From assembly GCF_003583365.1 (NCBI RefSeq), contig NZ_QXED01000008.1:248001-312000 (forward strand): 64,000 bases of DNA, given 5' to 3'. The translations under genes and the position numbers were made by a program. Of the stretch, positions 1 to 64,000 are shown piece after piece; positions within the stretch are counted from its first letter, which is position 1, and every line of letters starts with the position of its first letter. This DNA is from Fibrisoma montanum. GTDB lineage: Bacteria; Bacteroidota; Bacteroidia; Cytophagales; Spirosomataceae. Under the pieces are notes generated by a model. That model was not told the DNA's origin. It saw nothing but the letters and a program-made list of their open reading frames with translations, and made no database searches.

Positions 1-2
1 GG

Positions 3-2118
<2,116 letters not shown>

Positions 2119-2134
2119 GCTTGTAGCTTTTTGT

Positions 2135-4234
<2,100 letters not shown>

Positions 4235-4262
4235 TTTGTAAACCAAAACCCCAATTTTCACA

Positions 4263-4598
4263 ATGAAAACGTTGTTTTTTTCTTTATTTCTATCATTTGT
4301 CAGCATTGTAGCATTTGCTCAAAATCCAATTGATGGCAACTGGAAAGGTAGCCGTGAAACGCCGAACGGTACTTTTGAAGTAAACTATACCTTCAAGGTA
4401 GAAGGCAACAAATTAACAGGAACCTGGAAAACTCAATTCGGAGAGTCTCCTATACAGGAAGGGACTGTTGATGGCAAAAAGATTTCGTACAGTATCACAT
4501 TTAACGATCGTAAAATGAGTTACACTGGTGAATTAGTGTCTGATAAAGAATTAGTTGTTAAAAGTGAGCGAGGTGAGATGAAGCTTGCCAAGCAGTAG
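4263..4598 (+). CDS. Small secreted protein of unknown function
   Basis: 111 residues: a clear signal peptide (about 1-20, ending AFA) and a ~90-residue mature part rich in beta-strand patterns (NWKGSRETPNGTFEVNYTF, GNKLTGTW). It resembles small lipocalin-like or beta-barrel domains found beside glycoside hydrolases in Bacteroidota, but I cannot assign a family firmly. It starts 28 bases after the double esterase and is followed by a strong terminator, so it is probably the last gene of that transcript. The base composition is visibly more A+T-rich than the esterases. Confidence 0.75.
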   Translation: MKTLFFSLFLSFVSIVAFAQNPIDGNWKGSRETPNGTFEVNYTFKVEGNKLTGTWKTQFGESPIQEGTVDGKKISYSITFNDRKMSYTGELVSDKELVVKSERGEMKLAKQ

Positions 4599-4606
4599 GA
4601 AATTTT

Positions 4607-4650
4607 CGCCGTTTAACTGGGCAAAAAAGCTCAGTTAAACGGCGTTTTTA
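4607..4650 (+). terminator. Rho-independent terminator after the small secreted protein
   Basis: A perfect 13-bp stem (4607-4619 CGCCGTTTAACTG with 4632-4644), a 12-base loop and then TTTTTA. Confidence 0.9.
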
Positions 4651-4702
4651 GAAAGCAGATAGTCACTATTTAAGGTTTCTGCTCAACAAACACTAGATCT
4701 CC

Positions 4703-5803
4703 ATGATTTCAAAAAGAAACTTCGTGGCTGTAAGTACGGCCATTTTCATGATAGGAACCGTCTCTGGATTTTCTCAATCTATTCCATCATTAAAAGATGC
4801 GTTTAAACGAGATTTCGGAATTGGTACGTGTCTGAACAACGCCCAGATTGAAGAACGCGACCCCAAAATGACCGAGTTCATCGTCAGGCAATTCAACATG
4901 GCCACACCGGAAAATGTCATGAAAGCCGGGCCTATCCATCCGAAATGGGATACATATAATTTCGAGATGGCCGACAAGCTGGTGGCGTTCGGCAAAAAGC
5001 ACAACATCAAAATCAACGGCCATACGCTTGTCTGGCATAGCCAGTTGCCGCCGTTTATTCGCGGGATCAAGAGTTCAGATTCTATTCGGACGTTCTTCAC
5101 GGAGCACGTCAAAACCGTGGCCGGGCGCTATAAAGGCAAAGTGTTCTCGTGGGATGTTGTCAACGAAGCGCTCAACGAAGATGGCACCATGCGTAAATCA
5201 GTGTTTCTGCAACACCTCGGCGACAATTTCGTAACCGAAGCCTTCCGGCTGGCGCAGCAGGCAGACCCTAAAGCTGAACTGTATTACAACGACTACAACA
5301 ACGAACAACCGGCCAAGCGGGCGGGCTGCATCGCTCTCATCAAAAAGATAAAAGATGCGGGCGTTCGTATCGACGGCGTCGGTATTCAGGGGCACTGGCA
5401 TGTGGGCAAAGTTCCCTTCAAAGACATTGAGGAAAGCATTCTTCAGTATGCGGCTTTGGGATTAAAAGTCATGTTTACCGAGCTGGACATTGAAGTCCTG
5501 CCCCGCAACTTTCAGGGAGCCGACGTGAACCAGCGAATGGTAAATAATGAGCAATCGAATCCGTATGTGAATGGCCTTCCCGACAATGTTCAGCAGCAAC
5601 TCGCTGCTGATTACGAAGCCTTATTCAAACTATTTCTTAAGCACAAGGACAAAGTTACCCGCGTCACGTTCTGGGGCGTGAACGACGGCGATAGCTGGCT
5701 GAACAACTGGCCAATCCGGGGCCGGACCAGCTACCCGCTCCTATTCGACCGCAACAACCAGCCCAAACCCGCTTTTGAGAAGGTAATTGCCCTAAAGAAG
5801 TAA
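4703..5803 (+). CDS. GH10 endo-1,4-beta-xylanase
   Basis: 366 residues with a signal peptide (about 1-25). It is a complete GH10 barrel: HTLVWHSQLP (about 107-116), acid/base Glu155 in WDVVNEALNEDG, and nucleophile Glu260 in MFTELDIEVLP. Aromatic residues near the C-terminus ([14 protein letters not shown]) complete the substrate cleft. It hydrolyses internal beta-1,4 bonds of xylan, and the GH8 and esterase neighbours fit this. It has its own terminators on both sides, so it is probably transcribed alone. The last 198 coding bases occur again at 9720-9917 beyond the next gene with 9 differences, 8 of them synonymous. The 3' end of this gene may therefore have been replaced when that gene was inserted. 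Confidence 0.95.
   Translation: MISKRNFVAVSTAIFMIGTVSGFSQSIPSLKDAFKRDFGIGTCLNNAQIEERDPKMTEFIVRQFNMATPENVMKAGPIHPKWDTYNFEMADKLVAFGKKHNIKINGHTLVWHSQLPPFIRGIKSSDSIRTFFTEHVKTVAGRYKGKVFSWDVVNEALNEDGTMRKSVFLQHLGDNFVTEAFRLAQQADPKAELYYNDYNNEQPAKRAGCIALIKKIKDAGVRIDGVGIQGHWHVGKVPFKDIEESILQYAALGLKVMFTELDIEVLPRNFQGADVNQRMVNNEQSNPYVNGLPDNVQQQLAADYEALFKLFLKHKDKVTRVTFWGVNDGDSWLNNWPIRGRTSYPLLFDRNNQPKPAFEKVIALKK
5603..5803 (+). repeat. 3' end of the xylanase gene, copy A of a long direct repeat
   Basis: This 201-base stretch (66 codons plus stop) is repeated at 9720-9920. I count 9 mismatches in the 198 coding bases, about 95% identity. Six fall in the first 36 bases; the longest identical block is 67 bases. 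Outside the repeat, both flanks of the two copies are unrelated. See the matching pseudogene entry. Confidence 0.93.
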
Positions 5804-5810
5804 AATCAGG

Positions 5811-5862
5811 CAAAAAGATGTGCCGCCGTTAACTTTTAAGTTAACGGCGGCACATCTTTTTG
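5811..5862 (+). terminator. Strong terminator after the GH10 gene
   Basis: A near-perfect stem of about 25 bp (5811-5835 with 5838-5862) ends in CTTTTTG. The symmetrical A and T tracts make it usable from either strand. It isolates the next gene from the xylanase transcript. Confidence 0.9.
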
Positions 5863-5906
5863 CTTTGTATCTTATTTCAAGTCAGTTGATTTACTAAATT
5901 ATATAT

Positions 5907-8900
5907 ATGAACCAGAAACTTACTGACATCGAGACCGCACTACTACGCGTCGATGGGGCTACTTTCCAGCGGACCTGCGATGAATATTTGTTCTGTCGAT
6001 ACGGAGCCGATTTTCGGCACATAACACGAACTGGAACTCAACCAGGTAAAATGCAGACGACAAAGGGGACTCCAGATACCTATGTCGTGCTACCCAGTAA
6101 TAAGTATGTTCTGATTGAATATACGAAACAGCAGACTTGTCTGCTCAAGAAACTGCAAGACGATGTAGCTAAGTGTTTGGACTCAAGTAAGACTGGCTTA
6201 AAGCAGGCTCAGATACAGCGAATTATTATAATACACGCTAGTAAGTTGACCACTGATGAGGATAATACCCTTCGTAGTGGTTGTCCCGTGCCTTTAGAAA
6301 TAATTGGCTTAGACGCACTGGCGTTAGCTATCCATAACGACTTTCGTCAATTAGCTCGTCGCTACTTGGATATAGCCTATGATACGTTACAGCTGCAGAC
6401 ACCTGTCGAATTCATTGCGGAACATGCCCGTAAGGCAGTGGGAGAGAATAATCCCTTGTCCAACCCACTTCGGTATCGAGAAGATGAATTAGAGATACTA
6501 TTGAACAAAATTAATAGTCAGGATGTAACGGTACTGACCGGAGGACAAGGTGTAGGCAAAACCCGTTTGGCCTTGGAGGCCCTGCAGAAGTATTGCCAAA
6601 CTAGCCCAGACTACGAACCATATTGTATAGCAAATAAATACACGTCGCTGCTTGAAGATTTAAACGACCTTGTCCGGTCAAAAAGGAAATACATCTTTTT
6701 GATTGATGACGCCAACCGGCAGACACCCATTCTACTTGAAACATTAGAAAACCTGTACGCTAGACCCGAGATATCATTCAAAATTATTCTGACGGTTCGA
6801 GATTATGCGTTTGACGTTGTAAGTAAGCACCTCCAACCTTACCGCTGGGACTCATATTCCATTGGAAGGTTCACCGATGAGCAAATCATGCAGTTAATCG
6901 CAGAAGAACCGTTTTCAATAGGCAATCAGCGATTTCAACAACGCATTCGTGATCTGGCCAACGGTAATCCCCGTTTGGCTATTATGGCGGCCAAGCTGGC
7001 TTTAGAAAAGCAAAACCTATACGCACTCAACGACGCTACAGATTTGTACGTCAGATACTACGATACCTTAACTGACAGTGAGAATAGATCTCTACTGGTT
7101 GATTCGACTCGCTTAAAAGTGCTTGGCTTATTGGCTGTATTCCGACAAATTGACTTATTACAGGAGTCGTTCGTTAGTCGGCTGACCTCAGCTTTCGGCT
7201 TAACTCGCGACACATTAGCGGCCGAATTAGCAGGTCTGGAAAAAGACGAGCTCGCTGATGTTTACCTGACTGACCAGAGCTTTTTCCGTTTATCCGACCA
7301 GAACTTGGCAATCTACGCCGTGTATCAGGTTTTCGTTGATAAAAAATTGCTTAGTGTGGAAGCCTTATTAACGGAGTTCTTCGAGGATTATCCGCAACGC
7401 ATTCGGGATGCATTTTATGGGGTTATCAACGCTTTTGATCAGGAACGAATCATCAATGATATCAAGCTCGTTACAAATCAGTATTATGGTTCAATAAGAA
7501 GCGACGATGCTAAAGCCTATAAGTTTTTAGACGTTTTCTTCATCGCCTTACCAACCGAAACGCTTGACTACTTATTGACACTATCTGAAAACCTTCCTTC
7601 TCTACAAAAGCAGTGGCGCGAAAAGGATATTTTATGGGAATTGAAAAAGGATGAGGGTCCGTTGAAAGACCGGTTACAGTTATTGTTTAACTTCTTCATT
7701 GGCTTCAATGAACATTTTGACATCGCGCTTGAACTACTGGTAAAGTTTGCGGAAAGTGCTCCTGATTCAGTACCACTACTAACCAATTTGATTAAAGATC
7801 GACTGGCCTTTCGACCAGAAGATGCGCAATATATGGAGCTTAGGCAGGCACTCTTGCTTCAATATCTCATAGATGAAACGCAGTCTGGCAACGAAGCAGC
7901 ACGCCGTCTAATCTTTGCCGTGTTGTCATCATTCTTGCAGTCTGAGTTTCGAAGCACAACGTCAAGAGGGCGTGGAATTACATTTACTACAATGCCATAC
8001 CCTGTGCAGGAGCCCTTCACTTCATTACGCAGTACGCTTTGGGGGTTTGTCCGCGATCAGTTTTCGAAGTACCCTGACGAATGCCGATCAATCTTATGCT
8101 CCTACAAGTCAACTTACTCGCCACGGGACAACGCGTCGCTGCGGGAATTTGACAAGGGTTACATCGTTCCATTGATTGAGCAGCATCTAACGCCAAACGA
8201 TTTTGATGATTGCCACTTCGTGAACGAATACGTTCGTTTTTTGAATCGTAGTGGTCTACAATCAACCCAAATGGACCAACTGGCAGAGCGCTTCCAGAAT
8301 CGTGAGTACTCGCTTTACCTGCTGCTTGACTGGCATAGCTATCGAGGGCGTGACACCGATGATGAGATGTGGGAAAAACCCGAACAGTATAAATTAAAGA
8401 AGCAGAACGAACTATGGGAAAAACTACATCTTACCTCAATAGTAGACATCGAACGATTATTTGATGATATTTTTAGCTTGATGAGTAAGCCGGTCAATAT
8501 TTCCTCCATGCTTGATAAGCCATTAGAAGCAATATTGAGTGGAGTCAGACAGCGCAACCCTGAATTGTTCAAGGAGACGATTATAGCGTTTTCATCACGT
8601 GAATGGCCGCTAACCGTTGCAGTAGGTCGTATAGTAGGAGCGGCCTTCAACTACGAGATTGCAGTGCCTGAAGAGTGGTATAGCGTGTTTGCCGGTGCCA
8701 AGTATCGCAATGCTGAATGGCGACTAAACTTCTTTAGCATGTTACCGGCTTCTGCTGTAAATACTAACTGGTCGGATAAGCTTATTCAGTGTTTTCAAGA
8801 GCAGTCTATTGATGGTTTTTATCTGCCCGACAAATGGTGGCAGCATTATCAATCAGTACGTCCAACCATTTACCGGGATATACTGACCATTTTGGCCGAT

Positions 8901-9689
8901 AGGCACGAACAAACAGGCATGCGGTATTCATTATGGCACGATTTTTTTAAAGATCGAATCAACTTGTTTAATGATACAGACTTACCCGTGCTTAAGAAGG
9001 TATATCTGCAATTGTTCAGAATGGAACACTCATCAGCAGGCGGATTCGACTACTCCCGAAAAAACCTGAAAGCTTTACTATCGCGTGATCCTTCGTTTTT
9101 GATTGATTTTATCGAAGCTCACTATAAACGATTAAAGGGGGACTCGATAGCTCATCCCCACATTGAAAATTTAGCTTTCATTTGGGAACTCCCTGATGCC
9201 GTCAAATGGGCTTTGCAAATAGTCCGCATTATGAAAAGCCAGAAGCGGCTTAGCTGGTATGGCCGAAACTACGAACCTTTTTTCCAACATGTAAGCGATG
9301 AGCATAAAGGACTCACGCATGATTTCCTTGATGAGTATGTTAAAACATACGCAAATGATGTGCGTGAGATTGGAAGCATGGTACAAGCTCTTCAGCATAT
9401 GCATAAGTATAACGAATGGCTACTATGCGTCCGGGCCTTTTTGACTTACAATCAGTCTGTCGAAGCCTTTAAGAAAATCAGCTGGGCACCTAATATGCTC
9501 TCTGGTTCCGGGAAGATGAATTTTGATCAGATAAAAGCCGATCGACTAAAGCAAGTTCTTCAACAAGTCCGGCAGATGCCCAAAAAATTACCTTACTTGG
9601 AACATGTTAAATATTTAGAGTGGTCTATCATTATTCATGAAAAAGAGGCTGAAGTAGAACGACGTCGTCAGTTTGGCGAAGACGATTAA
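5907..9689 (+). CDS. Nuclease-STAND NTPase with helical C-terminus, probable antiphage protein
   Basis: 1260 residues, no signal peptide or membrane segment. Residues ~10-160 look like a PD-(D/E)XK restriction-nuclease fold: GTPDTY (Asp57) then VLIEYTKQ (Glu71, Lys74). The NTPase part (~185-400) has Walker A GGQGVGKT (212-219), Walker B YIFLIDDA (262-269), a TVRDY sensor-like motif (Arg298) and GNPRLA (353-358), the GxP motif typical of STAND/NB-ARC proteins. The remaining ~850 residues are helical, repeat-like and unrecognised, as in the sensor arms of Avs-type defence proteins. It may be of the nSTAND3 type. Inferred model: a phage signal triggers oligomerisation and DNA cleavage. The gene is visibly A+T-richer than its neighbours, stands alone, and lies between two copies of the xylanase 3' end, all signs of transfer. 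An ATG with AT-rich upstream sequence was taken as start. Confidence 0.75.
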   Translation: MNQKLTDIETALLRVDGATFQRTCDEYLFCRYGADFRHITRTGTQPGKMQTTKGTPDTYVVLPSNKYVLIEYTKQQTCLLKKLQDDVAKCLDSSKTGLKQAQIQRIIIIHASKLTTDEDNTLRSGCPVPLEIIGLDALALAIHNDFRQLARRYLDIAYDTLQLQTPVEFIAEHARKAVGENNPLSNPLRYREDELEILLNKINSQDVTVLTGGQGVGKTRLALEALQKYCQTSPDYEPYCIANKYTSLLEDLNDLVRSKRKYIFLIDDANRQTPILLETLENLYARPEISFKIILTVRDYAFDVVSKHLQPYRWDSYSIGRFTDEQIMQLIAEEPFSIGNQRFQQRIRDLANGNPRLAIMAAKLALEKQNLYALNDATDLYVRYYDTLTDSENRSLLVDSTRLKVLGLLAVFRQIDLLQESFVSRLTSAFGLTRDTLAAELAGLEKDELADVYLTDQSFFRLSDQNLAIYAVYQVFVDKKLLSVEALLTEFFEDYPQRIRDAFYGVINAFDQERIINDIKLVTNQYYGSIRSDDAKAYKFLDVFFIALPTETLDYLLTLSENLPSLQKQWREKDILWELKKDEGPLKDRLQLLFNFFIGFNEHFDIALELLVKFAESAPDSVPLLTNLIKDRLAFRPEDAQYMELRQALLLQYLIDETQSGNEAARRLIFAVLSSFLQSEFRSTTSRGRGITFTTMPYPVQEPFTSLRSTLWGFVRDQFSKYPDECRSILCSYKSTYSPRDNASLREFDKGYIVPLIEQHLTPNDFDDCHFVNEYVRFLNRSGLQSTQMDQLAERFQNREYSLYLLLDWHSYRGRDTDDEMWEKPEQYKLKKQNELWEKLHLTSIVDIERLFDDIFSLMSKPVNISSMLDKPLEAILSGVRQRNPELFKETIIAFSSREWPLTVAVGRIVGAAFNYEIAVPEEWYSVFAGAKYRNAEWRLNFFSMLPASAVNTNWSDKLIQCFQEQSIDGFYLPDKWWQHYQSVRPTIYRDILTILADRHEQTGMRYSLWHDFFKDRINLFNDTDLPVLKKVYLQLFRMEHSSAGGFDYSRKNLKALLSRDPSFLIDFIEAHYKRLKGDSIAHPHIENLAFIWELPDAVKWALQIVRIMKSQKRLSWYGRNYEPFFQHVSDEHKGLTHDFLDEYVKTYANDVREIGSMVQALQHMHKYNEWLLCVRAFLTYNQSVEAFKKISWAPNMLSGSGKMNFDQIKADRLKQVLQQVRQMPKKLPYLEHVKYLEWSIIIHEKEAEVERRRQFGEDD

Positions 9690-9710
9690 CAAGGCGACTC
9701 TTTACACAAC

Positions 9711-9920
9711 ATGAGTAGGGCCGCTGATTATGAAGCGTTGTTCAAACTGTTTCTCAAGCACAAGGACAAAGTTACCCGCGTCACGTTCTGGGGCGTGAAT
9801 GACGGCGATAGCTGGCTGAACAACTGGCCAATCCGGGGCCGGACCAGCTACCCGCTCCTATTCGACCACAACAACCAGCCCAAACCCGCTTTTGAGAAGG
9901 TAATTGCCCTAAAGAAATGA
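9711..9920 (+). pseudogene. Remnant 3' end of a GH10 xylanase gene (copy B of the direct repeat)
   Basis: The last 66 residues are the GH10 C-terminus ([11 protein letters not shown] to VIALKK) with one substitution, Arg to His. Homology to 5603-5803 starts abruptly at 9720; the ATG at 9711 and the codons before 9720 are unrelated, so this is a fragment without signal peptide or active-site residues. Eight of the nine base differences are silent third-position changes, so the fragment diverged while it was part of an intact xylanase gene. It begins 21 bases after the STAND gene stop and no terminator hairpin follows it. It is either a leftover of a tandem paralogue or the original resident gene end displaced by an insertion. 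Confidence 0.9.
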
Positions 9921-9962
9921 TTGAAGGCAATCAGCCTGAGTGAATAGTCGAACAGGTTATGC

Positions 9963-10535
9963 TCATCTCAGTACGCTTACCATGCCCTCTACGTCCAGAA
10001 CGTAGTCCGGTTTGGTGTTGAGGATGGCCTGCTGGGGCATGTAAGCGACCTGAGCCGTGTCGGGGTGCTGAACGATGGTGAGCCCACCGGCGCGTTTGAT
10101 AGCTTGCAGACCGGCTGATCCGTCGGCGTTGGCTCCGGACAGCAGAATGCCGGTCAGGGCCGAGCCGTAGACGTCGGCGGCCGATTCGAACGTTACGTCT
10201 ATGGAAGGGCGGCTGTAGTTTACCTTCTCGGAATCATCGAGAGAGAACGTGCCGTCATGTTCAATCAGCAGATGGTAATCGGCCGGGGCCAGGTAGATGT
10301 GTCCCGGCAGAATGGCGTCCTTGTCCTCCACTTCCTGAAGCGGCAGGCTGGTTTTTAACGCAAACAAATCGGCCAGCGACGTATCGGTGGCGCTTTTGCG
10401 GTGGAGCACAATCACCAGCGCAAAAGTCAGGGGTGGCCGCAAAGCCGGGAGCAGATTCAGCAAAACGTCGATGCTCCCGGTTGAGCCGCCAATGAGAACC
10501 ATGGCGCTGTTGCTGACTAGTCGATTTTCCGCCAT
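9963..10535 (-). CDS. cheB: CheB-type protein-glutamate methylesterase, catalytic domain only
   Basis: 190 residues from the ATG at 10535; the frame is open further upstream but that part overlaps cheR and does not resemble CheB. The catalytic triad residues are all present: Ser18 (GGSTGS), His45 (VLHRKS) and Asp138 (GANADGS). The usual N-terminal receiver domain is absent, so activity cannot be switched by phosphorylation of its own Asp. Family members demethylate or deamidate receptor glutamyl residues. It overlaps the 3' end of cheR by 19 bases, which implies translational coupling. With no receptor gene nearby, its target is unknown and may be a sensor kinase in the same operon. Confidence 0.9.
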   Translation of the reverse strand: MAENRLVSNSAMVLIGGSTGSIDVLLNLLPALRPPLTFALVIVLHRKSATDTSLADLFALKTSLPLQEVEDKDAILPGHIYLAPADYHLLIEHDGTFSLDDSEKVNYSRPSIDVTFESAADVYGSALTGILLSGANADGSAGLQAIKRAGGLTIVQHPDTAQVAYMPQQAILNTKPDYVLDVEGMVSVLR

Positions 10536-11326
10536 ATTTTTTCGCTGCCTACCTGTTTGTATTTCTGTCGGATGCCCGAGAAACGTAGCGTCTCTTTTGA
10601 TCCCAGCCCCAGGAAGCTGAGCAGGCCCAGGCTCTCGTCGAACAGCGTCAGGACGCGATCCTGCAGGGTTTTGTCGAAATAGATCAGTACGTTCCGGCAC
10701 AGGATCAGGTCAAACTCGTTGAACGACCGGTCGGAGACGAGGTTGTGGGTTGAGAACACCATCTTCCGGGTCAGTTCCTCGTTGAATTTAACGTAGTCGT
10801 ATTGCGCAGTGTAATAGCCGGAGAAGTCGGCCGTTCCCCCCGACAGTACATAGTTCTCGGAATACTGCCGCATGGGGGCGAGCGCATAAATGCCTTTGCG
10901 GGCCACCTCCAGCACCTCCGGGTTCAGATCGGTGGCATAGAGCAGCGACTTGTGCAGCAGATTGGCTTCCTTCAGGAGAATGGCCATGGAAAACACTTCC
11001 TCACCGGTTGAACAGCCTGCGTGCCAGACCCGGATGAAGGGCTTGGCGGTCAGGGCGGGCAATACCTCCTTTCGGAGCGCCCGGTAAAACGACGGATCAC
11101 GAAACATTTCGGTGACGTTCACCGTCAGTTCTTCCACGAACCGTTTCAGGTAATCGGCATCGGTACGGACCCGGTACCGCAATTCAGCAAAGCTCGGAAA
11201 CTTATCCAGCGTCCACAGCCGGTTGATACGTCGCTTGATCGACGCCCGGGCGTACTGGGTAAAGTCGTAGCCGTATACTTCCAGCAGATCGTTCAGCAGC
11301 AACGTAACCTCTTCCTCCTCAATCAT
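10517..11326 (-). CDS. cheR: CheR-type protein-glutamate O-methyltransferase
   Basis: 269 residues. An N-terminal helical CheR_N domain (about 1-60) precedes a SAM-dependent methyltransferase domain. Motif I is HAGCSTGEEVFS (about 112-123) and FDLILCRNVLIYFD is the conserved CheR motif near residue 200. It transfers methyl groups from SAM to receptor glutamates. It starts 8 bases after the upstream receiver gene and overlaps cheB, so the three genes form one unit. No TPR or pentapeptide-binding beta-subdomain extension is obvious beyond the core. Confidence 0.92.
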   Translation of the reverse strand: MIEEEEVTLLLNDLLEVYGYDFTQYARASIKRRINRLWTLDKFPSFAELRYRVRTDADYLKRFVEELTVNVTEMFRDPSFYRALRKEVLPALTAKPFIRVWHAGCSTGEEVFSMAILLKEANLLHKSLLYATDLNPEVLEVARKGIYALAPMRQYSENYVLSGGTADFSGYYTAQYDYVKFNEELTRKMVFSTHNLVSDRSFNEFDLILCRNVLIYFDKTLQDRVLTLFDESLGLLSFLGLGSKETLRFSGIRQKYKQVGSEKIWRKID

Positions 11327-11334
11327 AACACCTG

Positions 11335-11700
11335 TCAGATACGCGATAGCAGCGCCAGGAGCCGATCAACATCGATGGGCTTGGCAATGTAGTCGGTGGC
11401 CCCGGCCCGCAGGCACTTCTCCCGGTCGCCGACCATTGCCTGCGCCGTTACAGCAATAATGGGCATGTCGCTCCGGCCCGGAATACGTTTGATACGCGGA
11501 ATAGCCTCGTACCCATCCATGTCCGGCATCATCATATCGATCAGAACGGCATCGACCACCGCGTCGGTACTCAGGATATCCAGCGCTTCGGGGGCACCCT
11601 GGCACGACCGGCACTCGAATCCTTTCGCTTTCAGCGTGGCCGTCAGGGCGAAGATGTTCCGCGTGTCGTCGTCAATGATCAGCACTCGTTTTTTCTCCAT
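11335..11700 (-). CDS. Single-domain response regulator (CheY-like receiver)
   Basis: 121 residues, receiver domain only. Acidic pocket IIDDD (9-12), phospho-acceptor Asp55 in VLIDMMMPDMDGYE, conserved Thr/Ala in VTAQAM and the Lys of AKPID. It has no output domain, so it acts through protein contacts or as a phosphate sink. It closely resembles the third receiver of the large hybrid kinase encoded just upstream (LLDMMMPQMDGYE, VTAKAM, TKPVD). The kinase gene ends 112 bases upstream and cheR starts 8 bases downstream. Confidence 0.93.
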   Translation of the reverse strand: MEKKRVLIIDDDTRNIFALTATLKAKGFECRSCQGAPEALDILSTDAVVDAVLIDMMMPDMDGYEAIPRIKRIPGRSDMPIIAVTAQAMVGDREKCLRAGATDYIAKPIDVDRLLALLSRI

Positions 11701-11709
11701 AGTCTTACG

Positions 11710-11747
11710 GTTTGTGGTTTTCAGTGTGGTTTGTTGTTTGTGGTTTT
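11710..11747. repeat. Short direct repeat in the gap upstream of the receiver gene
   Basis: GTTTGTGGTTTT occurs at 11710-11721 and 11736-11747, with a shorter relative (GTGTGGTTTG) between. The 112-base gap otherwise shows nothing clear. It may be a slippage-made repeat or a leader for the receiver-cheR-cheB part of the operon. Confidence 0.5.
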
Positions 11748-11812
11748 GCGTTTACGGCTTTCTGTGTTTGAACAGAATGTAAATTCCACTAGGCCCCGAA
11801 CAACAAACCATC

Positions 11813-14800
11813 TCACCGTTCGTACAGCCAGACGCGCAGCAGGGATATGAGCTGGTCAATATCGACGGGTTTAGTGATGTAATCCGATGCACCGGCTTCG
11901 ATGCATTTTTCGCGGTCGCCGGTCATGGCTTTAGCCGTAACGGCAATGACCGGCAGGTTTTTGTATCTGTACTGCTCCCGAATCTTCCGGGCCGTTTCGT
12001 ACCCGTCCATCTGCGGCATCATCATATCCAGCAGCACCACGTCGACGTTCGGGTTCTCTTCCAGCCGCTGCAGGGCTTCTTTGCCATCCAGTGCCGCAAT
12101 AACGCTCATGTTGTACTGCTCCAGCGCCTTCGACAGCGAGAAGATGTTCCGCACGTCGTCGTCGGCCACCAGCACGGTTTTTCCGCTCAGAACCTGCGTC
12201 AGTGCGCCCAGTTTTTTCGTCGCGCCGTTGTTGTTGGCCGCCGACTTATTCTCTTCCACCAGATGCAGGAACAGCGACACCTCGTCGAGCATACGCTGGT
12301 ACGAATGGGCCGTTTTGACGATGATCGAGTCGGCGTACTTCTTAATCCGCAACTCTTCCGACAGCGACAGACTTTTACCGGTGAAGATGATAATCGGCAG
12401 ACTTTCCAGCTCCGGATTCTTCCGGGCCTCTTCAAGCGCATCGTACGCTTTGTTGTCGGGGATACCCATATCCAGAATCACGCAGTCAACCTCGCGTTGT
12501 TTCAGGGCCGTGATTCCTTCCGAAATATCGCTTTTCAGTTCCGAGTTGATGTTGAAGGTTTCCAGGAAGTAAGCCAGCGCTTTGGCGTGTTTGGGGTTGT
12601 CTTCAATAATCAGCACCTTTTTTGGGTCCCGATTCAGAACGTACTCAATCTTGCCGAAAACCTCCTGCATCTGCTCAAACGCCATGGGTTTATCCACAAA
12701 ATCGATAGCTCCTTTCAACAAACTCTCGTTTTTGAGCTTATGCGACGACATGATGTGCACCGGAATGGGCCGCGTCTGGGGGTTCGCTTTCAGCGCGTCC
12801 ATAACCTCCCAGCCGCTCATAACGGGCAACTGAATATCCAGCAGAATCCCGACAGGCCGGTACGCAGCCGCCAGACGCAGGCCCTCGTCGCCCCGTACGG
12901 CGACAATACCTTTGTAGCCTTTCCTGCGGGCAAATTCGAGCAGCGACCTGGCAAAGTTTGTGTCGTCCTCGATGATCAGGATGAGCTTGTCGTGCTCCGT
13001 GATCGTCTGCCGGTCGTCCGGCACGGACTCTGGGATGGTGGGGCTGATGTATTTCTTGGTTTCAGCCGCCGGGGCATCGTTCGGCGACGGCTGTTCGTGC
13101 ACCGGTGGCTTCTGGCTGTGGGTTGGTACAACCTCCGCCGGGGCTGGGGAAACAGCGGTGCCGGGAACGGCAATGACCGGAATAACCAATGTAAACTCAC
13201 TGCCCACATCGACCTGACTGCTCAGGTTGATTTCGCCCCCGAGCAACTTGGCCAGTTCGCGGCTGATGGACAGGCCCAGACCCGTTCCGCCATACTTCCG
13301 CTTGGTCGACCCGTCGGCCTGCTGAAAGGCCTCGAAAATGAGCGGTTGCTTCTCGGGCGGTATGCCAATGCCCGTATCCTTTACGATAAAGCAAAGCCGG
13401 TTCGCCGACCGATTCTCCGGTTTGATCGTCAGCGTAACGCTGCCCTTCGCCGTGAATTTGAGCGCGTTGGACATCAGATTTTTCAGAATCTGCCCAAGCC
13501 TCATCTTATCGGTTTCGATGATAGCCGGTACGTCCGGCGCGATCGTGATGCCAAAATTCAGCCCTTTCTCCTGCGCCATGATGCCGAACAACGCCCGCAT
13601 TTCGTCGCCGATGTCGCTGACCGGTATGCGTTCGTAATCGAGCTTCATCTGCCCGGCTTCAATCTTCGACAGGTCCAGGATCTCGTCGATCAGCCCCAGC
13701 AGCCCGTTCCCCGACGACTGAATCACGCGGGCGTACTCCACCTGCTCGCTGGTCAGGTTCTCGTCCAGGTTTTCGGCCAGCAATCGGCTCAGCAGGAGAA
13801 TGGAATTGAGGGGCGTCCGTAATTCGTGCGACATATTGGCCAGGAATTCGGACTTGTAGCGGGTGGCCAGTTCCAGTTCATCGGCCTTCTTCTGAATCTC
13901 GTCGTTTTTCTCTTCCAGCAGCAGCCCCCGCTCTTCCAGTTCGGTGTTGGTTTGCTGCAGTTCTTCCTGCTGCACACGGAGTTCTTCTTCGGACGCCTGC
14001 AACCGCTGGGCCTGCATCTCCAGTTCCGTATTCAGGTTTTCCAGTTCGCTGTGCTGCACCTGTAGTTCCTCGGCCTGCGCCTGAGTCTCTTCCAGCAGGT
14101 GCTGCATTTTACCGTAGTCGAGCGCGGCATTTACCCCGATGGCCATGGCCTCGCGGTTGTTTTCTACAAACTCGACCTCCAGCGCGGTAGGCGGACGAAG
14201 CAACCCGAGTTCAATGACGCCGATACTTACGCCGTCGTAGATCAGCGGACTAATAATGAGCGACGCCGGGGTGGCCTCTCCCAGCGACGAACTCACCTTG
14301 CCGTAGTCGGCCGGTACGTCCTCTACCACGACGGTCTTCTTCCGCTCAATGGCCTGACCAACCAGCCCCTGTCCACCACTGACGACATCCGGTGCATTTT
14401 GGGCTGCGTACCGTCCGGCCAGCCGGAATTTACGCTCGTTGTCGAGAATGTACATAGTGGCGAGAGGAACGCCCATATATTCGGTCAAGGCAGCTAGCAC
14501 CCGATTGGCCAGCTTTTTTGGATCTTTCTCACCCCGGATGGCATCACTGACGGCCACGGCACCCGTTTGCAGCCAGTTCCGACTGTTCAGATCCGTAAAG
14601 GTCCGTTCGAGCGAAGCCGCCATCTGGTTCAGGGCCGTAGCGATCCGGCCCAGTTCATCGTCCTCCGCGTCAGTGCTGCGGACTGCATAGTCGCCACCGG
14701 CAATTTTACGGGTAATGCCCTCCATAATGGAGATCCGCCGGTTGGTTTTGACGTATTGCTCCTCGGCTTCCTGCTGTTCGGCGATCCGGTTGTCCATATC

Positions 14801-15442
14801 CCGTTTGATACGGAAATAGGCAAAACTCGTAATGAGCATGGAAATCAGGGCCGTAATAACCAGCAGAATAGGCGTGTAGGTAATGTACACCTGCTGCTGA
14901 TCGATTCGGGCCTGCAGCAACCGATTCTCCTGAGTTTTGATCTGATTGAGTACGGCGCGCAGATCATCCATCACCTGCTTACCACGTATCATCTCCCGAT
15001 ACCGTCTGGCGGTATCCTGGCCGGTAACAGCCCCGGCTCTGGTCAGGTCAATGACCTTCTGCATCTGCTCGAACTTTGTTTCGAACAGGGCTTTTACCTG
15101 CGCCAGGTTTTTCTGCTGGGCGGGATTATCGGCCATGAGTGAACTAAGCCGGTTGAAACTGGCCACTACTTTCTCGTAACTGCCGTCGAACGGCTGCAGA
15201 AAGACCGGGTCGAGGGTAACCAGATAGCCCCGCTGCCCTGTTTCAGCATCTTTCATGTACGAGATTATATTTTCCGACTCAATCAGTACCTCGTTGGTGT
15301 GGTTGACCAGCTCGGAATTACTGATCAGGCGCTGGATGCTTATAAATGAAGCCCCCAGACTGAGCAGCAGCAAAATCGTGGACAGGGTGAAGACAACCTG
15401 AAGTTGCCGGATAATTGAGTTCGAGGTAGTGTTTGGTGGCAT
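11813..15442 (-). CDS. Hybrid histidine kinase: CHASE3-HAMP-GAF-HisKA-HATPase-3 receivers
   Basis: 1209 residues. Membrane helices at about 17-36 and 188-209 flank a CHASE3-type sensor region (DAETGQRGYLVT near 65-76). HAMP follows (about 210-285), then a GAF domain (about 293-440), a long Glu/Gln-rich coiled coil (445-525), HisKA with His539 (SHELRTPLN) and the HATPase (N box near 655-660, G boxes DTGIGI and GGTGLGLS). A Pro-rich linker leads to three receivers with acceptors Asp869, Asp991 and Asp1139. It starts 21 bases after the preceding kinase gene. Signals are unknown. The coiled coil between GAF and HisKA is the type often seen in Cytophagales kinases that signal by phosphorelay. Confidence 0.95.
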   Translation of the reverse strand: MPPNTTSNSIIRQLQVVFTLSTILLLLSLGASFISIQRLISNSELVNHTNEVLIESENIISYMKDAETGQRGYLVTLDPVFLQPFDGSYEKVVASFNRLSSLMADNPAQQKNLAQVKALFETKFEQMQKVIDLTRAGAVTGQDTARRYREMIRGKQVMDDLRAVLNQIKTQENRLLQARIDQQQVYITYTPILLVITALISMLITSFAYFRIKRDMDNRIAEQQEAEEQYVKTNRRISIMEGITRKIAGGDYAVRSTDAEDDELGRIATALNQMAASLERTFTDLNSRNWLQTGAVAVSDAIRGEKDPKKLANRVLAALTEYMGVPLATMYILDNERKFRLAGRYAAQNAPDVVSGGQGLVGQAIERKKTVVVEDVPADYGKVSSSLGEATPASLIISPLIYDGVSIGVIELGLLRPPTALEVEFVENNREAMAIGVNAALDYGKMQHLLEETQAQAEELQVQHSELENLNTELEMQAQRLQASEEELRVQQEELQQTNTELEERGLLLEEKNDEIQKKADELELATRYKSEFLANMSHELRTPLNSILLLSRLLAENLDENLTSEQVEYARVIQSSGNGLLGLIDEILDLSKIEAGQMKLDYERIPVSDIGDEMRALFGIMAQEKGLNFGITIAPDVPAIIETDKMRLGQILKNLMSNALKFTAKGSVTLTIKPENRSANRLCFIVKDTGIGIPPEKQPLIFEAFQQADGSTKRKYGGTGLGLSISRELAKLLGGEINLSSQVDVGSEFTLVIPVIAVPGTAVSPAPAEVVPTHSQKPPVHEQPSPNDAPAAETKKYISPTIPESVPDDRQTITEHDKLILIIEDDTNFARSLLEFARRKGYKGIVAVRGDEGLRLAAAYRPVGILLDIQLPVMSGWEVMDALKANPQTRPIPVHIMSSHKLKNESLLKGAIDFVDKPMAFEQMQEVFGKIEYVLNRDPKKVLIIEDNPKHAKALAYFLETFNINSELKSDISEGITALKQREVDCVILDMGIPDNKAYDALEEARKNPELESLPIIIFTGKSLSLSEELRIKKYADSIIVKTAHSYQRMLDEVSLFLHLVEENKSAANNNGATKKLGALTQVLSGKTVLVADDDVRNIFSLSKALEQYNMSVIAALDGKEALQRLEENPNVDVVLLDMMMPQMDGYETARKIREQYRYKNLPVIAVTAKAMTGDREKCIEAGASDYITKPVDIDQLISLLRVWLYER

Positions 15443-15463
15443 AGAAAAAGGAATATAGCGGCT

Positions 15464-17056
15464 TTACCGGGTTTCAGTAACCGGCCCTTCGATGGTTTGT
15501 CTGACCGGCAGAACGAGAATGAACCTGGCTCCTTCGTCCTCGCGGCTGCGGGCCGAGATTAGACCGTGGTGCTTTTCAATGTTTTTGCGCGCAATGGCAA
15601 GGCCGATGCCGGTACCTTCGTAGTTGGTCCGGTTGTGGAGCCGCTGGAAAATGACGAAGATCCGATCCAGAAACTTTTCGTCGAAGCCGATGCCGTTATC
15701 CTGCACCACAATCCGGCAGTACGGACCGTCTGGCGCCGGGCAGCCGTCAATGTCTTTCGTGTCGATGCGTTCGGCCCGGATCGTGATAACGGGCGATACG
15801 TTCTCTTTGGCAAACTTCAGGGCGTTGCTGATCAGGTTCTGAAAAACCTGCCGGATGCGCGTCGGAATCACGTCCAGCTCCGGAATAGGCCCGATGTCGA
15901 CAACAGCCCTTTTTTTCGAAACTACGTCCTCAAAATCCTGCAGCAGGTCGGTGAGCAGGCTGTTCAGATTGGTGAAATGAAACGCTTCGGGGGCCGATAG
16001 CTGCGTGTACGACAGCAGGTCGTTGATGAGCGTCGCCATCCGCGCCGACGACCGGATGGTCCGGTCGAGGTACGGAGCCGCTTCCGGGTTATCTTTCAGG
16101 TACTTTTCTTTGATGGTATCGTTGAGCAGCTGAATCTTCCGCAGCGGTTCCTTCAGGTCGTGCGACACCACCCACGTGAACTGCTGGAGTTCATGGTTTG
16201 TCCGTTCCAGTTCGGCATTCTTGACCCGGAGTTCATTCGTCCGGACTTCCACTTCACGCTCCAGCAGTTCGGCAGCCTGCTTTTGCGGGTGAATGTCCGT
16301 AAACGTACCGATCCAGCGCGTGAGAGTTCCCTGCTGCCGAACCGGAATGATCCGCAGCAGGTGATAGCGGAAATCGCCTGTTGTCAGCTCCCTGAGCCGG
16401 ACTTCCCGCGTAAACTCGACCCCGTCGATCAGCGACCGCTTCCATTCCTCCCAGACGTTGTCGTCGGCGTGTACATCCGGAAACGTAGTCGGCGAGGGGG
16501 CATAGCGAAACCAGTATTCGTTAACGTATTCGAGCTGTCCATTTGAAGCCACTGTGAAAGCCACCTGGGGTAATGACGACAGTACGCCCTGAAGCTCCTG
16601 CATGCGTTCCGTCAGGACCTCCTGTGCCTGTTTACGCACCTCCACTTCTTTCCGCAGCGAATCCTGAGCCGCCCGGAGTTCCTGCTGCTGTTCGTACAGC
16701 TTCTGCAGCGTTTTGACTTTCAGAACCAGAATGTCCGGGTCGACCGGCTTGGTCAGGTAGTCGACTCCGCCCGACGTATAGCCTTTGGTAATGAACTTCT
16801 TGTCGGTGTTCACCGCCGACAGGAAAATAATGGACGTGAACCGGGCTTTACTGAAGCCGGCAATGGCATTCGCTACCTCAAACCCGTCCATATCCGGCAT
16901 CTGCACATCGAGGATAATGACCGAATAAGACGTAGTCAGCACTTTCCGCAAGGCTTCTTCTCCCGATTCGGCCGTGTCGACCGTAAATCGATGCAGCTCA
17001 AGTATTTTCTTCAGAGGCAGGATATTTTCCCGTCTGTCATCAACAATCAGGATCAT
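15464..17056 (-). CDS. Receiver-PAS-histidine kinase
   Basis: 530 residues, no membrane segment. An N-terminal receiver (acidic pocket at 6-7, acceptor Asp50 in IILDVQMPDMDGFE, Lys of TKPVD) is followed by a coiled linker (115-155), a PAS domain (about 155-255), a second coiled helix and HisKA with His299 (SHDLKEPLRKI). The C-terminal HATPase has DNGIGFD and GTGIGLAI. As a soluble kinase with an input receiver, it probably acts as a relay that takes phosphate from another kinase. It is the first gene of the five-gene minus-strand operon that continues to cheB. Confidence 0.95.
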   Translation of the reverse strand: MILIVDDRRENILPLKKILELHRFTVDTAESGEEALRKVLTTSYSVIILDVQMPDMDGFEVANAIAGFSKARFTSIIFLSAVNTDKKFITKGYTSGGVDYLTKPVDPDILVLKVKTLQKLYEQQQELRAAQDSLRKEVEVRKQAQEVLTERMQELQGVLSSLPQVAFTVASNGQLEYVNEYWFRYAPSPTTFPDVHADDNVWEEWKRSLIDGVEFTREVRLRELTTGDFRYHLLRIIPVRQQGTLTRWIGTFTDIHPQKQAAELLEREVEVRTNELRVKNAELERTNHELQQFTWVVSHDLKEPLRKIQLLNDTIKEKYLKDNPEAAPYLDRTIRSSARMATLINDLLSYTQLSAPEAFHFTNLNSLLTDLLQDFEDVVSKKRAVVDIGPIPELDVIPTRIRQVFQNLISNALKFAKENVSPVITIRAERIDTKDIDGCPAPDGPYCRIVVQDNGIGFDEKFLDRIFVIFQRLHNRTNYEGTGIGLAIARKNIEKHHGLISARSREDEGARFILVLPVRQTIEGPVTETR

Positions 17057-17146
17057 GCAGGGTCATTCATTAGATCGATGCGGGCTATCCGGGCAGGTTT
17101 ACGCTTCCTTACCTGGTTCTGTTCCGCGCCCGGCCGGCACAAAGTC

Positions 17147-17181
17147 CAAAATTATAGTCAAAGATAATGAGCGAAAACAAA
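17147..17181 (-). promoter_or_regulatory. Candidate Bacteroidota promoter for the signalling operon
   Basis: On the minus strand TAATTTTG (17147-17154) matches the -7 consensus TAnnTTTG, and TTTG (17178-17181) could be the -33 box, but the 23-base spacing is longer than the usual 19-21. A second overlapping -7 match, TATCTTTG (17159-17166), has no well-placed -33 partner. The boxes lie about 90-125 bases upstream of the start at 17056. Confidence 0.4.
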
Positions 17182-17244
17182 CCAGTGGTTTAATGCACCC
17201 AAATCAGCCGGCGCTCACCAAACGTTTACGCTTGTTAATAAACG

Positions 17245-17279
17245 AAAAACCCTGACGAAATGCTATCGTCAGGGTTTTT
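17245..17279 (-). terminator. Terminator of the giant repeat-protein gene
   Basis: A 14-bp perfect stem (AAAAACCCTGACGA at 17245-17258 with 17266-17279) and a 7-base loop. T tracts exist on either strand; it sits 26 bases past the stop of the minus-strand gene. Confidence 0.9.
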
Positions 17280-17304
17280 ATTCGACACATTCTCTCTATG
17301 TGCA

Positions 17305-20300
17305 CTATCGTCCAGCCGTACGGCTTTTTGTCTTTTGAATCACAACCGGTACGCACTTCGCCGGCGGGCACTCACACTGAGTGTTCTGCAACACAACTGA
17401 CCGCTGCACAAAACATCCGGCTTGGGTGAATACCCGAACGATGTACGTCTGTGGCGTACCGGTCCGGCTGATGTTGCTGACAATGATTCCGCTCGCCGGA
17501 ATCGGCAGGGCTTCATTGTAGCTGGTCGCTCCGTTGTAGGTCGTGCCCGTCGATACGTCGAAGCGATCGTTCGGGCCGAAGTTGCCGATTGCTACCTGCC
17601 CATCGGAGCGCGACGTAGCGCCGTCGCAGGTGGCTTCCTGGGCCGTCAGCGTAACGCTGTCCGGGGCCGGGTTCACCACCGCATCGACTACGATGCTGCT
17701 GCTGCAACCGGTAATCAGGTTGGTTACGGTCAGCGTATACGAACCGCTGTTGGTCGTTGTTGCAGCCGGGATATTGACCACTGCCCCGCTGGCGGTAAAG
17801 CTGTTCGGCCCGGCCCAGGCGTAGGAAACTCCCGTCGACGATGTGGTACCTGTCAGCACCAGGGTTTCGCCCGCACAAACCGGTGGAGCGCTGGCTGCGA
17901 TAACCGGCGTGATGCAGTAGAAGCCCGCATCGACCGTTGTATTGTTCTCACCGGAGGCCAGTACATACGGTCCGGTCTGGCCCGTCACGCCGTTGGCATC
18001 GCTGTCGGTCGCGTCGTTGCCGGTGTTAGCCGTTGTCGACGTGAAGGCGTCCGGTTGTGTGAAGGCGACGACATAGGTAACCCCCGGCGTCAGGCCCGTG
18101 AAGCTGTAGACGCCACCGGCATTCGTCGTGGTAGTCAGCAATACGTTGCCGTTACCGCTGAGCAGCTGCACCGTTACGCCCGCAATACCCGGCTCACCCG
18201 TATCCTGCTGCCCATTCTGGTTGAGGTCGTTGAAGACCAGGTCGCCCAGGCTGGCCGGGCGGTAGAAGCCCGCATCCACCGACAGATCGATCTCACCCGA
18301 CGCCAGCGTGATGCTGCCCGTACGGCCGGTGAGCGGATCGGCATCCGAGTCCGTTGCCCCGTTGCCCCCCAGGTTAGCCGCCGTTGCCGAGTAGCCGGCC
18401 GGAGCCGTAAACTGCACCTGATACGGTACGCCCGGCGTCAGACCCGTGAAGCTGTAGACGCCACTGGCATTGGTCGTTGTCGTATTGACCACCGCGCCGT
18501 TCTGCAGCAGCTGCACCGTTACACCCGCAATACCCGGCTCACCCGCATCCTGCTGCCCGTTGGCGTTGAGGTCTTCGAAGACGAAGTCACCCAGAACCGC
18601 AAACTGCTGTGGCTGCAACAGCGCCGTATCGGTATCATCTTCGTTCGGTGTCGTGTCGCTGTTACCCGGCGTCGAGTCAATGTCATCACCACTGTCGGCG
18701 GTGATCTCGGCCCGGTTCGTAATGACACCGCCCGCCGTAGCCGTCAGCGTCATGCCGATGGTCAGCGTAGCCGACTCACCCGGTGCCAGACTGGCGATAG
18801 TTGCTACGGCATTGCTGCCCGACTGCGTGAAGCCCGGACTGGCCGCTGCATTGAAGGCCGTACCGTCGGGTATGAAGTCGGTCACCTGCGTATTGGTCGC
18901 GGTTAGTTCACCCTGGTTGGTGACGATCAGTTCGTAGGTTATGACCCCTCCCGGCAACAATGGACTTGGCGCAGAAACGATGTCTTTGGACAGGGCCAGA
19001 TCGAAGCGGAGCAGGTAGAAACCGGCATCGAGGGTATTGTTGGTCTCACCCGAAGCCAGCGTAATGCTCTGCGTTACGCCGTTGATCGCATCGCTGTCGG
19101 TCGCATCGTCCCCGCCCTGATCAGCCAGCGTGGCCGTGTAGTTGGCCGGGGCCGTGAAGCTCACCGAGTACGGTACACCCGGTGTCAGCGCGGTGAAGCT
19201 GTACACCCCACTCGAATCCGTGGTTGTAGTTGTCAGGGATACGCCATTGCTGATCAGCGTAACGGTTACGCCCGCTATACCCGGCTCACCCGCATCCTGG
19301 ATCCCGTTGCGGTTGGCATCGGCAAAGACCCGGTCGCCCAGCGCTGCCTGACGGTATACGCCCAGGTCCACGCTCGTGTTATTCTCACCGGAAGCCAGAA
19401 TATACACCCCGGTTTCACCATCGAGCGGGTTGGCATCCGAATCAAGCGCATCGTCTGCACCTTCATTATCCGCCGTGATCGTGAACATCGGCATCGGCGC
19501 AAACTGCACCTGGTAGGCTACTTCCGGCAGGAGATTCGTGAAGGTATACTGACCGTTTGCGTTCGTTGACGTAACCTGAACAACCACGCCGTTCTGGAGC
19601 AGACTCACGGTTACGCCCGGAACACCCGGCTCGCCCGGATCTTGAACACCATTGATATTAATATCCTCGAAGACGAAGTCGCCCAGGCTGGCCGGCAGCA
19701 GGAAGAAGCCCGCATCGAGAGTATTGTTGGTTTCACCCGAGGCCAGCGTGACGCTCTGGGTTACGCCGTTGATTGCATCGCTGTCGAGGGCATCATCTCC
19801 ACCCTGGTTACCCAGTGTGGCAGTGTAGCCGACCGGGGTTGTGAAGCGTACCTGATACGATACGCCCGGCGTCAGACCCGTGAAGCTGTAGACACCGTTG
19901 GCATCCGTCGTGACGAAGTCTACTACGGTACTGTCGCGGAGCAGACTCACCGTAACCCCCGGAATCCCTACTTCGCCCCCGTCCTGAATGCCGTTGCGGT
20001 TGGCATCGGCAAAGACGCGGTCGCCCAGGCTGGCCGGGCGGTAGAAGCCAGCATCGACGGTGAGGTTGTTTTCACCAGCGGCCAGCGTGTAACTGCCGGT
20101 TTGTCCGGTCAGCGGATTGACATCGGAATCAGCCACATCGTCGCCACCCTGATCGGCCAGCGTAGCCGTAAATCCGGCCGGAGCGGTGAAGCTCACGACA
20201 TACGCTACGTTCGGCACGAGTCCCGTGAAGCTGTAGACGCCACTGGCATTGGTCGTTGTGGTGTTGACTACCGTACCATTCTGCAAGAGATTGACAGTCA

Positions 20301-23300
20301 CACCCGCGATGCCCGGTTCGCCCGCATCCTGCCGGCCATTCGCGTTGATGTCTTCGAAGACGAAGTCGCCCAGGCTGGCCGGCAGCAGGAAGAAGCCTGC
20401 ATCCAGCGTCGTGTTGGTTTCGCCCGAGGCCAGCGTGAGGCTCTGGGTTACGCCGTTGATCGCATCGCTGTCGAGGGCATCATCTCCGCCCTGGTTAGCC
20501 GGAGACGCGGTGAAGTTCGCTGGGGCGGTAAACTGCACCTGATACGATACGCCCGGCGTCAGACCCGTGAAGCTGTACACTCCGCTGCCGTCTGTTACGA
20601 CGCTGGCCAACGGGGTACCGTTGCTCACCAACGTAACCGTGACACCCGGAATTCCCACTTCGCCCCCATCCTGAATGCCGTTGCGGTTGGCATCGGCGAA
20701 GACGCGGTCGCCCAGACTGGCCGGGCGGTAGAAGCCCGCATCGACAGTAAGGTTGTTTTCTCCGGCGGCCAGAACGTAGCTGGTCGTCCGTCCCGTAATC
20801 GGATCAGCGTCCGAATCCGAAGCATCATTGCCTGCGTCAGCGGCCGTGGCCGTGTACCCGGTTGGGGCGCCGAACTGCACTACGTAAGGCAATCCAGGGG
20901 TCAGACCCGTGAAGCTGTATACACCGCTGGCATTCGTTGTCGTCGTCAATACGACCAGGTTATTCTGTAAGAGGTTGACGGTTACACCCGCAATACCCGG
21001 CTCACCGGCATCCTGCTGCCCGTTGGCATTGGTATCTTCGAAGACCAGGTCGCCCAGGCTCGCGCAGGGTTGTTTTGATACAATGGCCGTATCACTGGCC
21101 GTACAGCCGTTGGCCGAGGTCACCGTCAGGGTGTAGGTTCCGATGGCCGTTACCGTCGGATTCTGCTCCGTACTGGTGTATCCGCCCGGACCGCTCCACG
21201 CAAACGTTACGTCCGTCGGAGTGGTGCTGGCCGTAAGCTGCAGCGAAGTTCCCTCACAGGGGATTACCCCACCCGCAGCGGTTATTGTCGGCGCAACGGT
21301 GTTGCTGGTGATATTGGTCGTCGTCGTAGCCGTACAGCCATTGGCAGCCGTTACCACGACGGTATAGGCACCCGGCGTACTGGTCGTGAAGCTCTGGGCC
21401 GTTGAGGTAATTCCTCCCGGACCGCTCCACGCATACGTTACCGATTCAGTGGCCGCAGCCGATACGCTTGCCGTAGTTAACGTACAGGTCAGCGGACCGG
21501 TGTTGGTCGCCGTTACGGTCGGAGCCGACTGGTCGATCTGAATCGTGGTTGTCGCCGTCGCCGAACAGCCGTTGGCCGCCGTTACGACAACGGTATACGT
21601 GCCGGCTACCGTAGTGGAGAAGCTCTGGGCCGTTGAGGTAATTCCTCCCGGACCGCTCCACGCGTACGTTACCGCTTCATTAGCCGTGGCACTTACCGAG
21701 GCTGTCGTCAGCGTACAGGTCAGCGGACCGGTGTTGGTTGCCGTTACGTTCGGTGCGGTTGCGTCCTGTTGAACGGTTGTGCTGGTCACCGCCGTACAGC
21801 CGTTGATGCCGGTCAGGGTTACGGAGTACGTACCCGCTACCGAGGTGGTGAAGCTCTGGGCCGTTGAGGTGAAGCCGCCCGGACCGCTCCAGCTGTAGGT
21901 AATACCCGGTGCTGAACTGCTGGCCGAAACCGTTACGGTAGTCAGCGTACAGGTCAGCGGACCCGTATTGGAAGAGGTCACGTTCGTTGGCGGCAGGAAG
22001 TTCTGCTCCACCACACCGATGGCTGAAGCCACGCAACCGTTGGGCGACGTAGCCGTTACCGAATACGTACCCGCTGCATTGACCACAATATCAGGCGTAA
22101 CGGCACCCGTACTCCATTGATACGTAGAGCCGGGGCTGGCCGTTGTCGAGATAGTAGCCGTAGGCTGGGCGCAGGTCAGCGTGTTGCTCACGCCAACGGT
22201 TAAGGTCGGCACGACCGTATCGCTCACGACCGTAGCCGTTGTAGCGGCCGTACAGCCATTAACCGCCGTTACGATCACTGAGTACACACCCGCCGATCCG
22301 ACCTGGATAGAAGGCGTTACCTCGCCCGTGTTCCAGCGGAAGGTCACGCCCGGCGTAGCGGTTGTCGAGAGGGTAGCCGTGGGTTGAGCGCAGGTCAGCG
22401 TGTTGCTCACCGATGCCGTGACCGTCGGGGCCGCCGTGTCGCTCACGACCGTAGTCGTTGTAGCGGCCGTACAGCCGTTGGGCGCGGTCACCGTCACCGA
22501 GTAGGGGCCGGCCGCACTCACCGAGATCGTCGCCGTTGTCTCGCCTGTGTTCCACCGATAGGTCACCCCGGGCGTCGTGCTGCTGGCCGTCAGCGTCGCC
22601 GTCGGCTGAGCGCAGGTCAGGGTATTGCTTACGGCAATGGTCACGTCCGGCGTCGCCGTATCGCTCACGACCGTGGTAGTTACTGTAGCCGTACACCCGT
22701 TGGGGCTCGTGACAGTCACCGTGTAGGCACCCGCTGCACTCACCGAGATCGTAGCGGTCGTTTCGCCCGTACTCCACAGGTAAGTCACGCCCGGCGTAGC
22801 GGTTGTCGAGAGGGTAGCCGTGAGCTGGGCGCAGGTCAGCGTGTTGCTCACCGATGCCGTGACCGTCGGAGCGGCCGTATTGCTGACCACCGTGGTCGTC
22901 GTAGCGGCTGTTGCCCCGTTGGGCGCAGTCACCGTCACCGAGTAAGGTCCTTCATCCGTCACTATGATCGATGACGAAATGGCACCCGTACTCCATCGAT
23001 ACGTGACGCCCGGCGTAGCGGTTGTCGAGAGGGTGGCCGTGGGCTGGGCGCAGGTCAGCGTGTTGCTCACCGATGCCGTGACCGTCGGGGCCGCCGTGTC
23101 GCTCACGACCGTAGTCGTTGTAGCAGCCGTACAGCCGTTGGGTGCGGTCACCGTCACCGAGTAGGAGCCGGCCGCACTCACCGAGATCGTCGCCGTTGTC
23201 TCGCCCGTGTTCCACCGATAGGTCACCCCGGGCGTCGTGCTGCTGGCCGTCAGCGTCGCCGTCGGCTGATTAACGGTTATGGTGTTGCTCACCGTCGCTG

Positions 23301-26300
23301 TTACGTCGGGAGCTGCCGTGTTGCTGAAAATTGTCGTCGCGATGGTAGCCGTACACCCGTTGGCCGAAGTGACCGTCACGGAATACACCCCAGCGGCTGA
23401 TGCCGTAAAGCTCTGGGCCGTTGAGGTGAAGCCACCCGGTCCGCTCCACGCATACGTCACCGCTTCGCTGGCCGTCGCGCTCACCGTCGCTGTCGTTTGT
23501 GCGCAGGTCAGCGGACCCGTGTTCGAAGCGGCTATGCTCGGTACCGTCACATCCTGCTGGAGGGTGGTGTTGGCCATGGCCGTACAGCCATTGGCCGAAG
23601 TGACCGTTACCGAGTACAGACCCGGCGTGCTGGTCGTGAAGCTGGCCGCCGTCGAAGTAAACCCACCCGGACCGCTCCATGCATACGTTACCGCTTCGTT
23701 GGCCGTGGCCGAAACGGTACGGGTTGTCAGGGCACAGGTCAGCGGGCCGGTGTTGGCCGCAGTCACTGTCGGAGCCGCCACATCCTGCTGGAGAGTGGTG
23801 TTGGCCGTGGCCGTACAGCCGTTGGCCGAAGTGACCGTTACCGAGTACAGCCCCGGTGTGCTGGTCGTGAAGCTGGCCGCCGTCGAAGTAAACCCACCCG
23901 GACCGGTCCATGCATACGTTACCGATTCGTTGGCCGTAGCCGAGACGGTACGGGTTGTCAGCACGCAGGTCAGCGGACCCGTGTTCGAAGCCAGTACCGT
24001 CGGAGCCGTCACATCCTGATTGATGATCGTACTGGCCGTTTCAAAGCAGCCATTAGCCGAAGTCACCGTCACCGAATATATACCCGCTACCGAGGTCGTG
24101 AAGTTCTGAGCCGTTGAGGTGAAGCCCCCCGGACCTACCCAGCGGTAAGTCACCCCTGGTGTCGTGCTGCTGGCCGAGACCGTCACCGCCGTCAGAGTAC
24201 AGCTCAATGGACCATTGTTGGTCGCCGTTACGTTGGCCGGTGGCGTAATATCCTGACCGACCGTAGTCACAGCCGTAGTCGTACAGCCGTTGACCGGATT
24301 GATTACAGTGACCGTATAGCTGCCGGGCTGGGTGGTCATAAAACTGGCCCCCGAGAAGGCAAAGCCACCCGGACCGGCCCAGTTATAGATCACCCCGGGT
24401 GTCGTGCTGCTGGCCGACACCATTACACTCAATAAGGTACACGACAGTGGCCCGTTGTTGCTGGCTGAGACGCCGGCCGGCGGTACGATATTCTGCTCCA
24501 GCGACGTACTGGCCGTGGCCGTACAGCCGTTGGGGGCCGTCAGCGTCACCGAGTAGAGTCCTGGTGTGCTGGCGGTAAAGCTGGCGGCCGTCGAGGTGAA
24601 GCCCCCCGGTCCGGTCCAGCTGTAGGCTACACCCTGGGTGGTTGTCGTCACGCTCACCGTCGCCGTAGTCAGCGTACAGGTCAGCGGGCCCGTATTGGCG
24701 GCCACTACAGCCGCCGGAGGAGCAATGTTTTGCTCCAGGGTGTTAGCCGCTACAGCCGTACAGCCATTAACCGTGCTCGTCAGGGTGACTGAGTACGTAC
24801 CAGCAACGGATGTCGTGAAGCTGGCAGATGTTGATGTAAAGCCACCGGGACCAACCCAGCGATACGTCACATTGGGGGTTGTCGTGTTTACTGAAATCGT
24901 GGCTGATGTCTGCGTACAGCTCAACGGGCCGTTATCGCTGATGGTTACATTCTGGATACCGGTATTGTCCTGACCTACTGTGGTAGTGGCCGTGGCCGTA
25001 CAACCGTTCGGCGAGGTTACCGTTACCGAGAAAACCCCGGCCGATGCCGTGATAAAGCTCTGATCGGAACTGGTGAAGCCACCGGGGCCGGTCCAGCTAT
25101 AGGTCACCCCGGGCGTCGTACTGCTGGCCGAAACCGTCACCGAACCCAGCGTACAGCTCAGCGGGCCGGTATTGGTCGCCGTTACGTTTGCCGGTGGGGT
25201 GATGTTCTGACCAACCGTCGTACTGACCGTAACCGGCGCACAGCCATTCGGACCTGACACCGTTACTGAATAGGTACCCGGGGTGCTGGTGATAAAGCTC
25301 TGGGCCGTCGAGGTGAACCCGCCCGGTCCGCTCCACGCATACGTCACTCCCGGCGTTGAACTGCTGGCTGAGACGGTTACCGTGGTCAGCGTACAGGTCA
25401 GCGGACCGGTGTTGGTCGCCGTTACGTTCGCTACCGGGGTGTTGTTCTGCACAACACTCGTAGTGGTAACCGTCGTACAGCCGTTGATCGGGTTGGTGGC
25501 CGTCACCGAATATACACCCGCTACCGAGGTCGTGAAACTCTGGGCCGTTGAGGTGAAGTTGCCCGGTCCCGTCCAGCGGTAGGTTACCCCCAGGGTTGTT
25601 GAAGATACGCTCACCGTCGCCGTAGGCTGGGCACAGTTTATCGGTCCATTGTTGGCAGCTACCACACCAGCCGGCGGAGTGATGTCCTGACCCACCGTTG
25701 TGCTGGTCGCAGCCGTACAGCCATTGGCCGAAGTAACCGTCACCGAATACACCCCGGCGATGGATGTGGTGAAGCTGGCGGCCGTTGAGGTGAAGTTGCC
25801 TGGCCCCACCCAACGGTAGGTCACGGCTTCACTGGCAACTGCTGAAACGGTAGTGTTGGTGATCAGACAGGTCAGCGGACCTTCATTGCTGGCCGAGACC
25901 GTTGGAACCGTCACATCCTGCTGGAGGGTGGTGTTGGCCGTGGCCGTACAGCCATTGGCCGAAGTGACCGTTACCGAGTACAGACCGGCGACGGATGTGG
26001 TGAAGCTGGCGGCCGTCGAGGTGAAACCACCCGGACCCGACCAGCGATACGTCACCGCTTCACTGGCCGTGGCCGACACCGTAGCCGCTGTTAATGAACA
26101 GGTCAGCGGGCCGGTGTTTGACGCAGCAACGGTCGGAGCCGCCACATCCTGCTGGAGGGTGGTATTGGCCGTCGCCGTACAACCGTTGGCTGAAGTGACC
26201 GTTACCGAGTATAGCCCCGGTGTGCTGGTCGTGAAGCTGGCGGCCGTCGAGGTGAACCCGCCCGGACCCGCCCAGCGATACGTCACCGCTTCGTTGGCCG

Positions 26301-29300
26301 TAGCCGAAACGGTACGGGTTGTCAGGGCGCAGGTCAGCGGCCCCGTGTTCGAAGCCAGCACCGTCGGCGAGGCAATATCCTGCCCAACGGTGGTGTTGGC
26401 CGTGGCCGTACAGCCGTTGGCCGAAGTGACCGTTACCGAGTACAGACCCGGTGTACTGGTCGTGAAGTTCTGAGCGGTTGATGTAAAATTACCCGGACCC
26501 GACCAGCGATACGTTACCCCTGGTGTTGTACTGTTAGCCGAGACGGTGACCGTGGTCAGCGTACAGGTCAGCGGGCCTGTATTACTGGCGGATACACCGG
26601 CCGGTACGTTCAGGTCCTGGGTTACGTTGGTCGTCACCGTGGTGGTACAACCATTTGCCGGGTTGGTGACCGTCACCGAATACACTCCGGCAACGGATGT
26701 AGCGAAGCTGGCGGATGTCGAAGTGAAACCACCCGGTCCCGCCCAGCGGTAGGTTACCCCACCCGTGGTGCTGCTGGCCGAGACCGTCGCCGAGGGCTGG
26801 GCACAGGTGATGGGGCCGTTGTTGGTGGCTGCTACGCCGGCCGGTGGGGTGATGTTCTGACCCACCGTTGTGCTGGTGGTGGCCGTACAGCCGTTGGGGG
26901 CCGTCAGCGTCACCGAATAGGTACCCGCAACATTAGTAGCAAAGCTCTGCGTATTGGCCGTAATAGTACCAGGCCCTGACCACCGATAGCTTACATTCAG
27001 CGTTGAACTATTGGCGCTTACCGTTACGGTCGTCAGCGTACAGGTCAGCGGACCCGTGTTCGTAGCGGTTACGTTTGCCGGAGGAACAATGTCCTGCCCA
27101 ACGGTGGTGTTGGCCGTGGCCGTACAGCCATTGGTCGAGGTTACGGTTACCGAGTACAGACCGGCAACGGATGTGACGAAGCTGGCGGATGTCGAGGTGA
27201 AGCTACCCGGCCCCGTCCAGCGATACGTTACGCCACCCGTGGTGCTGCTGGCCGATACCGTCGCCGTAGGCTGGGCACAGGTGATGGGGCCGTTGTTGAA
27301 AGCAGCCACACCGGTCGGTACGTTCAGGTCCTGGGTTACGTTAGTCGTCACCGTGGTGGTACAACCATTTGCCGGGTTGGTGACCGTCACCGAATACACT
27401 CCGGCGACGGATGTAGCGAAGCTGGCGGCTGTCGAAGTGAAACTACCCGGTCCCGCCCAGCGATAGGTTACCCCACCCGTGGTGCTGCTGGCCGACACGG
27501 TGGCCGAGGGCTGGGCACAGGTGATGGGGCCGTTGTTGGTGGCCGCTACACCGGCCGGCGGGGCGATGTTCTGACCCACCGTTGTGCTGGTGGTGGCCGT
27601 ACAGCCGTTGGGGGCCGTCAGCGTCACCGAATAGGTACCCGCAAGATTGGTGGCAAAGCTCTGTGTGGACGCCGTGAAGCCACCCGGGCCTACCCAACGG
27701 TATGTGACGCCACTCGTGGTGCTGCTGGCTGATACGGTGGCTGAGGGCTGGGCACAGGTGATAGGGCCGTTGTTGGTGGCCGCTACGCCGGCCGGCGGGG
27801 CGATGTCCTGCCCTACCGACGTGCTGGCCGTAGCCGTACAGCCATTGGCCGAAGTAACCGTCACTGAATACGTACCGGCAACGCTGGTCGTAAAGTTCTG
27901 CGCCGTGGTCGTGAAGCCACCCGGGCCTACCCAACGGTATGCCACGCCACCACTACTGACGACACTGACGCCTACAGCCGCCAGATTACAGGTGATCGGG
28001 CCGTTATTTGACGCCACAACGCCTGTTGGCGGGGCCGTGTTCTGGTTAATCGTCGATGTGGCCGTGGCCGTACAGCCGTTGGCGGCCGTTACAACTACGG
28101 TATATGTACCCGCGGTCGACGTGTTGAAGCTTTGCGTGGTAGCACTGAAGTTACCAGGGCCCGACCAGCGGTAGGTCACCGCTTCACCGGCCGTGGCGCT
28201 TACCGTTACGGTGGTCAGCGTACAGGTCAATGGACCCGTGTTCGATGTCGTTACCGTTGGCGCAACGACGTCCTGCCCTACCGAAGTGCTCGTCACAGCC
28301 GTACAGCCGTTGGCCGCCGTTACCGTCACCGAGTAGGTACCGGCCGTTGCGGTCGTAAAGCTCTGTGCGGTTGAGGTGAAGCCTCCCGGACCAGCCCAGC
28401 GGTACGTAGCTGGTACGTCGGAGGTGGCGCTTACCGTTACGGTAGTCAGCGTACAGGTCAGCGGGCCCGTGTTCGAGGCACCAATGGTCGGGGTAGTACG
28501 GTCCTGCTGAACCATTGTACTCGTTACGACCGTACAGCCGTTCGGAGCCGTTACGGTCACTGAATAGGTACCGGCCGTTGCGGTCGTGAAGCTGGCGGAT
28601 GTTGAGGTGAAGCCCCCCGGTCCGGCCCAGCGGTACGTAACGCCCGTTGTCGAACTGCTGGCCGACACCGTCGCTGTGGTCAGCGTACAGGTCAGCGGAC
28701 CCGTGTTCGAAGCACCGACGTTGGCAGGTAGGGCCGTATTCTGACTAACTACTACCGAAGAAATCGTTGTGCAGCCGTTGACCGGATTCGTGGCCGTTAC
28801 CGAGTAGGTGCCGGCCGTTGCCGTCGTGAAGCTGGCGGACGTCGAGGTGAAGCCCCCCGGACCAGCCCAGCGGTAGGTCACACCACCCGTGGTGCTGCTG
28901 GCCGATACCGTCGCCGTAGGCTGGGCGCAGGTCAGGGTGTTGCTGACGGAAGGCGTGACCGACGGCGCGGTGGTGTTGCCGGCTACGGTTGTTGTGGTCG
29001 TGGCCGTACAGCCGTTCGGGCCTGTCAGCGTTACGCTGTAGGTTCCGGTAATGCTGGTCGTAAAGCTCTGGGCGGTTGAGGTGAAGCCACTCGGCCCGGC
29101 CCAGCGGTACGTAACGCCCGTTGTCGAACTGCTGGCCGACACCGTCGCGGACAGATCGATACAGGTCAGCGGCCCGTCATTGGTCGCCGTTACGTTTTGT
29201 GGGGGCGTGATGTTCTGGCTAACCACCACCGTAGCGGGCGACGGGTCCGTACAGCCATTGGCCGAAACCACCAGTGTATACGTACCAGGGGTGTTGGTCG

Positions 29301-32148
29301 TGAAGCTCGCGGCCGTTGACGTAAATCCACCCGGGCCGGTCCAGCTAAATGTTGAGCCGGTCACCGACGACGTACCCGTTACGGTTGCCGAGGCAGCACA
29401 GGTGATCGTAGTGGCCGTTGCCGAACCGTCTGGCAACGGTCGTACGGTTATCAGAATGTCGTCCAGCGGCCGGCAATCCAGCGGTCCCGGTGTCGGGTTC
29501 AGAACGGCATATACATAATACGTAATGGGTGTCGTACCGGTGTTAGCCGGAAAAGCGACGTTGGTCAGCGACGCAACGTTACTGACCGGGGTAGCTGTTC
29601 CCAGGGTTGTACCGCCCGAGTAGGCCGCCGTACCGCTCTGCGGAGAAGTAAAATAAACGAAGCGGATCGCGCCCGTTCCAGTCGCCGTGGTCGTGACACT
29701 CAGCGAACTGACCGGGGTGCCCGAACATACGGTCTGCGAAGCGGATGCATTCGTAATGGTTGGACAGGTAACGAAGCCGAAATCGTAGGAATGGTTGTTT
29801 TCGCCGTAGTCGCCGGTCGTCAGTGAGATAACGACGTTGTTGCCCACGATGACGCCATCGCTGTCGACCAGATCGTCCGATCCGGCGTTGGGCGTGGTCG
29901 GCGTAAACCCGGCTAACGCGGTTTGACTGAGGGGTATCCGTATTTCGTAGGCTGTATTAGGCAGCAGGTTGGTGAAATAATACTCGCCGTTGGCATTCGA
30001 CGTAGTGGTGGCGGTCAGCGATCCAGCCTGATACAGCTGGACGGTGATGTTGGCAAAATTCGATGCCCCCTGCCCATTATCCTGCAGACCATTGGCCGTT
30101 AAAGCCGACCCATCGTTGAAGATCCGGTTACCAATCTCGATCGGCTGGTAATTACAGCCAACTTCGAGATCGCCCAGGCCGTTTGCTTTACCGAAAGTCG
30201 AAACGTTCGAACTTTCGTATATCTGCACGCTGGTTGACGGACTACCGGTTCCGTTTGAGTTCCGGAAACGCCGAATCCCCCCCGCGTCGATATTTGTAGT
30301 TGGATCCATTACTGCCGCAGCCACCTCATCGCGACCCGGCAATACGGCCAGACCGCCCAGGCTCATTTCGAGGTGGTACGGGCGAAGCGTTCCGTTAATA
30401 TTGTCTCCCACCGATACGGCATCGCTGAAATAATATTCGCCATTGCCCGGCCCTTGTCCGTTGTTTGCTCCCGCCGTTGGTGTTCCGTTACAAATCCGGG
30501 CGTTATTTTCAATTGTCCATTGCCCCGGTGAGCATTGCCCGGCCCGAAGCATATCGCCCGGCGAAATTGCCCGGAACAACTGAGTGCTGTTTGGATTTAA
30601 GCCTAAATTCAGGTTACCGTACTGGTCGCCCAGACGGTCCCGAATGCTGACAATCATCGAACCATCGATGTCAAATTCGATTCCCGCAAACCAGGGCTGC
30701 GGGTAGCTACAGTTAGCCAGATCAGCCCGCGAGAACCGGTTCGGTATCGGGTTCGCGTTAGACGGGTTGTTCTGGTCATAACCGGGCTGAATGTTGGTCC
30801 AGGGAAGCCAGTACTCCGAGCGGTCAACACCCACTTTATCGTTGTTAACGGCGCCCCGCTTATACGTCAGGGGAAAGGACAGAACCTGCGTAAATGTATT
30901 ATTGGCCGGGTTGAACTCATACACAACGCCCTTCATACCGACCGTATCGCGGGTGATCAGGTTAGGCGAAGAAATTGAGCTTCCCGCAGCCGAGAAAGTG
31001 CGGGTGGCCGTCACGCCTTCGTTCGTTGTCACCCCCCCGATATATACCCGATCCCGATAGTATTTCAGGGCAAAGGGCCGGAATACACTTCCCGCTGTCT
31101 GCGTTGGCGAAGGAATGGCAAATGCCACGGGTGTACCGGCCGTGGGGTTCGCGCTGCTGGGGTTGTTGATGGGAACCTGGTAAAGCTGCCGGTCATTTAG
31201 GTTGAGGGTATACAACTGCGTACCGTCGTCCGAAATTTCCAGATCGCCAAGTCCTGTTTTACCAACCTGATCAAACACCGACAAATCCCGGTTCTGTTCC
31301 GAAATAGTCCCGGGTAAGCCCCGGGCGGTATTAGTGGCCACCGAGCCTACATTTGGAATGGTAGCAAACAGCGCTGAGGTATACGTTGTGCCGGAACCCG
31401 GTCTGGTGATGTAGATGGCGCCCGCTCCACTCGGCCCGAGACCGGAATGGCGCTTGACAAAAGCCGACGAAAAAACGTTTCGGGTGGCCCGCTGATAGGC
31501 AATGCCGTATACGGTTCCGAGCTGGCTGTTGACGGCAATACCGACTTCAGCAGTCGTTGTTCCCGTACTCGTCGTACTATATGGTAATGTGACAAGAACA
31601 GGCTGAGCGCCCGCGTTTCCTGTCGTACTGGTTGGGTTACCGTTAACGTAACAGGGTATGAAAAAGCTGGGCTCAGCCTGGCAGTAGTCAGCCGGGTAAT
31701 TGATCCCCAGATTGACAGTAGCCGGCGATGACGCAGCAAACTGCACGGTTGTGCCGCTTTGCGACCCCCTCGGCCCGGCAAAATAGCCAGACGGCAGGTT
31801 GGTGAACTGGATACGGTAAGGACCGGCCGCCGAGGGCGTAATGCTGAACTGCCCCTGCGTAGCAACCGCCGAACTGGTGACAGCCGTTCCGACAGCCGAT
31901 CCGCCAGCATACACAGTCACGGTAACGCCACCGACACCGACCTCTCCGGTGAGCGATGTGGGACTGAATTCGCGGGTTCCGTTTGCGTTGAAATCCCGGT
32001 ACACGGTCCCTGATATCTGGGCAACTGCGTTACCTCCCAGCAGTAGTAAAAGAAGCAAAGGAACGAAGTTCCGATATAGCCTATTGAAGCCTTCCTGGCG
32101 AAAAATACGAAGCAGACTATATACAAGAGGGTAAATGTTCTTTACCAT
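17305..32148 (-). CDS. Giant secreted repeat protein (Ig-like and SdrD-B-like repeats), probable adhesin
   Basis: 4947 residues in one unbroken frame. A long N-region and hydrophobic core ending NAVAQ (about 1-44) look like a signal peptide. Then: an SdrD-B-like domain (45-130), a ~500-residue region that may be a beta-propeller, another SdrD-B-like domain (~670-770), a bridging domain to ~905, about 36 Ig-like repeats (~905-3690), about eight SdrD-B-like repeats (~3690-4743) with a DUF11-type domain inserted after the sixth, a last Ig-like domain and a ~110-residue Cys-containing tail (ending near CECPPAKCVPVV). SdrD-B repeats (DxNxNGxQDxGE) bind calcium in known relatives. I see no type A or type B type-IX-secretion C-terminal domain. 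A role in adhesion or surface-layer formation is inferred. The gene is followed by its own terminator and appears monocistronic. Confidence 0.92.
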   Translation of the reverse strand: MVKNIYPLVYSLLRIFRQEGFNRLYRNFVPLLLLLLLGGNAVAQISGTVYRDFNANGTREFSPTSLTGEVGVGGVTVTVYAGGSAVGTAVTSSAVATQGQFSITPSAAGPYRIQFTNLPSGYFAGPRGSQSGTTVQFAASSPATVNLGINYPADYCQAEPSFFIPCYVNGNPTSTTGNAGAQPVLVTLPYSTTSTGTTTAEVGIAVNSQLGTVYGIAYQRATRNVFSSAFVKRHSGLGPSGAGAIYITRPGSGTTYTSALFATIPNVGSVATNTARGLPGTISEQNRDLSVFDQVGKTGLGDLEISDDGTQLYTLNLNDRQLYQVPINNPSSANPTAGTPVAFAIPSPTQTAGSVFRPFALKYYRDRVYIGGVTTNEGVTATRTFSAAGSSISSPNLITRDTVGMKGVVYEFNPANNTFTQVLSFPLTYKRGAVNNDKVGVDRSEYWLPWTNIQPGYDQNNPSNANPIPNRFSRADLANCSYPQPWFAGIEFDIDGSMIVSIRDRLGDQYGNLNLGLNPNSTQLFRAISPGDMLRAGQCSPGQWTIENNARICNGTPTAGANNGQGPGNGEYYFSDAVSVGDNINGTLRPYHLEMSLGGLAVLPGRDEVAAAVMDPTTNIDAGGIRRFRNSNGTGSPSTSVQIYESSNVSTFGKANGLGDLEVGCNYQPIEIGNRIFNDGSALTANGLQDNGQGASNFANITVQLYQAGSLTATTTSNANGEYYFTNLLPNTAYEIRIPLSQTALAGFTPTTPNAGSDDLVDSDGVIVGNNVVISLTTGDYGENNHSYDFGFVTCPTITNASASQTVCSGTPVSSLSVTTTATGTGAIRFVYFTSPQSGTAAYSGGTTLGTATPVSNVASLTNVAFPANTGTTPITYYVYAVLNPTPGPLDCRPLDDILITVRPLPDGSATATTITCAASATVTGTSSVTGSTFSWTGPGGFTSTAASFTTNTPGTYTLVVSANGCTDPSPATVVVSQNITPPQNVTATNDGPLTCIDLSATVSASSSTTGVTYRWAGPSGFTSTAQSFTTSITGTYSVTLTGPNGCTATTTTTVAGNTTAPSVTPSVSNTLTCAQPTATVSASSTTGGVTYRWAGPGGFTSTSASFTTATAGTYSVTATNPVNGCTTISSVVVSQNTALPANVGASNTGPLTCTLTTATVSASSSTTGVTYRWAGPGGFTSTSASFTTATAGTYSVTVTAPNGCTVVTSTMVQQDRTTPTIGASNTGPLTCTLTTVTVSATSDVPATYRWAGPGGFTSTAQSFTTATAGTYSVTVTAANGCTAVTSTSVGQDVVAPTVTTSNTGPLTCTLTTVTVSATAGEAVTYRWSGPGNFSATTQSFNTSTAGTYTVVVTAANGCTATATSTINQNTAPPTGVVASNNGPITCNLAAVGVSVVSSGGVAYRWVGPGGFTTTAQNFTTSVAGTYSVTVTSANGCTATASTSVGQDIAPPAGVAATNNGPITCAQPSATVSASSTTSGVTYRWVGPGGFTASTQSFATNLAGTYSVTLTAPNGCTATTSTTVGQNIAPPAGVAATNNGPITCAQPSATVSASSTTGGVTYRWAGPGSFTSTAASFATSVAGVYSVTVTNPANGCTTTVTTNVTQDLNVPTGVAAFNNGPITCAQPTATVSASSTTGGVTYRWTGPGSFTSTSASFVTSVAGLYSVTVTSTNGCTATANTTVGQDIVPPANVTATNTGPLTCTLTTVTVSANSSTLNVSYRWSGPGTITANTQSFATNVAGTYSVTLTAPNGCTATTSTTVGQNITPPAGVAATNNGPITCAQPSATVSASSTTGGVTYRWAGPGGFTSTSASFATSVAGVYSVTVTNPANGCTTTVTTNVTQDLNVPAGVSASNTGPLTCTLTTVTVSANSTTPGVTYRWSGPGNFTSTAQNFTTSTPGLYSVTVTSANGCTATANTTVGQDIASPTVLASNTGPLTCALTTRTVSATANEAVTYRWAGPGGFTSTAASFTTSTPGLYSVTVTSANGCTATANTTLQQDVAAPTVAASNTGPLTCSLTAATVSATASEAVTYRWSGPGGFTSTAASFTTSVAGLYSVTVTSANGCTATANTTLQQDVTVPTVSASNEGPLTCLITNTTVSAVASEAVTYRWVGPGNFTSTAASFTTSIAGVYSVTVTSANGCTAATSTTVGQDITPPAGVVAANNGPINCAQPTATVSVSSTTLGVTYRWTGPGNFTSTAQSFTTSVAGVYSVTATNPINGCTTVTTTSVVQNNTPVANVTATNTGPLTCTLTTVTVSASSSTPGVTYAWSGPGGFTSTAQSFITSTPGTYSVTVSGPNGCAPVTVSTTVGQNITPPANVTATNTGPLSCTLGSVTVSASSTTPGVTYSWTGPGGFTSSDQSFITASAGVFSVTVTSPNGCTATATTTVGQDNTGIQNVTISDNGPLSCTQTSATISVNTTTPNVTYRWVGPGGFTSTSASFTTSVAGTYSVTLTSTVNGCTAVAANTLEQNIAPPAAVVAANTGPLTCTLTTATVSVTTTTQGVAYSWTGPGGFTSTAASFTASTPGLYSVTLTAPNGCTATASTSLEQNIVPPAGVSASNNGPLSCTLLSVMVSASSTTPGVIYNWAGPGGFAFSGASFMTTQPGSYTVTVINPVNGCTTTAVTTVGQDITPPANVTATNNGPLSCTLTAVTVSASSTTPGVTYRWVGPGGFTSTAQNFTTSVAGIYSVTVTSANGCFETASTIINQDVTAPTVLASNTGPLTCVLTTRTVSATANESVTYAWTGPGGFTSTAASFTTSTPGLYSVTVTSANGCTATANTTLQQDVAAPTVTAANTGPLTCALTTRTVSATANEAVTYAWSGPGGFTSTAASFTTSTPGLYSVTVTSANGCTAMANTTLQQDVTVPSIAASNTGPLTCAQTTATVSATASEAVTYAWSGPGGFTSTAQSFTASAAGVYSVTVTSANGCTATIATTIFSNTAAPDVTATVSNTITVNQPTATLTASSTTPGVTYRWNTGETTATISVSAAGSYSVTVTAPNGCTAATTTTVVSDTAAPTVTASVSNTLTCAQPTATLSTTATPGVTYRWSTGAISSSIIVTDEGPYSVTVTAPNGATAATTTTVVSNTAAPTVTASVSNTLTCAQLTATLSTTATPGVTYLWSTGETTATISVSAAGAYTVTVTSPNGCTATVTTTVVSDTATPDVTIAVSNTLTCAQPTATLTASSTTPGVTYRWNTGETTATISVSAAGPYSVTVTAPNGCTAATTTTVVSDTAAPTVTASVSNTLTCAQPTATLSTTATPGVTFRWNTGEVTPSIQVGSAGVYSVIVTAVNGCTAATTATVVSDTVVPTLTVGVSNTLTCAQPTATISTTASPGSTYQWSTGAVTPDIVVNAAGTYSVTATSPNGCVASAIGVVEQNFLPPTNVTSSNTGPLTCTLTTVTVSASSSAPGITYSWSGPGGFTSTAQSFTTSVAGTYSVTLTGINGCTAVTSTTVQQDATAPNVTATNTGPLTCTLTTASVSATANEAVTYAWSGPGGITSTAQSFSTTVAGTYTVVVTAANGCSATATTTIQIDQSAPTVTATNTGPLTCTLTTASVSAAATESVTYAWSGPGGITSTAQSFTTSTPGAYTVVVTAANGCTATTTTNITSNTVAPTITAAGGVIPCEGTSLQLTASTTPTDVTFAWSGPGGYTSTEQNPTVTAIGTYTLTVTSANGCTASDTAIVSKQPCASLGDLVFEDTNANGQQDAGEPGIAGVTVNLLQNNLVVLTTTTNASGVYSFTGLTPGLPYVVQFGAPTGYTATAADAGNDASDSDADPITGRTTSYVLAAGENNLTVDAGFYRPASLGDRVFADANRNGIQDGGEVGIPGVTVTLVSNGTPLASVVTDGSGVYSFTGLTPGVSYQVQFTAPANFTASPANQGGDDALDSDAINGVTQSLTLASGETNTTLDAGFFLLPASLGDFVFEDINANGRQDAGEPGIAGVTVNLLQNGTVVNTTTTNASGVYSFTGLVPNVAYVVSFTAPAGFTATLADQGGDDVADSDVNPLTGQTGSYTLAAGENNLTVDAGFYRPASLGDRVFADANRNGIQDGGEVGIPGVTVSLLRDSTVVDFVTTDANGVYSFTGLTPGVSYQVRFTTPVGYTATLGNQGGDDALDSDAINGVTQSVTLASGETNNTLDAGFFLLPASLGDFVFEDININGVQDPGEPGVPGVTVSLLQNGVVVQVTSTNANGQYTFTNLLPEVAYQVQFAPMPMFTITADNEGADDALDSDANPLDGETGVYILASGENNTSVDLGVYRQAALGDRVFADANRNGIQDAGEPGIAGVTVTLISNGVSLTTTTTDSSGVYSFTALTPGVPYSVSFTAPANYTATLADQGGDDATDSDAINGVTQSITLASGETNNTLDAGFYLLRFDLALSKDIVSAPSPLLPGGVITYELIVTNQGELTATNTQVTDFIPDGTAFNAAASPGFTQSGSNAVATIASLAPGESATLTIGMTLTATAGGVITNRAEITADSGDDIDSTPGNSDTTPNEDDTDTALLQPQQFAVLGDFVFEDLNANGQQDAGEPGIAGVTVQLLQNGAVVNTTTTNASGVYSFTGLTPGVPYQVQFTAPAGYSATAANLGGNGATDSDADPLTGRTGSITLASGEIDLSVDAGFYRPASLGDLVFNDLNQNGQQDTGEPGIAGVTVQLLSGNGNVLLTTTTNAGGVYSFTGLTPGVTYVVAFTQPDAFTSTTANTGNDATDSDANGVTGQTGPYVLASGENNTTVDAGFYCITPVIAASAPPVCAGETLVLTGTTSSTGVSYAWAGPNSFTASGAVVNIPAATTTNSGSYTLTVTNLITGCSSSIVVDAVVNPAPDSVTLTAQEATCDGATSRSDGQVAIGNFGPNDRFDVSTGTTYNGATSYNEALPIPASGIIVSNISRTGTPQTYIVRVFTQAGCFVQRSVVLQNTQCECPPAKCVPVVIQKTKSRTAGR
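17910..21070 (-). repeat. Array of about eight SdrD-B-like repeats with a DUF11-type insert
   Basis: Each unit of about 115 residues starts A-S-L-G-D-x-V-F and carries the calcium-loop pattern D-x-N-x-N-G-x-Q-D-x-G-E, then GVTVxLLxNG, TTTTNASGVYSFTGL and DAGFY. Two alternating subtypes are visible, VFEDxNANG and VFADANRNG, so the array may have grown by copying a two-domain block. A DUF11-type domain (FDLALSKDI...) sits after the sixth unit, at about 18600-19000. Confidence 0.88.
21070..29430 (-). repeat. Array of about 36 Ig-like repeats
   Basis: Units of about 72-82 residues with the pattern GPLTC...TVSAS...VTYRWAGPGGFTST...F...AGTYSVTVTxxNGCTA. There are two Cys per unit (in xLTC and NGC), suited to one disulphide per domain. 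I counted 36 by the TC/YxW motifs. A subgroup of six contiguous repeats (about 22050-23400) has RWNTGE or RWSTGA instead of RWAGPGGFTS. The first unit of that subgroup has Val in place of the first Cys (NTITVNQ). Confidence 0.88.
22348..23269 (-). repeat. Recent internal duplication inside the Ig-like array
   Basis: 22348-22609 and 23008-23269 align without gaps over 262 bases with 7 mismatches (about 97% identity). The offset is exactly 660 bases, three repeat units. Other units in the array are much less alike at DNA level, so this pair reflects recent duplication or gene conversion. Confidence 0.88.
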
Positions 32149-32538
32149 ACGCAGATAGAGTAACGATTTAAGGTTGCCTACGAAATGACAGTCGGCGGAG
32201 TCGATCAGGACAAACTCCGCCTATCCTTTGTGTAGCTGCTCAGAAACTATCAAAGAGAATGCCAGCTTGCCGAATTGAAGAGACGCCGGCGACCGGCAGA
32301 CAGGCCACTCATCAGGCGGAAAAACAGGAGGAAGACCAATACGCAGGTAACGGAAACAAGTAGTTCTATCTGACTAATAATGTCACAATAGAATACTCTT
32401 TAACCTATTCATTCTTAATTATTTACCACATTACATACGTATGAATACAATCTGTTATTCTCAGCGGAAACTTCGTTTATACACAAACGATGCGGAGCAG
32501 TTACTACCCGATTTACCGCCCTGGAAATTGTTTATTTT

Positions 32539-32646
32539 TTAATCTGCTTTGATCATATATTCCGGATTCAGCGCTTCCATCTGCCTGAGTTTACCGATAC
32601 GAATACAAAGCTCACGAAGCGATTTTTTGGTTGAACACCCGTTCAT
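32539..32646 (-). CDS. Possible 35-residue protein
   Basis: The frame starts with ATG directly after an in-frame TAG and encodes 35 residues: Lys/Arg-rich, with two Cys and the segment LRELCIRIGKLRQMEALNP, which would form an amphipathic helix. The composition looks more like a real short protein than random intergenic translation, but no clear ribosome-binding site was found and a near-match promoter box (TGACTTTG for TAnnTTTG) is the only support. It could be noise. Confidence 0.3.
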   Translation of the reverse strand: MNGCSTKKSLRELCIRIGKLRQMEALNPEYMIKAD

Positions 32647-32803
32647 CTAATACTATGCCAAAGTCATTTTTCAATCAATCGTCTACTGGTTGGCCCACCC
32701 GGCCTCTTCCTGCGGCCAAACCAATTCCAGCGGTCAGAATTGCCGTTAAATAAGGTTATTCGCGATCCGTTTACACTTTGTTTATTTTGGCTGAAATGTA
32801 GAG

Positions 32804-32833
32804 TTGGGTTTCTTGTATGAGTTCGTATATTTG
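32804..32833 (+). promoter_or_regulatory. Bacteroidota-type promoter for the SNF2 helicase gene
   Basis: The -33 box TTG (32804-32806) and -7 box TATATTTG (32826-32833, a perfect TAnnTTTG) are separated by 19 bases, as in the consensus. Transcription would start near 32840, leaving a leader of about 155 bases before the ATG. Confidence 0.6.
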
Positions 32834-32995
32834 AGGTCGTTAGGTTTCTATTTTGTCTGTTAAACCACTGATAACAAAGCTTTTATTCGTATTATCAACT
32901 GGTTTTATCCCGACAGATCCACTGGTTTAGTTCTTAGTCTCGTCATTCCAGTAGCTCAACACCACCGTTAGTACTGGCCGATCGTTTGCAGTGTT

Positions 32996-35983
32996 ATGAA
33001 AGTTTCACCATCTGATCCGTTTCAGATCGTTTATTCGCTGTTGGAGCATGAATTTTTAGGCTTCCTGATCGAAGCCTTTGTCGTTCAGCTTAACGGCCGG
33101 GGGGAACTGACGCTGCTTAATCAGACCCTCTCGACCCAGAACGTTGGTGAGTTTGCCGAAAAACTCGACGAACGGGATTTTGAACTCGTCCGGCTGATCG
33201 AAAGCATCCAGCAGGACACCATCGTCAAGAAGTTCAACACCCGGCGGCTGCCGGCGGTCGATTTCTTCCTTAAACTATACGATCCTCAGAAAGGCGACAA
33301 GCTGGTGCAGGAGGCCATCGCGGGCTATCTCGAAAACCTGAAAGCGCAGATCATGGCCCTGCTGCCCGGCAAGCCTTTTTACGTGATGGGCAACGACGGC
33401 AATCCGGCCTGGTCGCGCATTGAGTGGATGTCTGAACCGGCACGGGTGCATTTTCACTTCGTCCGGAACGACGACTCAACCCACTATTTTCCCATTATTC
33501 GCTATCCGGTTGCCGAAACCGGCGAAGCAGGAAGCGGATCGAACGGGACCCGGGAAACGGAGCGGATCGAGTTCCAGTTTAAGGATGCGCTGATGATCTG
33601 CGATGAGCCCGCCTATATGATGGTCAACAACCGGCTGTATCATTTCAGCAAAAGCGTAGACGGAAAAAAACTCCGACCGTTCTTTAACAAGAACCATATC
33701 GTTATCCCGAAAAATATTGAGCATCAGTATTATGAGCGGTTCGTAGCCCCACTGATCGCTTCGTATGACGTATATGCCAAAGGGTTCGAGATAAAAACAG
33801 AGACCGTAGATCCGGTGCCGGTCCTTACCGTTTCGGAACAGGTGGCATCGAGCCGCCCGGTGGCGGCTTCGCTCTTTGCCGATGGCCCTGAACCCGACGA
33901 TGATGCCGGGCAACGAATCGCGTTCGACCTGTCGTTCCGCTACGGTTCCTTTACGTTCCGGTTCGACAGCTTTGCGGCTTCGGCTAACGTAAGCCTGGAG
34001 AAGAAAGGCGACGAATACGTATTTCATAAAATCCGCCGGGATCAGCGCCTTGAACGGCAGAAACTAAACTGGCTTCGCGAGCACAACCTCGACATCCGGC
34101 ACGGCCGGCTTGCTCTGCCCAAACCGGAAGCTTTTTCGTGGCTTTCGGAACACAGCGCCCAACTCGACCAGGCCGGGTTTGTGCTTCAGCAGAGTGCCCA
34201 GGATACCAAGCGCTATTTTCTGGGGTATTCGTCCATCGACGTATCCATCCAGGAGGGCCGCGACTGGTTCGACATTTACGCCAACGTTCGGTTCGGCGAG
34301 TTTGAAATTCCGTTTCTGAAACTGCGGAACCTGATTCTGAATAAGAAGCGGGAGTTTACGCTCCCCAACGGCGAGATTGCCGTCATTCCGGAAGCCTGGT
34401 TCACGAAATATTCGGAGCTGTTCGGATTTCTGGAACAACCCGACGGCACCGACCAGCTCGTGCTGCGTAAACACCACCTCGCACTGGTGCAGGAACTCGA
34501 ACGCGATAGCCTCGCAACGGCCGTGATGACCCGCAAACTCGAACGGCTACGCGACTTTGAAGAGATTGAAAGCTTCCCGTTGCCGAAGCAGTTTACCGGT
34601 ACGCTCCGCCCATATCAACAGGCGGGTTACGACTGGATGAATTTCCTGCGGCAGTACCGCTTCGGCGGCTGCCTCGCCGACGACATGGGTCTGGGTAAGA
34701 CCGTGATGACGCTGGCCATGCTGCAGGGGCAGAAAGAACTGGGCATTACCGAACCGACGCTGCTGGTTATGCCTACCTCGCTGCTGTACAACTGGGAACT
34801 GGAATCCCGCAAATTTACGCCCGACCTGCGGGTGATGGTCTACACCGGCACCTACCGCGATAAGAACACGGCGCAGTTCGACGACTACGACCTGATTCTG
34901 ACCTCGTACGGTATTGTCCGGATCGACATTGAACTGCTCAAGGATTACCGCTTCAACTACGTGATTCTGGACGAATCGCAGGCCATCAAAAATCCGTCGT
35001 CGCACATTACGAAGGCGGTCATGCAGCTCAATTCGGCCAACCGCCTGATTCTGACCGGTACTCCGCTGGAAAACAGCACCATGGACCTCTGGACGCAGAT
35101 GACGTTCATCAACCCGGGGCTGCTGGGAAGCCAGTCGTTTTTCCGCAATGAGTTTCAGGTGCCGATTGAGAAACGCCACGACGAGCAGAAAACCGGCCGG
35201 CTCTATGGGCTGATCAAGCCGTTTATGCTCCGGCGCAACAAAGCGCAGGTAGCCACCGATCTGCCCGAAAAAGTAGAAAGCATTCTCTATTCGGAGATGA
35301 CACCCGAACAGGAGAAGCAGTACGAAGAAGCGAAGTCGTACTACCGGAACCTGATTCTGGAACGTATTGAGGAAGATGGGATGGCCAAATCACAGATGAT
35401 CGTGCTCCAGGGCCTGACCAAACTCCGGCAGATTGCAAACCACCCCCGGATGATCGACGATACCTACGAAGGCGATTCGGGCAAGTTGGAGGACGTACTG
35501 ATGCGCCTGGAAAGCGCCATGACCGATCACCACAAAGTTCTGGTGTTCAGTCAGTTTATCAAACACCTGAGCGTAGTGCGGCAATACCTGAAAGAAAAGA
35601 ACATCAAATACGCGTATCTCGACGGGTCGACGCAGGACCGGCAGTCGCAGGTAGAACTGTTCCAGACCGACGATTCGGTGAAGCTGTTCCTGATTTCGCT
35701 GAAAGCCGGTGGGCTGGGCCACAACCTGACGGCCGCCGACTACGTATTCATTCTGGACCCGTGGTGGAATCCGGCCATCGAAGCGCAGGCCGTCGACCGG
35801 GCGCACCGCATCGGTCAGAAGAAAACGGTATTTACCTATAAGTTCATCACCAAAAACACGGTCGAAGAGAAGATTCTGGCCCTGCAGCGGTCGAAGCAGA
35901 AACTGGCCAGCAACCTCATTGCCACCGAAGAGAACTTTGTCAAGTCACTGACCAAGGAAGACGTAATGGTGCTTCTGGAATAG
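32996..35983 (+). CDS. SNF2-family DEAD/DEAH-box helicase
   Basis: 995 residues. The C-terminal half is a complete SNF2 motor: motif I DDMGLGKT with Lys568, motif II DESQ (Asp659-Glu660), LTGTPLENS motif III, and helicase C motifs (FSQFIKHL, AGGLGHNLTAADYVFILDPWWNP, DRAHRIGQ). The first ~530 residues are not recognised in detail; their position suggests DNA or protein contacts. Bacterial proteins of this group are ATP-driven DNA translocases, some acting on RNA polymerase as RapA does. No methyltransferase or nuclease partner is adjacent, so I see no sign of a DISARM-type defence locus. Transcribed alone from the promoter at 32804. Confidence 0.92.
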   Translation: MKVSPSDPFQIVYSLLEHEFLGFLIEAFVVQLNGRGELTLLNQTLSTQNVGEFAEKLDERDFELVRLIESIQQDTIVKKFNTRRLPAVDFFLKLYDPQKGDKLVQEAIAGYLENLKAQIMALLPGKPFYVMGNDGNPAWSRIEWMSEPARVHFHFVRNDDSTHYFPIIRYPVAETGEAGSGSNGTRETERIEFQFKDALMICDEPAYMMVNNRLYHFSKSVDGKKLRPFFNKNHIVIPKNIEHQYYERFVAPLIASYDVYAKGFEIKTETVDPVPVLTVSEQVASSRPVAASLFADGPEPDDDAGQRIAFDLSFRYGSFTFRFDSFAASANVSLEKKGDEYVFHKIRRDQRLERQKLNWLREHNLDIRHGRLALPKPEAFSWLSEHSAQLDQAGFVLQQSAQDTKRYFLGYSSIDVSIQEGRDWFDIYANVRFGEFEIPFLKLRNLILNKKREFTLPNGEIAVIPEAWFTKYSELFGFLEQPDGTDQLVLRKHHLALVQELERDSLATAVMTRKLERLRDFEEIESFPLPKQFTGTLRPYQQAGYDWMNFLRQYRFGGCLADDMGLGKTVMTLAMLQGQKELGITEPTLLVMPTSLLYNWELESRKFTPDLRVMVYTGTYRDKNTAQFDDYDLILTSYGIVRIDIELLKDYRFNYVILDESQAIKNPSSHITKAVMQLNSANRLILTGTPLENSTMDLWTQMTFINPGLLGSQSFFRNEFQVPIEKRHDEQKTGRLYGLIKPFMLRRNKAQVATDLPEKVESILYSEMTPEQEKQYEEAKSYYRNLILERIEEDGMAKSQMIVLQGLTKLRQIANHPRMIDDTYEGDSGKLEDVLMRLESAMTDHHKVLVFSQFIKHLSVVRQYLKEKNIKYAYLDGSTQDRQSQVELFQTDDSVKLFLISLKAGGLGHNLTAADYVFILDPWWNPAIEAQAVDRAHRIGQKKTVFTYKFITKNTVEEKILALQRSKQKLASNLIATEENFVKSLTKEDVMVLLE

Positions 35984-36082
35984 TCAGAATCACACGTTCA
36001 GAAGATTTTTGGGAATGTAGCCCTCCGTATTTGTTACTGAGGAGATATACGCTATCATTCACCAAAATAATCAGCTCAACGT

Positions 36083-36259
36083 ATGAATACGAAAAGCATC
36101 TTTGGCATTCTGCTGACCCTGGTCGGCCTGGTTGGCCTCATCTACGCAGGCATCGATTTTTCAAAAGGGGGTGTCGCTCAGGCATCCTTTGTCTTTCTGG
36201 TGCTGGGCGGCATCTTTTTCTTCGCCGGCGTCAGCCTGATTCGCAGCACAAAGGCATAA
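36083..36259 (+). CDS. Small two-helix membrane protein
   Basis: 58 residues, with the ATG at 36083. Two hydrophobic segments (about 5-22 and 34-51) are joined by a short GIDFSKGGVAQ loop and end in a basic tail (IRSTKA). The frame has clean coding character, whereas the longer overlapping frame from 36031 reads as arginine-rich nonsense. Function unknown. A modest hairpin terminator follows. Confidence 0.75.
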   Translation: MNTKSIFGILLTLVGLVGLIYAGIDFSKGGVAQASFVFLVLGGIFFFAGVSLIRSTKA

Positions 36260-36272
36260 TGTAATGAACCGG

Positions 36273-36299
36273 ACCCTGGTCAGGCTTCGGCCAGGGTTT
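36273..36299 (+). terminator. Short hairpin terminator
   Basis: Stem ACCCTGG (36273-36279) with CCAGGGT (36291-36297), then TTTC. It lies between convergent genes and is only moderately strong. Confidence 0.6.
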
Positions 36300-36312
36300 C
36301 TGCTGTCTTTTC

Positions 36313-36825
36313 TTACCGCAGGTAAACGCCGGTCCGATCGGGGTCGCTCAGGATAACGTCAACGTGTTCGTTGAGGGTAGTACTGAGTTCATACCCTTTG
36401 TAATCGGCGGCAACGGGGTAGCGCGGATGGTTGCGGTCGATCAGTACGGCTACCTGTAGTTTGCGGACCGGCATGGTAAAAAACGGCTGCAAACTGAAAG
36501 CGAGCGTCCGACCGGTGTACAGCACGTCGTCTACAACAATCACCACCTTATCGGCAAAGTCGGCGTCGGGGCCTTCCACCTGAACCGGCGGCTGCGCGGA
36601 TTGCGACTTATCGATGGTAAGACGTACCAGATCAAGCCGGAACGGCGCGATCTGTCGCAATTCCTGTGCCAGTGACTCAGCCAGTACATAGCCTTCGCCC
36701 GTTATGCCGGCCAGAATGATAGCAGGTTCTCCGAAGTTGTTTTCGTAAATCTGAAAGGCAATCCGACGGATTTTCTGCTGAATCTGTTCGGCGTTCAGGA
36801 TGAGCGTAGGTTGAGCGGTCGTCAT
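36313..36825 (-). CDS. Phosphoribosyltransferase family protein (PyrR-like)
   Basis: 170 residues from the ATG at 36825. The frame continues upstream to 36903 but those 26 residues look non-coding. The PRPP-binding loop VVIVVDDVLYTGRT is intact and the N-terminal LAGITGEGYVLAE fits the type I PRTase fold. Closest in feel to PyrR, which binds pyr mRNA and has weak uracil phosphoribosyltransferase activity; Bacteroidota often carry such stand-alone copies. No pyrimidine genes are adjacent, so the substrate is uncertain. It is divergent from the DUF4783 gene at 37004. Confidence 0.85.
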   Translation of the reverse strand: MTTAQPTLILNAEQIQQKIRRIAFQIYENNFGEPAIILAGITGEGYVLAESLAQELRQIAPFRLDLVRLTIDKSQSAQPPVQVEGPDADFADKVVIVVDDVLYTGRTLAFSLQPFFTMPVRKLQVAVLIDRNHPRYPVAADYKGYELSTTLNEHVDVILSDPDRTGVYLR

Positions 36826-37003
36826 ACCGGCTGTAACGATGGTTAGCCCTGCAAAGATGGTAAAAAGTCGCCATAGCGCCAGTACGTTGCCGGATTGGTC
36901 CAACTACCAATAAGACTATTCCGACATCGTCTGGCAAACAAACGGATGGGTTTGGCATAGTTTTAGCCAATTGTCAGGGCATACCGAGATTACAACCATC
37001 ATC

Positions 37004-37414
37004 ATGAAAGCCCTGGTCGCTCTTTTACTTTTCTCTACATTATGGACAACGCCACCGGCCAACTCATCACCCGGTACGCAGCTCAGTGAGACCATACGTA
37101 TCTCGCTTCGCAACGGCAACGCCGGGCAGCTCTCGGCTCATTTTGCCAGCACCATCGAGTTAATCATCGATTCGGAGAAGGTTGAGTTTAGCTCGTTGGC
37201 AGCCCCCCACGCCGAACTGATTCTTCGCAGCTTTTTTCGTAAATATCCGCCCCATAGTTTTCAGTTTGTGTACCGGGGCGCATCGGACCGGTTGTTGTAC
37301 AGCACCGGCACCTACGCGACCGAAGGCCACGCCTTCACGGTCTACGTACTGATGCGGCAGACCGCCGGCCGGCAATACGTTATCAACGCCCTTCACTTTC
37401 GTAAGGAAGCTTAG
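37004..37414 (+). CDS. DUF4783 family secreted protein
   Basis: 136 residues from the ATG at 37004; eleven extra in-frame codons upstream are not needed. A signal peptide (about 1-20) precedes an NTF2-like fold typical of DUF4783: a helix with LSAHFASTIELII, then beta-strands FQFVYRGAS and FTVYVLMRQ. Members are common in Bacteroidota, have no proven role and are predicted to be periplasmic or extracytoplasmic. It is divergent from the PRTase gene. Confidence 0.8.
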   Translation: MKALVALLLFSTLWTTPPANSSPGTQLSETIRISLRNGNAGQLSAHFASTIELIIDSEKVEFSSLAAPHAELILRSFFRKYPPHSFQFVYRGASDRLLYSTGTYATEGHAFTVYVLMRQTAGRQYVINALHFRKEA

Positions 37415-37530
37415 AAGGGAGGAAAGGAGGAGAGGGAGGAATGTAGAGGGGAGAAAAGAAAAGCACTTTAATCGCCACTTTCCTTCTCCGTTCCACTCTG
37501 CCTCCTCTCCTCCCTTTTCTTTCCTGCTTT
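37415..37530. other. Purine-rich then pyrimidine-rich intergenic tract
   Basis: About 50 bases of almost pure purine (37411-37463) are followed after a short gap by about 50 bases of almost pure pyrimidine (37481-37530). The halves are imperfect reverse complements, so the transcript could fold into a long G/A-C/U hairpin that terminates or protects the DUF4783 message. Confidence 0.5.
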
Positions 37531-37544
37531 TCCTAACAAACTTC

Positions 37545-37552
37545 TATCTTTG
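37545..37552 (+). promoter_or_regulatory. Candidate -7 promoter box
   Basis: TATCTTTG is a perfect match to TAnnTTTG and lies 20 bases before the start codon at 37573. No clear -33 TTG sits 19-21 bases upstream; the spacer is T-rich. Confidence 0.45.
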
Positions 37553-37572
37553 TGCCTTCATTATGAGGTACC

Positions 37573-38139
37573 ATGATTGTTAAAACCAAGAAATACGCGT
37601 TAGATCAAAAAACGTACATCAACATAGCCCTGCGTCAGTGGGTAAAAGATAACTGGAAGTGGGCGTTTGTTCCCCTGGGCCTGATTATCCTGAACGTTAT
37701 CCTGAACGTTACGGGGGCTTATCCCAACATCTGGATCTACATTGTCATTGTGCTCCTCACCATCCTGTACGTACTGTTCTGGGCTGTGCAGATTACCGGC
37801 ATTACGCAGATGGAACAGAGCAAGGCCCTGTTTCAGAAATACGTTTACGAAATCGACAGCCGGCAGATTCTCATGCGCATCAACGCCCGCGAAGGGGGTA
37901 TGCTGAAGTGGGATCAGATCGGCAGTGTTATCAAAGACAAGGAAGCCTACATTTTCTTCCTCAACAACGAGCAGGCGCTGCAGAACGTCAAAGCCAACTG
38001 GATCGCCAAAACCGTGACACGGGGGTTGTCGAAAGCGCAGTTCCTGTACCTGCCCTACACGATCTTCAACAGCGAAAACGATCTGAAATTCACCGATGCC
38101 CTCCTGAAGCGCAAAGGACTGCTGGGCGACCCATCGTAA
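37573..38139 (+). CDS. YcxB-like membrane protein
   Basis: 188 residues. A short cytoplasmic N-terminus is followed by two membrane helices (about 32-50 and 54-75) and a ~110-residue C-terminal soluble domain with alternating strands (YVYEIDSRQILMRI, MLKWDQIGSVIKDKEAYIFFL). This is the layout of the YcxB family. Function is unknown in the family. It has its own -7 box and ends in a short terminator before the peptidase gene, so it is probably transcribed alone. Confidence 0.75.
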   Translation: MIVKTKKYALDQKTYINIALRQWVKDNWKWAFVPLGLIILNVILNVTGAYPNIWIYIVIVLLTILYVLFWAVQITGITQMEQSKALFQKYVYEIDSRQILMRINAREGGMLKWDQIGSVIKDKEAYIFFLNNEQALQNVKANWIAKTVTRGLSKAQFLYLPYTIFNSENDLKFTDALLKRKGLLGDPS

Positions 38140-38160
38140 ACGCTATTTTGTTATTTTTGA

Positions 38161-38196
38161 AAGTCCAACTCCATCGCAGGGTTGGATTTTCTGTTT
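38161..38196 (+). terminator. Terminator after the YcxB-like gene
   Basis: Hairpin with AAAGTCCAAC (38161-38170) pairing with GTTGGATTTT (38182-38191, one G-U), followed by CTGTTT. TATTTTTG just before it (38152-38159) also matches a -7 box, but no -33 box is in place. Confidence 0.6.
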
Positions 38197-38215
38197 ACAG
38201 TTAACCCCTTTTACC

Positions 38216-40426
38216 ATGAAGTACACAGGTTCGCTCCTTGCGCTCCTTTTTCTGATCCATACCCTTGCGACGGCGCAAATGCAGCGGGCCGTCACACTCG
38301 ACGATGTCTGGGGGCGCAACGCCGGTGTATTTACCCAACGCACCGTCGAAGGAGTCAACTGGATGAAAACCGGTGGTTTCTACACAACCCAGAACGACGG
38401 TCGCATTGTCAAATTCAACATCACTACGGGCCAGCCGGTCGATACCTTATTCGACCAGCGAACGGCCGTTGTGGCGGGCGGCAACCAGCGCATTAACCTG
38501 GAAGGTTACCAGCTCAGCGCCGACGAACGTAAACTGCTCATCACGACCGACGACGAACCGATTTACCGCCGGTCGAGTCGCGCCCAATTCTACGTGTACG
38601 ACCTGCAATCGGCACAACTGACCCCGCTGAGTAAGGGCGGCAAGCAGCTGTACGCTACGTTCTCGCCCGACGGCAAACAGGTGGCGTTCGTTCGCGACAA
38701 TAACCTGTTTGTGGTTGATCTGGCTACCAAACAGGAAACCCAGCTCACGACCGACGGTAAACAGAACGCCATCATCAACGGCGCGGCCGACTGGGTCTAC
38801 GAAGAAGAATTCACGATGTCGCGGGCGTTCGAGTGGTCGCCCGACAGCCGCCGTATCGCCTGGATTCGGTTCGACGAAAGCCGCGTGCCGGAGTACAACA
38901 TGCAGCTCTGGGGTAACCTCTACCCCATCGACTACCGGTTCAAATACCCCAAAGCCGGCGAAGCCAACTCGACCGTGACGGTCTGGATCGCCGACGTAGC
39001 TGACAAAGGGCCAAGCGGAAAAAAAGTGCAGGCGCAGACCGGCCTCAGTACCGACACCGACTTGTACCTGCCCCGCATTCAGTGGACCCGGAATCCCAAC
39101 CTGCTGTCGGTCCGGCGACTGAACCGGCTCCAGAACCGGCTCGATCTGCTCCACATCAATGCCGCCACCGGGCAGGCAACTACCGTACTGACCGAAACCA
39201 GCCCAACTTACGTGGACCTGGAATTTACGGACGATCTGACTTACCTGCGCGACGGCAAGGCCTTTGTCTGGAGCAGCGAACGGAGCGGGTTCAAACACCT
39301 TTACCTGCACGATATGAGCGGCAAACTGATCCGCCCGATTACGTCCGGCGAATTTGAAGCCATCAACATCCTGGGCGTCGACGAGAAAAGCCAGGCGGTT
39401 TATTACCTATCGACCGAAAACTCTCCGCTCGAACGGCAGTTGTACCGCATCGGGCTGGACGGGCGCAACAAAACCCGGTTAACCAAACAATCGGGTACGT
39501 ATGCCATTAATTTCAATCCGGACTTCACGTACTACCTGGAGTATTATACGTCGGCGGCCACTCCTACCGTCGTTACGTTGCGCAAAGCCCCGACAGCCGA
39601 GCAGCTCCGCATACTGGAAACCAACAGTGGCCTGAACAACCGGCTGCGGCAGTATGCCCTCTCGCCCAAACGGTTCTTCACGACGAAAGCCGCCGACGGT
39701 ACGCTGCTGAACGGCTTTGAGATACGTCCGCTCCGCTTCGACAGTACGAAAAAATACCCGGTACTGATGTTTGTATACGGCGGTCCGGGTTCACAAACCG
39801 TTAAAAATGACTGGGATACCCGCGATTTTTTCTGGTATCAGACGATGGCCGATAAAGGTTATGTCATCATATCGGTAGACAACCGGGGCACGGGCGCCCG
39901 CGGAACGGCCTTCCGGACGCAGACGTACGCCCAGCTTGGCCGGCTCGAAACGCAGGACCAGATTGCCGTGGCGCAGACGCTCAAAACCTGGCCGTATGTT
40001 GATCCGAATCGGGTGGGCATCTGGGGCTGGAGCTACGGGGGTTACATGACGGCCCTTTGTATGACCCTGGGGGCCGAAGTATTCAAGATGGGCATTTCGG
40101 TGGCCCCCGTCACGACCTGGCGTTTCTACGACACTATCTATACGGAGCGGTACCTCAAACGCCCGCAGGAAAACCCCTCGGGTTACGACGAGAATTCGCC
40201 CCTCACCCACGCGGCCAAACTGCGCAGCCCGTACCTGCTCATTCACGGCACCGGCGATGATAACGTACATTTCCAGAATTCGGTGATGTTCGAAGACGCG
40301 CTGATCCGGTCGGGGAAGCAGTTTCAGTCGTTCTACTACCCCAACCGCAACCATGGTATTTCGGGGGGTAATACCCGGCTGCATCTGTACCAGATGATGA
40401 CGAATTTCATCGAGAAAAATCTGTAG
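38216..40426 (+). CDS. S9B dipeptidyl peptidase IV family protein
   Basis: 736 residues with a signal peptide (about 1-20, ending TATA). The N-terminal ~480 residues are the eight-blade propeller; DWVYEEEF carries the double-Glu motif that binds the substrate N-terminus. The C-terminal alpha/beta-hydrolase has nucleophile Ser606 (GWSYGGYMT), Asp681 (GTGDDNVHF) and His713 (NRNHGIS), so all catalytic residues are present. It removes N-terminal X-Pro or X-Ala dipeptides, probably in the periplasm for peptide nutrition. Its neighbours have no related role. Confidence 0.95.
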   Translation: MKYTGSLLALLFLIHTLATAQMQRAVTLDDVWGRNAGVFTQRTVEGVNWMKTGGFYTTQNDGRIVKFNITTGQPVDTLFDQRTAVVAGGNQRINLEGYQLSADERKLLITTDDEPIYRRSSRAQFYVYDLQSAQLTPLSKGGKQLYATFSPDGKQVAFVRDNNLFVVDLATKQETQLTTDGKQNAIINGAADWVYEEEFTMSRAFEWSPDSRRIAWIRFDESRVPEYNMQLWGNLYPIDYRFKYPKAGEANSTVTVWIADVADKGPSGKKVQAQTGLSTDTDLYLPRIQWTRNPNLLSVRRLNRLQNRLDLLHINAATGQATTVLTETSPTYVDLEFTDDLTYLRDGKAFVWSSERSGFKHLYLHDMSGKLIRPITSGEFEAINILGVDEKSQAVYYLSTENSPLERQLYRIGLDGRNKTRLTKQSGTYAINFNPDFTYYLEYYTSAATPTVVTLRKAPTAEQLRILETNSGLNNRLRQYALSPKRFFTTKAADGTLLNGFEIRPLRFDSTKKYPVLMFVYGGPGSQTVKNDWDTRDFFWYQTMADKGYVIISVDNRGTGARGTAFRTQTYAQLGRLETQDQIAVAQTLKTWPYVDPNRVGIWGWSYGGYMTALCMTLGAEVFKMGISVAPVTTWRFYDTIYTERYLKRPQENPSGYDENSPLTHAAKLRSPYLLIHGTGDDNVHFQNSVMFEDALIRSGKQFQSFYYPNRNHGISGGNTRLHLYQMMTNFIEKNL

Positions 40427-40524
40427 CGCAGCCCGGCCCCCCTTTAAAAACAAAGATCAGTGCCTCACGAGATGGAAGCACTGATGCCCACTTTTAACCT
40501 ATGATAGACATTGCGTATCGGTCT

Positions 40525-40563
40525 CAACGCTACGTCCCGGCTAGCTGCCCGGACGTAGCGTTG
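40525..40563. terminator. Hairpin between convergent peptidase and lyase genes
   Basis: A perfect 13-bp stem (CAACGCTACGTCC at 40525-40537 with 40551-40563) and a 13-base loop. No T tract on either side, so it may be a weak bidirectional terminator or a 3'-end stabiliser. Confidence 0.55.
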
Positions 40564-40598
40564 GCAACGTAATGAGTTGGCTGCCTGCTTTGAGAGGG

Positions 40599-42548
40599 CT
40601 ACTCCGCTGCAACGGCTAGTAAAAGTTTATCCGACGTTTTTGGTGCCAAGGCCTTCAGATTGATTCGGTAGATTGTATCGCCCCACTTTGTAATGATTCC
40701 GCGGTCTTCGGGCGCGTCCAGTTTTATCTTTTCGACCGACGCCTGCAACTGAGCCGGATTGTAGGTCACCACAAAATTTCGCGCCGAACCGCCTTTAGGC
40801 TGGTAGCGAATGAGCAGTCTGCCCGGCTTCTGCACTTCGGCGGGGTAGCACGTCATGAGGTGCTGCGTAAGGGCATCGGCTTTTTCCAGGCTGATAGCAT
40901 CCGTTATCTGCACGCCCTTACCCCGGTTCAGCCGGACGGTACGCTGCCAATGCCTTACCCCGGCTTCTTTAGGATAGGCCTGAGCTATATCAACGTCAAA
41001 CTGCGTAAACGCTCCCCCCGCTTTATGAGCTACCTGAGCGGCTTTAAACTGGGGGCCGGGCGGTTGCGTTTTGCCGTTGATCGTCGGCAGGTTGTGGTAG
41101 TCCGAACAGTTATACCAGATGTCGTATCGTTTGCTGCTGAACGTTTTCGCCGTGTAAGTACCCCGGCCTACGTCAATCAGCAAGGGTTGTCCGTCGAAGT
41201 AAACGACATAATTGCCTATGTCGTTGTGGTTGTGGCTTTCGTCGTTGTGTCCCCCTTTGGCCGCTACGTAGAAGCCATCGGTTGTTCCTTCCCGGTCGCG
41301 GGCGGCAAACACCTGCAGGTCGGGCAGCCAGACGTCTTTAGGCAACGGCAGCCCCTGCGCAGCTTTCTGAAATTCGTCCTGCATGAACAGAGCGTAAAAA
41401 TTGCGGAAGTAATGAAACTTCCCGATGGTGCCATCCTCCGGTTTTCGGTAGTAGGCACCGAACCGCATCATGTCAGGGTCATTGATGGCTTTGCCGTAGC
41501 GGTAGATCATCGTTGCGGCCATGCCGGGCTGTGGATCAGCATCGGCAAAGTTCAGAAAATAGCGGTCGCTGATCTGCGCGCGGTAGATGAACCGACCCAT
41601 ATTCCGAAACTTCTCGTCGGCGTACACGTAGGCAAAGGCATCGTTGCTGGCCAGGTTCAGCATCGCAATGTTGTCATACAGCGACGCGGCTGCGGCCCCC
41701 CAATAACTCGGTCCTTCGTCGCAGCCGCCATCCTGCGGATACGGATTCAGGAATTCGTCCAGTACGTCCAGCAGCTTTGCCACGTTGGCCGTACGCTTGT
41801 CATCGTCTTTTTCCAGCAACAGAACCGCGTTCAGCCAGTTCGAGCAGATCCACGGATTCCAGTTGTTGGGGGCGCGGCCGTTAGCCGTTTTGGTCATCCA
41901 GCCGTGGGGCCGGGTCATCAGCGGCTGAAAAATTCGGTTGTTGGTTTCGGTATAGATCCGTTTCCGGATCTGGGGCGAAACGGCGTCGAGCTTATCACCG
42001 AGGTAGTAGTCGACCCAGGCCAGGTACGTAGCGGTTTCGGCCGCAAACAGGTCGACAAACGGCTGCGAAACGTCCATCAGACCGGCATACGTTTTTGATT
42101 TCGGCAGGTGGGCCGGTACACCCCAGAACGACTCTTCGCAGATGGACCATACGCCATCAATGATCGGGTCGACAAACCGGCCCTTGTTTTCATAAATTTC
42201 GGCGAGAAGCAGCGTACCGAGCACCTCCCGCTTCTGAAAACTCACGGCCTGGTACTGATCCCGGTCGCCGGTACGTTCGATCAGCAGCGACTTGGTCGCC
42301 GGAATGTAGGGCCATTCGTAGTTCAGGTACGATTCCGCTTTTTTCAGGTAAGCGTTCATCATAGCCGCATCGGCCTTCGCCCAGCCCGCCCGATCGTCCC
42401 GTTTGGGAAAGGGTGTCCACTTCGCCTGCGGAATCAATACGGTTTTTAAGTCTGCGGACGAAAATTTTCCGCTCAGCAAATCCGGCTGCTGCGCACCGAC
42501 CGGCCACCGAAGCAGACAAAACAGGGCAATGATTAGTACGTATCTCAT
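40599..42548 (-). CDS. Heparinase II/III-like polysaccharide lyase
   Basis: 649 residues with a signal peptide (about 1-19). An (alpha/alpha)-toroid N-terminal half (about 30-390) precedes the beta-sandwich half. SHNHNDIGNYVVYFDGQPLL (about 433-453) is the conserved heparinase II/III motif, and NWNPWICSNWL (about 228-238) lines the toroid. Enzymes with this layout cleave uronic-acid polymers by beta-elimination (PL12, 15, 17, 21 and related). It is the last gene of the minus-strand uronate locus, 69 bases after the other lyase. The exact PL family and substrate cannot be read from sequence alone. Confidence 0.85.
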   Translation of the reverse strand: MRYVLIIALFCLLRWPVGAQQPDLLSGKFSSADLKTVLIPQAKWTPFPKRDDRAGWAKADAAMMNAYLKKAESYLNYEWPYIPATKSLLIERTGDRDQYQAVSFQKREVLGTLLLAEIYENKGRFVDPIIDGVWSICEESFWGVPAHLPKSKTYAGLMDVSQPFVDLFAAETATYLAWVDYYLGDKLDAVSPQIRKRIYTETNNRIFQPLMTRPHGWMTKTANGRAPNNWNPWICSNWLNAVLLLEKDDDKRTANVAKLLDVLDEFLNPYPQDGGCDEGPSYWGAAAASLYDNIAMLNLASNDAFAYVYADEKFRNMGRFIYRAQISDRYFLNFADADPQPGMAATMIYRYGKAINDPDMMRFGAYYRKPEDGTIGKFHYFRNFYALFMQDEFQKAAQGLPLPKDVWLPDLQVFAARDREGTTDGFYVAAKGGHNDESHNHNDIGNYVVYFDGQPLLIDVGRGTYTAKTFSSKRYDIWYNCSDYHNLPTINGKTQPPGPQFKAAQVAHKAGGAFTQFDVDIAQAYPKEAGVRHWQRTVRLNRGKGVQITDAISLEKADALTQHLMTCYPAEVQKPGRLLIRYQPKGGSARNFVVTYNPAQLQASVEKIKLDAPEDRGIITKWGDTIYRINLKALAPKTSDKLLLAVAAE

Positions 42549-42617
42549 TGAACAGGGTCAGGTTTTAATCAATCATGATAAACGGCAGAGACGGACTGCG
42601 TCGGGCCAGGGCTCGAC

Positions 42618-43835
42618 TTAGAACAGCGAATGCGTCAGGACAAAGAACGGATCGTTCACGCTCGCAGCGGGCCTGTTTTCGGTGTCCCCGGAGCGGCCGT
42701 ATTTAGTTTCGGCTACGGCTACGACCGGCCAAAATTCCTCGCGGTGCAGTTCTTTAATCTGCTTGTGCTCCCAGGGTTTCTGGTTTTCGGCGTAAGGCAG
42801 CAGCCACAGATACGCTTTTTTGATGCTCTTTCCATCCGGAGTTTCATAATTCCAGAGGTCGATATTGACCTTTTCAGCCAGGGCGGCCAGTCCGAAAAAC
42901 CCTTTCAGGTTCATCACCGAATAGTTCCAGGAAAGCGTTCGGGCCAGTTCATGCGGCTGGCTGCCATCGGCTTTCAGCTGACTCTGGATGCGGCCATACG
43001 TCTTTTTTTCGATGATCTGCCGGGCCAGCGGTTTATCGTCCACAAACAAGGCAAAAGCCAGGGTCTGGAAGTCGTAGTATGTGCCGTGGTTGTTGTGCTC
43101 ATCCTCTTCATCCTTCCCGACCGGACTCGTCAGCATCCAGTTCAGAAATTGCCGAAACCAAGCCTGCAAAGCTACCTGATCGTTCTGCGGCCAGGTTTTT
43201 GATGACTTTAGCAACTGCACGGCATCGACCACCTCGGCCAGGCCCCGGGTGTCGATCAGCCCAATACCCCGCCCATCCGTGATGCCCGGGATTGCCTGAC
43301 CGTAGTTCAAGTTCGGATTCATGCGGGTTTGGGGGTTAAGAAACCACCCCCGAAGCAGGTCAGTTGCCCGCCGGGCGTATGTCTCGTTGTCGGAGAAATA
43401 ATACGCAACGGCCAGCGTCTGAACCTGGCTGCATAGTTCGTTCAGATACGCATTGTCCTGAATAGCCATCCGTTCCGGATTGACCTGACCATCCTTGCGG
43501 ATGTAGGGCAGGCCATTGGGTTTGGTCGGATCCGGCCACCAGTACGGTCCCACGCTCATGTAATCGTGCTTATCGCCACTGGGCGGAGTTTTACTTTTCT
43601 CGACGACGGAGTGGGCCGGTTTGGTCAGGATCTGATCCGCGGTGCTCAGCAGTGATTGCCGGGCTGCAACCATTGCTGGATCACCTTGCCGGATTTTTTC
43701 TTTGTTGGCCTTCAGTACGGCCCCATCCAGCAGAAACGTAGCGGGCTCCTGCCCTGACTGCGCAAACGATTGCAACATGGATACCACAACGAGCGCACCC
43801 GTCCAGACGGCCAGTCGCTGCCATTCATTATGCAT
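42618..43835 (-). CDS. PL5/PL38-type alginate lyase superfamily protein
   Basis: 405 residues from the ATG at 43835; the frame extends to 43883 but that part lies inside an intergenic hairpin, so the internal start is preferred. Signal peptide about 1-26. The (alpha/alpha) toroid carries VGPYWWPDPTKPNGLPYIRKDG (split as VGPYWWPDP and GLPYIRKDG), DTRGL and NNHGTYYDFQ (about 248-257), which contributes the lyase His/Tyr. Close relatives include alginate lyases (PL5) and glucuronan lyases (PL38). Together with the GH88 and KduI genes it points to a polymer of uronic acid. Confidence 0.85.
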   Translation of the reverse strand: MHNEWQRLAVWTGALVVVSMLQSFAQSGQEPATFLLDGAVLKANKEKIRQGDPAMVAARQSLLSTADQILTKPAHSVVEKSKTPPSGDKHDYMSVGPYWWPDPTKPNGLPYIRKDGQVNPERMAIQDNAYLNELCSQVQTLAVAYYFSDNETYARRATDLLRGWFLNPQTRMNPNLNYGQAIPGITDGRGIGLIDTRGLAEVVDAVQLLKSSKTWPQNDQVALQAWFRQFLNWMLTSPVGKDEEDEHNNHGTYYDFQTLAFALFVDDKPLARQIIEKKTYGRIQSQLKADGSQPHELARTLSWNYSVMNLKGFFGLAALAEKVNIDLWNYETPDGKSIKKAYLWLLPYAENQKPWEHKQIKELHREEFWPVVAVAETKYGRSGDTENRPAASVNDPFFVLTHSLF

Positions 43836-43854
43836 GATCTGGTTTAGGTTTAGG

Positions 43855-43888
43855 CCGGGATGATAACCGGCACTGGTTATCATCCCGG
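43855..43888 (-). other. Intercistronic hairpin between the DUF4466 and lyase genes
   Basis: A perfect 14-bp stem (CCGGGATGATAACC at 43855-43868 with 43875-43888) and a 6-base loop. There is no U tract on the minus strand, so it is more likely an mRNA processing or stabilising element than a full terminator. Confidence 0.7.
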
Positions 43889-43900
43889 GTTGTATCAGCG

Positions 43901-44902
43901 TTATTTTACCTGAAGGCGCTTGATGCTGACGGTCATTGTTTTCGCCGTGTTGTTCACGTTGTTGACAAAAACATACGCGACGTACGAACCGTCGCCCGAC
44001 CGGACAAAGGCCCCCTGATCTGCCGCCAGGTTATAGGCAAAATCAGCCGAGTTTGTGAATGTAGTCCGTTCGAGATCCGTGTCATCGATGTACACGTCAA
44101 ACCCTCCTCCGCGCAATTGAGCGTCTTTTACGTCTACCCGCTTATCCAGAAGCGTTGGCGTCCTGGTCCACGAAGCCGGAAGATTCAGATCACTCAGGTA
44201 CGTGCCGTTGGCGAGCGAAACCAGGGCGTGCCCAAAAGCATACCTGTTGGTCCCGAGCGTAGCGCGGTACACATACACGAAGTCGATCTTACCCGACAGG
44301 CCTTTCTGTTCAACTTCTTCTTTTGTGTACGCCGTCATATCCGACAGGGACACGTAGCATTTCTCCGCATCTTTTAGCGTGATCTGCCGCTTCATATCCA
44401 TTCGGCTCACCCTGTAGGCGGGGGAATTAACAGTTACCTCCTGCCCCGTTGAGGAGGTACCGCTAAACCGGAACGTTACGGTTTTTCCCCGGGCTTCTTC
44501 CGGAACGGCGTAGTAGTAGCGCAGCGACAGCGCTTTGTTGTTGTCGCCATCAAGAATCGACGCCGTCGAAACGGCTCCGTTGGTGATCGTATCGCCGGCG
44601 GTCAGCACGGGTACGTCCTGCCCGGTACTCCGATTCGTGAACCAGGAATACCGGCTGAACCCTGTACCGACCGCGCCCGGAATGGAGGCTTCGGCGCGGG
44701 CGGCCTTCAACGTACCTTCCAGCGTTCCAAGGGCATAGACAAATTCAATCCGGTCGCCGATAACGGCCGGACTGGTTGTTTTCTTAAGCAGGTCGTTGCG
44801 CAGCGGGCCTTCATTTTCAACCTCATTTGGCTCGCAGGACGCTAAGCCAACCGCAATGATCGCCAGCAACAACAGGTAACTTCTATTCGCTTTCATGGTC
44901 AT
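43901..44902 (-). CDS. DUF4466-type surface lipoprotein
   Basis: 333 residues (a second ATG lies two codons in). Lipobox GLASC with Cys near 23, then an acidic post-Cys stretch (EPNEVENEG) suited to export to the outer leaflet. The rest is beta-rich (SRYSWFTNR, YRVSRMDMKRQITLKDAEKCYVS, IDFVYVYRA) and fits DUF4466, a family found beside SusC/D. A surface glycan-binding role like SusE/F is inferred. It starts 14 bases after the smaller lipoprotein gene. Confidence 0.7.
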   Translation of the reverse strand: MTMKANRSYLLLLAIIAVGLASCEPNEVENEGPLRNDLLKKTTSPAVIGDRIEFVYALGTLEGTLKAARAEASIPGAVGTGFSRYSWFTNRSTGQDVPVLTAGDTITNGAVSTASILDGDNNKALSLRYYYAVPEEARGKTVTFRFSGTSSTGQEVTVNSPAYRVSRMDMKRQITLKDAEKCYVSLSDMTAYTKEEVEQKGLSGKIDFVYVYRATLGTNRYAFGHALVSLANGTYLSDLNLPASWTRTPTLLDKRVDVKDAQLRGGGFDVYIDDTDLERTTFTNSADFAYNLAADQGAFVRSGDGSYVAYVFVNNVNNTAKTMTVSIKRLQVK

Positions 44903-44916
44903 GGCTTGATAAAGGG

Positions 44917-45315
44917 TTACTGCTGAAGCGTGAGCGTAATCGTATACGTTTTCCGTACTTTCCGGTTTCCCGACACCACTGTGTATTGCTGGGGGGTTGA
45001 AAAATCGGTCCAGACGCCCATGTTAGGCTCGACGATGGCATCGGTTACGACACTGGAATACGGCTTGATCCGTTTGATGTTCGTACCAAACCGGGCCACG
45101 GCCTTAACGGTCAGGGCGGTAGTATCGATCTGCGTAGAACCGGCCACGAGCACCGTGCGATGATCCGATCCCAGCGCATCGAAGAAGGTCATGTAGCACT
45201 GCGACCGCTGCGTAATAAGCAACCCATCGGCATCGACCGGCGTCTTTTCGCACGATCCGAAAAGAAATACGCTCGACACCGCTATCAATAAGGTAGATAT
45301 GACTTGTTTTTTCAT
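44917..45315 (-). CDS. Small lipoprotein with DUF5018-like domain
   Basis: 132 residues. Lipobox FGSC (Cys about 22), then one Ig-like beta-sandwich with the sequence pattern of DUF5018/DUF1735-type surface proteins (GTNIKRIKPYSSV, MGVWTDFSTPQQYTVVSGNRK). It sits between SusD (20 bases) and the DUF4466 gene (14 bases), the place of SusE-like glycan-binding proteins. Family naming is approximate. Confidence 0.65.
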   Translation of the reverse strand: MKKQVISTLLIAVSSVFLFGSCEKTPVDADGLLITQRSQCYMTFFDALGSDHRTVLVAGSTQIDTTALTVKAVARFGTNIKRIKPYSSVVTDAIVEPNMGVWTDFSTPQQYTVVSGNRKVRKTYTITLTLQQ

Positions 45316-45335
45316 GTCAGTACGCGAATTAGTGC

Positions 45336-47069
45336 TTACAGCCAGGGTTCGTTCTGAGTAATTTTTGGATTGGCTTCGATCTCGTTGGTCGGAATCTGGA
45401 AGATGTAGTAACGCTGGTAGTTCCGTTCGGGCGCGTTCACAAATTCGTCCCGGATTCGTGTACCCTGCGAATCGGTCAGCACCTGTCCGTTCGGCGCGGG
45501 CCAGATCTCTTCCAGCTTTTTCCAGCGCCGGATGTCGAAGAAGCGATGCCCCTCGCCTACCAGCTCGATGATGCGTTCCTGCTCAATGGCTTTAAAGAAC
45601 TCGGCTTTGCTCGCGAACTTACCCCGGCTCAAAGGAGGCAGATTTCCCCGGCGCCGAATCCGGTCCAGCAACGTAAACAGCTCATCGTTAGGGCCGTTCA
45701 GTTCATTAACGGCTTCGGCATACATCAGCCACACGTCCGGCAGACGCATCAGGTAGATGTCCTGCGGCCCGTCACTACGGCCAATCCCTCCCGTCTGGCG
45801 CACCCATTTCCGAAAAATGTAGCCCGAGGGAGCGCCATCATAGTTGATGTACGTTACGCCGTCGCGGCTACCGAAGCGGAACGGGATGCTGTCCTGGACG
45901 TTCAGACCATCGGTTGAAAGCCGGAGCATTTTCTGCTCGTCCCAAAGCATGGTAGCCCGCATCCGGTAGTCGCGCCCTACGTACGATTTGGGGTTCGTTG
46001 CGCTGTTGACCTGGGTCGTGTTCCGCGAGGCAATCAGGGCCGGGGCAAAATCGCCGGTTGAAGTAAGCTGGTACCGGTTGGCCAGCCGGATCGTGGGCGC
46101 CACCCAGCACTGCGCGTTGCCCGTGTTTCGGGTTCCGAAGTCGCGCATCAGCTCTTCACCCTGAGCGAGCAGCGGCCCGCCAAACTGCACGGAAAAGATG
46201 ATTTCGGGATCGTACTCGTTGAAATACTGGAACAGGTGCCAGTAGTTCGGATTGTCAGCCGGTCCCGGCTCCCCACCCCGGAACAACGGAATGTTCTTAT
46301 CGATGATTTTCTTGAAGTCGGCTGCTGCGGCTGTGTAATGCGTCTGGGCTTCGGCCGTTTTGCCTTCATTTTTCATCCAGCAGGCCCAGTACAGATTCAC
46401 TTTTCCGCGGAAGCCCAGCGCAGCCAGTTGTGTGACGCGCCCCAGATTGTCGCCCGAATAACGTTCCGGCAAAACGGTAGCCGCATAAGCCAGATCGGCC
46501 AGGATTGAATCCTTCACTGCCGCACGGGGAGTTCGGGTGAGCGAATAAGCCTCTGCATTTCCGTCAAGCTTTTTGGTGAAGTAGGGAACATCACCCCACA
46601 GATCAATAAGCCGGAAATAGTTGATTGCCCGCATGAACCGGGTTTCGGCAACCAGCCGCGTCAGCTGTGCCTGATCGGTCGGGTTACTGATAGAAGCCTG
46701 GAGTGCTGTAATATTCTCCAGTACGTAGTTGGCGCGATTGATCGTTCGGTAGCAGTCGCCCCAGAGAAACCCGAAGTTGCCACTCGATCCGATGCCACTC
46801 GGGTTATAGGTCCCCTGGTTGTTGCTCGTGCCGCGGGTATTAACAAACTCGCCGGCTCCGTCGAAATAATAATCCCGGTCAAACGTGGTCCGGTTGGCCT
46901 GATACACACCATTGACGGCATATACGGCATCATCGGTCGTTTTCCAGAACAGTTCAGACGACAAATCGGATGCCGGAATCTGATCGAGCAAATCTTCGGT
47001 ACAACAGGTAACCAGCAGCGACAGGCTCAGCAACAGGCCGCCACGAAGAAAGAATGAGTTACGAATCAT
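45336..47069 (-). CDS. SusD/RagB family outer-membrane lipoprotein (pair 1)
   Basis: 577 residues. Signal peptide and lipobox (VTCC, Cys about 22-23) precede the TPR-like SusD fold. FMRAINYFRLIDLWGDVPYF and YNQRYYIFQIPTNEIEANP-type C-terminus (YQRYYIFQIPTNEIEANP) are family hallmarks. It forms the hinged lid over the SusC barrel and captures oligosaccharides. It lies 5 bases after its SusC partner. Confidence 0.95.
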   Translation of the reverse strand: MIRNSFFLRGGLLLSLSLLVTCCTEDLLDQIPASDLSSELFWKTTDDAVYAVNGVYQANRTTFDRDYYFDGAGEFVNTRGTSNNQGTYNPSGIGSSGNFGFLWGDCYRTINRANYVLENITALQASISNPTDQAQLTRLVAETRFMRAINYFRLIDLWGDVPYFTKKLDGNAEAYSLTRTPRAAVKDSILADLAYAATVLPERYSGDNLGRVTQLAALGFRGKVNLYWACWMKNEGKTAEAQTHYTAAAADFKKIIDKNIPLFRGGEPGPADNPNYWHLFQYFNEYDPEIIFSVQFGGPLLAQGEELMRDFGTRNTGNAQCWVAPTIRLANRYQLTSTGDFAPALIASRNTTQVNSATNPKSYVGRDYRMRATMLWDEQKMLRLSTDGLNVQDSIPFRFGSRDGVTYINYDGAPSGYIFRKWVRQTGGIGRSDGPQDIYLMRLPDVWLMYAEAVNELNGPNDELFTLLDRIRRRGNLPPLSRGKFASKAEFFKAIEQERIIELVGEGHRFFDIRRWKKLEEIWPAPNGQVLTDSQGTRIRDEFVNAPERNYQRYYIFQIPTNEIEANPKITQNEPWL

Positions 47070-47074
47070 GACTA

Positions 47075-50000
47075 TTACAAGCTGAGGTTAAGGCCAAACG
47101 AATAGGATTTCAGCAGCGGGAAAGGGTCGTCGTTGTTCTCGGCCCCGGATACACTGGTGCTTTTTTCAGGATCGACACCCCGGTAGCGGGTAACGGTCAG
47201 CAGGTTCTCCGAAGTAAAATAGAGCCGTACCCGACTGACGCCGAAGCGGCTGGTGTACTTATCCGGGATATTATATCCAAACTGTACGTTCTTGAGCCGG
47301 AGGTAGCTGAAGCTGTCGAGCCAGAAGGTCGATTCGTTCTGGTTGGCTCCGCCCGAGCCGGTAGTCAACCGCGGCAACGACGCCCCCCGGTTGTCGAGGG
47401 TCCAGGTATCGTACCAGTGAAAATCCTGGAATGCGTTGCGGGCTCCCGGTACGTTCACGTTGTTGAACGGTTCCAGCCAGAAATCCTTACGACCGGTTGC
47501 ACCCTGGAACAGGATGCTGACGTCGAAGCCCCGCCAGTTGCCGAACAGGTTCAGGCCGTAGGTCCCGACCGGCTGATCCCGGTTGAACTGCGGCATCGCC
47601 TTCCGGTCTTCATCGTTGATCTGGCCGTCGCCGTTCAGGTCTTCGTACAGGATATCGCCGGGCGAGAAGTACTGACCGTGGTAGGGTGCATTGGCAATAT
47701 CCTCCCACGACTGCGCGATCCCGTTGGAGATGCGGGTGTACACGAAATGGTAGGGCATGTTCAGATAGGTGAACCCTTTGCCCAGAAACTCATTCCATTC
47801 GAGCAGGCGGTTCTGGTTGAAGGCCATGTTCAGATTAGCCCCAATGTTGGCATCCCGGATCTTGGTCCGGTAGGTCAGGTTCATTTCCAGCCCCCGGTTT
47901 CGCAGCCGGCCGATGTTGACCCGGGGGGCGTTGTAGCCGGTCAGGAACGAAGACAGCGACGACGGGCGGATCATCCCGTTGGTCATTTTCTGGTACATAT
48001 CGATCTCCGCGTTCAACCGCCCGCCGAAGAAAGCCAGGTCCAGTCCTACGTTCGTTACGTTGGTTTCCTCCCAGGAGAAGTCTTCGTTGATAATCTTGTT
48101 GCTGCTGAATCCCTTGACGATTTTCCCGTTGAGAATGTAGTTCGTCAGAGCCAGGATATCGCGCTGTTCGTAGCGCCCAACGCCGGAGTTGTTGCCCAAC
48201 TGACCGATGGAAGCGCGCAGCTTCCCCGAGGTCAGCCAGGAACGCAGCCCGGCCAGAAACGGCTCCTCGGAAAAGCGCCAGCCCGCCGATGCCGACGGAA
48301 AGAAGCCGTACTGAAACCCGGGCAGGAACTTACTCGACCCATCGTAGCGGGCGTTGGCTTCAAACAGATACTTATCGTTGATGACGTAGTTGATTCGTCC
48401 GATCACAGACCGCAAGCCTTCAGCTTCCGAATCGCCACCGGCGCTCTGGGTAGTGGTTAGTGCCGCGTCGATCTCGCTCAGGTTCGGATGAATCCGGTCC
48501 TGCCGGCTGGCCGACAGGTTGCGGGCGAACCAGTATTCCTCCGTATAGGCGCCCAGTACGCTCAGCTGGTGATTGCCAAAAAGCGTCTTGTTGTAGTTGA
48601 TTCGCCCCTGCAACAAGGTTTTATAACCCTGCGCCGTAGCGTTGGCAATCCCGGCACTGGGGGCGACAATATTTCTGGCTATCTGATTGGTCTGGAAGTT
48701 CCACTCATCCGTCGGGTCCGAATAGCTTTTGGTGAACTGGTTGTAGTACCGCAGCCCATAATCGCCCCGTACCTTCAACCCGGTAACCGGTTCCCACTCG
48801 GCGTAGAAGTTACCGTTCAGTTCCTGGCGGTCGCGCAGGTTATGGTTAACTTCCATGATGGTCAGCATGTTCCGGGCAAAAGCATCTTCACCGTAAGCCA
48901 TGATGCCCCCGTAACGACCGGTTTCGGGCTCCTTGGGCAAAATGCCCGCCACGGCGTACCGAATGTCGTAGCCGGCCGTACCGCTATAGGTGATCAGACC
49001 TTCCTGGTTAGCGTACTGCTGCTTCGACCACTGACCGTCCATCCGAACACCTACCTTCAAAGCATCCCGAATTTTGTAATCCATGTTGAAGCGCATGTTG
49101 TAGCGCTTGTAATCATGATTGACCAGCACCCCCAGTTCGTTCAGCATACCGGCCGATATGTAAAAATTAGCTTTATCGGTGCTGCCGGAAGCGGATAGGT
49201 TATGCGTCTGGATGCGTCCGTTATCGCGCAGGATCACATCCCACCAGTTCGTGCTTGGGTATTTGATGGGGTCAACCAAACTCCTGGACAGCCATTCTTC
49301 CACGGTCCCGTAGCGGTACGTTGTCGACGAAGCACCAGCGCCCGACGCCCGCAGGTGCATGGTTATGGCGCGAGCGTAGTCATCGAAATAATTGTAGAAA
49401 TTCGTTGGCTGCGACATCGCATACGTACCCGTGTAATTGATCTGCGCTTTCTTTGATTTCGATCCGTTCTTGGTCGTAATCAGCACTACGCCGTTGGCCG
49501 CCCGCGATCCGTAAACGGAAGCCGAAGCCGCATCTTTCAGGACCGAAATGCTTTCGACGTCGTTCATATCGATACGGTTGATGTCCACATCGGGCATACC
49601 GTCGACCACAATCAGCGGCCCGGCATTATTGACCGTACCCAGGCCCCGAATAACCAGCGAGGCCCCGCTACGACCCGCCATCCCGGTTGACTGCTGCACA
49701 GCCAATCCCGGTACCAGACCCGACAGAGCCGACGAGACGTTGGTTAATGATCGGGACGAAATTTTTTCATCGATGGTAACGGCCGCAACGGCCCCGGTCA
49801 GGTTTTCTTTCTTTTGGGTACCGTAACCGACCACAACCACTTCGTTCAGGGCTTTGGTATCCGTTCGCAGGGTTACGTCCACTGCCTTACGGCTGCCCAC
49901 CGGCACTTCCTGCGCCAGATACCCTACGAACGAAAAGACCAATGTGGTTTCTTCGGAAGGTACTGAAATGGAATAGCGCCCATCGGCGTCGGTGTTTGTG

Positions 50001-50365
50001 CCCCGGGTAGACCCTTTCACGACAACACTGACCCCGGGCAACGCCTGTTTTGAATCAGCGTCGGTTACTCGTCCGGAAATCGTGATGTCGGTCGGCGCTA
50101 CTTTATCGGCAAGTAAACTACTGTACGGACGGGCGCTGGCGGTAGGTAATACGGGCCGATTGGCCTGCGATAGCCGCCACTCGGGGCGAATGGCCCCGGA
50201 CACAGGCGGGTTCGTCGGCTCCGTCCTGGTGGTGGCGAGGCTGGCGGGCACGGATAGCGGGTAGGCTACCGATGGCCGCGTCTGTCCCAGGGTTTCCGGG
50301 ATTCCGGCCGCTAGCAGCAGCAGGAGCCCCAGGCCGGCTTGGGGAGTTTGTAATCGTCGCATCAT
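47075..50365 (-). CDS. SusC/RagA family TonB-dependent transporter (pair 1)
   Basis: 1096 residues from ATG at 50365; the open frame reaches 50446 but the signal peptide (MMRRLQTPQ...ETLGQ) fits the internal start. CarboxypepD_reg-like domain (ISGRVTDADSKQALPGVSVV), plug with NEVVVVGYGTQKKENLTGAV, then the 22-strand barrel. Imports oligosaccharides across the outer membrane with SusD. The 178-base gap to the previous susD carries a hairpin, so an internal promoter or differential expression is likely. Confidence 0.93.
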   Translation of the reverse strand: MMRRLQTPQAGLGLLLLLAAGIPETLGQTRPSVAYPLSVPASLATTRTEPTNPPVSGAIRPEWRLSQANRPVLPTASARPYSSLLADKVAPTDITISGRVTDADSKQALPGVSVVVKGSTRGTNTDADGRYSISVPSEETTLVFSFVGYLAQEVPVGSRKAVDVTLRTDTKALNEVVVVGYGTQKKENLTGAVAAVTIDEKISSRSLTNVSSALSGLVPGLAVQQSTGMAGRSGASLVIRGLGTVNNAGPLIVVDGMPDVDINRIDMNDVESISVLKDAASASVYGSRAANGVVLITTKNGSKSKKAQINYTGTYAMSQPTNFYNYFDDYARAITMHLRASGAGASSTTYRYGTVEEWLSRSLVDPIKYPSTNWWDVILRDNGRIQTHNLSASGSTDKANFYISAGMLNELGVLVNHDYKRYNMRFNMDYKIRDALKVGVRMDGQWSKQQYANQEGLITYSGTAGYDIRYAVAGILPKEPETGRYGGIMAYGEDAFARNMLTIMEVNHNLRDRQELNGNFYAEWEPVTGLKVRGDYGLRYYNQFTKSYSDPTDEWNFQTNQIARNIVAPSAGIANATAQGYKTLLQGRINYNKTLFGNHQLSVLGAYTEEYWFARNLSASRQDRIHPNLSEIDAALTTTQSAGGDSEAEGLRSVIGRINYVINDKYLFEANARYDGSSKFLPGFQYGFFPSASAGWRFSEEPFLAGLRSWLTSGKLRASIGQLGNNSGVGRYEQRDILALTNYILNGKIVKGFSSNKIINEDFSWEETNVTNVGLDLAFFGGRLNAEIDMYQKMTNGMIRPSSLSSFLTGYNAPRVNIGRLRNRGLEMNLTYRTKIRDANIGANLNMAFNQNRLLEWNEFLGKGFTYLNMPYHFVYTRISNGIAQSWEDIANAPYHGQYFSPGDILYEDLNGDGQINDEDRKAMPQFNRDQPVGTYGLNLFGNWRGFDVSILFQGATGRKDFWLEPFNNVNVPGARNAFQDFHWYDTWTLDNRGASLPRLTTGSGGANQNESTFWLDSFSYLRLKNVQFGYNIPDKYTSRFGVSRVRLYFTSENLLTVTRYRGVDPEKSTSVSGAENNDDPFPLLKSYSFGLNLSL

Positions 50366-50581
50366 TCGGTGAGGGTTTAAGATTACATTGGAAGCAATGG
50401 AGCGACCAGCAGCATAGGGAGCACCCGGGCTTACTCTTCTGGTCATGAATCCGGGGTAAAATCGTTGACTGCGCGTTGGCTCATTTTAAGGTACACGCGT
50501 AGTCGTTCCAACAGACAATGGCTGGTCGTATTACAACCCAACCCTGTCCGGCGATGCAGTCAGTGTGTATCATCGAAGAAC

Positions 50582-50617
50582 GGTTCAGGAGACAACGGTT
50601 GAGCTGTCTCCTGAACC
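50582..50617 (-). other. Hairpin between susD (pair 2) and susC (pair 1)
   Basis: A perfect 13-bp stem (GGTTCAGGAGACA at 50582-50594 with 50605-50617) and 10-base loop directly after the susD stop. There is no U tract on the minus strand. It probably splits the locus into two expression segments. Confidence 0.7.
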
Positions 50618-50624
50618 CGTAGAG

Positions 50625-52244
50625 CTACCAGCCTGTGTTTTGCTTCAGCGACTGGTTCAGGGCAATTTCGTTGATCGGTAATGGCCAGAGGTAATCCTTA
50701 TTCGGATCGAATTTGCGGAAGCTGGCTGCCTGTACCAGAATGTAATTGTCTGGTGTCAGGTTTACCGTAGCGCCGGTGAACTCGTTCCTAAAATAGAAAT
50801 TCCCCAGCACCGGCTTCGGCAGTTCGATTTCGGCCGTTTTCCAGCGGATCAGGTCCCAGTACCGGAAACCCTCCTGCGCCAGTTCGACGCGACGCTCGCG
50901 ACGCAGCTCGTCGCGCATGTTCAGACCGTTGGCCGTAGCAAACGCATTGGTCAGTTTGGCAACTCCACCGCGCTGCCGCAGCCGGTTGACGGTCAGGTCC
51001 AGGTCGGCATCGCTGATGGAGCCGTTCAGTTCATACGTAGCTTCCGCGAAAATGAGCAGCACCTCCGCGTAACGCAGCACAGGCCGGTCGATGGTCGATG
51101 CCTGGGTGTTCCAGTCGTCGATATTGGCCGTCTTACGGAACATAAAGCCGGTTTTGTTGAACACCAGGTTCGCGATGTCGAAAATAGGCTTGGTCGTCAT
51201 CATCGGGTCACCACGCTTCATGAACGTATCACCCATGCGCGTATCCCGGTCTTTAAATACGTCAATCGACTGCACCGGCGCTTTGTACAAGGGTGACTTC
51301 GTGATGGGCAGACCATCTTTCATCAGGTACGAATCGGCCAGGCTCTTGGTTGGATTCATGTTGCCATTCTCCAGCGTACCCCGGTAGTACCCATGCGTCG
51401 AAACGCGGTCTGTCTGCGAAACCCCGTACTGCCGAACGATGATATTCTCGCGGTTTTGCCGCCCTTCGCCTGCCATCTGGAACAGATCGAAGTAAGCGCC
51501 CGTAAACAGGTCATGCTGCTTGCCGTCGATCACGGCTTTAGCGGCATCGGCGGCAATTTTCAGGTGCTTGTTCGGCTCGCCGTAGTTGTGAAACTTTGCG
51601 CGCGTTCCTTCAAACAGGGCTACCCGCGCCTTAAATGCCAGCGCGGCCGTGTTGGAAATACGTCCGTAATCAGCGTTTCCGAGAGCGGTTGGTGTCGGCA
51701 GTTTGGACGCGGCAAAATCGAGGTCCTGATAAATCTGATCGACCACCTGCGCCCGCGGACTGGCCGGGGCCTGCAACTCCGGTGAGTTGTCATCGAGTGT
51801 TTTTAAAATCAGCGGTACATCACCATACCGCTGCACTAAGTTAAAATACCCCCACGCCCGAAAAAACCGGGCCTCGGCCGAATAGCGATCAACAATGGCT
51901 TGTGACGTAGCCACCAGAGCACGTGGAGACTTCTCAAGAATGTTGTTGGCAGCCCGGATGATTGCGTAATTGTTATTGTAGTTCCCGTCAGTTGCTGGTG
52001 CCAGCCGAGACCCATCGCTGATGCCATTCGAAGCCAGGCCGAACGCATCATCGGACCACACATCTTCTCCGGCCCAGCCGGGCAAAAATGTGTACAGATA
52101 ATTAGCCGCCGACTTTAGGTCATTTTCTGATTGCCAGAAGGTTTGGTCGCTGATTGCCGTTTCGGGCAGGCGGTCTACCTCGCAGGAAGGCAGCGCGGCC
52201 AGCAATGCCAAAGCGAGCGTTGTATATTTCACGAATGGTTTCAT
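50625..52244 (-). CDS. SusD/RagB family outer-membrane lipoprotein (pair 2)
   Basis: 539 residues from MKPFVKY; four extra codons upstream are possible. Lipobox ALPSC (Cys about 22). Characteristic FFRAWGYFNLVQRYGDVPLI, an RREREVELAQEGFRYWDLIRWK-like stretch (RRVELAQEGFRYWDLIRWK) and a LWPLPINEIALNQ C-terminus. Substrate lid for SusC pair 2, whose gene ends just upstream. Confidence 0.95.
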   Translation of the reverse strand: MKPFVKYTTLALALLAALPSCEVDRLPETAISDQTFWQSENDLKSAANYLYTFLPGWAGEDVWSDDAFGLASNGISDGSRLAPATDGNYNNNYAIIRAANNILEKSPRALVATSQAIVDRYSAEARFFRAWGYFNLVQRYGDVPLILKTLDDNSPELQAPASPRAQVVDQIYQDLDFAASKLPTPTALGNADYGRISNTAALAFKARVALFEGTRAKFHNYGEPNKHLKIAADAAKAVIDGKQHDLFTGAYFDLFQMAGEGRQNRENIIVRQYGVSQTDRVSTHGYYRGTLENGNMNPTKSLADSYLMKDGLPITKSPLYKAPVQSIDVFKDRDTRMGDTFMKRGDPMMTTKPIFDIANLVFNKTGFMFRKTANIDDWNTQASTIDRPVLRYAEVLLIFAEATYELNGSISDADLDLTVNRLRQRGGVAKLTNAFATANGLNMRDELRRERRVELAQEGFRYWDLIRWKTAEIELPKPVLGNFYFRNEFTGATVNLTPDNYILVQAASFRKFDPNKDYLWPLPINEIALNQSLKQNTGW

Positions 52245-52271
52245 AAGTTCGTTCAAGTTTGGCCAACCGGT

Positions 52272-55200
52272 TTAGAAAGAGATGTTCAGACCCAGTGACG
52301 CCGTTGCGAAGAACGGGTAATCGTTTTCTACATTATCACGCATTTCGGGGTCGTAGTAACCCTGGAATGGGCCGAGGCCGGAAATCGTGAATAAATCCTG
52401 ACCCGAGAAGAAGAAACGAGCCTGCTGCACCTTAATCTTCTGCGTGAGCGTAGTGGGCAGCGTGTAGCCAAACTGCAGGTTTTTCAGGCGCATGTAGCTG
52501 GCGTTGAGTACCCACTTGTCCGACGATACGTAGTTGTGCGTAGCACCCACATACGGCCGGGGATAGAGCGCGTCGGGATTCTCAGGCGTCCAATAATCGG
52601 CGTGGATGGCCAGCGCCTGTTTCCACGTAACCAGCAGCGGGGCAATCGACTCTGTGTTCGGCCGGTAATTCCGCTTGCCTACTCCCTGCAGGAATACAGT
52701 CAGGTCGAAGCCTTTCCACTGGGCTCCCAACGTAACGCCGAACTGGTAGCGGGGCTGGGTTGTACCGAGCAGAACCAGATCACCATGATCAGCTACGGTT
52801 CCTTTGCCCACCGAGAGCCGTCCGTCGCCGTTCTGGTCGACGTACTTCACGTCGCCCGCGCCGGCGCGGTTATCCTGGAACGCCCAGGTCTTTACTTCGT
52901 CGTCGGTCCGGAAGTAGCCGGCGGTCTGATAACCCCAGATGGTATTGAGCGGGTAGCCCTCAATGATGCCGTTCGTACCGGCCCCGATCACATTCCGGTT
53001 CGAGTAATTCAGCAGCCGGTTCTGGTTATCCGACAGGTTCACCGCAAACGAGTAGTTGAAATCCTTGCCGATACGGTCGCGGAACCGTACTTCTGCTTCC
53101 CACCCCCACGATTTCAGTTCACCGTTGTTCTTCAGGGGGGTTGCAATACCGATTGTTGCCGGCAACTGCTGCGGGGTAAGCATGTTCCGGTTGAACTTCA
53201 CGTAGTAGTCGCCGGTAAACTGCAGCCGGTTCTGGAAGAAGCCCAAATCCACCCCTCCGTTGGTTGTTTCGATGGTTTCCCACGACAGATTGGCCGAGGG
53301 GATGTAGCCCTGAAAGATGTACGACGTACGCGAATCGCCCAACACCAGGTTAGCACTACGGCTCAGCTGGCTCAGGTAATCGTAGTTACCAATGTTATCG
53401 CCGAGGGCGCCACCAAGCCGGCCCCATGAACCACGTAGCTTAAACTCAGTGATGAAGGGTAAGGCGCGGCCAAACCATTCTTCGCGCTGCATATTCCAGC
53501 CGACAGAGGCCGAAGGAAAGAGTTTAATTCGGCCTTCGCGGGCCAGCTTCGAGCTTTCGTCCTGGCGAAGGGTGGCCTCAAACAGGTACTTATCGGCATA
53601 GTTGTAGTTAAACCGGCCAAAAACGGACTGGAAGGCCCGTGTGCCAACGCCTTCGCTGCTGCTCTTGGTGCGGTCGTCGCCCAGGTTTAGTGTCGGCAGG
53701 TCATTGCTGACCAGGTTATTTGCCCCACTCTGCACAAATTCGTCGCGGTAATCTTCCCACTGATAGCCGGCAAACAGACCAAAGTTATGTTTGTCGCCTA
53801 GGGTGAAATCGTAATTGGCCAGGAACTGGAGGTTTGTATTACGAACCAGTTCATTGCGGACCGTAAATGAATTCGGGTTATTGGCGTAACTCAGGATTCG
53901 GGATCTGCCCCAGAGCGGCACCGTCCGGTTAAATACTTCGCGGTAGGCGGGGCGGTGCTGCATCCCGGCCACGGCACGTAAGGTCAGTCCTTTCACGAAG
54001 TTGGCCGCCTGCAACGTAAACACACCGTCGAACTGATTTCGGTCGTAGTTGTTGTACCCACCCGATTCCAGCAGGCCATAGGCTGTTGCGGCTGACCCCG
54101 CCCCGTTGTAGCGGCCCTCGGGCGTGAAGAACGGGGTTCGGGTTCGCAGGCGATATACCTGATACATTAATCCACTTCCGTTTGCATCAATTGACGACCG
54201 CCGTGTTTGTTCCAGCATGTACGACAGCCGCGTATCGAGCGACAGGTGCTTGGTCAATTGCGACCCCACGTTCAGTCGCAGGTTATAGCGCTTGAGGTTA
54301 TCGGGTCCTACTTTAAACAGACCCTGCTTTTCGTAATAACCGCCGGAAAACAGAAAGTTCAGTTTGTCCGTACCACCCCGCACAGTCAGGTTATGCGTTT
54401 TCATAACCGTGTATTTCTTAAGCAGTTGGTCGGTCAGCGGCTGCTGGTTGTAATACAGATACGTACCCGTGTCGGCCGGGTTTACAACGTACGGAATTCC
54501 GTCGCGAATGCGCTGCAAATCTTCATCGGTGTACTCGGGACCACTACCTGAGTTTTTACGGGCCAGGTTAGAGAACAGGGCTTCGTCAAGCAGGCTCATC
54601 CGGCCGGGTACGTTGATGGCCCAGTCAGTACCGTACTGCGCGAGGTAGTCGAATGTTACCTTACCTGATTTACCTTTTTTGGTCGTAATCAGCACAACCC
54701 CGCCGGCGGCCTGCGCTCCGTAGATAGCTGCGGCTGCGGCATCCTTCAGCACACTGATGCTTTCGATGTCGTTCGGGTTCAGCGTCGTCATGGTCGAGAT
54801 TGGTACGTTCACCCCGTCGAGCACTACGAGCGGATCGACGTTACCGTTCGCCGACGTAACGCCCCGAATCTGCAGCCGGATGCTTTCATTGCCCGGCTGA
54901 CCACTCTGACGGGTAATGGTCAGACCCGGCGTCACACCCTGCAGGGCATTCGCCAGGTTGGTTGACGGGCGATATTGCAGCGCCTTCGAATCGACCGTTG
55001 ATACGGCCCCGGTCAGGTTCACCTTCTTCTGGGTACCGTAGCCGACAACAACCACTTCTTCCAGCGATTTGTCGTCGGTCTGCATCTGGATGTCAATGAC
55101 TGAGCGGTTATTGACGTCGACCTCCTGCTTGAGGTACCCTACGAAGCTAATGATCAGCACCGTTTTTCCGGTGGGTACGTTCAGTCTGTACTGCCCGTTA

Positions 55201-55433
55201 CCGTCGGTCGTGGCTCCGCGCGTGGTTCCTTTAACCACCACGCTCACCCCTGGCAGTGGGTCTCCTTTTTCGTCGGTAATCTTACCCGACACAGGTACAT
55301 CGACCATCCGGCCGAAGGCAGTCATGCTCACCAGAAGCGGTAGCAACAGCAGCCAGCTGATGCCACTTCGTAATGCCTGATACACGTTTCGCATTTGTAG
55401 AGAGGGTTTGGATGTTTTCATAGGTTCAGTCAT
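52272..55433 (-). CDS. SusC/RagA family TonB-dependent transporter (pair 2)
   Basis: 1053 residues. Signal region (hydrophobic 24-42, ending AFG), CarboxypepD_reg-like domain (VSGKITDEKGDPLPGVSVV), plug with EEVVVVGYGTQKKVNLTGAV and DAAAAAIYGAQAAGGVVLI, barrel ending FFATASLGLNISF. It starts 8 bases after the GH88 gene, in one transcript with it. The two SusC proteins in the locus differ clearly in the barrel, so they may take up different oligomers. Confidence 0.95.
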   Translation of the reverse strand: MTEPMKTSKPSLQMRNVYQALRSGISWLLLLPLLVSMTAFGRMVDVPVSGKITDEKGDPLPGVSVVVKGTTRGATTDGNGQYRLNVPTGKTVLIISFVGYLKQEVDVNNRSVIDIQMQTDDKSLEEVVVVGYGTQKKVNLTGAVSTVDSKALQYRPSTNLANALQGVTPGLTITRQSGQPGNESIRLQIRGVTSANGNVDPLVVLDGVNVPISTMTTLNPNDIESISVLKDAAAAAIYGAQAAGGVVLITTKKGKSGKVTFDYLAQYGTDWAINVPGRMSLLDEALFSNLARKNSGSGPEYTDEDLQRIRDGIPYVVNPADTGTYLYYNQQPLTDQLLKKYTVMKTHNLTVRGGTDKLNFLFSGGYYEKQGLFKVGPDNLKRYNLRLNVGSQLTKHLSLDTRLSYMLEQTRRSSIDANGSGLMYQVYRLRTRTPFFTPEGRYNGAGSAATAYGLLESGGYNNYDRNQFDGVFTLQAANFVKGLTLRAVAGMQHRPAYREVFNRTVPLWGRSRILSYANNPNSFTVRNELVRNTNLQFLANYDFTLGDKHNFGLFAGYQWEDYRDEFVQSGANNLVSNDLPTLNLGDDRTKSSSEGVGTRAFQSVFGRFNYNYADKYLFEATLRQDESSKLAREGRIKLFPSASVGWNMQREEWFGRALPFITEFKLRGSWGRLGGALGDNIGNYDYLSQLSRSANLVLGDSRTSYIFQGYIPSANLSWETIETTNGGVDLGFFQNRLQFTGDYYVKFNRNMLTPQQLPATIGIATPLKNNGELKSWGWEAEVRFRDRIGKDFNYSFAVNLSDNQNRLLNYSNRNVIGAGTNGIIEGYPLNTIWGYQTAGYFRTDDEVKTWAFQDNRAGAGDVKYVDQNGDGRLSVGKGTVADHGDLVLLGTTQPRYQFGVTLGAQWKGFDLTVFLQGVGKRNYRPNTESIAPLLVTWKQALAIHADYWTPENPDALYPRPYVGATHNYVSSDKWVLNASYMRLKNLQFGYTLPTTLTQKIKVQQARFFFSGQDLFTISGLGPFQGYYDPEMRDNVENDYPFFATASLGLNISF

Positions 55434-55441
55434 AGGGCACT

Positions 55442-56623
55442 TCAGGACCGAAAGCCTGGCTTCTGGCGCAGGGCTTCGTAACGTAGCAACGCTTCGAGGA
55501 AATAATAATCAGCATACACCAGGGGCACATCAACTTCGCTTTTGCCCGGTTTATGCCCTACGCTATGCTTGAGAATGAAATTGTTGTTTTCGCCCAGATT
55601 CGCTTTGTAAGCCGGACTGGCCAGGCTTTGCAGCATCTGAACAGCGGCCTGGTAATAGGGCTTACCGGCGGCTCCGGTATACGTACTCAATTCGAGCAGG
55701 GCCGATGCAGCAATGGCACCTGCCGATGCATCCCGCTCTTCATTCGGGATATTCGGTGCGTTAAAATCCCAGTACGGAATCTTGTCGGCGGGCAGGTTCG
55801 GATGGTTCAGGTAAAAATCGGCTATTTTCTGGGCCTGTTGCAGGTACTTTTTGTCTTTGGTTTCGCGGTACATGACCGTGTAGCCATACAACCCCCAGGC
55901 CTGTCCACGCGCCCAGGCCGACTCGTTGGCCGCTCCCTGGTGCGTTATTTTGGCCGCTACAGTACCGTCCGGATTGTAGCAAATAACGTGGTAGCTGCTG
56001 CCGTCGGGCCGGAAATGATACTTCATGGTGTTGTCGGCGTGGGTAATGCAGATATCCCGGAACCGCTTATCGCCGGACGTCTTCGACGCCCAGAACAGAA
56101 ACTCCAGGTTCATCATGTTGTCAATGATGACCGGGTAGTTGTATTCCTTCAGCTTATTCCACGATTTAATCAGGCCAACTTTCGGATCAAACCGGGTCGA
56201 TAAGGATTTCGCTCCCGTCAGCATGATCGGCGGGTAAGCCTCATTCTTCGTCAGTCGATAACCATTGCCAAACGGACAATACAGCATGAACCCGAGGTCG
56301 TGCGTACCGGTATTATACTGCTCTTTGGCTACCGCCATCGACCATTTATGGGCCGCGTCCTTCCATTTTGGCTCTTTTGTCTGTTCGTAGAGGTACCAGA
56401 GCGAACCACCGAAGAAGCCGCTGCACCACCACGACGATTTCATGTCGCGGGGGCTGCCGTCGGGATTAGTCGACTGGGGGAACTTAGTCGTGTCGGGGTG
56501 CGAAGCCAGCATCCGTTCGTACTGCTGGGCCGCAAAAGCAAACTCTTTCTTAACGTCGATCGGGCTTTGTGCCAGCGTGCGGCTGCCCAGCAGCAAAAGC
56601 GCGAAAACAACTGAATATTTCAT
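55442..56623 (-). CDS. GH88 unsaturated glucuronyl hydrolase
   Basis: 393 residues with a signal peptide (about 1-19). The (alpha/alpha)6 barrel has Asp109 in THDLGFM and Asp168 in IIDNMMNLE, matching the two catalytic Asp of GH88 enzymes, and SWWCSGFFGGSLWYLYE near the substrate site. The enzyme hydrates the 4,5-double bond of unsaturated uronic acids at the end of lyase products and releases 5-keto-4-deoxyuronate. It lies 26 bases from kduI and 8 from susC. This fixes the locus as uronate-directed. Confidence 0.93.
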   Translation of the reverse strand: MKYSVVFALLLLGSRTLAQSPIDVKKEFAFAAQQYERMLASHPDTTKFPQSTNPDGSPRDMKSSWWCSGFFGGSLWYLYEQTKEPKWKDAAHKWSMAVAKEQYNTGTHDLGFMLYCPFGNGYRLTKNEAYPPIMLTGAKSLSTRFDPKVGLIKSWNKLKEYNYPVIIDNMMNLEFLFWASKTSGDKRFRDICITHADNTMKYHFRPDGSSYHVICYNPDGTVAAKITHQGAANESAWARGQAWGLYGYTVMYRETKDKKYLQQAQKIADFYLNHPNLPADKIPYWDFNAPNIPNEERDASAGAIAASALLELSTYTGAAGKPYYQAAVQMLQSLASPAYKANLGENNNFILKHSVGHKPGKSEVDVPLVYADYYFLEALLRYEALRQKPGFRS

Positions 56624-56649
56624 GGGATCCGGTTAGTAGTAAAAGTCGG

Positions 56650-57501
56650 TTAGAGAAGATCAGCAATCGGCGAATGGTCCATGTCGGCAAAATCCATGTT
56701 TTCGCCGGCCATCCCCCAGATAAACGAATAGTTGGTTGTACCGCAGCCCGAGTGAATCGACCACGGGGGCGACACAACGGCCTGTTCGTTTGCCACTACG
56801 ATATGGCGGGTTTCCTGAGGCTGGCCCATCAGATGAAATACCCGGTGATCAGTCGGCAGGTCGAAATAGCAATACGCTTCCATACGCCGGTCGTGTACGT
56901 GCGCCGGCATGGTGTTCCAGACACTGCCCGGCTCCAGCACCGTCAGCCCCATCACCAGCTGACAGCTTTGCAGGCCGTCGCGGTGAATGTATTTGTAAAT
57001 GGTTCGCTCATTTGCCGTTGTTGACGAGCCCAGACGGGTCGGGTTGGCATCTTCCTTAGCCAGTTTCGTGGTGGGATAAGCCGCGTGAGCAGGCGCCGAC
57101 AACAGGAAAAACCGCGCCGGCGTATCGGACGAAAGGCTGTCGAACTGTACGTCCCGACTACCCTGCCCTACGTACAGACAATCCAGCTTCGTCAGGTCAA
57201 ACCGTTCGCCGTCGACCGTAACTGACCCCGGCCCGCCTACGTTGATAACGCCCAGTTCGCGCCGGTCCAGAAAGTGCGGAGTTTTCAGGTTGTCGTAGGC
57301 TGGCAACGGAAGGGTTTCGTATACCGGCAACGCCCCGCCTACTATCACCCGATCGTAATGCGTGTAGACAACCTGAACGGTGTCCGGCTCAAATACGGTG
57401 TCGATCAGGAAATTATCCCGGAGTTCACGGGTCGTAAACCGCTGAATCTCGTTCTGGCCCACCGTATGGCGAACCGGCATGATGGTTTGTTGGAGGATCA
57501 T
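56650..57501 (-). CDS. kduI: 5-keto-4-deoxyuronate isomerase (KduI)
   Basis: 283 residues, cytosolic. Cupin zinc ligands His201, His203, Glu208 (HVHDRRME) and His250 (WSIHSG) match the E. coli KduI set. NEFL-like RDNFLIDTVF and YDRVIVGGALPV near the N-terminus are also typical. Converts 5-keto-4-deoxyuronate (from GH88/lyase action) into 3-deoxy-D-glycero-2,5-hexodiulosonate. It is the first gene of the minus-strand locus. KduD and KDG kinase are not in the window. Confidence 0.95.
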   Translation of the reverse strand: MILQQTIMPVRHTVGQNEIQRFTTRELRDNFLIDTVFEPDTVQVVYTHYDRVIVGGALPVYETLPLPAYDNLKTPHFLDRRELGVINVGGPGSVTVDGERFDLTKLDCLYVGQGSRDVQFDSLSSDTPARFFLLSAPAHAAYPTTKLAKEDANPTRLGSSTTANERTIYKYIHRDGLQSCQLVMGLTVLEPGSVWNTMPAHVHDRRMEAYCYFDLPTDHRVFHLMGQPQETRHIVVANEQAVVSPPWSIHSGCGTTNYSFIWGMAGENMDFADMDHSPIADLL

Positions 57502-57696
57502 GAATTGAGTAGTGTTCTAGCAGACCACAAGGGCATTGATACAGAAAAAGTACAACTATTACTTAAAAAGCAAGTAGACGGCGTATTCGCTGGTTAAGGA
57601 ACTTAAGACGTACTGAAACTTAACTTTTAGAGGAAATTATACGAGAAACCCAAGCGTGTCAAGAGCTTTACCGGATCAAAAAATAGATTTCTTCCT

Positions 57697-57720
57697 GCAA
57701 ACGTTACCGCAAGCGTTTGC
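57697..57720. promoter_or_regulatory. Two abutting LacI-family operators
   Basis: 57709-57720 is GCAAGCGTTTGC, an exact GCAAnCGnTTGC with the central CG at 57714-57715, the classic LacI/PurR-family operator. Directly upstream, 57697-57708 is GCAAACGTTACC, with the same left half and centre but a broken right half. The centres are 12 bases apart, just over one helix turn. Binding would control the regulator itself and possibly kduI. Confidence 0.7.
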
Positions 57721-57750
57721 AAAAAGAATTTAACTCTGAAAACATTACAT

Positions 57751-57758
57751 TATTTTTG
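57751..57758 (+). promoter_or_regulatory. Candidate -7 box of the LacI-type gene
   Basis: TATTTTTG, a perfect TAnnTTTG, 92 bases before the ATG and 30 bases after the operators. No TTG lies at the expected -33 distance. Confidence 0.5.
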
Positions 57759-57850
57759 CAAGAAGACTGGTAACGTGAGGGGATAAAGCCAGTATTCATT
57801 TATCTATTTTTGATGGTTTCAACTCAAAATTTTCATATTCATTATCTCCT

Positions 57851-58909
57851 ATGAAGAGCGCACCCGTTACGATAAAAGACATTGCCAAGGCACTGAACAT
57901 ATCCATATCGACGGTATCGCGGGCGCTGCGGGGCATGCCCGAAATCCACCCCGATACCCGCAGCGCGGTGATGCGGCTGGCCGAGGAGTGGGATTATCAG
58001 CCAAACCAGTTGGCGAAGAACCTGGCCAAGAGCCGCACCCGAACCATCGGCGTCATCGTACCAAATCTGAGCTATTACTTTTTCTCGGCCATGCTCAACA
58101 GCATCGAAGAGGCCGCCATTCAGGCCGGCTACAGCGTCCTGGTCTGCCAGTCGAACGAGTCATATCTGCGGGAAACCATGCAAATTCAGAACCTGCTGCG
58201 CAGTCAGGTGGAGGGGTTTATTCTGTCTTTGTCGCGGGATACGAGCAACTGCGCCCACGTCGAACGCCTGATTCAGAAGAACGTACCGCTGGTGCTCTTC
58301 GACCGGTATGCCGACAACATGGCGACGTCGAAAGTGATGGTCGATAACCACGAAGCAGCTTTCAAAGCCACTGAGCATCTGATCGAAAACGGCTGCCGGC
58401 GCATTGCCTTTCTGGCGGGGCCACCTCAGCTGCTGCTCAGTAACCAGCGGCTGGCGGGTTACCGTGAGGCCCTGACGAAACACGGCCTGTATACGGGCGA
58501 TCAGTACGTGTTTCACTGCGACTACACGCAGGAAAATACGCTCATGCAGACGCTGGCGCTTATGAGCCTGCCTCAGCCGCCGGATGGTTTGCTGACGGTC
58601 AGCGACCGGATTGCGTACCCGGCCATGTATGCAATGAAACAAAAAGGTGTGCGAATTCCCGACGATGTGGCCGTAGTCAGTTTCAACAACGAGCCGTTAT
58701 CCTCGCTGTTTTCGCCCTCGCTGACGAGCATCAGCCAGCCCATTCAGGAGATGGGTATGGAAACGGTACGGCTGCTGCTCCGGCAGCTCGAAGCCACCGA
58801 CAGCCCGATTGCACCCGAAACAACGGTCATGCCGACTCAACTTGTCGTGCGCGAATCGTCACTTCGGATGATGACCGACGAAGTTTTGACGGGTGCATTG
58901 TCGTCCTGA
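57851..58909 (+). CDS. LacI-family transcriptional regulator
   Basis: 352 residues. Helix-turn-helix TIKDIAKALNISISTVSRAL (about 7-26) and hinge helix YQPNQLAKNLA are followed by a periplasmic-binding-protein-like sensor domain (RTIGVIVPNLSYYFFSAML to the end). It probably senses an uronate intermediate and represses or activates the divergent kduI-led locus; the operators just upstream of its gene support autoregulation. Its terminator overlaps the stop codon. Confidence 0.93.
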   Translation: MKSAPVTIKDIAKALNISISTVSRALRGMPEIHPDTRSAVMRLAEEWDYQPNQLAKNLAKSRTRTIGVIVPNLSYYFFSAMLNSIEEAAIQAGYSVLVCQSNESYLRETMQIQNLLRSQVEGFILSLSRDTSNCAHVERLIQKNVPLVLFDRYADNMATSKVMVDNHEAAFKATEHLIENGCRRIAFLAGPPQLLLSNQRLAGYREALTKHGLYTGDQYVFHCDYTQENTLMQTLALMSLPQPPDGLLTVSDRIAYPAMYAMKQKGVRIPDDVAVVSFNNEPLSSLFSPSLTSISQPIQEMGMETVRLLLRQLEATDSPIAPETTVMPTQLVVRESSLRMMTDEVLTGALSS

Positions 58910-58950
58910 GCCGGTTAAAGGATTACGTTTTTGCACCGGCTCAGGACGAC
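58900..58950. terminator. Bidirectional terminator between LacI-type and Dabb genes
   Basis: A perfect 16-bp stem (58900-58915 with 58935-58950) and 19-base loop containing TTTTT. The left arm overlaps the end of the LacI-type gene, and the right arm lies just beyond the Dabb stop. Confidence 0.75.
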
Positions 58951-58958
58951 AGGCTGAT

Positions 58959-59369
58959 TTACTTTGCTTTGTTGGTAAAATCAACCACCGTTACGTCGGC
59001 AAGCCAGGGGCCAACGATCTTACCAAACTCTTTGTGAGCCGGGTGAGGCAAGTACGCATCCCGATCCTTTTCGTTGTCAAAAGTCAGGATAAAAGCGTGG
59101 GTCAGGCCCTTGTTGAGGTTTTCGGGGCTGTTGTTCGTTCCCCACTGAAAGCTCTTGATCTCCTTGATTTTCGACGGCAGGGCTTCAAAAGCCGCGACAA
59201 TCTCGTTTACTTTCTCGGGAGTAGCTTCCGGCTTGAATTTGAACAGAACAACGTGTTGGAGGGTAGTGGCAGCAGTCACAGATTTTTTCAGGGGTTTTCG
59301 GGGTGGTTCAGCGAAGGAGCTAACCGTCAGCATCAGGGAAACGGTCAGTAGGACAAGGGTCTGTTTCAT
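58959..59369 (-). CDS. Secreted Dabb-domain (stress-responsive A/B barrel) protein
   Basis: 136 residues with a signal peptide (about 1-17, ending SFA) and a single ferredoxin-like Dabb domain (LQHVVLFKFKPEATPEKV, HAFILTFDNEKDRDAYLPHPAH). Dabb proteins are mostly dimeric with varied or unknown roles; secreted versions are common in Cytophagales. The PHPAHKEF and VVDFT motifs fit the family. Transcribed alone between terminators. Confidence 0.85.
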   Translation of the reverse strand: MKQTLVLLTVSLMLTVSSFAEPPRKPLKKSVTAATTLQHVVLFKFKPEATPEKVNEIVAAFEALPSKIKEIKSFQWGTNNSPENLNKGLTHAFILTFDNEKDRDAYLPHPAHKEFGKIVGPWLADVTVVDFTNKAK

Positions 59370-59392
59370 GAGTCTGTTTTTTTAGCAAAGAA

Positions 59393-59432
59393 ATAAAAAA
59401 GACCCGTAAGGTTCGAAAAGACCTTACGGGTC
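59393..59432 (-). terminator. Terminator of the isocitrate dehydrogenase gene
   Basis: On the minus strand a perfect 12-bp stem (GACCCGTAAGGT at 59401-59412 with 59421-59432) and 8-base loop is followed by TTTTTTAT. Confidence 0.9.
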
Positions 59433-59455
59433 CAGCTTATAAAGACATCAGGCCG

Positions 59456-60679
59456 TTAGGCCGACAACTTCGCTTTCAGGTTGGCATCCAGCGCTTCGAG
59501 GAAGTCCTCGGTGTAGAGGTAGTGCTCACCCGGAACGAGGTTTTTCACATCCGGATACACCGAAATAGACAGATCCTTGGTCATTTTACCGCTCTCGACG
59601 GTTTCGACGCAAACCTGCTCCAGCGCGTGGCAGAAATCGATCAGCGGCTGGTTGCCGTCCAGTTGCCCCCGGAAAGCCAGCCCACGCGTCCAGGCGTAGA
59701 TCGATGCAATCGGGTTGGTCGAGGTTTTATTGCCTTTCTGGTGCTCGCGGTAGTGGCGCGTTACGGTACCGTGGGCGGCTTCGGCCTCCATCGTTTTGCC
59801 GTCCGGCGTCAGCAGTACCGACGTCATCAGACCCAGTGAACCAAAGCCCTGCGCTACGGTATCCGACTGTACGTCGCCATCGTAGTTCTTACACGCCCAC
59901 ACGAAGTTCCCTTCCCATTTCAGGGCGGAGGCCACCATGTCGTCGATCAGGCGGTGCTCGTAGTGAACGCCTTTATCCTTGAACTCGGTCTCGTAAATCT
60001 CCTGGAAGATGTCCTTGAAACGACCGTCGTATTTTTTCAGGATGGTATTTTTGGTCGAGAGGTACAGCGGCCAGTTTTTTTGCATCGCTACGTTGAAGCA
60101 CGACCGCGCAAAACCACGAATCGACTCATCGACGTTGTACATACCCATTGCAACGCCGGCCCCCTTGAACTGGTACACTTCGAACTCCTGCACCGAGCCG
60201 TCTTCGCCTTCGAATTTCATCGTCAGTTTGCCCTTGCCCGGCACCACGAAATCCGTTGCGCGGTACTGGTCGCCAAAAGCGTGACGACCCACAATGATCG
60301 GTGCTGACCAGTTCGTAACCAGGCGCGGTACGTTCTGCATCACGATCGGCTCGCGGAACACCGTACCGTCCAGAATGTTCCGGATGGTGCCGTTCGGCGA
60401 TTTCCACATTTGCTTCAGATTGAATTCTTTGACGCGGGCTTCGTCGGGCGTGATGGTGGCGCATTTAATACCGACACCGTATTGTCTGATCGCGTTGGCA
60501 GCATCAATCGTTACCTGGTCGTTGGTTTCATCGCGGTATTCGATGCCCAGATCGTAGTATTTGATGTCAACGTCGATGTAAGGGAGGATGAGTTTGTCTT
60601 TAATGAACTTCCAGATGATACGGGTCATCTCGTCGCCATCCAGCTCGACGACGGGATTCGCCACTTTAATTTTCTCCAT
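59456..60679 (-). CDS. icd: NADP-dependent isocitrate dehydrogenase
   Basis: 407 residues, the length of the dimeric, eukaryote-like class II enzyme. Characteristic stretches: [19 protein letters not shown] at the N-terminus, [21 protein letters not shown] (substrate Ser/Asn/Arg; seen as [15 protein letters not shown]), [10 protein letters not shown] with the metal-binding Asp, and [14 protein letters not shown] for NADP. TCA-cycle enzyme converting isocitrate to 2-oxoglutarate and CO2 while producing NADPH. Transcribed alone, with its own promoter box and terminator. Confidence 0.97.
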
Positions 60680-60723
60680 GCGATTGGTTTTATAAGCGGA
60701 AAAACAGACACAGAATCAGGACG

Positions 60724-60731
60724 CAAAAGTA
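60724..60731 (-). promoter_or_regulatory. Candidate -7 box of icd
   Basis: On the minus strand TACTTTTG, a perfect TAnnTTTG, 45 bases upstream of the start codon. The -33 box is not obvious. Confidence 0.5.
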
Positions 60732-61119
60732 GTAATAAAGGCATTACAGGGTACTGATTTTTACTGTCGGCTCCTGATCGGGCAGTGCCCGGACCAATTA
60801 TGGCCCCGGATAACGTAGCTGTCGTATACCCACCTTCGTTATCCGGAGTACCCATTCTCCTAATCATACCGGATACTGAGTTCGGCTTTCGGGCAGGGGC
60901 CTCAGCTGCGGAGCAGCCGCCTGTACGAGGCCGGAACAAACCCAACACACTTACGGCAGCACCTTACAACCCCCTAAATAATTTGATTATAAACTAGTTG
61001 TACCTTCGCCAGCATAACCACCCGGCCGCGTATCTACTGGAATTGTAAAACATTTAGGGCGATTATGAATTTGTATGGTACATGTTTCCCAGTTTCTCCT
61101 ATTGGGCAAATATGTTATT
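60732..61119. other. 388-base gap between icd and the sensor kinase
   Basis: Contains a 13-base palindrome (CGGGCAGTGCCCG, 60779-60791) and a 10-bp inverted repeat (CCGGATAACG at 60806-60815 with 60837-60846). A weak promoter candidate (TACCTTCG at 61001-61008 with TTTG at 60982) has too short a spacer. No coding frame stands out. Confidence 0.55.
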
Positions 61120-63591
61120 ATGGTAAACACCTTTGGTAAAGCAATCATCCCGGAAAATGAAGCGGGGCGGCTGCGGGCATTGCATCATTACGACCTGATT
61201 GACAGTCCACCTGAGGAAGCCTTCAACAACATAGCGCGGATCATGGCTCAGGTATTCGGGGTACCGATTGCCCTGATTTCGCTCGTTGACGAACAGCAGG
61301 TGGTTTTTAAAGCGAATGTCGGCATGCCGGGCGTCGAACGTACCGACCGGGGCGTCAGTCTCTGTTCGCTGGCAGTGCTGGAGCCCGAACCGACCGTGTT
61401 CGAGGATGCGCTGCGCGAGCCCTGCCTGCTGGCCAATCCGTTGGTTACCGGCGATTTTGGGTTGCAGTTCTACGCGGGTGCGCCCCTGATCACGCACGAC
61501 GGCTACGCGATTGGTACGGCCTGCGTCATTGACAAACAGCCACGCCCGTTCACCGAGGCCGACCGGCAGTTGCTGGTTCGCTTTGCCACGCTGATCATGG
61601 ACGAAATCGAACGGCGGCTGGCGTTTCAGCGGCAGCGCGAGCAGGAAGAGCAGTACAAGCGCATTTTTCTGGCCACCAGCGATGCCATCCTGATCGTTGA
61701 TGATGAAGGCCGGATTACCGAAGCCAACCCGGTTGCGTGCCGGCTCTACGGCTATGCGTACGACGAATTCCGGCAGCTCAACCATACTGACCTGATCCAC
61801 CCGGACGATCAGGCGTCGGGCCCCGCTCCATCAGAGGGCGCCCCCTTCGAAATTGACCGTACGCACCGACACAAAACGGGTAAGCCTATTCAGGTGACGG
61901 TGAAAGGGCAGACGTTCACCTACAAAGGCAGGCCGCATCGCATGCTGGCCATTACGGACATAACCCTGCGTAAGGAAACGGAAGCCGTTCTGCAACGTAC
62001 GCAGATTCTTCTGCAAACCGCGCTCTCGGCCGGACGCGTGGCTACGTGGTTGTGGGAACTGCCCACCAACCGGATTTATGCCGACGAAAACCTGGCCCGT
62101 CTGGTCAGCATTACTAACCAACGGGCAGCGGCCGGTCTGTCGCTCGATGAGTTTATAAACGCTATTCATCCCAACGACCGCAAACGGGTACAGGCGCAGT
62201 TTCAGACCGCCGTTGACGCCCGACAGGGCTTCGACACTGAATACCGGATCGTTCTGGCCGACGGCGACATTCGCTGGGTGATCGTACGGGCGCAGTTTGC
62301 CGACCACAGCGCCCAGTTGCCCGATCTGCTGCTGGGCGTTCTGGTCGATATTACCGATCGTAAACTGGCCGAACTCCGGTACCTGGAAAGCGAAGAACAA
62401 CTGAAACTGGCCATCGATGCGGCCTCGCTCGGCACCTGGGATTTTAACCTGATTACGGGCCGGGTGCAGTGGTCCGACACCTGTAAAGAGTTATTTGGTT
62501 TATCTCCCGGGGCGCCCGTTACTGCAGACGTACTGCTGGACCGGGTGCATCCCGACGATCGAGAGCGAGTCAGGGAGGCAAACGCCCAGGCGCTGAATCC
62601 GGACGGTGACGGCCAGCACAATCTTATTTTCAGAACGGTTGATCTGGAGGGACACCAGCGCTGGGTGCACGCCAAAGGGAAGACGATTCGCAACGAACAG
62701 GGTCAGCTTGTCCGGTTCACCGGGATCGTTTTCGACGTTTCGGAAGTAAAGCAAAGCCAGGAAGCCCTCCGCCGGAGCGCCGAAGAACTGGAGCAGCGGG
62801 TGGCGGAACGTACCAGGGCCCTCAACGAAGCCAACCAGCAACTTCAGAAGTCGAACGAAAGCCTGAGCGAATTTGCGTACGTAGCCTCGCATGACTTACA
62901 AGAGCCCCTGCGCAAGATTCAGGCGTTTGGCGACATCCTGCTGAACGGTCACAGCCAAAACCTGGACAAAGAAGGGCTTGATATTCTTCAGCGTATGCAG
63001 GCATCAGCCTACCGGATGTCGAATCTGGTTCGGGATCTGCTGACGTATTCCCGCCTGTCGACCCAAACAGTTCGGCATGAGCCGGTTTCGCTGACCGAGG
63101 TTATGGCCGGCGTTGTCGAGGATCTGGAACTGGTCATTCAGGATACCGACGCTATCCTCGACGTTGGCGAGTTACCGATCTTGGAGGGCGACCCAATGCA
63201 GTTAAGGCAGTTAGTTCAGAACCTGCTCAGCAATGCTCTGAAGTTTCGGCGGCCAGCCGTTACGCCCTGTATACAGGTGCAGGCAACCCGGGTCGATGCC
63301 GCCGACTTACCCGATTCCACAACACCTGTCCGGCGCGCGCCTGCGTACCACCGGATTCGGGTCACCGACAACGGCATTGGTTTCGATAACCGGTATGCAG
63401 AGCGCATCTTTCAGGTCTTTCAGCGGCTACACGGTCGTAGTCAGTACGCCGGTACCGGCATTGGCCTGGCGGTTTGTCAGAAAGTTGTCGCTAATCACGG
63501 TGGTATTATCAAAGCAACAGGCCAGCCTGGCCAGGGCGCTACCTTCGATATTTACTTACCTGTTAATGATCCCCTGCGGCCCTCGATCTAA
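61120..63591 (+). CDS. GAF-PAS-PAS-PAS sensor histidine kinase
   Basis: 823 residues from the ATG at 61120; a frame from 61075 is also open but adds an unlike leader. No membrane segments. GAF domain (about 10-170, with VGMPGVERTDRGVSLCSLAV), then three PAS domains (about 180-290, 300-420 and 430-555; DGDIRWVIVRAQF is a PAC-type motif). A coiled helix leads to HisKA with His591 (SHDLQEPLRKIQ) and a HATPase with DNGIGFD and GTGIGLAV. A soluble multi-input kinase; the signal and its response regulator are unknown, none is adjacent. Confidence 0.93.
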   Translation: MVNTFGKAIIPENEAGRLRALHHYDLIDSPPEEAFNNIARIMAQVFGVPIALISLVDEQQVVFKANVGMPGVERTDRGVSLCSLAVLEPEPTVFEDALREPCLLANPLVTGDFGLQFYAGAPLITHDGYAIGTACVIDKQPRPFTEADRQLLVRFATLIMDEIERRLAFQRQREQEEQYKRIFLATSDAILIVDDEGRITEANPVACRLYGYAYDEFRQLNHTDLIHPDDQASGPAPSEGAPFEIDRTHRHKTGKPIQVTVKGQTFTYKGRPHRMLAITDITLRKETEAVLQRTQILLQTALSAGRVATWLWELPTNRIYADENLARLVSITNQRAAAGLSLDEFINAIHPNDRKRVQAQFQTAVDARQGFDTEYRIVLADGDIRWVIVRAQFADHSAQLPDLLLGVLVDITDRKLAELRYLESEEQLKLAIDAASLGTWDFNLITGRVQWSDTCKELFGLSPGAPVTADVLLDRVHPDDRERVREANAQALNPDGDGQHNLIFRTVDLEGHQRWVHAKGKTIRNEQGQLVRFTGIVFDVSEVKQSQEALRRSAEELEQRVAERTRALNEANQQLQKSNESLSEFAYVASHDLQEPLRKIQAFGDILLNGHSQNLDKEGLDILQRMQASAYRMSNLVRDLLTYSRLSTQTVRHEPVSLTEVMAGVVEDLELVIQDTDAILDVGELPILEGDPMQLRQLVQNLLSNALKFRRPAVTPCIQVQATRVDAADLPDSTTPVRRAPAYHRIRVTDNGIGFDNRYAERIFQVFQRLHGRSQYAGTGIGLAVCQKVVANHGGIIKATGQPGQGATFDIYLPVNDPLRPSI

Positions 63592-63725
63592 GGCCTGAAG
63601 ATCAACGAACCCATTGACTAACTCCCAAGAGTATTGACAAACCAACGTAATCGGCTGGTGTTTAACAGGTCAATATTAGTCTACTAGTTCTATTTACATA
63701 AATATCAAACGTAAACAGCATAACT

Positions 63726-63890
63726 ATGGGCGTCTCATTGATCATAATCTTTTTGGTTCTTGCCTTCATTGCGGCCGGTGTGATGCTATACCGGACGCTG
63801 GGCAAAGGGAAGCGCAACGAAACCAGTCCGGGAGCAGGCAGCCGCCCCGATTCTGGCCCGCACGGTTCAACCGGACGGAATAATGGCTAA
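63726..63890 (+). CDS. Small single-pass membrane protein
   Basis: 54 residues: one N-terminal hydrophobic helix (about 3-22), a basic stretch (RTLGKGKR) and a Gly/Ser/Pro-rich polar tail. The topology suggests a tail in the cytoplasm. Start at the first ATG; no strong ribosome-binding site is visible. Function unknown; a hairpin follows. Confidence 0.6.
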   Translation: MGVSLIIIFLVLAFIAAGVMLYRTLGKGKRNETSPGAGSRPDSGPHGSTGRNNG

Positions 63891-63942
63891 GCCCCTCCAG
63901 GGATTTAGGGTATATACCGTACTACGCTTGTTGCATTTCAGA

Positions 63943-63981
63943 AAGCCGCTTTGGGAAGACATCCAGTTTCCAAAGCGGCTT
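63943..63981 (+). terminator. Hairpin after the small membrane protein
   Basis: Perfect 12-bp stem (AAGCCGCTTTGG at 63943-63954 with 63970-63981) and 15-base loop, then a weak CATCATT tail. Confidence 0.65.
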
Positions 63982-64000
63982 CATCATTGATTGTCAGACT

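Follow-up and report, generated by a model that had tools for sequence, protein, structure and literature searches.

A nuclease-STAND receptor gene of Fibrisoma montanum, a probable Avs-like antiphage protein with relatives in cassette arrays

The receptor gene and its genomic setting

The window, which is the whole stretch of 64,000 nucleotides analysed here (Fibrisoma montanum, contig NZ_QXED01000008.1), contains an intact ORF on the forward strand (5907–9689, ATG to stop) encoding a single protein of 1260 aa, as an earlier note made from the letters alone had stated. We annotate it as a nuclease-STAND receptor gene based on the ORF list and its translation, its occurrence as one copy in the 7.79-Mb genome (E ≤ 0.001), and relatives that match it in length and architecture. 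The A+T-richness remarked on in the same note is borne out: the gene has a GC content of 0.436 where its flanks have 0.524 and 0.558, and its GC3 (0.449) is likewise lower than that of the GH10 gene (0.61) and the histidine kinase gene (0.71). Gene GC is also below flank GC in 66 of the 68 relatives for which flanking sequence of 8 kb or more was available.

Xylan-type genes lie to the left of the receptor gene, and genes for CheB, CheR, a response regulator, and a histidine kinase lie to the right; no defence genes were found beside it in the window. The gene is flanked by two direct-repeat copies on the forward strand: the upstream copy (5603–5813; 211 nt, 93% identical to the downstream copy) is the 3′ end of a GH10 xylanase gene (4703–5803), and the downstream copy (9720–9930) is, by repeat comparison, a remnant of the GH10 3′ end. 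Between the GH10 and receptor genes is a perfect 26-nt inverted repeat (5810–5863, forward strand), probably the GH10 terminator. The GH10-type repeat arrangement recurs in one relative (L013), and direct repeats longer than 100 bp occur at the gene in L013, L040, L048, and L057. However, direct repeats are not claimed as a general feature of the family: some match was found in 7 of 71 loci versus 8 of 180 control placements, the latter all in two of the 20 control loci, of which L130 holds giant repetitive ORFs and L123 gave a 76% match over 102 columns. A genome of the same genus (G018) was considered as a clean empty site and rejected; the gene is absent, but the flanks of the window are ~260 kb apart there, so that it offers no simple empty site.

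Domain architecture and likeness to known defence systems

The N-terminal domain (residues 1–160; 5907–6386, forward strand) was delimited using an AlphaFold2 model and the alignment to Avs4 chain 8dgf_B. In the model, pLDDT blocks range from 77 to 96, except for residues 41–50 (52) and 51–60 (75), and the order of elements, judged by eye, is restriction-endonuclease-like. The front motif reads P56-D57...E71-x-T73. Across 72 aligned proteins (the window protein and 71 full-length relatives), P56 and D57 are kept in all and E71 in 71, and at position 73 the residue is Thr in 51, Ser in 20, and Ala in one, and never Lys; Lys at position 74 is present in three proteins, including that of the window. 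K82, D86, and C90 are identical in 72/72, with Lys82 and Asp86 in the next helix. The PD-(D/E)XK-like N-terminus proposed in the earlier note is therefore upheld for the fold, D57, and E71, but not for the third residue of the D/E/K set of Avs1–4 nucleases; as the canonical Lys is lacking at position 73, the fold is PD-(D/E)XK-like and the site non-canonical. D57 (6075–6077), E71 (6117–6119), and K82 (6150–6152) form a putative active site (6075–6152, forward strand) and, judged by their conservation, may be the catalytic residues.

With Thr, Ser, or Ala in place of Lys, the N-terminal domain may lack activity or work differently. One reading, which we regard as unlikely though worth weighing, is that the PD-(D/E)XK fold is dead or serves no nuclease function, and that the protein works by another route, such as nucleic-acid binding or the activation of partner effectors. 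The canonical Lys is missing from the entire alignment, and possible alternative effectors exist in the form of a deoxyribosyltransferase-like partner (six relatives) and a weakly TIR-like extension (two relatives); however, the invariance of D57, K82, D86, and C90 and the near-invariance of E71 across phyla are expected of a retained catalytic site, and the partner pair is missing from most relatives.

The STAND NTPase core and lid (residues 161–400; 6387–7106, forward strand) were assigned by Pfam nSTAND3 and fold matches. nSTAND3 (PF20720) matches residues 196–269 with 28.7 bits (cut-off 27.2), and is matched by all 11 family members searched (E ≤ 0.1). The Walker A, Walker B, Arg sensor, and GxP motifs named in the earlier note are all present, with key residues identical in 72/72: Walker A (residues 212–219, G212-x-x-G-x-G-K-T219; 6540–6563, forward strand) at G212, G215, G217, and K218; Walker B (residues 262–270, ending IDDAN; 6690–6716, forward strand) at D267, D268, and N270; Arg298 within TVRDY; and G353-N-P-R356 at G353, N354, and R356. 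Based on the family cut-off, both Walker motifs, and the Arg sensor, the protein is assigned to the nSTAND3 NTPases.

The remainder of the protein (residues 401–1260; 7107–9686, forward strand) is modelled as an α-solenoid of ~860 residues (model of residues 395–1260, pLDDT 86.2, pTM 0.68), interrupted by a β-hairpin at residues 680–697 (7944–7997, forward strand; model strands 286–293 and 296–303), and is the presumed sensor. Structural comparison of this model gave no clear relative, and residues ~400–1260 matched nothing in Pfam (E ≤ 0.01), PADLOC (E ≤ 1), or NCBIfam (E ≤ 0.1), with a best E of 0.14 against PDB sequences. This agrees with the unassigned helical C-terminus described earlier, and the suggestion that it represents a sensor of a type not yet described gains support from the profile scans, the 71 full-length relatives, and the structure models.

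When residues 1–445 were compared with the PDB using Foldseek, the top match was Avs4 (PDB 8dgf); its chain 8dgf_B aligns from residue 6, whereas the others among the best 50 rows start at residue 158 or later. The NTPase fold also matches Avs5, plant NLRs, and AAA+ proteins; as AAA+ NTPases and plant NLRs lie within 1–2 Z units of the Avs matches in the best 50 rows, the NTPase match alone is unspecific. Like Avs4 (AVAST type 4), the window protein has an N-terminal nuclease-like domain, a STAND NTPase, and a long helical C-terminal part in the same order, and this three-part Avs architecture (effector, STAND NTPase, presumed sensor) is found by Pfam, the models, and conservation of the NTPase and front motifs over the 72 rows. 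It differs from Avs5 (SIR2-nSTAND3-repeat sensor; PDB 9jap), in which, according to the part of PMC12931631 consulted, the effector is a SIR2 NADase and the repeats are of TPR/Sel1/PPR type; the window protein has a nuclease-like domain and a solenoid with no clear relative instead. The only PADLOC match of the window protein at E ≤ 1 was the candidate defence protein PDC-S73, which resembles it along the NTPase stretch (residues 198–268, E 1.2e-6) but with ~65 of 752 model positions covered and both the N- and C-terminal parts unmatched; PDC-S73 was matched by two of the 11 family members (E ≤ 1). PADLOC and NCBIfam both contain Avs models. No Avs-named PADLOC model was matched by any of the 11 members (E ≤ 1), the window protein had no such PADLOC match, and it matched no Avs model in NCBIfam (E ≤ 0.1). 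The whole protein gave no match to a non-defence family, an outcome that the earlier note would have taken as refutation of its reading.

In bacteria, nuclease-STAND proteins correspond to the NLRs of animals and plants. The profile scans, the 71 full-length relatives, and the models support the Avs-like defence reading of the earlier note, and the gene probably encodes a single-protein, NLR-like antiphage receptor of Avs-like build that forms a separate family. In the resting state, the solenoid, which may act as the sensor, would keep the NTPase closed and nucleotide-bound; binding of a phage component by the solenoid would open the nSTAND3 NTPase, and the opened proteins would assemble, bringing together the N-terminal nuclease domains, which would then cleave DNA and end the infection, in many cases by killing the cell. 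In this scheme we infer the nuclease activity, the oligomerisation, the phage trigger, and the outcome.

Distribution, partners, and transfer of the family

Eighty relatives were fetched, of which 71, from several phyla, are full-length; nine loci that fell short of 1200 aa or ran into a contig end were excluded from the alignments. The family is sporadic, occurring in 8 of 150 genomes of the taxonomic family of the host, its own included, and a search with the solenoid found 7 of 395 genomes of the host phylum, again counting its own. Effector swapping was considered and set aside: the five unbroken frames in the seven matching genomes are of standard length and, judged by length, give no sign of another front domain. 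Pairs of relatives from different genera often share little beyond the receptor gene (nine loci left out of this comparison). The sporadic occurrence and transfer between genera speak against conserved core-genome positions, which the earlier note had named as a second ground for refutation.

The claim that the gene stands without partners holds in the window, with its xylan-type and CheB/CheR neighbours, but not in the family, where six relatives have two operon partners beside the receptor gene; most relatives do not have this pair. One of the partners is deoxyribosyltransferase-like (Pfam E 1e-5 for one, at 26.1 bits below the cut-off of 28.8), and in two relatives an N-terminal extension is weakly like TIR (E 0.013 each, below cut-off). 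PADLOC matched 160 models in 122 neighbour proteins of 20 relatives versus 34 in 112 control-region proteins of the same contigs, these sets having been reduced from 154 and 129 by dropping ORFs of <100 aa, of >1300 aa, or farther out. However, 21 of the best 25 neighbour rows are GajA models, each matched by two proteins, and control regions also gave restriction-type matches; we therefore make no claim of defence-island enrichment.

We think it very improbable that the protein has no immune role and instead serves the host as a regulator or stress switch, in the manner of MalT and other signalling STANDs. Transcription regulators do occur among STAND NTPases, but the protein has no recognised DNA-binding output domain, and its relatives are sporadic, in varied contexts, with no host operon common to most loci. 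Relatives are also carried by Leptospira plasmids (13 records), and in three of the four plasmid regions read, ParB- or ParA-like (AAA ATPase) genes lie within a few kb. These neighbours, together with relatives in cassette arrays, which could act against competing elements, would suit a guard against plasmids or other incoming DNA, with a sensor whose ligand is DNA or a protein of replication or mobility. The present data fit either trigger, but we consider such a role improbable, given that phage proteins are what Avs1–4, known nuclease-STAND proteins whose front half is similar, respond to (PMC12931631, in the part consulted). A phage-sensing receptor remains our preferred reading, in a family of patchy occurrence that is passed between distantly related bacteria and, in some hosts, apparently travels as a swappable gene cassette.

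Cassette arrays and recombinases

An attC-type site lies within 400 bp after the gene in 10 of the 77 family sources searched (E ≤ 0.1), and in eight of these ten loci the exact complement of its 7-nt core lies upstream of the gene, which is the rule for gene cassettes. As L024 and L028 are near-identical and L090 and L091 related, the eight cases are not all independent; the rule failed in L066 and in L020, the latter with only 215 bp upstream. Of 31 pairs of consecutive sites, 21 follow the rule (11/11 in L021); shuffling the 28 pairs with readable cores (three pairs excluded) gave a mean of 1.5 and a maximum of 8. The receptor cassette, mostly found in Bacteroidota, consists of the 3.7-kb gene and in one case of a three-gene unit of ~5 kb. 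The window copy showed no attC-type site: with filters off, positions 4600–11000 gave a single match, which is at chance level (8.8 bits, E 0.74) and falls within the gene itself. The site of L152 was absent from the search result for L158, a longer stretch of the same place. No tRNA genes were found in six loci, and Rfam at gathering cut-offs returned, for six sources, group II intron pieces in L022 and nothing else.

Beside an attC-like site in genome G562 lies a recombinase gene whose 401-aa product belongs to the Phage_integrase family. In six of the eight places examined among the 12 matches listed, an attC-like site follows the tyrosine recombinase gene, downstream and on the same strand (G562 C3, G152 C23, G563 C110 with L152, G151 C7, G572 C136, and G567 C1 with L017); none follows in G563 C115, and G567 C21 offers no more than 286 bp past the recombinase gene before the end of the contig. 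No relative of this recombinase (E ≤ 1e-40) was found in 4 of 12 receptor-locus genomes (those of L028, L032, L066, and L091), and in Mangrovimonas the recombinase is on contig C3 and the receptor on C1, with differing end sites on the two contigs. All ten genomes tested for the integron integrase IntI, including G562, G563, and G152 and leaving out G567, G151, and G572, scored below the TIGR02249 cut-off, the leading matches leaving about positions 180–237 unmatched. Bacteroidota had very few integrons in an integron survey (PMC9024848, as far as consulted). We put at about even chances the proposal that integron-like arrays of Bacteroidota, with a non-IntI tyrosine recombinase, trade NLR-like receptor cassettes and provide the route by which the receptor family reaches distant phyla.

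The antiphage cassettes of Vibrio chromosomal integrons are alike in that a defence-like gene is followed by an attC-type site with a core complementary to the start of its own cassette; they differ in having a chromosomal integron, where the ten tested genomes on the receptor-cassette side gave no above-cut-off integrase, and in size, since Vibrio-type defence cassettes are described as streamlined and reduced in size (PMC12409362, in the part consulted) and the receptor cassettes are much larger.

New in the family are an undescribed ~860-residue solenoid and an unusual nuclease site. As the length of the receptor hardly varies from phylum to phylum, its trigger may be common to many phages. 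The cassette evidence offers a concrete route for the copying, storage, and shuffling of immune receptors encoded by single genes, in a phylum that the survey portrays as integron-poor.

The window receptor and its locus

The receptor gene (window 5907-9689, + strand), which encodes an N-terminal PD-(D/E)XK-like domain, an nSTAND3 NTPase and a C-terminal solenoid presumed to be the sensor, is a single intact ORF of 1260 codons, as the earlier note had read it, and a genome search detected no other copy in its 7.79-Mb genome. It is also, as had been claimed, more A+T-rich than its surroundings (GC 0.436 vs. 0.524 and 0.558 in the flanks). Comparison with L013, the locus of a relative in a Spirosoma MAG, indicates purifying selection (dN/dS 0.08; dS ~1.1, undefined for the nuclease part). 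By the models tested, the receptor falls outside every named type of Avs (antiphage STAND) protein, and it most likely works like one.

The C-terminal part had been described as helical and unassigned, and both points held: residues 395-1260 are predicted to form an alpha-solenoid (pLDDT 86.2, pTM 0.68) with a single beta-hairpin (residues 680-697), a profile search of PDB sequences returned one match only (E 0.14), and fold matches were no better than background for helical repeats. Mean column identity is 35% in the solenoid vs. 52% in the front half, so that the presumed sensor is the faster-changing, although its length is constant across phyla.

The receptor is flanked by xylan-type genes (GH8, esterases, GH10) on one side and chemotaxis-type signalling genes on the other, and no defence-like gene was found among the neighbours scanned. 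It sits between the GH10 gene, which is followed by a perfect inverted repeat, and a 93%-identical copy of the last ~200 bp of GH10 (direct repeat at window 5603-5813 and 9720-9930). The same arrangement occurs in L013, with copies 94% identical over 154 nt. In each genome the copies are closer to one another than to their counterparts in the other (80-83%), a pattern suggestive of gene conversion or of repeated insertion. The same-genus genome G018 has the GH10 gene and lacks the receptor; the right flank of the window locus (9931-11700) lies inverted on its contig 11, about 260 kb from GH10, which places the receptor at a breakpoint of rearrangement between the two genomes. Elsewhere in the window, positions 17305-32148 encode a probable giant surface adhesin of 4947 aa, which combines SdrD_B-like repeats with PKD-like and DUF11 domains.

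Distribution and exchange of the receptor family

A first search found receptor relatives in 8 of 150 genomes of the same taxonomic family, own genome included, and 175 were confirmed when 84,980 species genomes were searched by alignment; 80 of these were kept, of which 71 are complete ORFs 1200 aa or more in length. The hosts include Bacteroidota, Bacillota, Cyanobacteriota, Pseudomonadota, Ignavibacteriota and others, and more distant relatives occur on 13 Leptospira plasmids. On one of these, pLiSL2, a ~1264-aa protein (L009:15878-19672) encoded immediately downstream of the receptor relative appears by eye to be another nuclease-STAND type, with weak P-loop matches only. Searching 395 genomes of the phylum with the solenoid alone gave seven positives, own included: five unbroken frames of standard length and two split or with stops. 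Split, shortened or interrupted relatives are seen in L054, L060, L072, L081, L092, L097/L100 and L099/L101.

In a quick-method tree of 72 proteins, clustering by phylum is above chance, yet phyla, classes and genera are mixed at supported forks: Stenoxybacter (Neisseriaceae) falls inside Bacteroidota, and Bacteroides groups with Capnocytophaga and Mangrovimonas with Arenibacter. A copy in an archaeal MAG (L028) is 99.9% identical to that of a Bacteroidota MAG (L024), and its archaeal placement may be a binning error.

For 22 of the 29 pairs whose gene DNA is 80% identical or more, some with little flank available to compare, the alignment block around the gene reaches no further than 250 bp from it on either side; further shared blocks lie beyond it in L013-window, L031-L056 and L068-L082. 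Identity between Mangrovimonas and Arenibacter (L021-L022; 96.3% over 3959 nt) extends 112 bp upstream and 124 bp downstream of the gene, where 3.6 and 8 kb of flank could be compared, and that between Bacteroides and Capnocytophaga (L016-L023; 86%) extends 2 bp upstream and 1 bp downstream, where ~8 kb could be compared on either side. Between Algoriphagus and a Flavobacteriaceae MAG (L026-L027; 96%) it stops 4 bp before the start, the right-hand sequence being just 0.3 kb. Exceptions with longer sharing are Nostoc L069-L071, some Okeania pairs and one Leptospira pair. At Okeania L082:6289-7938, several copies of ~225-280 bp that match the start region of the receptor gene in L068 stand in a row before the gene.

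The claim that the receptor has no partner genes stands for the window but not for the whole family, since a gene pair lies upstream in six loci (L064:6870-7987, L017, L038, L059, L078 and L079); L017 and L079 have 5.1 kb in common, comprising the receptor and these two genes. The first encodes a ~140-aa protein, membrane-bound in appearance by eye, and the second a ~240-aa protein with a hydrophobic N-terminus and a deoxyribosyltransferase-like domain (Pfam E 1e-5 in the L064 copy, below cut-off). N-terminal extensions of ~150 aa in two relatives (L051:7509-7976 and L037:162-602) are weakly TIR-like (Pfam E 0.013 each, below cut-off) and are a possible second effector.

Cassette-like arrays in relatives

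In the flavobacterium Mangrovimonas spongiae, the receptor lies within a row of mostly small genes (L021:1-11822) with imperfect palindromes between them. The palindromes are mostly ~130 bp, begin NNNNAAC and end GTTNNNN, and resemble the attC sites of integron gene cassettes; further arrays occupy contig 3:1-16000 (L149) and contig 7:61-13495. Nine Mangrovimonas cassette proteins were scanned; five are without a Pfam match at E <= 0.01, and one resembles barstar. A covariance model of eight L021 sites (R1), searched against 78 sources, gave 25 matches, 13 of which lie outside L021. A second (R2), from 25 sites, gave 46, of which 45 are in receptor loci, all on the receptor's strand; because R2 was built partly from these loci, its scores there are not independent, and the independent evidence is R1's 13 outside matches and R2's matches in loci not used to build it (e.g., L026 and L091). 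Neither model had a match in 20 control regions of 320 kb, drawn from genomes of 20 relatives and mostly array-free. With 150 candidates scored per genome, M. spongiae has 44 site matches; the genome that carries the window has one weak match, away from the window (C28, E 1.9e-5).

In an integron, each cassette begins with a GTTNNNN sequence complementary to the NNNNAAC core of its own site. Exact complements were found for 21 of 31 consecutive site pairs, including all 11 in L021; when the 28 pairs whose cores could be read were shuffled 20,000 times, the mean was 1.5 and the highest count 8. In ten receptor loci the gene is followed within 400 bp by a site, and eight of these loci have the exact complement upstream, equivalent to about six independent cases since L024/L028 are near-identical and L090/L091 related. 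It lies 41-168 bp before the gene in seven; in L017 it lies 1289 bp before, ahead of the two partner genes, and the cassette bounded by sites 6581 and 11856 of this array (L017:2196-18169) holds three genes, the receptor among them. When seven such 7-mers were looked for upstream of other family members, 4 of 448 tests were positive.

A 401-aa tyrosine recombinase of the Phage_integrase family is encoded at one end of Mangrovimonas contig 3, which is not shown to be joined to the receptor's contig, with a site ~755 bp downstream on the same strand. Of 12 genomes with receptor loci, eight contain the protein or a relative (own genome included), with a same-strand downstream site at six of eight places examined, and a recombinase fragment heads the receptor-holding array of L017; in the other four, among them the genomes of L028 and L091, no relative reached E <= 1e-40. 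The integron-integrase model TIGR02249 was below cut-off in all ten genomes tested, which took in only three of the six with a site-linked recombinase, and its leading matches left about positions 180-237 unmatched. A published survey reports a single complete integron from Bacteroidetes proper, that of Salinibacter (PMC9024848). Among the papers listed by the literature searches, none treated attC-like arrays of this type; a published account may still exist. A covariance search around the window receptor found no attC-like site, and the cassette evidence pertains to its relatives, not to the window copy.
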